From Bacteroidales bacterium (GTDB lineage: Bacteria; Bacteroidota; Bacteroidia; Bacteroidales; VadinHA17): DNA of 32,209 nucleotides. Positions within the stretch are counted from its first letter, which is position 1; each line of letters begins with the position of its first letter. Location: positions 1 through 32,209 of the forward strand of contig JAFGXX010000009.1 of the NCBI GenBank assembly GCA_016936435.1. Direction: 5' to 3'. This document shows positions 1 through 32,209 of this stretch, in pieces. The translations under genes were made by a program, and so were the position numbers. Below the pieces are notes generated by a model. It did not search any database, was not told the origin of the DNA, and saw nothing but the letters and a program-made list of their open reading frames with translations.

Positions 1-98
1 TCTGTTAATCCTCTGTTAATGTTCTGGTTTATTTAAAATAAAAAGGAAATTGAACCTTATCTTTAACTTTTACTAACCAACCTATAAGAAGAAATCAC

Positions 99-2471
99 AT
101 GCTCCTGAACCTCCTTAAAACAGCAATAAGGCATATCCGTAAACATGCAGGATACAGCCTTCTGAACATTATTGGCCTGACCCTGGGCATCACAAGCGCC
201 CTGTTCCTTGCCATATATGTTTCCGACGAATTAAGTTACGACAGATACCATGAAAAGGCCGACCGTATATACCGGGTTTCGTCAAAAATAACAGAGACTG
301 ATGACCAGTTCACATGGATTATAGCCCAGATACCAATGGGACCCCAGGTGGTCATCGACTATCCTGAGGTGGAATCATTCGTGAGGTTCATAAACATGCC
401 GCAGGCACTTTATTCTTTTGAGGATAAGCAATATGTTGAGGAAGATTTTTTTTATGCAGATTCCACCCTCTTTGATATATTTTCATATAAGGTGATAAGG
501 GGCGAGGTGAGATCAGCCGTAAAAGATCCCGGTAAAATAGTATTGACAGAAACAGTTGCGGCACGTTATTTCGGCAGCGATGATCCTATAGGAAAAGTAA
601 TAAAGACAGGTAACAGCACATTCGAGGTAACGGGAGTTATCGAGGATGTCCCGTCAAATTCACACTTCCGTTTCGATGCTGTATCTGCAAGGAATAACCT
701 TCCCAAACAGCTGGGCACATGGGGTAATTTTGGTGTTTTTACTTACCTGCTTCTGCCGGCAGGACTTGATGTAAATGCATTTGAGGAGAAAATGCAGGGC
801 ATGTATGATGCTCACATGAAGACAATATTTGAATCACTAAAGATCAATATTGAGTATATACTGGAACCTATAACCAAAATACACCTTCATTCGACAAATG
901 CGGCCGAACCGGAACCCACTGGCAGCATTACCTATGTAATTATTTTTGGAATTGTTGCACTTTTTCTGATCCTTATTGCGGCAATGAATTATATGAACCT
1001 TGCCACAGCGCGTTCCGCGAGCAGGGCACGAGAGGTAGGACTCAGAAAAGTCGTTGGATCAGGGAGAAGTCTGCTGGTAGGTCAGTTTTTGTCCGAATCA
1101 ATAGTCCTTACGTTAATATCACTGATAATCAGCATTATACTGTTCATGGCCCTCCTGCCGTCATTCAATATTCTTGCAGGAAAATCCTTCAATCTTTCAG
1201 TATTATACAGTCCGGTAGCCATCATTTCTGTCATTGTGCTGCTGCTGGTTACAGGTGTTGTCGGAGGCAGTTATCCTGCATTTTTCCTTTCAGCGTTCAG
1301 TCCGGTAACAGTTCTTAAAGGCGAAATAACCCAGGGTTCAGGAGGCAGTATGTTCAGGAAGATACTGGTTGTGATCCAGTTCACTATTTCAGTTATGATG
1401 ATTATCTGTACCCTGGTGGTTTTCAGACAGATCAATTACCTTAAAACCATGGATCAGGGTTTCGACCAGGAAAATGTTATAAGTCTGCAGCTGCGCGATC
1501 AGGAAATGGTCAGGAAATATCCTGTATTAAAAGCATTATTACTGGAAAATACAGATATTAAATATGTTACATCAACCAACACCCCTATGGGAGAAGGATC
1601 GGGCAAAGTAATTTTCAATATTGAAACCGACCAGGGTATGGTACAGCGGGGGATAAATTTTGCTGTGGTTGACCATGATTTTACAGAAACGATGGGTATA
1701 GAGATAACTGAAGGCCGTGATTTCGATAAGGATATGCCTTCCGACACGCTATATTCGGTAGTTGTGAACCAGACACTGGCCAACAGGATGGGATGGACAG
1801 AGCCCATTAACAAGAAAGTTCAGCTTGGTGACGGAGAGCAGATCAACGCAAGGGTAATAGGCGTCATGAAAGATTATCACCAGACCGGCATGTATAATGA
1901 AATAGAATCACTGATGCTTGTGTACAGGGAGAGCACAAATACGATCTACATTAAGCTGAGGGGTCAAAACAATGATCAGACCATCAGTTATATAGGAGAG
2001 AAATGGAGAGAAGTATTTCCCGACCAGCCCTTTGCTTTCTCATGGTTGTCGGAGCGTTTTAACAACCAGTTTGAGGCAGATGAAAAACGAGGTCTTATTT
2101 TTACAATATTTACGATGCTGGCCATTGCCATTGCCTGTCTCGGGCTCTTCGGACTTGCATCCTATATGGTCGAGCAGAGGACAAAAGAGATAGGTATAAG
2201 AAAAGTGTTCGGTGCTGACGAGAAGATAGTGATAGGGCTGATTCTGAAAGATTTTCTAATACTGGTACTGATCTCGGTAGCACTTGCAACTCCCCTGGCC
2301 TGGTATCTGATGTCCGGGTGGCTCGAGAATTATGTATACCGTTCCGGAATCAGTGTATTTCTGCTTGTTTTTGCAGCAGTCATCACCCTTGTCATTACCG
2401 TTATTACAGTAAGCTATAAAGCATATCAGGCTGCAATTCTGAACCCTGTTCAATCGATAAAAACTGAGTGA
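99..2471 (+). CDS. MacB/FtsX-family ABC transporter permease (MacB_PCD plus two FtsX membrane segments)
   Basis: 790-aa ORF. N-terminal AIRHIRKHAGYSLLNIIGLTLGITSALFL TM plus periplasmic domain with DELSYDRYHEKADRIYRV. C-terminal FtsX motifs 'ASYMVEQRTKEIGIRKVFGA' and an internal 'ASRAREVGLRKVVGSGR'. Confidence 0.93.
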   Translation: MLLNLLKTAIRHIRKHAGYSLLNIIGLTLGITSALFLAIYVSDELSYDRYHEKADRIYRVSSKITETDDQFTWIIAQIPMGPQVVIDYPEVESFVRFINMPQALYSFEDKQYVEEDFFYADSTLFDIFSYKVIRGEVRSAVKDPGKIVLTETVAARYFGSDDPIGKVIKTGNSTFEVTGVIEDVPSNSHFRFDAVSARNNLPKQLGTWGNFGVFTYLLLPAGLDVNAFEEKMQGMYDAHMKTIFESLKINIEYILEPITKIHLHSTNAAEPEPTGSITYVIIFGIVALFLILIAAMNYMNLATARSASRAREVGLRKVVGSGRSLLVGQFLSESIVLTLISLIISIILFMALLPSFNILAGKSFNLSVLYSPVAIISVIVLLLVTGVVGGSYPAFFLSAFSPVTVLKGEITQGSGGSMFRKILVVIQFTISVMMIICTLVVFRQINYLKTMDQGFDQENVISLQLRDQEMVRKYPVLKALLLENTDIKYVTSTNTPMGEGSGKVIFNIETDQGMVQRGINFAVVDHDFTETMGIEITEGRDFDKDMPSDTLYSVVVNQTLANRMGWTEPINKKVQLGDGEQINARVIGVMKDYHQTGMYNEIESLMLVYRESTNTIYIKLRGQNNDQTISYIGEKWREVFPDQPFAFSWLSERFNNQFEADEKRGLIFTIFTMLAIAIACLGLFGLASYMVEQRTKEIGIRKVFGADEKIVIGLILKDFLILVLISVALATPLAWYLMSGWLENYVYRSGISVFLLVFAAVITLVITVITVSYKAYQAAILNPVQSIKTE

Positions 2472-2512
2472 CAGGGGAACAGGTTCTGATTTTTTGAGCA
2501 GGATCATTTTTT

Positions 2513-2526
2513 TTTGACCGGTCAAA
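2513..2526. promoter_or_regulatory. Perfect 14-bp palindrome TTTGACCGGTCAAA upstream of the 2545 ORF; candidate operator
   Basis: Exact self-complementarity read from sequence; ends 18 nt before the ATG at 2545. Function not established. Confidence 0.35.
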
Positions 2527-2544
2527 TGCTTATTTTAGTATATC

Positions 2545-3654
2545 ATGAGACATCTGAAAAATGTGATCCCTGCATTACTCCTGTTGTTTATGCCTCTGTC
2601 TTCAGGGGCTCAGATACTCGGTGATACCTTCGCTATCCGTATCATCACCAGGGGCATGCAAAACATTTATAACTTCCGCTTCGGTGAAGCCGGGGAGGCT
2701 TCCGACAGTCTGGCTGTGTTATATCCCGGTCACCCTGTTATTGATCTTTTTGACGGGATGAGAGTATACTGGGAGAATTTCCCCCTCCTTCCTACGTCTG
2801 ATGCGACATTACAATTTGAGAACCTGATGCGACGGTGTATTGATAAGAGTGAGAAAGAGACAGCTCCTTCACCGGCATATGAGGCTGAATACCTTCTGAC
2901 AAGAATGTGTGCCAGGGGACTACTCCTCCTGTTTTATGCAGACAATGATATGAGCGGAAATGTCATTCCGCTGGCTGCCAGCACCTACAGGCCTCTGATG
3001 CTTTCTTTCGGATATACATCAAGATGCACGGACTTTTATTATTTCACAGGTGTTTATAATTATTACCGTGATGCCTATCCGCAGGTCTACCCGGTTTACA
3101 AAGCTGTTGCCTTCATGTTTCCTCCCGGCGACATGCAATTAGGGCTCAGGCAGCTGGAAGAGTGCGGGCAGACCTCAATAGCGTTACGGGCTGAAGCATA
3201 TTTCATTCTGTCGTGGATCAGGCTAAATTTCGAGAGGGATGCTGAAGAAGCTCTGCCCCTGTTGTTGCATCTTGTTGATAGTTACCCAAATAATCCGCTT
3301 TATCGTATATGTTATATTAAAAACCTCCTTCTTCTGAAACGCTATGGGGAAGCGGAGGAAGTTCTTGAACGATACAGGGCCGACAGAAACCTGTTTTACA
3401 GCTCAGTGGTGCCGGTGTTGGAAGGTATTATCCAGGAAAAGAAATATTTTAACACAGAACTTGCGTTCAGCAATTATAAAACCGGGGTGAGTGCGCTTTC
3501 CGCTTTCGGTGCTTACGGCAATGAATATGCCGCCTATGGCTATTATGGATTAAGCCGTTTAGCTGCCCTGGCGGGTAATAACCACGAAAGGAGAAATTAC
3601 AGACGTCAGGCTCAGTCGCTTGCCGAATTCAGGGATATCACTTTCGATGACTGA
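2545..3654 (+). CDS. Secreted hypothetical protein with TPR-like helical repeats
   Basis: 369-aa ORF. Signal peptide MRHLKNVIPALLLLFMPLSSGAQ. Helical repeat character (AEAYFILSWIRLNFERDAEEALPLLLHLVDSYPNNPLYR, LLLKRYGEAEEVLERYR). Confidence 0.75.
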   Translation: MRHLKNVIPALLLLFMPLSSGAQILGDTFAIRIITRGMQNIYNFRFGEAGEASDSLAVLYPGHPVIDLFDGMRVYWENFPLLPTSDATLQFENLMRRCIDKSEKETAPSPAYEAEYLLTRMCARGLLLLFYADNDMSGNVIPLAASTYRPLMLSFGYTSRCTDFYYFTGVYNYYRDAYPQVYPVYKAVAFMFPPGDMQLGLRQLEECGQTSIALRAEAYFILSWIRLNFERDAEEALPLLLHLVDSYPNNPLYRICYIKNLLLLKRYGEAEEVLERYRADRNLFYSSVVPVLEGIIQEKKYFNTELAFSNYKTGVSALSAFGAYGNEYAAYGYYGLSRLAALAGNNHERRNYRRQAQSLAEFRDITFDD

Positions 3655-3662
3655 AAGCCGGA

Positions 3663-5240
3663 TTACTTTTTCTGGGGCAGGAATGATTTGGTAAGTTCTT
3701 CACTATCACCGTACTTCAGCCTTATTTTTTCGAGTCGTTTATGAAGATTCTTTCTTACTGAAGCATATTCCGGGTCTTCATAGAAATTCTTCATTTCCAG
3801 TGGGTCTGCCTGCCTGTCGTATAATTCCCATTCGTCGATATCGTAGTAATAATGCACGAGTTTATACCTTTCGGTACAGATCCCGTAATGCCTTTTAACG
3901 CTGTGAACAGCCGGGTATTCATAGTAATGATAATAATGTTCTTTTCTCCAGTTTGCAGGTTTCTTTCCCTTAAGGATCGGAACCAGGCTTCTACCCTGCA
4001 TATCGTCAGGCACTTCAACACCTGCCATATCGAGGATTGTTTCTGCAAAGTCGAGGTTTGAGACCAGGTCGCTGTTAACCGATCCCGGGCTTACCACTTC
4101 GGGCCATTTAACCAGGAGGGGTGTCCGCAATGACTCCTCGAATATGAATCTTTTGTCGAACCAGCCGTGTTCTCCAAGGTAGAAGCCCTGGTCGGATGCA
4201 TATATTACAATGGTATTTTTGCTCAGGCCGTTATCTTCAAGGAAGCTGAGCACCTCTCCCACGCTTTTGTCGACGGCAGCTATGCATGCCAGGTAATCCT
4301 GCATATATCTCTGGTATTTGAAACTGACAAGTTCCCGGCCTTCAGGCGGAGATGCGTAAAACTGTCTGATTATGGGATTATAAGCCGAATCCCATGCTGC
4401 AGCCTGTTCGGGGTTCATTCTGTTAAGTCCTACATTTTTAGGTGCTTCCGGATCTTTATACAGTTTCAGGTCCTGAACAAGACGCATTGTTTTGGAGATT
4501 GTCATATCCTGTTCTTTTACTGCAGTTCCCCTTCCCGAATAATCATCGAATAAAGTTTCCGGTTCAGGAAATGTAACATCTTTATATAAAGTCAGTTCAT
4601 TGGGGCCAGGTTGCCATTCACGATGAGGGGCCTTGTGGTGCATCATGAGCATGAATGGTAAGCCTGCATCTTTTGCCTGTGAAAGCCATGTGAGGCATTT
4701 TTCGGTTATCAGCTCAGTTACATACCCTTCATTCCTTTTACGGCCTTCGGCAGTAATAAAATCGGGATTATAATAATTACCCTGGCCGGGCAGTATCTCC
4801 CAGTGGTCGAAGCCTGTGGGATCAGATCCCAGGTGCCATTTTCCTATCATTGCCGTAGTGTAGCCTGCGTTCTTCAGAAGCTTTGGAAATGTCTGCTGGC
4901 TTCCGTCGAAGGCTTTCTGTCCTTCGTTTTTCATGAATCCGTTGAGATGGCTGTATTTACCGGTCAGAACCACAGCCCGGCAGGGACCGGAGATTGAATT
5001 TGTGACCATGCATCTGTCGAAGCGCATTCCGTCGCGTGCTATCATGTCGATATTTGGAGTAGGCGCAATATCCTTTAGCATGCTCCCATAGGCACTTATG
5101 GCCTGGAAGGCATGGTCGTCGCTCATTATGTAGATGATGTTTGGTTTTTCAGTGCCGGTACCGGTGTTATTGCATCCCGGTGCAATGGCTGCTCCTATTC
5201 CGAGAAGAGTCAGCAGCTTCATCCTGTCATTTCTGGTCAT
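3663..5240 (-). CDS. S1-type sulfatase, Ser-type formylglycine motif
   Basis: 525-aa [24 protein letters not shown] metal-binding N-terminus; [15 protein letters not shown] signature; [25 protein letters not shown]-terminal DUF4976-like region. Confidence 0.95.
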
Positions 5241-5260
5241 GATGTAGAATTTTTATTTGA

Positions 5261-6937
5261 CTATTTTATTTCGAATGTTCCTGTCAGTTCAGCACTTTCC
5301 TTATATCCATACCTTACTGCTTTCACTCTGATGTTGTATGTTCCCGGTTTCAGGTGAAGCGGTCCGTTATACAGAAGCCAGTGTGGATTCTTCTTCTGCT
5401 CGAAAGTGTAAACCATCGAGGCTCCGTGGGTAGGGCAATATAATCCGAGCGTCATGGGAGCTGACCAGGATCCTCCTGTGCGGTAGTTTTTGGATGCCCT
5501 GTCTTCTGCTGAGTTGATAATGAAATAGGGTACATCGGTTACAGGCTGCACATTTCCCGGCCACATTTGTGCAATCATCTCAGGTTCATTAAGATGTCCC
5601 ATGTCTTTGGTTTCCATGGTCCATTCCTTATGCCTGCTGCGAAGATCATCGAGTATGGTTTTATATTTCGGATCATCGATCAGATTTTTTATCTGGTAAG
5701 GATCGGCTTTCACGTCATATAATTCTTCCGGAGCCCTGCTGTATGCCATCCAGCTTTTCTGAGGACCGGTGAGTTTTCCTTCTGCATCAAGCCTGAGCAT
5801 CTCCTTGTAAATAGGCATATTACTCAGGTAAGGAACCCATATCGGGAAAGGTTCGTTAGGATAGTAATTACGTATATATAGATAATCTTTAGTACGTACG
5901 GAGCGGATCATGTCATATGATTCGTCAACTCTGTCGCGGGCTGCGAAGACGGCATCCCTGGGTGGAGCAGCCTGTTTTCCGAGGAAGGGCATTCCCTGCA
6001 TGTGAGATGGTATCTTTATCCCAGCCAGTGAAAGCACCGTAGGGCCGAAGTCGATGGAACTTATCAGCCTGCTGTCTACTTTTCCCGCGTTCGATTTATC
6101 GGGGAATTTTATTATCAAAGGTATGTTAAGACCCGAGTCGTACAGCCATCTCTTGGCTCTCGGCAGGCCGTCTCCATGGTCGCCCCAGAAGAAAATGATT
6201 GTATTTTCCAGTTCTCCTTCTTTTTCAAGTTCGCTGATAAGTGAAGCTACCACAGAATCGAGCCTGGCTATGTTGTCGTACATTTTCGCCAGGTTCTTTC
6301 TTATGATCTCATTATCGGGATAATACGGAGGGACTTTTACTTCAGCAGGATCTGTTTCTACTTTCGATATATTCCAGCACTGACTTTCATGAGTACCTGT
6401 CCAGTTGAATACCGCAAAGAAGGGCTGGTTTTTATCAGGGCGGTTTTTATAGTGGGCTGTCCTGCTGCATTCGTCCCAGATACTTGCCGGCACAGGATCC
6501 CTGGCAAACTGGTAATCGGTTTTTGAATTATTGGTACAGTAATAACCTTCGGCTCTCATATATTCCGTAAAGGTTTTGACGTAGTGGGGTGGTACAGCTG
6601 TAAAAGGAAGAGGGTTGTCGGCTGATCTCCTGTAAGATGTGGTTCGCATATGCATACATCCTATCGAAGTCTGGTACATTCCTGTAATCACACCTGCCCG
6701 TACGGGAGCGCTTATTGCTGCAGTAGTGAAAACGTTCGTGTACATTATCCCCTGGGCTGCAAGTCTGTCGATATTAGGCGTTTTGGCAACTTTATCGCCA
6801 TAGCAGCCGAGGTGGGGGCTCATATCCTCTGTAGAGATCCAGAGAATGTTGGGTCTTTTCACTTCCTGCTGTGCATGGGCATTTATGGCCAGCAACGAGG
6901 CACAGCCAAATCCGAAAGCCGATCTTAGGTTAATCAT
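5261..6937 (-). CDS. S1-type sulfatase (N-sulfoglucosamine sulfohydrolase-like) with extra C-terminal beta-sandwich (Fn3-associated/CHB_HEX_C-like)
   Basis: 558-aa ORF. Signal peptide; PNILWISTEDMSPHLGCYGD; SAPVRAGVITGMY; FFWGDHGDGLPRAKRW. C-terminal GGSWSAPMTLGLYCPTHGASMVYTFE looks like a CHB_HEX_C domain. Confidence 0.93.
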   Translation of the reverse strand: MINLRSAFGFGCASLLAINAHAQQEVKRPNILWISTEDMSPHLGCYGDKVAKTPNIDRLAAQGIMYTNVFTTAAISAPVRAGVITGMYQTSIGCMHMRTTSYRRSADNPLPFTAVPPHYVKTFTEYMRAEGYYCTNNSKTDYQFARDPVPASIWDECSRTAHYKNRPDKNQPFFAVFNWTGTHESQCWNISKVETDPAEVKVPPYYPDNEIIRKNLAKMYDNIARLDSVVASLISELEKEGELENTIIFFWGDHGDGLPRAKRWLYDSGLNIPLIIKFPDKSNAGKVDSRLISSIDFGPTVLSLAGIKIPSHMQGMPFLGKQAAPPRDAVFAARDRVDESYDMIRSVRTKDYLYIRNYYPNEPFPIWVPYLSNMPIYKEMLRLDAEGKLTGPQKSWMAYSRAPEELYDVKADPYQIKNLIDDPKYKTILDDLRSRHKEWTMETKDMGHLNEPEMIAQMWPGNVQPVTDVPYFIINSAEDRASKNYRTGGSWSAPMTLGLYCPTHGASMVYTFEQKKNPHWLLYNGPLHLKPGTYNIRVKAVRYGYKESAELTGTFEIK

Positions 6938-6963
6938 AATAGAAATATGAATTTATCATGTCA

Positions 6964-8433
6964 TTAATTAATACTACCTGCTTTTCTTCTGTTTGCTCCC
7001 GGGCTTTTTGTCAGATTGTCTCCCAGGTCTTTTCTCGCTTCTTCTGCAAGTTCCAGAAGTTCTTTAACCTTTTCAGGGTAAAATTCGGCAACATTGTACC
7101 ATTCACCCGGATCACGGCGCAGATCATAGAGTTCGGGTTCGCTTATTTTTTCATTTGCTGTGGGTCCGGGCCAGCCGTCAACACCGGGTTTTTTACCTCT
7201 GTAGGTCCTGCCGTTATGAGGCAGAATGAGTTTCCAGAAATCGCGCTGAACGGCTTCGAGATTATTCTGCTGATAATAATAATAGAATTCACGTCGTGGC
7301 GATGCTTTTTTGTCGCCGGTCATCAGGGGAAGTATGTTTACCCCGTCGATTTTTTTCTCAGGCAGGGGGGCTCCCGTTATTGCGGCCAGAGTAGGAAGGA
7401 TATCTATTGATGATGCCAGCTGGTTACAGATATCGCCTGCGGGGATGACTCCCGGCCACCTCATTATGCAGGGAACGCGCTGACCTCCTTCCCAGCTTGT
7501 GCCCTTTCCTTCGCGAAGGCCTCCCGTCGTTCCTGCATGGTTCCCGAAGTTAAGCCAGGGGCCGTTATCGCTGGTAAAAATGATGAGAGTATTTTTTTCA
7601 AGGCCATTGTTCTCCAGAGCTTTCATTATTTCTCCTATCGACCAGTCGACCTCCATCATCACATCGCCGTAAAAACCCTGTTTGCTTTTTCCCCTGAATT
7701 TATCCGAAACGCCCAATGGTATATGTACCATAGAATGAGGTATATACAGGAAGAAATGTTCTTTTTTGTGTCTTTCGATAAAATCTACGGCACGTTCGGT
7801 ATAATCAGTAGTCAGTTTATCCTGTCCGGCCAGATCAGGCACCTCTCCCACTTTCTCATTACCTTCTATAAGAGGAAGAACAGGATATTTCATTTTGTTG
7901 CTGGTGCTATCCTTAAGGTGGATAGGCACCCCGTCGAAATCGACAGGCCACATGTCGTTGGAATACGGAATGCCATAATACTCGTCGAATCCATGTTGCA
8001 GGGGGAGGAACTGGCGATGGTGTCCGAGATGCCATTTCCCGATGATACCGGTCGAATAACCTTTCGTTTTGAGCATCTCAGCAATAGTTGTCTCATCGGA
8101 ATTTATTCCATTCTGAGCCCATGGCATCAATGCGCCCGATATACCTATCCGGTTCGGATAACATCCAGTCATCAGTCCTGCCCTTGATGCACTGCTGACA
8201 GCCTGTGGACAGTAGTACCAGGTAAACTGCATTCCCTGATTTGCCAGCCTGTTCAGATTCGGGGTATCGTACTGGTTAGACCCCGTACGGCCTATGTCGC
8301 CGTAACCCATGTCGTCCATCAGGATCAGGATGATATTGGGGGTTGACTGTTTTAATCCGGTGCTTTTCTGGCTACAGCCCGGCAGCGCGGCAAGAGATGC
8401 GGCGCCGATACAGGTTAGTGATTTGAGATTCAT
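6964..8433 (-). CDS. S1-type arylsulfatase, Ser-type motif (SSASR)
   Basis: 489-aa ORF. PNIILILMDDMGYGDIGRTGS; SSASRAGLMTGCYPNR; GKWHLGHH; FTSDNGPWLNFGNHAG. Confidence 0.95.
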   Translation of the reverse strand: MNLKSLTCIGAASLAALPGCSQKSTGLKQSTPNIILILMDDMGYGDIGRTGSNQYDTPNLNRLANQGMQFTWYYCPQAVSSASRAGLMTGCYPNRIGISGALMPWAQNGINSDETTIAEMLKTKGYSTGIIGKWHLGHHRQFLPLQHGFDEYYGIPYSNDMWPVDFDGVPIHLKDSTSNKMKYPVLPLIEGNEKVGEVPDLAGQDKLTTDYTERAVDFIERHKKEHFFLYIPHSMVHIPLGVSDKFRGKSKQGFYGDVMMEVDWSIGEIMKALENNGLEKNTLIIFTSDNGPWLNFGNHAGTTGGLREGKGTSWEGGQRVPCIMRWPGVIPAGDICNQLASSIDILPTLAAITGAPLPEKKIDGVNILPLMTGDKKASPRREFYYYYQQNNLEAVQRDFWKLILPHNGRTYRGKKPGVDGWPGPTANEKISEPELYDLRRDPGEWYNVAEFYPEKVKELLELAEEARKDLGDNLTKSPGANRRKAGSIN

Positions 8434-8468
8434 TTCCGGTAATATTTTATTGCTGGTTAATTGTAAGT

Positions 8469-9980
8469 TCAGGGATTAAGGGTTTTGTTTTTCCAGGCAG
8501 GATTGGGCAACATCATTCTGGCGTTGTTTTTCTTTCTCCAATCGGCCAACAAGTTAAATAATTCATTCTTTTTTTCAGGGTTTGACGCTGAAATATCATT
8601 TGTTTCAGAAATATCGGCTTCAAGATCGTACAGTTCAAGTCTCTCTCTTTCGAAATTATCAATAAGCTTGTACCTGCCGAGCCTCACCGCGCTTCCTGGT
8701 TCGACGCCCTGGTTTGAATAATGCGGATAATGCCAGAAGAGGGGGCGTTCGGCAAGCGAAGCTCCGGTGAGCAAAGGCATGATGCTTATGCCGTCGATAT
8801 CGGTGACAGGAGATACTGAACCTGTCATCTCCATTATTGTCGGAAAGAAATCTATTGATGACACAGGAGCTGATTCTGTGCTGCCTGCTTTTTCTGCCGA
8901 AGGATGTCTGATGATAAGAGGCACTCTTATACCGCCCTCATAAAGCCATCCTTTTCCGGCCCTGAGGGGTGAGTTGCATGTGGGAGATCCTTCAGAAGTT
9001 GAGAGTCCTCCGTTGTCGGAGGTGAAGATAATTATTGTGTTATCATATAGTTTTGATTCTTTTAGCTTATCAATAAGTCGTCCCACATTTTCATCGACAC
9101 TCCAGATCATTCCGGCATATACAGGATTGCTATGGATTATTCTCTCCTTGAAATTGTTGCTCATCTCCGGTCTTATCCATTCTTTGTCCCTGGTAAATGC
9201 TTCCCTGCTGTCGAGGCCCATGGAGACCGCTTTATCAGTAAATTTCTTAATATGCTCTTTTTTTGCCTGCATGGGATTATGGACGGCATAATATGAAAGG
9301 TAAAGGAAGAAAGGATTCTTCCCTGTTTCTTCGATGAATTTTATAGCTTCATCTGTCTGCCTGTCGGTCAGATATTCACCCTCCGGTCCATCTTCGAGTC
9401 TCGGATTGCCATACGGTGAGAAAAAGCCGTTGGCAGTCTTATTCCTCACCGGCGATCCTTTGCTGAAACCTCCGCTGTTGACATCAAAACCCTGATATTC
9501 AGGCCAGTATTCCTCTGTTTCACCCAGGTGCCATTTCCCTGAGATCATGGTCCGGTAACCGTTCTGTTTCAGAGCTTCAGCAAGAGTCACCTCTTCGAGT
9601 CTTAAATTAAGATTAAAGGGCAGAGCCACAAGCTTATCATCAGGTAAGCCGCTTTTTGATGCCTGTCGCCCCGGTATCCAGTCGGTAATGCCGGTTCTGA
9701 CGGTATATTTACCTGTCATAACAGATGAGCGTGTTGGCGAGGAGACGGGGCATGAAGCATAAGCGTCGGTGAACCGGATGCCTTCTGAGGCCAGCCTGTC
9801 GATATTGGGGGTTTCGTAGAAAGTACTGCCATAGCAACCCAGGTCGGTATAACCCATATCATCGAGAAGTATGAAAACTACGTTTGGTTTCTCCGACGAA
9901 TTATTGCATGAGTTTAGTCCAGCAGCCAAGGGGATCATCGCAAGCGTGGCTGCACCGGCTTTTAGTTTGGTACTGAACAT
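8469..9980 (-). CDS. S1-type sulfatase, Ser-type motif (SSPTR)
   Basis: 503-aa ORF. PNVVFILLDDMGYTDLGCYGS; SSPTRSSVMTGKY; GKWHLGETEEYWPEYQGFD; FTSDNGGLSTSEGSPT. Confidence 0.95.
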   Translation of the reverse strand: MFSTKLKAGAATLAMIPLAAGLNSCNNSSEKPNVVFILLDDMGYTDLGCYGSTFYETPNIDRLASEGIRFTDAYASCPVSSPTRSSVMTGKYTVRTGITDWIPGRQASKSGLPDDKLVALPFNLNLRLEEVTLAEALKQNGYRTMISGKWHLGETEEYWPEYQGFDVNSGGFSKGSPVRNKTANGFFSPYGNPRLEDGPEGEYLTDRQTDEAIKFIEETGKNPFFLYLSYYAVHNPMQAKKEHIKKFTDKAVSMGLDSREAFTRDKEWIRPEMSNNFKERIIHSNPVYAGMIWSVDENVGRLIDKLKESKLYDNTIIIFTSDNGGLSTSEGSPTCNSPLRAGKGWLYEGGIRVPLIIRHPSAEKAGSTESAPVSSIDFFPTIMEMTGSVSPVTDIDGISIMPLLTGASLAERPLFWHYPHYSNQGVEPGSAVRLGRYKLIDNFERERLELYDLEADISETNDISASNPEKKNELFNLLADWRKKNNARMMLPNPAWKNKTLNP

Positions 9981-10006
9981 TTTTTCTGCTTCTTTTTAAA
10001 GTTTTG

Positions 10007-11527
10007 TCAATTTTGTTTTCTGATACTCTGAAGAAGCTCCTTCATCCCGGTCAAAATCTCAGGATTTTGTTCTGCGATGTTGGTTGTTTCACCGGGATCG
10101 GTCTTCAGATTGTATAGCTGTGGAAGAGTGTCGTTGCCGAGTTCAATATTTACGTTGACATTCACTTTTGGTCCGGGGCCGGGTTCGATATATTTCCATT
10201 CATCTTTTCTTACACCGAGGCGTCCGTTTGAAGCGTGCTCCACGAGCCATTCCCGGTCTTTTTTTGATTTTCCGAGAAGTATATCGATATTATTTTGGCT
10301 GTCGGGTGCTCCTTCAGCAGGGATAACCTGGCCTGTAAGGGCAGCTAATGATGCAAGAAAGTCGATCTGGCTGAAAAGAGCATCTGAAACTCCCTGTTTA
10401 ATCTTCCTTTCCCAGCTTACTATAAGAGGTATACGGGTGCCACCTTCGAAGGCACTGTATTTGCCTCCTCTCAGTTTGCCGGCAGGTTTGTGGTCACCGA
10501 GAAGTTCAACCGCCCTGTCCTTATAGCCGTCGTCCACCACAGGACCGTTGTCGCTGGACAGTATAATAATGGTTTTTCGAGCAAGGCCGAGTTTTTCAAC
10601 AGTATTCAGTATTTCACCCACCGACCAGTCGAATTCGAGTATGGCATCTCCCCTTGGTCCCATCCCACTTTTGCCTTCAAATCTCTGGTTTGGCATCCTG
10701 GGCACGTGTATGTCGTGTGTTGCAAAGTAGAGGAAGAATGGTTTGTCACGGTTGTTCTCAATGAATTTCACAGCCTTGTCCGTTATTACGTCAGCCATGT
10801 CCTCGTCTACCCACAAAGCCGATCTTCCTCCTGTCATATAGCCTATACGGCTCACTCCGTTCACGATTGTCATATCGTGTCCGTGACTGGGATGCATTTT
10901 CAGGAGTTCAGGATTCTCACGGCCTGTAGGCCAGTCACCCACCTTTTCTCTGAAGCTTACCTGTATGGGATCGGAAGGATCCAGTCCTGATACCCTGCGG
11001 TTTTCTACATAAACACATGGTACCCTGTCTCCGGTAGCCGGAATGATGTAACTATAGTCGAAACCTATGTCAAGTGGCTGATGAGTTATGTCACTGTTCC
11101 AGTCAGGTCCTCCTGCCGGTCCCAGTCCGAGGTGCCATTTTCCGATTACTGCTGTCGTGTATCCTGCATTCCTCATTAAGGAGGCGACGGTGAATCTTCC
11201 GGGTGCAATTATCGCAGATGCATCACCCGGCAAAACTCCTGTCCCTTTTTTTCTGAAAGCATACTCACCTGTGAGGAGAGAGTAGCGCGAAGGGGTGCTG
11301 GTGGCAGAAGTACAATGGGCATTCGTAAACCGGAGGCCACCAGCGGCAAGGCGGTCTGTATTTGGAGTTGACAGATTTGATCCATAGCAACTTAAATCGC
11401 CGTATCCGATGTCGTCAGCATAGATCAGGATGATATTAGGACTGTCAGTGGTCTTACATCCTGAAAGGGCAAGCGCGGCCGTTGAAAGTACACCTATGGT
11501 GCGTGGTATGATACTGTATTTTTTCAT
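10007..11527 (-). CDS. S1-type arylsulfatase, Ser-type motif (STPSR), lipoprotein-like signal
   Basis: 506-aa ORF. LALSGC lipobox-like; PNIILIYADDIGYGDLSCYGS; STPSRYSLLTGEY; GKWHLGLG; LSSDNGPVVDDGY. Confidence 0.95.
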   Translation of the reverse strand: MKKYSIIPRTIGVLSTAALALSGCKTTDSPNIILIYADDIGYGDLSCYGSNLSTPNTDRLAAGGLRFTNAHCTSATSTPSRYSLLTGEYAFRKKGTGVLPGDASAIIAPGRFTVASLMRNAGYTTAVIGKWHLGLGPAGGPDWNSDITHQPLDIGFDYSYIIPATGDRVPCVYVENRRVSGLDPSDPIQVSFREKVGDWPTGRENPELLKMHPSHGHDMTIVNGVSRIGYMTGGRSALWVDEDMADVITDKAVKFIENNRDKPFFLYFATHDIHVPRMPNQRFEGKSGMGPRGDAILEFDWSVGEILNTVEKLGLARKTIIILSSDNGPVVDDGYKDRAVELLGDHKPAGKLRGGKYSAFEGGTRIPLIVSWERKIKQGVSDALFSQIDFLASLAALTGQVIPAEGAPDSQNNIDILLGKSKKDREWLVEHASNGRLGVRKDEWKYIEPGPGPKVNVNVNIELGNDTLPQLYNLKTDPGETTNIAEQNPEILTGMKELLQSIRKQN

Positions 11528-11556
11528 TATCTCAGGTTATGTCGGGTTTTTTAAGG

Positions 11557-11616
11557 CATTCCAATAACATATATTTTGAAAAGTGGAATGGATATACTCC
11601 GTCAATAAATCCATTC
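11557..11616. repeat. Three-segment inverted repeat with mutually exclusive pairings between two sulfatase genes
   Basis: CATTCCA (11557-11563) is complementary to TGGAATG (11584-11590). The overlapping GAATGGAT (11586-11593) is complementary to ATCCATTC (11609-11616). Confidence 0.4.
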
Positions 11617-11644
11617 TCCTGTTTTAGAGAAGCCGGCTGTTCTG

Positions 11645-13075
11645 TTACTTCGGCTCAAATGAAAACGGGAACACGCTGGAGGGGACGTGTGCTTCCTCCA
11701 TGATCTCTTCCATTCTTTTAACAATGTCGGGGTTCTGGCCGGCAACATTGTTCTTTTCGCCAATATCGGTTGAGAGATCATAGAGTTCGGTCATACCCCG
11801 CGGAGTTTTGTCGACATCTCTCCTTACTGCTTTCCAGTTGCCCATTCTTACGGCAACTTTTCCGCCCTGCTCATGGAATTCCCAGTAGAGATATTCATGC
11901 TGGTCTTTCTGCTCTTTTCCGAGAAGTGTGGGAAGGAATGATATACCGTCAATATTTTCGGGAGGTTCTATGCCTGTAATATCAGCGAGAGTAGGCATAA
12001 CATCCCAGAAAGCTGATATATGATCTGTCCGCGATCCGGCGCTGATATTCCCCGGCCACATTGCCAGCATGGGAGTCCTGATGCCTCCCTCGTACATGTC
12101 GCGCTTATAACCGGTAAGTGGACCGTTGCTGTCGAAATAGTCAGGATCGGCACCGCCTTCAAGGTGGGGGCCGTTGTCGGATGCGAATATCACAATGGTG
12201 TTATCTTCCAGACCCAGTTCAGTGATTTTATCCAGTACTTCGCCAACGTAGTCGTCGAGATGTTTTATCATTGCGGCAAAAGCTGCATGGGCTTCAGGTT
12301 GTGATCCATAGCCTCCTTTCCTGTATCTTGGACCTTCATCGACACCCTTATAAGATTTTTCAGGTTCGAATTTACCCCGGAAAAGAGCCATATTTTCTTC
12401 GCGGGCAAAAAGTTCTGCATGGGGTATTATGTTTGGGTAGAATAAGAAGAAGGGTTTTGTGCGGTTTTCTTCAATGAATTTCATGGCAGCTTCATGTATC
12501 ATGTCGGGAGCATAAACTCCGGTGGCATTACCCTCATTTTCAGGGATCATAATTTTTTCATGATTATGCCACAGATAATACGGATAATAGTTATGTGCCA
12601 GGCTCTGGCAGTTGAAACCGAAGAATTCATCGAAGCCCTGGGCATTCGGATCGCCTTCAGTATCGATATATCCAAGTCCCCATTTACCAAATGCACCGGT
12701 AGTATAACCTGCTGTCCTGAGCATTTCGGCTATCGTTACAGATTCGGCAGGAAGCGGCCATTGTCCTTCAGGCTTCCAGCCTTTGTTGCCTCTTATCGGA
12801 GTGTGGCCCGTGTGCAGACCTGTCATAAGACTGGAGCGTGAGGGTGCGCTGACGGTGCAGCCGGTATAATGCTGTGTAAAAAGCATTCCCATTTCGGCGA
12901 TCCTGTCGATGTTAGGAGTGGAAAAATTTTTCTGACCGTAACAGCTAAGGTCTCCGTAGCCCAGATCGTCGGCCAGGATATACACAATATTTGGAAGGCG
13001 GGCTTCTTTTCCCGACTGGGTACAGCTTGCTGCTGCAACAGAGGCAAGGAGAATTAATGAGGTGGTGGGTTTCAT
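11645..13075 (-). CDS. S1-type arylsulfatase, Ser-type motif (SAPSR)
   Basis: 476-aa ORF. PNIVYILADDLGYGDLSCYGQ; SAPSRSSLMTGLHTGHTPIRGN; GKWGLG; FASDNGPHLEGG. Confidence 0.95.
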   Translation of the reverse strand: MKPTTSLILLASVAAASCTQSGKEARLPNIVYILADDLGYGDLSCYGQKNFSTPNIDRIAEMGMLFTQHYTGCTVSAPSRSSLMTGLHTGHTPIRGNKGWKPEGQWPLPAESVTIAEMLRTAGYTTGAFGKWGLGYIDTEGDPNAQGFDEFFGFNCQSLAHNYYPYYLWHNHEKIMIPENEGNATGVYAPDMIHEAAMKFIEENRTKPFFLFYPNIIPHAELFAREENMALFRGKFEPEKSYKGVDEGPRYRKGGYGSQPEAHAAFAAMIKHLDDYVGEVLDKITELGLEDNTIVIFASDNGPHLEGGADPDYFDSNGPLTGYKRDMYEGGIRTPMLAMWPGNISAGSRTDHISAFWDVMPTLADITGIEPPENIDGISFLPTLLGKEQKDQHEYLYWEFHEQGGKVAVRMGNWKAVRRDVDKTPRGMTELYDLSTDIGEKNNVAGQNPDIVKRMEEIMEEAHVPSSVFPFSFEPK

Positions 13076-13083
13076 GGGGGAAG

Positions 13084-13170
13084 TTTAGGGTTTGATGTTT
13101 AAGGTTTAAGGTTCCCGCCTTCGATAAATCTTCGGCGGGCGAAGTAAGGTTTAAGGTTTAGGGTTTAGGG
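13084..13170. repeat. Heptameric TTTARGG repeat flanking a GC-rich hairpin core
   Basis: TTTAGGG 13084-13090, TTTGATG 13091-13097, TTTAAGG 13098-13104 and 13105-13111. Core with CCCGCC (13114-13119)/GGCGGG (13134-13139). TTTAAGG 13150-13156, TTTAGGG 13157-13163 and 13164-13170. Confidence 0.8.
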
Positions 13171-14242
13171 TTAGTGATTTATTGTGTTTTCTGATTTTTA
13201 TTGTGAATGCTTTGGCGGGATTCTTTACAAGAAGCTGGTCTATGTCAGGATCTGTTAATCCTCTCTCCTTAAGTGCAGGTATGAGGAAATTAAAGATGTC
13301 GGTATATCCGTTGATGGTTCCGCCTCCGGGTAAAGCCGGATCGTACCAGCCGGAATCGTGTGAAAGGAGTACCCTGTGGATAAGTCCCAACTCTTTCATA
13401 CGTGCTATCCTGTCAGCATACCATCCAATACTATTCCTGTCACCGGTCTTAAGGTTTGGTCTTTCTCTCACGTTGTCAAATGAAACCCATGCTCCCAGCC
13501 CGGCTGCTTCAATGTTACTTTCCATGGTTCCTCTCTGTGCATGAACCCAAATGAAGGCAGAGGGATCGACGCCGTGTTCTTCCAGCACTTTCAGTTGTGC
13601 AAATGCAGGACCTTCAGGACCTGTATGCGAGGCAATTGTAAGTCCTGTTGCCAGATGAGTAAGGGCAGCTGCAGTTATGATCTTATTATCAGAAAGTGAA
13701 AGAGTATCGGCCGGATTAACAGAAATCTTAATAAATCCGGGTCGTATTCCGCTTTCATCAATGCCGCCGTAATATTCATCAATCCAAATATCTGCCAGCT
13801 CTTTCGCATCGGCTGACTGAAAGCTCTGCGGGAGAAATCTATAGTTATAGCCGTAATAGCCGGTGTTGGTGATGAAGATGATCCCGCTCAGTTTTGACAG
13901 CTCTTTCAGCAGCAGAGGATCGCGGCCAAGGTATGCAGGTGTACATTCAAAGATGGTCTTCACTCCCATTGCCCTGGCTTTTTTCAATATGGGTAGTGCC
14001 TTTTCAATCACCGAATCCCTGTTCCAGCGGAAATATCCAGTGCTGTCGGCCCCGATGAAATCGACAAGAACATGTTCATGCGAAAGTGCAGTTGAGAGCT
14101 TTCCGGGATATTCTGGTCCGTTTACTGTCATAATAACATCTCCGTGCTCAGCTCTGCAGGTTATTATTATGATACCGAAGACAAGGAAAAGAATAAGCCA
14201 CAGTATGATATTCCACGAGTAGTCGCGGTAATCTTTTTCCAT
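13151..14242 (-). CDS. Phosphotriesterase-family metal-dependent hydrolase, membrane-anchored or exported
   Basis: 363-aa ORF. N-terminal hydrophobic segment; PTE-like HEHVLVD; GFIKIS (candidate carboxylated Lys); ASHTGPEG; WVHAQRG; LLSHDSGW metal-ligand pattern. Confidence 0.87.
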   Translation of the reverse strand: MEKDYRDYSWNIILWLILFLVFGIIIITCRAEHGDVIMTVNGPEYPGKLSTALSHEHVLVDFIGADSTGYFRWNRDSVIEKALPILKKARAMGVKTIFECTPAYLGRDPLLLKELSKLSGIIFITNTGYYGYNYRFLPQSFQSADAKELADIWIDEYYGGIDESGIRPGFIKISVNPADTLSLSDNKIITAAALTHLATGLTIASHTGPEGPAFAQLKVLEEHGVDPSAFIWVHAQRGTMESNIEAAGLGAWVSFDNVRERPNLKTGDRNSIGWYADRIARMKELGLIHRVLLSHDSGWYDPALPGGGTINGYTDIFNFLIPALKERGLTDPDIDQLLVKNPAKAFTIKIRKHNKSLTLNPKP

Positions 14243-14447
14243 AAAAGCATTTTTAATATTCTTTAAAAATAAAACTTTTTAAGAAAATGCCGGAGAAAAT
14301 ATTTCGACTTTCGATCAGAATTTCTGCCTTATGATACTGGGCGGCAGTTTTAGTTCTCCTGTCAGGCAATTGGCTAAGCGCATGTGGCTGCAACATGGTT
14401 GTTAAAAATATTTAAATCATAAGCTGTAATAATGCTTCATACAATAC

Positions 14448-14481
14448 TTTGGCATTATTAATGGTTTCTTTTTATATATTG
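14448..14481 (+). promoter_or_regulatory. Weak candidate Bacteroidota-type promoter in the divergent intergenic region
   Basis: TTTG (14448-14451) followed by AT-rich TATATTG near 14475-14481. This is an imperfect match to TTTG/TAnnTTTG, with longer than ideal spacing. Confidence 0.2.
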
Positions 14482-14512
14482 CGCGATCACTAAACTGTTA
14501 AAGAAATTACAC

Positions 14513-15754
14513 ATGAATAAGAAATTATTTTTAGCGGCAGTTTTATTAACCATACTGTATGGATTTTCGACCGGACAGTCTGTTTATGGATGGAGAGGAG
14601 AAGGGCGTAGCGGTATCTATGCCGGAACTTCTCTTTTGAAGACATGGCCGGGGTCAGGACCTGCCCTGATATGGGAGACAGAGGAAATTGGTCCGGGATT
14701 TTCAAGTGCAACGGTGACTGCCGATGCTGTCTATATTACCGGAAGCAGGGACGGAAATGACATTTTATATGCATTTGCTCAGGACGGAAAGAAAAAATGG
14801 GAAACTGTTTACGGAAAAATATCCAGGAGCAATTATCCTGAAGCGAGGTGTACTCCCACCTTCTATAACAATAAACTATATGTAGTAAGTGGTGAAGGCG
14901 ATATGGTTTGCATCGACAGGAATGGTAAACTGGTTTGGACGGTGAACTATTTCAGGCAGTACGGAGCCCAGGCTCCCCGTTTTGGCATTTCTGAATCTCC
15001 TGTTGTTGTCGATAATCTTGTTATCGGTACTCCCGGCGGTAACATGGCTGCGATGGTTGCCTTTAATACTGAGACCGGTAAAGTTGTATGGGAAACTCCT
15101 TCACTCAATGAGGGTACGCATTATGTCAACCCTCTGCTCATAAGGGAAGGTAACAAAAAAATGATAGTAACACTTGCAACGGCACACGTGTATGCTGTCG
15201 ACCCGGCAAACGGGAAGATGTTATGGAAATATAACTATGAAGCTGCCAACGCAGTACAGGGAGGAAGAAGGAATCACACAAACACGCCACTATATAAGGA
15301 TGGCTTTCTCCTGGTCGCAAACGGCTATGAGCAGACAGCTGTGAAGCTAAAGATCAACTGGGATGGCAGGCCGCCGGAACTGGTATGGAAGAACACTGAC
15401 CTTACTCCTCATGTAGGCGGGCTGGTGCTCCTTGGCAACCATATCTTCAGTACAACCCATGATAACAATTCAATGGGAAGGTGGATTTGTGTAGACTGGA
15501 ATACAGGCAAGACGAACTGGATAAACCCGTGGTACAACAAAGGATCGGTGATCAGTGCCGGCGGTATGTTGTACATTTATGAAGAGAAGACCGGTCATGT
15601 CGGACTTATGAAAGCCGATCCTTCAAAAATGGACGTTGTGAATGAATTCAGAATCACAAAAGGTACAGGCCCTTACTGGGCTCATCCGGTGATAGACAAC
15701 GGAAGGCTTTTCATAAGGCACGGAGGCTATCTGGCAGTCTATTCAATCAAATAA
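14513..15754 (+). CDS. Secreted PQQ-like (BamB-type) beta-propeller protein
   Basis: 413-aa ORF with signal peptide. Repeats such as AFNTETGKVVWETPS, AVDPANGKMLWKYNY, CIDRNGKLVWTVNY. Confidence 0.9.
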   Translation: MNKKLFLAAVLLTILYGFSTGQSVYGWRGEGRSGIYAGTSLLKTWPGSGPALIWETEEIGPGFSSATVTADAVYITGSRDGNDILYAFAQDGKKKWETVYGKISRSNYPEARCTPTFYNNKLYVVSGEGDMVCIDRNGKLVWTVNYFRQYGAQAPRFGISESPVVVDNLVIGTPGGNMAAMVAFNTETGKVVWETPSLNEGTHYVNPLLIREGNKKMIVTLATAHVYAVDPANGKMLWKYNYEAANAVQGGRRNHTNTPLYKDGFLLVANGYEQTAVKLKINWDGRPPELVWKNTDLTPHVGGLVLLGNHIFSTTHDNNSMGRWICVDWNTGKTNWINPWYNKGSVISAGGMLYIYEEKTGHVGLMKADPSKMDVVNEFRITKGTGPYWAHPVIDNGRLFIRHGGYLAVYSIK

Positions 15755-15794
15755 AAATCAGTATATTTCACTGATTTCTGACCTGATGATCAGT
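15755..15794. repeat. Intergenic hairpin with an alternative pairing partner
   Basis: AAATCAGT (15755-15762) is complementary to ACTGATTT (15770-15777). A second ATCAGT (15789-15794) could compete for ACTGAT. Confidence 0.45.
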
Positions 15795-15819
15795 TAAAAC
15801 CGAAGCACGAGAATAAGGA

Positions 15820-17280
15820 ATGTCTAAGCCAGGATCAGCTGCCATAGTTATGACCAGCCTTGCAGCATTGCTTTTTGGAGCATTGCTTTTATGGTGGCTG
15901 CTTGATGACCACTACCAGTCAGATCTTGTGTTGAGGAAGCCAGGAATGGACAACCGTCCAAAGCAGGAACCCAGGTCTGATTCAGTTATTATAGGCGAGT
16001 TTTATGACTCCCTGGGTATTATTGACGGGATTGTGTCAGGAGAATGGCCCAGGTTCAGGGGTATTCATTTTGACAACATCAGCAGGGATAGCACTCCGCT
16101 TGCTGAGTCGTGGGATTCGGCAGGGCCTCCGGTAGTTTGGAAAGTAACACTGGGAGAAGGGTATGCCGGGGCAGCGGTGAGCAGGGGTCGTGTGTACGTA
16201 ATGGACTATAACGAAAGGAGAAAAGCCGATATGTTAAGGTGCTTTTCCCTGAAATCAGGCACAGAACTCTGGCGGCGATGGTATTATGCCGACATGAAAA
16301 GGAATCACGGCTATTCAAGGACTATTCCTGCAGTCACTGATGATTATCTGGTTACTATCGGGCCACGATCGCATGTGATGTGTGTCAATCCTGTATCGGG
16401 TGACCTTTTATGGACGATTGATCTTGAAAAGGAATACGGTATCCCGGGAGATGAAAAGGGAAGAATTACCCCTGATTTTTACTCAGGTCAGTGCCCGCTG
16501 ATCGATAATGGTGTTGCCATACTTGCTCCGGGAGGCAGGGCGATAATGACCGGCGTGGACTGTGCCACGGGGAAGGTACTATGGGAGACACCCAACCCCG
16601 ATCTTTTCAGGATGTCGCACGGATCGATAATTCCCATGATCATTCACGGCAGGAGGATGTATGTATATAATGCTGTCGGCGGGGTGATAGGTGTTTCGGC
16701 GGAAGATGCAGACAGAGGCCAGCTTCTATGGGAAACAAAGGAGTGGAGCCCGCCTACCACTGCAGCCTCTCCTCTCCTCCTTGAAGATAACGAGATTGCA
16801 GTTTTTGGCAGTTACGGCGCTGGTGGTGCGAGGATAAAAATCGGTTTTGACGGTTCAGAATTCACTGCCCGGGTTGTGGAATCGCACAGGGCATCTGAAG
16901 GCATTGCAAGCGACCAGCAGACTCCAATAATAAAAGATGGTCATATCTGGTCGGTAGCTCCTGAAAATGCGGGTCCCCTGAAAAAACAGCTGGTATGTTA
17001 CGCTGTTTCCGACCTTACAAAACCAGTATGGACCAGCGGAAAAGAAAACAGGTTTGGACGCGGGCTGGGCCCCTATATCATCAGTGGTGACAGGATGTTT
17101 CTTCTGGATGATGACGCAAATCTCTTTTTGCTTAATTTGGCCGGACCCTCTGCCACGATTGTATCAAAAGCAAGGATCACAACGGGTGTCGAAGCCTGGG
17201 GACCGATGGCAATTGCCGGCAGATACCTCATTATGAGGGATTCGAGAACAATGGTTTGTCTTGATATAGGAAAAAACTGA
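15820..17280 (+). CDS. Membrane-anchored PQQ-like beta-propeller protein
   Basis: 486-aa ORF. N-terminal TM (AAIVMTSLAALLFGALLLWWLL); WPRFRGIHFDNIS; repeats NPVSGDLLWTIDL, DCATGKVLWETPN. Confidence 0.9.
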   Translation: MSKPGSAAIVMTSLAALLFGALLLWWLLDDHYQSDLVLRKPGMDNRPKQEPRSDSVIIGEFYDSLGIIDGIVSGEWPRFRGIHFDNISRDSTPLAESWDSAGPPVVWKVTLGEGYAGAAVSRGRVYVMDYNERRKADMLRCFSLKSGTELWRRWYYADMKRNHGYSRTIPAVTDDYLVTIGPRSHVMCVNPVSGDLLWTIDLEKEYGIPGDEKGRITPDFYSGQCPLIDNGVAILAPGGRAIMTGVDCATGKVLWETPNPDLFRMSHGSIIPMIIHGRRMYVYNAVGGVIGVSAEDADRGQLLWETKEWSPPTTAASPLLLEDNEIAVFGSYGAGGARIKIGFDGSEFTARVVESHRASEGIASDQQTPIIKDGHIWSVAPENAGPLKKQLVCYAVSDLTKPVWTSGKENRFGRGLGPYIISGDRMFLLDDDANLFLLNLAGPSATIVSKARITTGVEAWGPMAIAGRYLIMRDSRTMVCLDIGKN

Positions 17281-17283
17281 AAT

Positions 17284-18207
17284 ATGAATAAGAAACTGAT
17301 AGCTGTTTTCTCTCTCCTGGTGATCCTTACTTTCATAGGATATATTATCGTAGATACCGTAAAATCCGGAAGTTCAATGCCCTCAGAGACAACTGCAGAG
17401 GAGGAAATTGAATACCCCGACATGTGGAATGTGACAAAGGAGATCACAGTCACAGATGGTTCCCTTAAAGCCGTCACCGTATCTGACATCGGAGAAGTAT
17501 TTGCCGGAGGAAATGCCTTCGTATCATGCTATGATACAGCGATGACGAAAAAATGGAGTGTCAGAACACCTTCATCTGTCACAGCTCTTGCCATCGATGG
17601 TGACACACTCTATGCTGCATCGGCAGAGACTATTTTCCTGATTGGCACTGACGGAAAGATAATTACCGAATGGGGGCCTTATGAGGCCAACAGCTTCATA
17701 ACCTCCGTTTCGGTTTATGGTGATCACGTGGCTTTCGCCGACGCCGGAATAAAAAGAATATTCATACTCGAAAAAGACGGACAGGTTTCTGCCATGATAG
17801 GACATGCTGATGCCAGTCTTATAATCCCGAGTCCTTACTTTGATGTTGCCCTTGGCGCGGGAAACCTCCTATACCTGGCCAATACAGGCAACAGGAGGAT
17901 AGAAACATGGACCACCGGCGGGAAATATCTGGATGCTTTCGGTGAAGCGGGAACAGCGCCTGACGCTTTCTGCGGGTGTTGTAATCCTGCTCATTTTATA
18001 ATAGTGCCACAGGGATTCATTACAGCCGAGAAAGGTATTAACCGCATAAAGATACTGGATAAGTCAGGGAGTTTTGTCGAATATGTATCGGCCAGAAACG
18101 ATTTCACCCCGGGGGTGCCACTCGATATTGCTTCTTCTGACGGCATTACAATATATGCTGCTGACAGTGAAGATTCACGATTATATGTTTTCAGGAGAAA
18201 CCGGTAA
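17284..18207 (+). CDS. Membrane-anchored NHL/6-bladed beta-propeller-like protein with FCGCCNPAHF motif
   Basis: 307-aa ORF. N-terminal TM; NHL-like repeats (LLYLANTGNRRIETWTTGGKYLDAFG, FITAEKGINRIKILDKSGSFVEYV); Cys cluster at about 17968-17997. Confidence 0.8.
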   Translation: MNKKLIAVFSLLVILTFIGYIIVDTVKSGSSMPSETTAEEEIEYPDMWNVTKEITVTDGSLKAVTVSDIGEVFAGGNAFVSCYDTAMTKKWSVRTPSSVTALAIDGDTLYAASAETIFLIGTDGKIITEWGPYEANSFITSVSVYGDHVAFADAGIKRIFILEKDGQVSAMIGHADASLIIPSPYFDVALGAGNLLYLANTGNRRIETWTTGGKYLDAFGEAGTAPDAFCGCCNPAHFIIVPQGFITAEKGINRIKILDKSGSFVEYVSARNDFTPGVPLDIASSDGITIYAADSEDSRLYVFRRNR

Positions 18208-18219
18208 TAAACGAATGAA

Positions 18220-18399
18220 ATGAATATCAGGAGATCAGATTTTATCAGAACATCTTTCAGAATTGCCATATCCCTTATCCTGGCACTTGTCGCCGGATTA
18301 TTGAGTACAAAAGTATCGGTGGCCCGGGATTGTTCAAAATGCCCCGGAAAAGGAAAATGCGGGGGAGAACATGAATGTGAACTGTATTTAAGGAAGTAA
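18220..18399 (+). CDS. Small (59-aa) exported Cys-rich protein, absent from the supplied ORF track
   Basis: ATG at 18220, TAA at 18397-18399: MNIRRSDFIRTSFRIAISLILALVAGLLSTKVSVARDCSKCPGKGKCGGEHECELYLRK. Hydrophobic signal segment then C-x2-C-x5-C-x5-C. Sits between co-directional genes at 18207 and 18454. Confidence 0.72.
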   Translation: MNIRRSDFIRTSFRIAISLILALVAGLLSTKVSVARDCSKCPGKGKCGGEHECELYLRK

Positions 18400-18453
18400 T
18401 ATACCAGGTTAATAGCTTGCAAAACCTCATTACGAAGAAAAGGGCGGAGAAGA

Positions 18454-19029
18454 ATGAAAAATGAAAAAAATATATACCAGTCGAGAAGAGACTTTGTAAG
18501 GAAAGCCGGGCGGGTTCTGGTTGTGGCACCACTGGTGGCTGTTCCCCTGGCGCTGGCTAAAAAGACCACTGCCTCGGGTTATGTATGGCAGATCGATCCC
18601 TTCAAATGCACTCAATGCGGACAATGTAAAACCCATTGTGTCAAAACGCCGTCTGCAGTTAAATGTGTTCATGCTTATGTTATGTGCGGCTACTGTGACC
18701 TGTGCGGAGGCTATCTGCGGCAGGGGGTAAAGACGATCAGCACCGGAGCAGAGAATCAGTTATGTCCGACCGGGGCCATTGTCAGAAGGTTTGTGGAAGA
18801 ACCATATTTTGAATATACAATAGACGAAGATCTGTGTGATGGCTGCGGTAAATGCGTCAAGGGATGCAAGGATTTCGGCAACGGCTCGCTTTATTTACAG
18901 ATAAACCAGTCGCTTTGTGATAATTGCAATGAGTGTTCCATTGCAAGAAGCTGTCCTGCGCAGGCAATATCACGGGTACCCGCCGATATGCAGTATATTC
19001 CGAAGGAGCGTGAAGAAGGGCATTCCTGA
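18454..19029 (+). CDS. Tat-exported polyferredoxin ([4Fe-4S], NapG/DsrO-like architecture)
   Basis: 191-aa ORF. Tat motif SRRDFVRK plus hydrophobic stretch; CTQCGQCKTHC, CGYCDLC...CPTG, CDGCGKCVKGC, CDNCNECSIARSCPAQ. Confidence 0.9.
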   Translation: MKNEKNIYQSRRDFVRKAGRVLVVAPLVAVPLALAKKTTASGYVWQIDPFKCTQCGQCKTHCVKTPSAVKCVHAYVMCGYCDLCGGYLRQGVKTISTGAENQLCPTGAIVRRFVEEPYFEYTIDEDLCDGCGKCVKGCKDFGNGSLYLQINQSLCDNCNECSIARSCPAQAISRVPADMQYIPKEREEGHS

Positions 19030-19067
19030 GCGGTGAACGGATAAAGGTTAATGACAGAAGATATAAG

Positions 19068-20378
19068 TTGACAAAGGTGTATAAAGGATTAAAAAGATTC
19101 GATTTAAAAAAAAGTCTGCCTTACATGGTACTGGCCCTTATGCTTTTGTGGCAAACAGTAATGATGGCACAGGACAGGTTTCCCAGGCCTGAGTTTGAGT
19201 CGGGATATGAATATCCGGAACACCAGTTGCCTCTTCAAAGGGCTGTATGGCTTGAATATGTCGATGTGGCTGTGCTTATCGCTGCCCTGTCGGTTGCAGC
19301 ATGGCTGGCGCTGAAAAAAAGGTCGCGGAACGGTCTGGTATGGCTCGCTGTTTTCTCCCTTGCATATTTCGGTTTTTATCGCGAAGGGTGTATTTGTTCA
19401 GTAGGGTCGGTTCAGAATGTGGCTCTGGCCCTCTTCAATGGTAATTACACAATTCCTCTTACAGCTCTTCTTTTCTTTATTATTCCTCTTGTTTTCGCAC
19501 TATTGTTTGGAAGGGTGTTTTGTGCAGGGGTATGTCCGCTGGGAGCGATCCAGGAACTTACAGGATTCAGTCCCGTGAAGTTGCCGCGTGCAGTTGAATC
19601 GGTTATGGCTGCCATCCCTTTCATCTATCTTGCATTAACGGTACTGTTTGCTGCTACCGGAAGCCAGTTTATCATCTGCAGATACGATCCCTTTGTGGGT
19701 ATCTTCAGGCTTGACGCACCTTTCACGATGATAGTCTTCGGTATACTTCTGCTCCTGGCCGGTATTTTCATAAACCGCCCATATTGCAGATATTTATGTC
19801 CTTACGGTGTGCTTTTAAACTTATTTTCCAGGTTTTCATGGAGACATCTGTCTATAACGCCTGCAGAATGCACCGAATGTCGTCTTTGTGAAGATTCATG
19901 TCCCTATGATGTCATCCTGCCTCCCGAAAAGGCGGAATATGCCGGGGATACAACAGGGTCGAGAAAACGATTTTTGATTTACCTGGTTCTTATCCCGTTG
20001 TTCACTGCGGCAGGATCTGTTATTTTTTTCAATCTCGCTCCTGCCCTTTCCAAAGTAAACCCTGACGTAAAGCTGGCAATGGAAATACGGGAGGAGGTTG
20101 AAACGGGAACAGAAGCAACATCACTTGCCGCTGTGGCTTTTAAGGAGTCGGGCAGTACTGAAGAAGAGCTTTTCACCAGAGAAATGGATGTTATAAAGAA
20201 ATTCAGGAAAGCATCTCCGTGGGCAGGAGCCTTTCTTGGTCTGGCGCTGGGCATAGGCCTTGTATCGCTTACTATCAGAAGTTCCCGTACAGGTTATTCA
20301 CCGCACAGGGGCAAATGCTACAGTTGCGGAAAATGTTTCAGATATTGCCCGGTTCAGGTTAAAAAAGACAAAATATGA
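19068..20378 (+). CDS. NapH/NosR-like polytopic membrane [4Fe-4S] protein
   Basis: 436-aa ORF (TTG start in track). Multiple TMs; CAGVCPLGAIQE; CRYLCPYGVLL; CTECRLCEDSCPYDVI; CYSCGKCFRYCPV. Confidence 0.87.
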   Translation: MTKVYKGLKRFDLKKSLPYMVLALMLLWQTVMMAQDRFPRPEFESGYEYPEHQLPLQRAVWLEYVDVAVLIAALSVAAWLALKKRSRNGLVWLAVFSLAYFGFYREGCICSVGSVQNVALALFNGNYTIPLTALLFFIIPLVFALLFGRVFCAGVCPLGAIQELTGFSPVKLPRAVESVMAAIPFIYLALTVLFAATGSQFIICRYDPFVGIFRLDAPFTMIVFGILLLLAGIFINRPYCRYLCPYGVLLNLFSRFSWRHLSITPAECTECRLCEDSCPYDVILPPEKAEYAGDTTGSRKRFLIYLVLIPLFTAAGSVIFFNLAPALSKVNPDVKLAMEIREEVETGTEATSLAAVAFKESGSTEEELFTREMDVIKKFRKASPWAGAFLGLALGIGLVSLTIRSSRTGYSPHRGKCYSCGKCFRYCPVQVKKDKI

Positions 20379-22081
20379 GATTTGCTGAAAATGATATCAG
20401 AGTAATACGAAACATAAGTCAGGTAGCAGGTATCTTTACGCTTATTGTAGGTCTTTTGATGATCTTCAGCCTGATCCAGCTGAAGACTATCAATCCGCTC
20501 GATAATCCTGCCCTTCTCTCAGTGAAAGAACAATTCGATAAAGATCAGGAAAACGCGGTTCTGGCGGAACAGGTCAGGGCAATGGACCTGATGGCACGAA
20601 AAGCATATTTCTCATCACGAAGGCAGCTTGAGACCGGGTCATGGCTTATACTTGCCGGAGCCGTTGTTTTCATTATTTGTCAGAGGCTTATCGCGGGGAA
20701 TGAAAAAATTATGCCTGGAATACCAGGGTCGAAGCCCGACGAAGGACTCCGGCAGCAGAGATACAGAAAATATCTCACCGGCTCCGCTGTAGTGCTTACC
20801 GCAGGAGCGATATTGGCATCATTCCTCCTGCGCAGCAACCTTCCTGATCTGAGTGGTAACAGGGTAAAGGCATTATCAGCCAGGGAAGCCAGGAAAGCAC
20901 AGAGAGCAGCTACAAGGAATGAGTTTGATCCGGACGACACAAACTGGCCTGTTTTCAGGGGCGAAGACGGCAGAGGTATAGCCGGGGGATCGGGCTATCC
21001 TCTCAGCTGGAACGGTGAGGACGGAACAGGAGTGAAATGGAAGACAGTCATACCTTCCGATGGCAAGAGCTCGCCTGTAATATGGGGCGACAGGCTTTTC
21101 GTCACAGGAGCTGAAGAACTTGAATGCTTTGTTCACTGCTACGATAAGAATAATGGCACCTTACTGTGGACTTCTGCGGTCTCCGGTCTGCCGGGAGAAC
21201 CTGCGGAGCTCCCTAAAATGGACAGGGATGCCGGGCTTGCAGTTTCGTCGGCAGCGGTAAACGCGAAAGCTGTATGTGCAATCTTTGCAAACGGCAATCT
21301 AGCAGCCTTCGACCACGACGGAAATAGTAAATGGGCTTTTAACCTGGGAGTGCCTGCAAATATTTACGGTTATTCATCATCACTGATCATCCACGATGAC
21401 ATTCTGGTTGTACAGTATGATTCCGACGAAAAAATCTCCGTGATGGGTTATGACATAGAAAACGGAGAGTTGAAATGGGAGACACTGAGACAGGGTTCAC
21501 CCGCATGGTCGTCACCGGCAATAGGCATTTTTGGCGGGATAACACAGGTGATAATAAACGGAAATCCTTTTGTTTCAGCTTATGATCCTTCCGACGGGAA
21601 AGAGCTGTGGACAATAGACTGCATGTACGGTGATGTTGCCCCTTCACCTGCCATAAACAGCAGCATGGTTTTCTCAGTTACCGACTATTCGAACCTGGTA
21701 GCTATTGAAGCAGGAGTAACTCCTGTAATTAAATGGCAGGATAACAGCTACACCCCCGACATACCAAGTCCGGTGGCAACTGACGAATTTCTGTTCCTGG
21801 TAACAGGATATGGCGATGCAGTATGTTATAATACACAAACGGGAGACACTCTGTGGACACATTATTTCGGTGATCAGTTCTATTCGTCGCCAATAATTGC
21901 CGACGGCATGGTATGGTTCATGAACCGTAGCGGACTGATGCATATAGTAAAAGCTGCAGGCGCATATGAACCAGTCGCGGAATCACAGCTTGGAGAAGCG
22001 GTGGAGTGTACTCCTGCATTTTCGGATAAAAATATCTATATAAGAGGAAGAAAGAACCTATACTGCATTTCAGGCAAGTGA
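20375..22081 (+). CDS. Three-TM module fused to a PQQ-like beta-propeller
   Basis: 568-aa ORF. About three N-terminal TM segments; WPVFRGEDGRGIAGGSGYPLSWNGEDGTGVKWKT...SSPVIWGDRLFVTGA; repeats IENGELKWET, PSDGKELWTID. ATGA overlap with previous gene. Confidence 0.9.
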   Translation: MRFAENDIRVIRNISQVAGIFTLIVGLLMIFSLIQLKTINPLDNPALLSVKEQFDKDQENAVLAEQVRAMDLMARKAYFSSRRQLETGSWLILAGAVVFIICQRLIAGNEKIMPGIPGSKPDEGLRQQRYRKYLTGSAVVLTAGAILASFLLRSNLPDLSGNRVKALSAREARKAQRAATRNEFDPDDTNWPVFRGEDGRGIAGGSGYPLSWNGEDGTGVKWKTVIPSDGKSSPVIWGDRLFVTGAEELECFVHCYDKNNGTLLWTSAVSGLPGEPAELPKMDRDAGLAVSSAAVNAKAVCAIFANGNLAAFDHDGNSKWAFNLGVPANIYGYSSSLIIHDDILVVQYDSDEKISVMGYDIENGELKWETLRQGSPAWSSPAIGIFGGITQVIINGNPFVSAYDPSDGKELWTIDCMYGDVAPSPAINSSMVFSVTDYSNLVAIEAGVTPVIKWQDNSYTPDIPSPVATDEFLFLVTGYGDAVCYNTQTGDTLWTHYFGDQFYSSPIIADGMVWFMNRSGLMHIVKAAGAYEPVAESQLGEAVECTPAFSDKNIYIRGRKNLYCISGK

Positions 22082-24504
22082 GTGAAAAAGTGAAACATAT
22101 TGAAGAACATGGTTGCAACTGTCAGCCTGAACTCAAGTCAGATGATATAAAAACAGTTGTCAGCCAGGTGGTTGCTAAGTGCGGACGGGAAAAAGATAAG
22201 GTAATCCCGGTTCTCCAGGAGCTGCAGAAGAGGCTAAACTACATCCCATCGGAGGCATTAAAGGAGATCTGCAGGCTGACAGAGATAACTCCCGGCCAGA
22301 TTTCCGGGGTGTCAACATTCTATTCCCAGTTCAGGCACATTCCGGCAGGAAAACATATTATCAAAATATGTGCAGGCACAGCCTGCCATGTAAAAGGATC
22401 CGGCCTCATAACTGAGGCATTCCGACGCGAACTAAAGCTTGATGAAACGACATCCACATCCGCCGACGGGTTGTTTTCGATCGAGGAAGTAGCCTGTCTT
22501 GGATGTTGTACACTGGCGCCGGTAGTGCAGATTGACGGAAAAACTTACGGGCATGTCAAATCAACACAGGCTGCTGAAATACTGTATGATTTTATAAATA
22601 CGGGGAAACATCAAAAAGACCTTCATCAGGAGGTGGCCCCTGATGTTTATGATGCTGAAGTGAGGATAGGACTGGGCAGTTGCTGTGTTGCAGGAGGAAG
22701 CAGGGAGATACTCTCGCGTCTCTTCGAGGTTAAGGAAGCCTATGACCTTAATATAAAACTCAAACCTGTGGGTTGTGTGGGAGTCTGTAACCAGACTCCG
22801 TTGCTGGAGATAGTGATGAACGACAGCACCCATCACCGTTATACAAACGTGAAAATTGTCCAGGTAGAAGATATCCTTCTCAAGCATATAAAACCGGGAA
22901 AGTTTGGCAAGAGGCTCATTTACAGGATCAATGATTTTGCAGATTCATTTGTTCATGAGGGTAAACTTAACAGTCCCATTAACCTGCCAGGTGAGAAACG
23001 TGAAGAATTTCTGAATAATTTTCTCAGTTACCAGGTTCATATAGCAACGCAGCAGAGCGGTATACTGACTCCTGACTCGCTCGATGAATATATTCTTCTG
23101 GGTGGATTTGAAGCATTAAAAAAAGTACTTCGTCAGTCAGACAAGAGTGAGATAGCTGATATAATTCTGGAGAGTGGTCTAAGGGGAAGAGGTGGTGCAG
23201 GGTTTCCAACCGGAAAAAAATGGAAGATATTTTCGGAGTCTCCGGGTTCACCGAAGTACGTTGTATGTAACGGCGATGAAGGTGATCCGGGTGCTTTCAT
23301 GGACAGGATGCTTCTCGAGTCGTTTCCTTTCAGGGTTATAGAAGGAATGATGATAGCCGGTTTTGCAACCGGAGCTTCCGAAGGTATTTTCTACATCAGG
23401 GCGGAGTATCCACTTGCAGTGAGCAGAGTAAGCAACGCACTGAAGATCTGTTACGAGCGGGGGATGCTGGGAGATAATATCCTGAACACCACGTTTTCAT
23501 TCAACATCACGATTTTTGAGGGGGCCGGGGCTTTTGTCTGCGGCGAGGAAACGGCCCTTATAGCTTCGCTCGAAGGAAAAAGGGGAACCCCGATACTCAG
23601 ACCTCCCTACCCTGCTGTACAAGGCTTCAGAGAAAAGCCGACACTGGTGAACAATGTTGAAACACTTTCGCTGGTACCCTGGATAATAAATAATGGTCCG
23701 GAAGCTTTCAGTTCAATCGGAACCGAAAAAAGCAAAGGAACAAAGGTATTTGCCCTCGCCGGGAAAGTGGCCAGAGGAGGTCTCATTGAAGTACCAATGG
23801 GTATAACCATCAGAGACATCGTGGAAAAGATAGGATATGGAGTAGGTGATGGAAGAACTTTCAAGGCAGTTCAGATCGGAGGCCCTTCAGGGGGCTGTAT
23901 ACCTGCATCGATGGCCGATACACCCATAGATTATGAGGAACTGTCGCGAATGGGTGCAATGATGGGATCGGGAGGGCTGGTGGTTCTCGATGATACCGAC
24001 TGCATGGTTGACATGACAAAGTACTTTCTCACTTTCACACATAAGCAATCGTGCGGAAAATGTACATTTTGCCGGGTAGGTACACGACGCATGCTTGATA
24101 TATTAACGCTTCTGAGCCAGGGCAAGGCCGACATGAAGGAAATCGATGAACTGGAGAAACTATCATTTGAGGTAAGGAACGGCAGTCTCTGTGGACTGGG
24201 TAAGACCGCACCGAATCCGCTGATTACAGGTTTGAAGTATTTCAGGGAGGAATTCGAGGCTCATGCAAGAGGCTACTGTCCTGCCCGAAAGTGCCGCGAT
24301 CTGATAAAGTATGTGGTAAATGACAAATGTACCGGTTGTACAAAGTGTTCCCAGGACTGCCCTGTGGGAGCAATACCTTTTAGCCCTTATGAAATACATG
24401 TTATCGACCAGGATCTTTGTATTAAATGCGACAATTGCCGCATAACATGTCCCGAAGATGCCATTGAAATAGTTAATATCGCCGATGTACATAAAAATCA
24501 ATAA
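22078..24504 (+). CDS. NuoE-NuoF fusion (HydC+HydB / BfuC+BfuB-like) with C-terminal two-[4Fe-4S] ferredoxin domain
   Basis: 808-aa ORF, GTG start. NuoE [2Fe-2S] (CAGTACHVKGS, CLGCCTLAP); second thioredoxin-like [2Fe-2S] (GSCCVAGG, CVGVCNQTP); NuoF GLRGRGGAGFPTGKKW, NGDEGDPGAFMDR, SCGKCTFCRVGT; C-terminal CTGCTKCSQDCPVGAI and CIKCDNCRITCPEDAI. Confidence 0.95.
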   Translation: MSEKVKHIEEHGCNCQPELKSDDIKTVVSQVVAKCGREKDKVIPVLQELQKRLNYIPSEALKEICRLTEITPGQISGVSTFYSQFRHIPAGKHIIKICAGTACHVKGSGLITEAFRRELKLDETTSTSADGLFSIEEVACLGCCTLAPVVQIDGKTYGHVKSTQAAEILYDFINTGKHQKDLHQEVAPDVYDAEVRIGLGSCCVAGGSREILSRLFEVKEAYDLNIKLKPVGCVGVCNQTPLLEIVMNDSTHHRYTNVKIVQVEDILLKHIKPGKFGKRLIYRINDFADSFVHEGKLNSPINLPGEKREEFLNNFLSYQVHIATQQSGILTPDSLDEYILLGGFEALKKVLRQSDKSEIADIILESGLRGRGGAGFPTGKKWKIFSESPGSPKYVVCNGDEGDPGAFMDRMLLESFPFRVIEGMMIAGFATGASEGIFYIRAEYPLAVSRVSNALKICYERGMLGDNILNTTFSFNITIFEGAGAFVCGEETALIASLEGKRGTPILRPPYPAVQGFREKPTLVNNVETLSLVPWIINNGPEAFSSIGTEKSKGTKVFALAGKVARGGLIEVPMGITIRDIVEKIGYGVGDGRTFKAVQIGGPSGGCIPASMADTPIDYEELSRMGAMMGSGGLVVLDDTDCMVDMTKYFLTFTHKQSCGKCTFCRVGTRRMLDILTLLSQGKADMKEIDELEKLSFEVRNGSLCGLGKTAPNPLITGLKYFREEFEAHARGYCPARKCRDLIKYVVNDKCTGCTKCSQDCPVGAIPFSPYEIHVIDQDLCIKCDNCRITCPEDAIEIVNIADVHKNQ

Positions 24505-25561
24505 CATAGAATTTCATGCATCTGAGGGCGAGACGGTTCTCGATGTTGCACGCCGGGCAGGTATATCCATTCCGACTCTCTGCCATAAGGATGGTGTGGA
24601 GCATTATTCTTCCTGCATGGTCTGCCTTGTAAGGGACAGACGGAATAACAGTTATATCCCATCCTGTTCGGCACTGGTACAGGAAGGTATGGACATAGAT
24701 GCATCAGGTGATGATGTTAAGGAACTGAGAAGAAAAGCGGTAGAATTATTGCTGCTGGAACATCGCGCTGAATGTGAGGCTCCCTGTCGGGTGGTATGCC
24801 CGGCAGCTTATGATATTCCCCGGATGAACCGTCTTCTGTCAGCCGGCAGATTCAGGGAAGCCGTTGATCTTATAGTTTCTGAGCTTGCTACGCCTGAGAT
24901 AAGATGCCTCACCTGCGGAGCTTATTGCGAAAATGCATGCCGGAGAAAGAAAATAGATACCCCCATCTCAATAAGGAATATCAGGCTTTTTATTTTCGAC
25001 AAAATAAAAGAAGAAAAACTGTTTTCAGGTAGCGCTGCAGGAAGCGATGCAAGGTATTCCGCAAAGGAGGAACTCAAGAATCGATTTTCATCCCGCACAG
25101 GAAAACTAAATGACGCTGAACTGCGGCAATGGCTGAAAGAGTGTGACGGAATGTCAGAAAGGTACAGGGATATTACAAGTTTTGAACAGGCTTCTTCGGA
25201 AGCTGAAAGTTGCATGCATTGCGATTGCAGGGCAGCGGGGAACTGTGCTCTCAGGGCTGTGGCAGAAGATCTTTCTCTTAAGGATCCTGCCGGTAAACTT
25301 GTTAATTCCCCGATAAAGAAGAAGATAAACAAAAATACCGGTCTGATTTTTGAGAATGCGAAATGTATTAAGTGCGGCTTGTGCGTGAGAGTATGTGAGG
25401 ACAGTAACGATGAACCGGCACTTTGTTTTATCAACAGAGGTTTTGTGTCAATAATATCGGAACCTCTGACCGCGGAATTTGACGATATACTGGCAAGCCA
25501 GGCCCGCAAGGCAGTGGAGGTATGCCCTACCGGAGCATTGAGTTTTATTGAAAAGACATGA
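24485..25561 (+). CDS. NuoG/HydA-N-like iron-sulfur protein: [2Fe-2S] + Fer4_20-like Cys module + single [4Fe-4S]; no catalytic domain
   Basis: 358-aa ORF. CHKDGVEHYSSCMVC...SC [2Fe-2S]; CEAPCRVVCPAAYDIPRMNRLLSAGRFREAVDLIV...CLTCGAYCENACRRKKIDTPISIRNIRLFIFD; EAESCMHCDC; CIKCGLCVRVC...CPTGAL. Confidence 0.88.
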   Translation: MYIKINNIEFHASEGETVLDVARRAGISIPTLCHKDGVEHYSSCMVCLVRDRRNNSYIPSCSALVQEGMDIDASGDDVKELRRKAVELLLLEHRAECEAPCRVVCPAAYDIPRMNRLLSAGRFREAVDLIVSELATPEIRCLTCGAYCENACRRKKIDTPISIRNIRLFIFDKIKEEKLFSGSAAGSDARYSAKEELKNRFSSRTGKLNDAELRQWLKECDGMSERYRDITSFEQASSEAESCMHCDCRAAGNCALRAVAEDLSLKDPAGKLVNSPIKKKINKNTGLIFENAKCIKCGLCVRVCEDSNDEPALCFINRGFVSIISEPLTAEFDDILASQARKAVEVCPTGALSFIEKT

Positions 25562-26682
25562 ATAGAATAAGAAAAATCATATTAAATTTTCTTCTGTTGT
25601 CGCTTTATGGTCTTGCATCTGCTCAGACAGCGGCAGACAGCTGGTCTCTTTTCCGGGGGACCAGTGATCTTGCAGGGCTTGTCAGGGCTGAGCTTCCCTC
25701 CCGCCCTGAATTACTGTGGAATCTTTCAACAGGTTCGCGGACGAAATCATCACCTGTGGTAAGTGACGGGATGATCTTCTTTGGTGATGACAAAGGGATA
25801 CTTTATGCTGTGGGTGATGAAGGAAAGATAAGGTGGAAATTCGAAGCAGGAAGCGCCATCGAAGCTCCTCCCATGGTATATGCCGGACTTGTTATCGTCG
25901 GGACCGCCGACGGAAGTCTACGGGCCGTAAATAAGTCAACAGGAAAGCCTGAATGGATATATACAACAGACAATCAGATAGTTGGATCGGCAAATTTCTG
26001 GATCGCCGGGAAAAAGTCAGGAATAATATTCGGAAGTTACGACTATTTCCTTCACTGTGTCGATCCTGTTTCAGGCATGATGCTTTGGAAGCTCGAAACT
26101 GATAATTATGTGAATGGTACGCCGGCGGTGGGAAACAACAGAATAGTGTTCGGAGGCTGCGACGGTATAATCCGTCTTGTTGATCCTCTGACAGGTAAAG
26201 AACGTGATACCATCAACATAGGTGTATATATTGCGGCTTCTCCTGCCCTGTCGGATCAGAAGGCGTTTTTCGGGGATTATGACGGCAATTTTTATTGCAC
26301 CGACCTGGTCAGCGGCAAAGTAGTCTGGCGAATACCTCCGGGAGATAACTCCGGTGCCATTCTGGGAATTCCTGCAGTAGGGAATAATTACACCGTAATC
26401 GGCAATGAAGATAAATACCTTTATTGCTACGACACCCATACAGGTCGTCAGATATGGAAATACAGGACCAATGGCCGTGTTACGGGCTCGGCTGTGATAA
26501 CACCCACACAGGTTCTTTTCGGAAGCATGGACGGTTATGTGTATCTTGCAGGGCTGGCTGACGGGAAGAAAATATGGAGTTTTAATGCAGGCGGACCGCT
26601 GGGAAGTTCTCCGGCAGTTACGGGAAGCCGTTTTTATTTCCTCACTGAAGACGGCAGGTTGCTGGCCTTCGGGAACAGATAA
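25558..26682 (+). CDS. Secreted PQQ-like beta-propeller protein
   Basis: 374-aa ORF. Signal peptide ending GLASAQ; repeated blades (AVGDEGKIRWKFEAGSAIEAPPMV, CVDPVSGMMLWKLETD, CYDTHTGRQIWKYRTNGRVTGSAV). ATGA overlap with previous gene. Confidence 0.92.
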   Translation: MNRIRKIILNFLLLSLYGLASAQTAADSWSLFRGTSDLAGLVRAELPSRPELLWNLSTGSRTKSSPVVSDGMIFFGDDKGILYAVGDEGKIRWKFEAGSAIEAPPMVYAGLVIVGTADGSLRAVNKSTGKPEWIYTTDNQIVGSANFWIAGKKSGIIFGSYDYFLHCVDPVSGMMLWKLETDNYVNGTPAVGNNRIVFGGCDGIIRLVDPLTGKERDTINIGVYIAASPALSDQKAFFGDYDGNFYCTDLVSGKVVWRIPPGDNSGAILGIPAVGNNYTVIGNEDKYLYCYDTHTGRQIWKYRTNGRVTGSAVITPTQVLFGSMDGYVYLAGLADGKKIWSFNAGGPLGSSPAVTGSRFYFLTEDGRLLAFGNR

Positions 26683-26729
26683 ATATTCATTTCGTACAGG
26701 TTCGGTATGCGCCATAAAAAAATTCAGAC

Positions 26730-28028
26730 ATGAAAATATTCTATCTCATAACAGGATCGGGAGGATCATTTTATTGTGCCAACTGCTACCGCGACATGCT
26801 GTATGTAAGAGCTATACGTAAAGTGCCCGGGGTGACGGCAAAAGCACTTCCCCTTTATTTGCCACCCGACAGTGAAGATCTCCGGAATGGTTTTGAAAAA
26901 GAGGTGTTTTTTGGAGCGGTTTCGATGTATTTAAGGGAAAGAATAAAAATCTTCAGAAAGATGCCGCTTTTTCTGGAAAAAATATTCGATTCGACACCCT
27001 TGCTGAGGCTTGCGGCGCGTTTGTCGGGTACAACAAATTCTGAAGGTCTTGAAGAACTGACGCTCAATATGATCGAAGGGGATAATGCATTTAAACCACG
27101 TGAAGTGGACAGACTTGTCAGATACCTTAAAAAAGAAGGAGAGCCTGATGTTATTCACCTGTCTAACGCTCTGATACTGGGTCTGGCACGGCAACTGAAG
27201 CAAAGAATGAATGTAAAGATAGTATGCTCGCTTCTGAATGAAGATGACTGGATTGACGACATGGCTGAACCGTTCAGAGTCAGGGCATGGAGCCTGATTG
27301 CAAAGGAAACCAGTTATGTAGACAGCTTCATCACTCCAAGTAAATACAGCAAGGATCATTTCATTAAAAAAACCGGAGTAAGCGGCGACAATATTCACAT
27401 TGTCCCGCTGGGTTTCGATCCCGAAATATCAGGATCAGGAAGGGAAATACCGCAAACTCCTTCATTGGGATTTTTCAACCGTGTGAGTTCACATAACGGT
27501 TTCGATAAACTGACAGATGCTTTTATTGAAATCCGTGAAAGAGACCTGGTACCCGGACTGACACTGCATGTTTGCGGAGGCTTTACCGGTGTTGACAAAC
27601 CTTTTATCGCAGAACAGATCAGCAAGCTGAAGAGTAAGGGACTAAAGCAATTTGTAAGGATCTACCCCGAATTTATAGGTGATAAAAAAGCTGAGTTTTT
27701 CAGGAATGTAAATGTTATAAGTGTCCCTGTGAGAAAATATGACGGTTACGGATTTTACCTTCTTGAAGCCAATGCAGCAGGAGTACCTGTAGTCCAGCCG
27801 GCAACGGGGGCTTTTCCGGAGATTATTGAGATGACCGGCGGCGGAATGATATATAAACCCGACAGTCATTCTGCACTGGTTGACGCCCTGGTAACACTTC
27901 TTAATGATCAGGACCTACAGGAAAAATATGGAAATGATGGAAACAGAAATGTCAGGGAACAGCTGTCTCTTTCAAAAATGACCGGAAACCTGTCAGCAGT
28001 GTACCGAAGTCTAGAGATTAATATATAA
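26730..28028 (+). CDS. GT4-like (GT-B fold) glycosyltransferase with N-terminal FYCANCYRD motif
   Basis: 432-aa ORF. VIHLSNALILGLARQL; ITPSKYSKDHF; GYGFYLLEANAAGVPVVQPATGAFPEII (GT4 E-x7-E-like); N-terminal GSGGSFYCANCYRDMLY. Confidence 0.87.
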   Translation: MKIFYLITGSGGSFYCANCYRDMLYVRAIRKVPGVTAKALPLYLPPDSEDLRNGFEKEVFFGAVSMYLRERIKIFRKMPLFLEKIFDSTPLLRLAARLSGTTNSEGLEELTLNMIEGDNAFKPREVDRLVRYLKKEGEPDVIHLSNALILGLARQLKQRMNVKIVCSLLNEDDWIDDMAEPFRVRAWSLIAKETSYVDSFITPSKYSKDHFIKKTGVSGDNIHIVPLGFDPEISGSGREIPQTPSLGFFNRVSSHNGFDKLTDAFIEIRERDLVPGLTLHVCGGFTGVDKPFIAEQISKLKSKGLKQFVRIYPEFIGDKKAEFFRNVNVISVPVRKYDGYGFYLLEANAAGVPVVQPATGAFPEIIEMTGGGMIYKPDSHSALVDALVTLLNDQDLQEKYGNDGNRNVREQLSLSKMTGNLSAVYRSLEINI

Positions 28029-28039
28029 GGAAGCGGATT

Positions 28040-28705
28040 ATGTTACGACTCGAAAATATCTGCAAATCATTCGTGCAGCGAGGTGTTGTGCTTGACAATC
28101 TGTCACTTATGGTGAAAGATGGAGATTCAATATCTATTACCGGGCCGTCAGGGTCAGGTAAAACAACATTGTTAAATCTTATAGGAGCACTCGACAGGCC
28201 CGATTCCGGCAGCCTGTATTTCAGGAATAAAAATATTGGCAGCCTGGATGATGACGAATCTGCGTACTACCGAAACAGGAACATTGGGTTCGTTTTCCAG
28301 GATCATCTTCTGCTGCCATACCTTACGGTGTGGGAAAATATAATCCTTCCGCTTTCTGCCTACAGAATTGAAGCAGGTGAATATGCCTCCAGGGAGGATC
28401 ACGCAAAGCTTCTGATGGAACGGACAGGAATATCAGGTCTTTCAGGTAAATACCCTTTTCAGATATCCGGAGGAGAAGCACAGAGGACAACGCTGGTAAG
28501 AGCGCTTGTTAACAGGCCCGACCTTCTCCTGGGTGATGAACCTACTGGTTCGCTTGATTCAGAAAATGCCGAACTGCTTGGAACCATTTTATCAGATTTG
28601 AACAGAGATATGGGTATTACTCTTATTGTAGCTACTCATTCGCCCGATCTCGCCGGAAAGATGAAAAAGAATTACAGGCTTGCCGGAGGCAAATTGCAGC
28701 AATGA
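28040..28705 (+). CDS. LolD/MacB-type ABC transporter ATP-binding protein
   Basis: 221-aa ORF. Walker A GPSGSGKTT; signature ISGGEAQR; Walker B LLLGDEPTGSLD; H-loop ATHS. Confidence 0.96.
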   Translation: MLRLENICKSFVQRGVVLDNLSLMVKDGDSISITGPSGSGKTTLLNLIGALDRPDSGSLYFRNKNIGSLDDDESAYYRNRNIGFVFQDHLLLPYLTVWENIILPLSAYRIEAGEYASREDHAKLLMERTGISGLSGKYPFQISGGEAQRTTLVRALVNRPDLLLGDEPTGSLDSENAELLGTILSDLNRDMGITLIVATHSPDLAGKMKKNYRLAGGKLQQ

Positions 28706-28723
28706 AGATGTTAATCTGAAGGT

Positions 28724-31700
28724 ATGAGATATTTTTTTGCCGGTAGTATATTCAGGTCTCTAATTTACAACAGGAAAGATGCAATATATCAGGTTGTTAT
28801 AGTTGCACTACTTACAGCTGTAATATCAGGTTCGCTGCTTACCGGAGAGTCGGTAAGGCACAGTCTGAGGCAATCTTCTGAAGAAAAACTGGGAAATACC
28901 CGCTTCGTGGTCAGCTCCGGCTTAAGGTTTTTAAATGCCTCTCTCGATTCTGTCCTTTCGATGAAAACGGGCGACAAAGCTGTTTCAGTCCTTGAACTTG
29001 ACGGATACAGCCAGAATTTTCTCACAGGGAAGACAGTTCTCAACGCAAAGATTCTGGGAGCAGATGAAGATTTCTTTGTTTTCAGCACAGGGTCACCCAT
29101 AGTAATTGAAAGAGGTTATGCAGCTCTTAATGAAGAAGCTGCTGCGATGCTTGGAGTATCGCCCGGCGATGAAATTATCGTCCGTTTCAGCTCCGTTGAT
29201 CCCATCCCTGCAAATGCACCTTTTTCTCCGGGTGATGAGCAAAGTGATTCAAGAGTCCTGAAAGTCGGAATGATACTGAAACCTGAGCAGGCGGCAGATT
29301 TTTCTCTTTCGGTAAGTCAGATGAGCCCGGTCAACATTTTCATGAATATTGACGATATAGTGCCTGATGAAGAAGAAACCCCGGCAAACAGGATTCTTAT
29401 AGATCCGGCTGAGAAACATGATATAACTTACTATAATACATTACTCCGTGAGATCATCAGCTTAAACGATATAGGCTTATCGCTCCGTAGGTCTGCAGTC
29501 ACAGGTGAGGCGGAGCTTATTTCCGGACGGATATTTATCGACAGTGCCATCGTGGATGCTGTATTGTCTGCTGTGCCCGGCTCCTACCCTGTCCTGACAT
29601 ATCTCGCCAATTCATTCAGTCTGGATGACAGGTCTACACCTTATTCATTTGTTTCGTCATTTGACGGGCCTCTGACCCGAAATCTGGCTGACAATGGTGT
29701 GATTGTCAACCGGTGGATGGCCGATGATTTAGACCTTAAAGCGGGAGACGAAGTTACGGTCTCGTGGTTTGTCCAGGGTTTTGCAGGCAAGCTTGAAGAA
29801 ACTGACAGTAAGTTTTTTGTGGAAGGTATTGCCGAATGGGGGGACAAATACCTGGATCCTTCGCTGATGCCTGATTTCCCTGGTATTTCAGGTCGGACGA
29901 CATGTTCTGACTGGGATGCCGGAATACCTGTTCTTCTCGACAGGATAAGGGAAAAGGATGAAGATTACTGGAATCGTTACGGAGGAACTCCGAAGGCTTT
30001 TTTTAAATACAGTACCGGCAAAATGCTGTGGTCAAATAATTTTGGTAATGCAACGGCCATACGTTTTCCTGCATACCTTGCTGAAGATGAGATTCAAAAA
30101 ATGCTGAAAGGCGTTATTGATCCCAGTGAAGCCGGCATAACACTTAATGATGTGAAAGCTTCCTCGATCAGGGCTGCAGAGGGCGGAACAGATTTTGGGT
30201 CGCTCTTTCTCAGCCTGGGCTTCTTCATTATATTGTCGAATCTGATCCTTCTTTCACTTGCCGTTTCACTGTTTTTTGACTCAAGGAAGAAGCAGGTTAA
30301 AACATATTTTTCGCTCGGTTTCAGGAAGAGGGATATAATGAATATGTTGTTTTCTGAAGTGTTTGTTATAACTGTAGCAGGCGCTCTTCCCGGAGCATTT
30401 ACAGGTTATCTGATGAATGTTGTGATGATCCGTGCTCTCAACGGCGTCTGGAGCGGGGCCGTCCAGACTGATACACTTACACATACATTCAGCTTAATGC
30501 CGCTGATTACGGGGTTTATTGCAGCGGTTCTCGTTTCTTCCGTCATTATTTTTTTCCTGACAAGCCGCTTTATTTCATCGCTGTCGCGGACTTCAACAGG
30601 TGAACTTAAACTGCATTCCGGTAAACGCAACAGGATCTTTCTTGTCGCGGCATCATTTGTCAGTGCAGGGCTTCTAATGGTCTCTTTATTTTCGGACCGT
30701 TTTGCTACGGTATCTGCTTTTGCCTCCGGAGTTTTTTTCTTCATGATGATGTTACTGATGCTCAGATCGTATTATATCAGTAGCAGGCATAAAACATCTG
30801 ATTCACTTTCAAAGCGTTATTATTTTTTCCACCCCGGAGAGGCCCTGACACCTGTCATGATAATTGCAGCAGGGATTTTTGCGGTGATGATAACTGCCTC
30901 TAACAAACAGTATCCTGATGAACGTTTGCTTCCTGCAGGAGGTACGGGAGGCTATCTTTTATGGGCACAAACAGCTCTTCCCTTGAAACATGACCTGAAC
31001 TCAAATGAGGGAAGAGGGGAATTTGGTCTTGATGAAGAAGAACTAAAGGACCTGATATTTGTTCAGGCCGGGCGTGTGTCGGGTGATGATGCCAGTTGTC
31101 TGAACCTCAATCTCGTCAGTACCCCTCCTATCCTGGGACTTAATCCCCGGAAGTTCATTGAGAACGGATCTTTTTCCTTCGTCTCCGGGCTTAAAAACAA
31201 CGATGTGGCAAATCCGTGGGAAATGCAGGGGAATCATGCCTCAGACAATACTGTGTATGGGATTGCTGATGAAACAGTTCTGAAATGGGGACTGGAGATA
31301 AGCACTGGCGACACCATTGTTGTTTCGGCTGAAGATGGTAAACCTCTTAACATTATTATTGCCGGCGGATTGAAATCCTCAGTTTTCCAGGGGCATGTTT
31401 TAATTCATGAAGATGATCTGTTCAGGTATTTTCCTTCCGTGGCGGGAAATTCTGTTTTCCTTATAGACGGCGACAGCAGAAAAGCAGATTTCTATATTGA
31501 AACGCTGAGTGAAAGGTTTTCAGGTTATGGAATGCAGGTTATGAGATCCACGGACAGACTGAAGTCATTTCTTGAGGTAACAAACACCTATCTTGATGTT
31601 TTCATGATACTTGGGGTTTTCGGAATGGTGCTGGGTGCTGCAGGACTGGGTTTCGTGCTTCTGAGAAGCTACAACAGCAGAAAACGCGAATTTGCGCTGA

Positions 31701-31963
31701 TGGCTGCTACAGGTTTTTCTCAATCCTCCATAAGACGACATATTATGAAAGATCAGGTTCTGATAGTTATCTGGGGTATCATTAGCGGAACACTATCTGG
31801 GCTGATTGCCACTTTGCCTTCACTGATGAGCGGAACAGATATTCACTGGCTGACTATTATCCTGATGGCTCTGCTTATTGCTGCAACAGGAATTACGGCA
31901 ATTTCACTTTCATTACGGAGCTTAAGAAGAGAATCACTTATCAGTCAGTTACGTAATGAATGA
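28724..31963 (+). CDS. Large FtsX-family ABC transporter permease
   Basis: 1079-aa ORF directly after the ATPase. N-terminal TM, long extracytoplasmic region, FtsX-like TM blocks (DSRKKQVKTYFSLGFRKRDIMNMLF; NSRKREFALMAATGFSQSSIRRHI). Confidence 0.92.
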   Translation: MRYFFAGSIFRSLIYNRKDAIYQVVIVALLTAVISGSLLTGESVRHSLRQSSEEKLGNTRFVVSSGLRFLNASLDSVLSMKTGDKAVSVLELDGYSQNFLTGKTVLNAKILGADEDFFVFSTGSPIVIERGYAALNEEAAAMLGVSPGDEIIVRFSSVDPIPANAPFSPGDEQSDSRVLKVGMILKPEQAADFSLSVSQMSPVNIFMNIDDIVPDEEETPANRILIDPAEKHDITYYNTLLREIISLNDIGLSLRRSAVTGEAELISGRIFIDSAIVDAVLSAVPGSYPVLTYLANSFSLDDRSTPYSFVSSFDGPLTRNLADNGVIVNRWMADDLDLKAGDEVTVSWFVQGFAGKLEETDSKFFVEGIAEWGDKYLDPSLMPDFPGISGRTTCSDWDAGIPVLLDRIREKDEDYWNRYGGTPKAFFKYSTGKMLWSNNFGNATAIRFPAYLAEDEIQKMLKGVIDPSEAGITLNDVKASSIRAAEGGTDFGSLFLSLGFFIILSNLILLSLAVSLFFDSRKKQVKTYFSLGFRKRDIMNMLFSEVFVITVAGALPGAFTGYLMNVVMIRALNGVWSGAVQTDTLTHTFSLMPLITGFIAAVLVSSVIIFFLTSRFISSLSRTSTGELKLHSGKRNRIFLVAASFVSAGLLMVSLFSDRFATVSAFASGVFFFMMMLLMLRSYYISSRHKTSDSLSKRYYFFHPGEALTPVMIIAAGIFAVMITASNKQYPDERLLPAGGTGGYLLWAQTALPLKHDLNSNEGRGEFGLDEEELKDLIFVQAGRVSGDDASCLNLNLVSTPPILGLNPRKFIENGSFSFVSGLKNNDVANPWEMQGNHASDNTVYGIADETVLKWGLEISTGDTIVVSAEDGKPLNIIIAGGLKSSVFQGHVLIHEDDLFRYFPSVAGNSVFLIDGDSRKADFYIETLSERFSGYGMQVMRSTDRLKSFLEVTNTYLDVFMILGVFGMVLGAAGLGFVLLRSYNSRKREFALMAATGFSQSSIRRHIMKDQVLIVIWGIISGTLSGLIATLPSLMSGTDIHWLTIILMALLIAATGITAISLSLRSLRRESLISQLRNE

Positions 31964-32209
31964 TCAGAAGTCAATGTTATATTCTAACACCAGAAGATTT
32001 ACATCATATAAATCAGGTATATAATCGCGACGAAAAACATACGACAGATCGATTGAATGTCTTTTTGAAATGGAATATTCAATTCCGGTTCCCAAACGCA
32101 TTATTCCGATTAACTTATCTGTTTCGGGATATGTCGGGAAAAAAGTCTCGGCGAAAACCCATGGGTTGACAGGGAATGAAGATGTTCTGTAGGTAGCTTT
32201 TATTCTGAA
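31964..32209 (-). CDS. C-terminal part of an outer-membrane beta-barrel (DUF2490-like), truncated by window edge
   Basis: Reverse-strand reading from 32209 is open for 81 codons to a TGA at 31966-31964: FRIKATYRTSSFPVNPWVFAETFFPTYPETDKLIGIMRLGTGIEYSISKRHSIDLSYVFRRDYIPDLYDVNLLVLEYNIDF. Alternating aromatic barrel pattern and terminal Phe. Confidence 0.7.
   Translation of the reverse strand, partial: FRIKATYRTSSFPVNPWVFAETFFPTYPETDKLIGIMRLGTGIEYSISKRHSIDLSYVFRRDYIPDLYDVNLLVLEYNIDF

Follow-up and report, generated by a model that had tools for sequence, protein, structure and literature searches.

The locus analysed here raises the question whether a short frame, lying directly in front of the gene of an exported ferredoxin, encodes a protein, and if so, which part this protein plays beside the ferredoxin. 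The window, that is, the whole stretch of Bacteroidales DNA that was analysed (32,209 nucleotides), contains the frame on the + strand from the ATG at 18220 to the TAA ending at 18399, and its 59 codons translate to MNIRRSDFIRTSFRIAISLILALVAGLLSTKVSVARDCSKCPGKGKCGGEHECELYLRK. From the N to the C terminus the predicted peptide carries NIRRSDFIR, an uncharged stretch of 16 residues and a tail with the Cys layout C38-x2-C41-x5-C47-x5-C53 (18331-18378, + strand). An initial annotation had described a complete ATG-TAA frame of 59 residues with NIRRSDFIR, a hydrophobic segment and C-x2-C-x5-C-x5-C, and our translation agrees with it. It had also observed that the frame was missing from the ORF track, which is explained by the usual cut-off of 60 residues; an ORF listing at 50 residues recovers 18220-18399.

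Conservation and selection

As a control for chance, 14,340 ORFs of 45-100 residues were collected from 200 base-shuffled windows. Not one of these showed a hydrophobic stretch followed by either of the two exact four-Cys layouts of the family, and 18220-18399 was the sole ORF in the window that combined both features. A profile search of the window's own genome returned the peptide in a single copy (1.2e-20).

The initial annotation had taken the peptide for a possible partner of the exported ferredoxin, and had suggested looking for the frame and its four Cys in related genomes and estimating Ka/Ks. We scanned genomes with the ferredoxin and took the best 80 of 226 homologous loci, all titled Bacteroidota or Bacteroidales; as one of them (L066) starts within the ferredoxin, 79 were assessable. 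Among these best 80 of 226, 76 of the 79 assessable loci showed, adjoining the ferredoxin gene on its 5' side, a short ORF that encodes a leader, a hydrophobic stretch and four Cys; in the remaining 3 the leader of the peptide was fused to the ferredoxin. Pairwise codon comparison of 146 peptide pairs at least 62% identical gave a pooled pN of 0.165 and a pooled pS of 0.627; such pairs share branches and are hence non-independent, and the direction was uniform. The dN/dS of the peptide was mostly about 0.05-0.2 in the alignable pairs, around 0.1, which indicates purifying selection on the frame. Both checks came out in favour of the frame, and the proposed partnership is borne out by its position.

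The frame at 18220-18399 is a real, conserved gene under purifying selection, and a chance ORF is ruled out by the shuffles, the conservation and the dN/dS. The mean column identity of the peptide alignment was 39% and the peptide of the window was only about 20-42% identical to the others (alignment A1), indicating that the peptide evolves fast outside its fixed points.

Distribution

The ferredoxin was found in 48 of 295 order-level genomes. A separate adjoining peptide accompanied it in 26 of these, a fusion that retains the Cys in 3 and a leader-only fusion in 1; the other 18 had neither. No credible peptide match was detected away from the ferredoxin gene in any of the 295 genomes, which again agrees with the proposed partnership, and the other weak matches to the peptide profile were ferredoxin leaders, a frame with stops and part of an ORF of 1841 residues. 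Of those among the 18 that were examined, most retained the rest of the operon. One of them (L133) has at the place of the peptide an ORF of 94 residues with one hydrophobic segment and a longer tail rich in Cys and His, which may be a divergent relative of the peptide.

Nine genomes of the same genus gave no significant peptide match: seven of these had no ferredoxin, one had a ferredoxin cut at the contig end and one had a divergent ferredoxin and no peptide. The records of many same-genus contigs recur among L031-L072, and the two counts are not additive. In a phylum-wide sample of 396 genomes, both ferredoxin and peptide were absent except in the window's own genome, so that the range of the system seems limited to certain parts of the order. 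Genome G005 carries two copies of the peptide-ferredoxin pair, on contigs C201 and C176 (L201, L206).

The four-Cys tail

In alignment A1 (54 rows) R5, C38, C47 and C53 were invariant, and F8 and R14 near-invariant. Counted from the first Cys, the register was +3/+9/+15 (the clade of the window) or +6/+9/+15 (the sister layout) in 96 of 101 sequences, meaning that the first, third and fourth Cys are fixed in spacing and only the second shifts. Mapped on the ferredoxin tree, the +3 state requires 2 changes; it formed a single group in 69% of the bootstrap trees. Constant spacing of three Cys together with a mobile second one suits ligands of a single site, and with four near-invariant Cys in fixed register, binding of a metal or an Fe-S centre, as suggested in the initial annotation, is plausible. 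In the AlphaFold model the tail had a pLDDT of about 60.

A lipoprotein signal was also considered. The pattern [LVI]-[ASTVI]-[GAS]-C was not found before the first Cys of the tail, which reads VARDC in the window, and in most relatives this Cys is directly preceded by a charged or polar residue.

The iron-sulfur loop of Endonuclease III and MutY has the layout C-x6-C-x2-C-x5-C, and a loop as short as this can hold a [4Fe-4S] cluster. The sister-clade layout C-x5-C-x2-C-x5-C differs from it by one residue in the first gap, a resemblance only, whereas the layout of the window, C-x2-C-x5-C-x5-C, is different and the peptide has no glycosylase domain. The Endonuclease III-type register, +7/+10/+16, was found in neither peptide layout, and a profile of the loop gave one weak match (E 0.17), in one member of the peptide family.

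Other candidates were tried among known families. No Pfam or NCBIfam family matched the peptide above its cut-off, no solved structure was related to it by sequence (best E 3.7), and no description of the peptide or of the operon was found in a literature search. The FeoB-associated Cys-rich membrane protein (PF12669) likewise combines an N-terminal hydrophobic helix with a short Cys-rich tail, but membership was rejected (best E 0.011, 16.4 bits against a gathering cut-off of 27) and its gene context differs. Matches to defensin-like, CDPF1, FeoB-associated and BufA2 models were all weak, below the cut-offs where these are given, and driven by the Cys.

The leader and its export

Alignment A1, hydropathy and AlphaFold together predict a Tat-like leader and helix at residues 5-31 (18232-18312, + strand), with a pLDDT of 87-96 across residues 1-30. 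The initial annotation had read a twin-Arg start as the export signal of the peptide, one residue off the Tat consensus. The offset is right: in the alignment R5 and S6 occupy the first-Arg and second-Arg positions of the Tat motif, respectively, the R4-R5 pair is out of register, and the peptide of the window lacks the R-R before x-F of S-R-R-x-F-L-K. The export signal itself is unsupported in this lineage. In the +3 clade, to which the window belongs, the second-Arg position is Arg in 0/41 and Lys in 5/41 members, and a twin-Arg signal of the peptide's own is ruled out there by the register. The next gene had been credited with a canonical SRRDFVRK, and the ferredoxin does retain this motif.

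In the +6 sister layout the second-Arg position is Arg in 27/59 members (R-R-x-F) and Lys in 28/59. The Arg of these 27 members and that of all three Cys-retaining fusions make Tat export plausible for the family as a whole, and the genome encodes the Tat translocase (TatC, PF00902, E 9.6e-66). One reading is a Tat leader that may have lost its second Arg in the lineage of the window, or the reverse change.

The ferredoxin and its natural fusions

The ferredoxin gene (18454-19029, + strand) encodes a predicted Tat-exported protein whose 17 Cys would suffice for about four [4Fe-4S] sites, and a NapG-like role is suggested by its Fer4 families, its Cys list, alignment A2 and the fusions. The AlphaFold model of the ferredoxin had a pLDDT of 42, and its solved relatives were two, both weak.

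In three genomes from three families (L172, L173 and L174), peptide and ferredoxin are one protein, as expected of the partners proposed initially. These proteins consist of an R-R-x-F leader, a hydrophobic stretch, C-x5-C-x2-C-x5-C and the mature ferredoxin, with no second leader, and such a layout places tail and ferredoxin in one compartment, held at 1:1. The fusions thus place the Cys tail on the ferredoxin's side of the membrane. All three fall in one supported clade, so that they may represent one event; the clade also contains L179, which has no Cys tail.

In a second type of fusion the ferredoxin carries the leader of the peptide but not its Cys tail (L087, L088, L090 and L129, one fully supported clade). 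Compared with the best peptide leader, these leader-only fusions scored 103 and 94, far above the 57 and 52 obtained with the best ferredoxin leader. As read from such fusions, the peptide leader can evidently replace the ferredoxin's own. In these proteins (L087:3859-4434, L088:5013-5588, L090:5013-5588, and L129) the leader that takes the place of the ferredoxin's Tat leader has R-K and not R-R, and they could show, as a natural experiment, whether export of an Fe-S protein is possible with an R-K leader. At L110 an inserted ORF (MLRKQMTKAELIVWEILKGKKML...) lies between the peptide (4025) and the ferredoxin (4965); we take it to resemble a DUF559-type endonuclease.

Gene neighbourhood

The peptide gene lies 12 bases 3' of a gene for an NHL-like propeller and 54 bases 5' of the ferredoxin gene. 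The genes around it are all on the + strand with short gaps or overlaps and look like one operon. On the 5' side these are two BamB/PQQ-like propellers, at 14513-15754 (PF13360, 2e-25) and, with an N-terminal anchor and as a conserved neighbour, at 15820-17280 (PF13360, 4e-19), followed by the NHL-like propeller at 17284-18207, which is predicted from weak NHL/PQQ/ScyF matches and a kept operon position. The latter has an N-terminal hydrophobic anchor and the motif GFCGCCNP, seen as GCCNP in relatives both with and without the peptide.

On the 3' side of the ferredoxin a NapH/NosR-like membrane iron-sulfur protein is encoded at 19068-20378 (Fer4_5, 5.2e-17), with two CX3CP loops (C152-C156P and C240-C244P) and two C-x2-C-x2-C-x3-CP sites, at 268-278 and 417-427. 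Next come a membrane-anchored BamB/PQQ-like propeller, also a conserved neighbour (20375-22081; PF13360, 4e-25), a NuoE-NuoF fusion with a C-terminal ferredoxin domain, i.e. an NADH dehydrogenase module (22078-24504; TIGR01959, 1e-134; TIGR01958, 3e-33), a short NuoG/HydA-like 2Fe-2S and 4Fe-4S protein (24485-25561; PF13510, PF14691, PF22117) and a BamB/PQQ-like propeller as the last gene in this run of short gaps and overlaps (25558-26682; PF13570, 3e-48; PF13360, 2e-36), all on the + strand.

In most loci the order is propeller, propeller, NHL-like protein, peptide, ferredoxin, NapH-like protein, propeller, NuoEF-like protein. In a subset that includes L062, L064 and L067-L072, the third propeller is followed directly by PQQ4 with no NuoEF-like gene, and the peptide is kept, which points to the ferredoxin/NapH pair as its partner. 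From the gene order, the predicted NADH module (22078-25561 in the window) is optional in the operon. In L044 and L053 an extra PQQ1-like propeller (33-34% identical) lies after the NHL-like gene, immediately 5' of the peptide. Six consecutive sulfatase-like genes on the - strand (3663-13075) adjoin the redox operon in the window, and in L035, L056, L069, L071 and L072 the operon likewise has sulfatase genes at its side.

Possible role of the peptide

NapH-like proteins transfer electrons through the membrane, either to periplasmic enzymes or from them (PMC8238504), and the CX3CP motifs of NapH are reportedly required for holding NapG at the membrane (PMC5928378). As in NapG/NapH modules, together with NosR, RdhC and MauMN, the window has a Tat-exported multi-[4Fe-4S] ferredoxin adjoining a membrane protein in which two CX3CP loops are combined with ferredoxin sites. 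The membrane protein stays below the NapH cut-off, however (TIGR02163, 4e-16, 59 against 213 bits), and the ferredoxin below the NapG cut-offs (14-16 against 179-269 bits). The window has no nitrate reductase, and propellers and NuoEF-like genes surround the pair instead; no periplasmic acceptor enzyme was identified in the operon. The literature found describes no such Cys4 peptide as a partner of NapG/NapH. In its working the peptide would, by analogy, be most like a NapG/NapH accessory.

The peptide is very probably a small component of an electron-transfer complex that has so far been overlooked. Our main reading, to which we give a probability of about one half, is that it is an accessory subunit of a NapG/NapH-like complex, with a putative Cys4 metal site that docks or relays for the ferredoxin. 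The N-terminal leader would be retained as an anchor that keeps the peptide at the cytoplasmic membrane, its tail facing the periplasm. There the four Cys would form one compact site against the exported ferredoxin, probably with a metal and most likely as an Fe-S centre. The peptide may then dock the ferredoxin on the NapH-like protein, relay electrons between both, or do both, with the electrons probably passing from NADH, through the NuoEF/NuoG-like proteins where these are present, to a periplasmic acceptor. The 18 ferredoxin genomes without a recognised peptide, together with the one lineage without the Cys tail, imply that the Cys site is not indispensable. Since the tail was lost in one lineage and the peptide in several, a non-essential peptide that tunes or stabilises the complex is suggested. 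A bolder version, which we regard as tentative and rather doubtful, is that these Cys4 peptides of about 60 residues are a new family of true one-cluster redox relays between the NapH-like protein and the exported ferredoxin. The conduit to which they belong would be rich in propellers and linked to NADH, and would drive a periplasmic reaction in anaerobic Bacteroidales.

It is unlikely that the peptide is mainly a structural anchor or dock, with a helix that fastens the ferredoxin to the membrane and with Cys that form disulfides or a zinc knot of no redox function. The leader-only fusions, in which the tail is gone, fit such an anchor, as does the shift of the second Cys, but the four Cys are the most conserved residues of the tail across about 100 sequences in spite of the low mean column identity. 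The hosts, moreover, come mainly from digesters, sediments and fens, where the use of disulfides would be less expected.

An assembly factor is improbable as well. Here the Cys would supply the ferredoxin or the NapH-like protein with iron or sulfur, and the peptide would stay outside the finished complex, like NqrM (DUF539, PF04400), a small membrane-bound protein whose gene shares an operon with a membrane Fe-S redox machine, the Na+-NQR (PMC12174285). The peptide shares this build and position, and its being dispensable in some lineages would suit such a factor. Membership of the NqrM family was nevertheless rejected, as no PF04400 match was found at E up to 1 among 54 members of the peptide family; the PF04400 search of the genome gave no match anywhere, controls included, and carries no weight. 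Three lineages have the peptide fused 1:1 to the ferredoxin. As a catalytic maturation factor is not usually built in this way, the fusions favour a subunit.

Cleavage of the leader to free a periplasmic, Cys-rich peptide of 24 residues that buffers metal or shuttles electrons is very improbable. In its favour, a site satisfying the -3/-1 signal-peptidase rule is present in 41/41 testable members of the window's clade (SVA|RD in the window), the hydrophobic stretch has only 15-16 residues and one weak similarity is to the BufA2 metallophore model (best 0.001, 3 members), but the site is kept in only 59% of the sister clade and in 0/3 Cys-retaining fusions, and the neighbourhood contained no recognisable modification genes of the bufferin type.

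The accessory subunit of a NapG/NapH-like complex is our preferred reading, and the natural fusions are ready-made stable constructs with which a redox subunit could be tested. With a product of 59 residues the gene is too short for common length cut-offs, but in this group of Bacteroidales it accompanies the ferredoxin in nearly all cases. If it encodes a redox subunit, few known Fe-S relay proteins would be as small as the peptide, which would mark an undescribed route from NADH to the cell surface by which mostly uncultured bacteria may move electrons.
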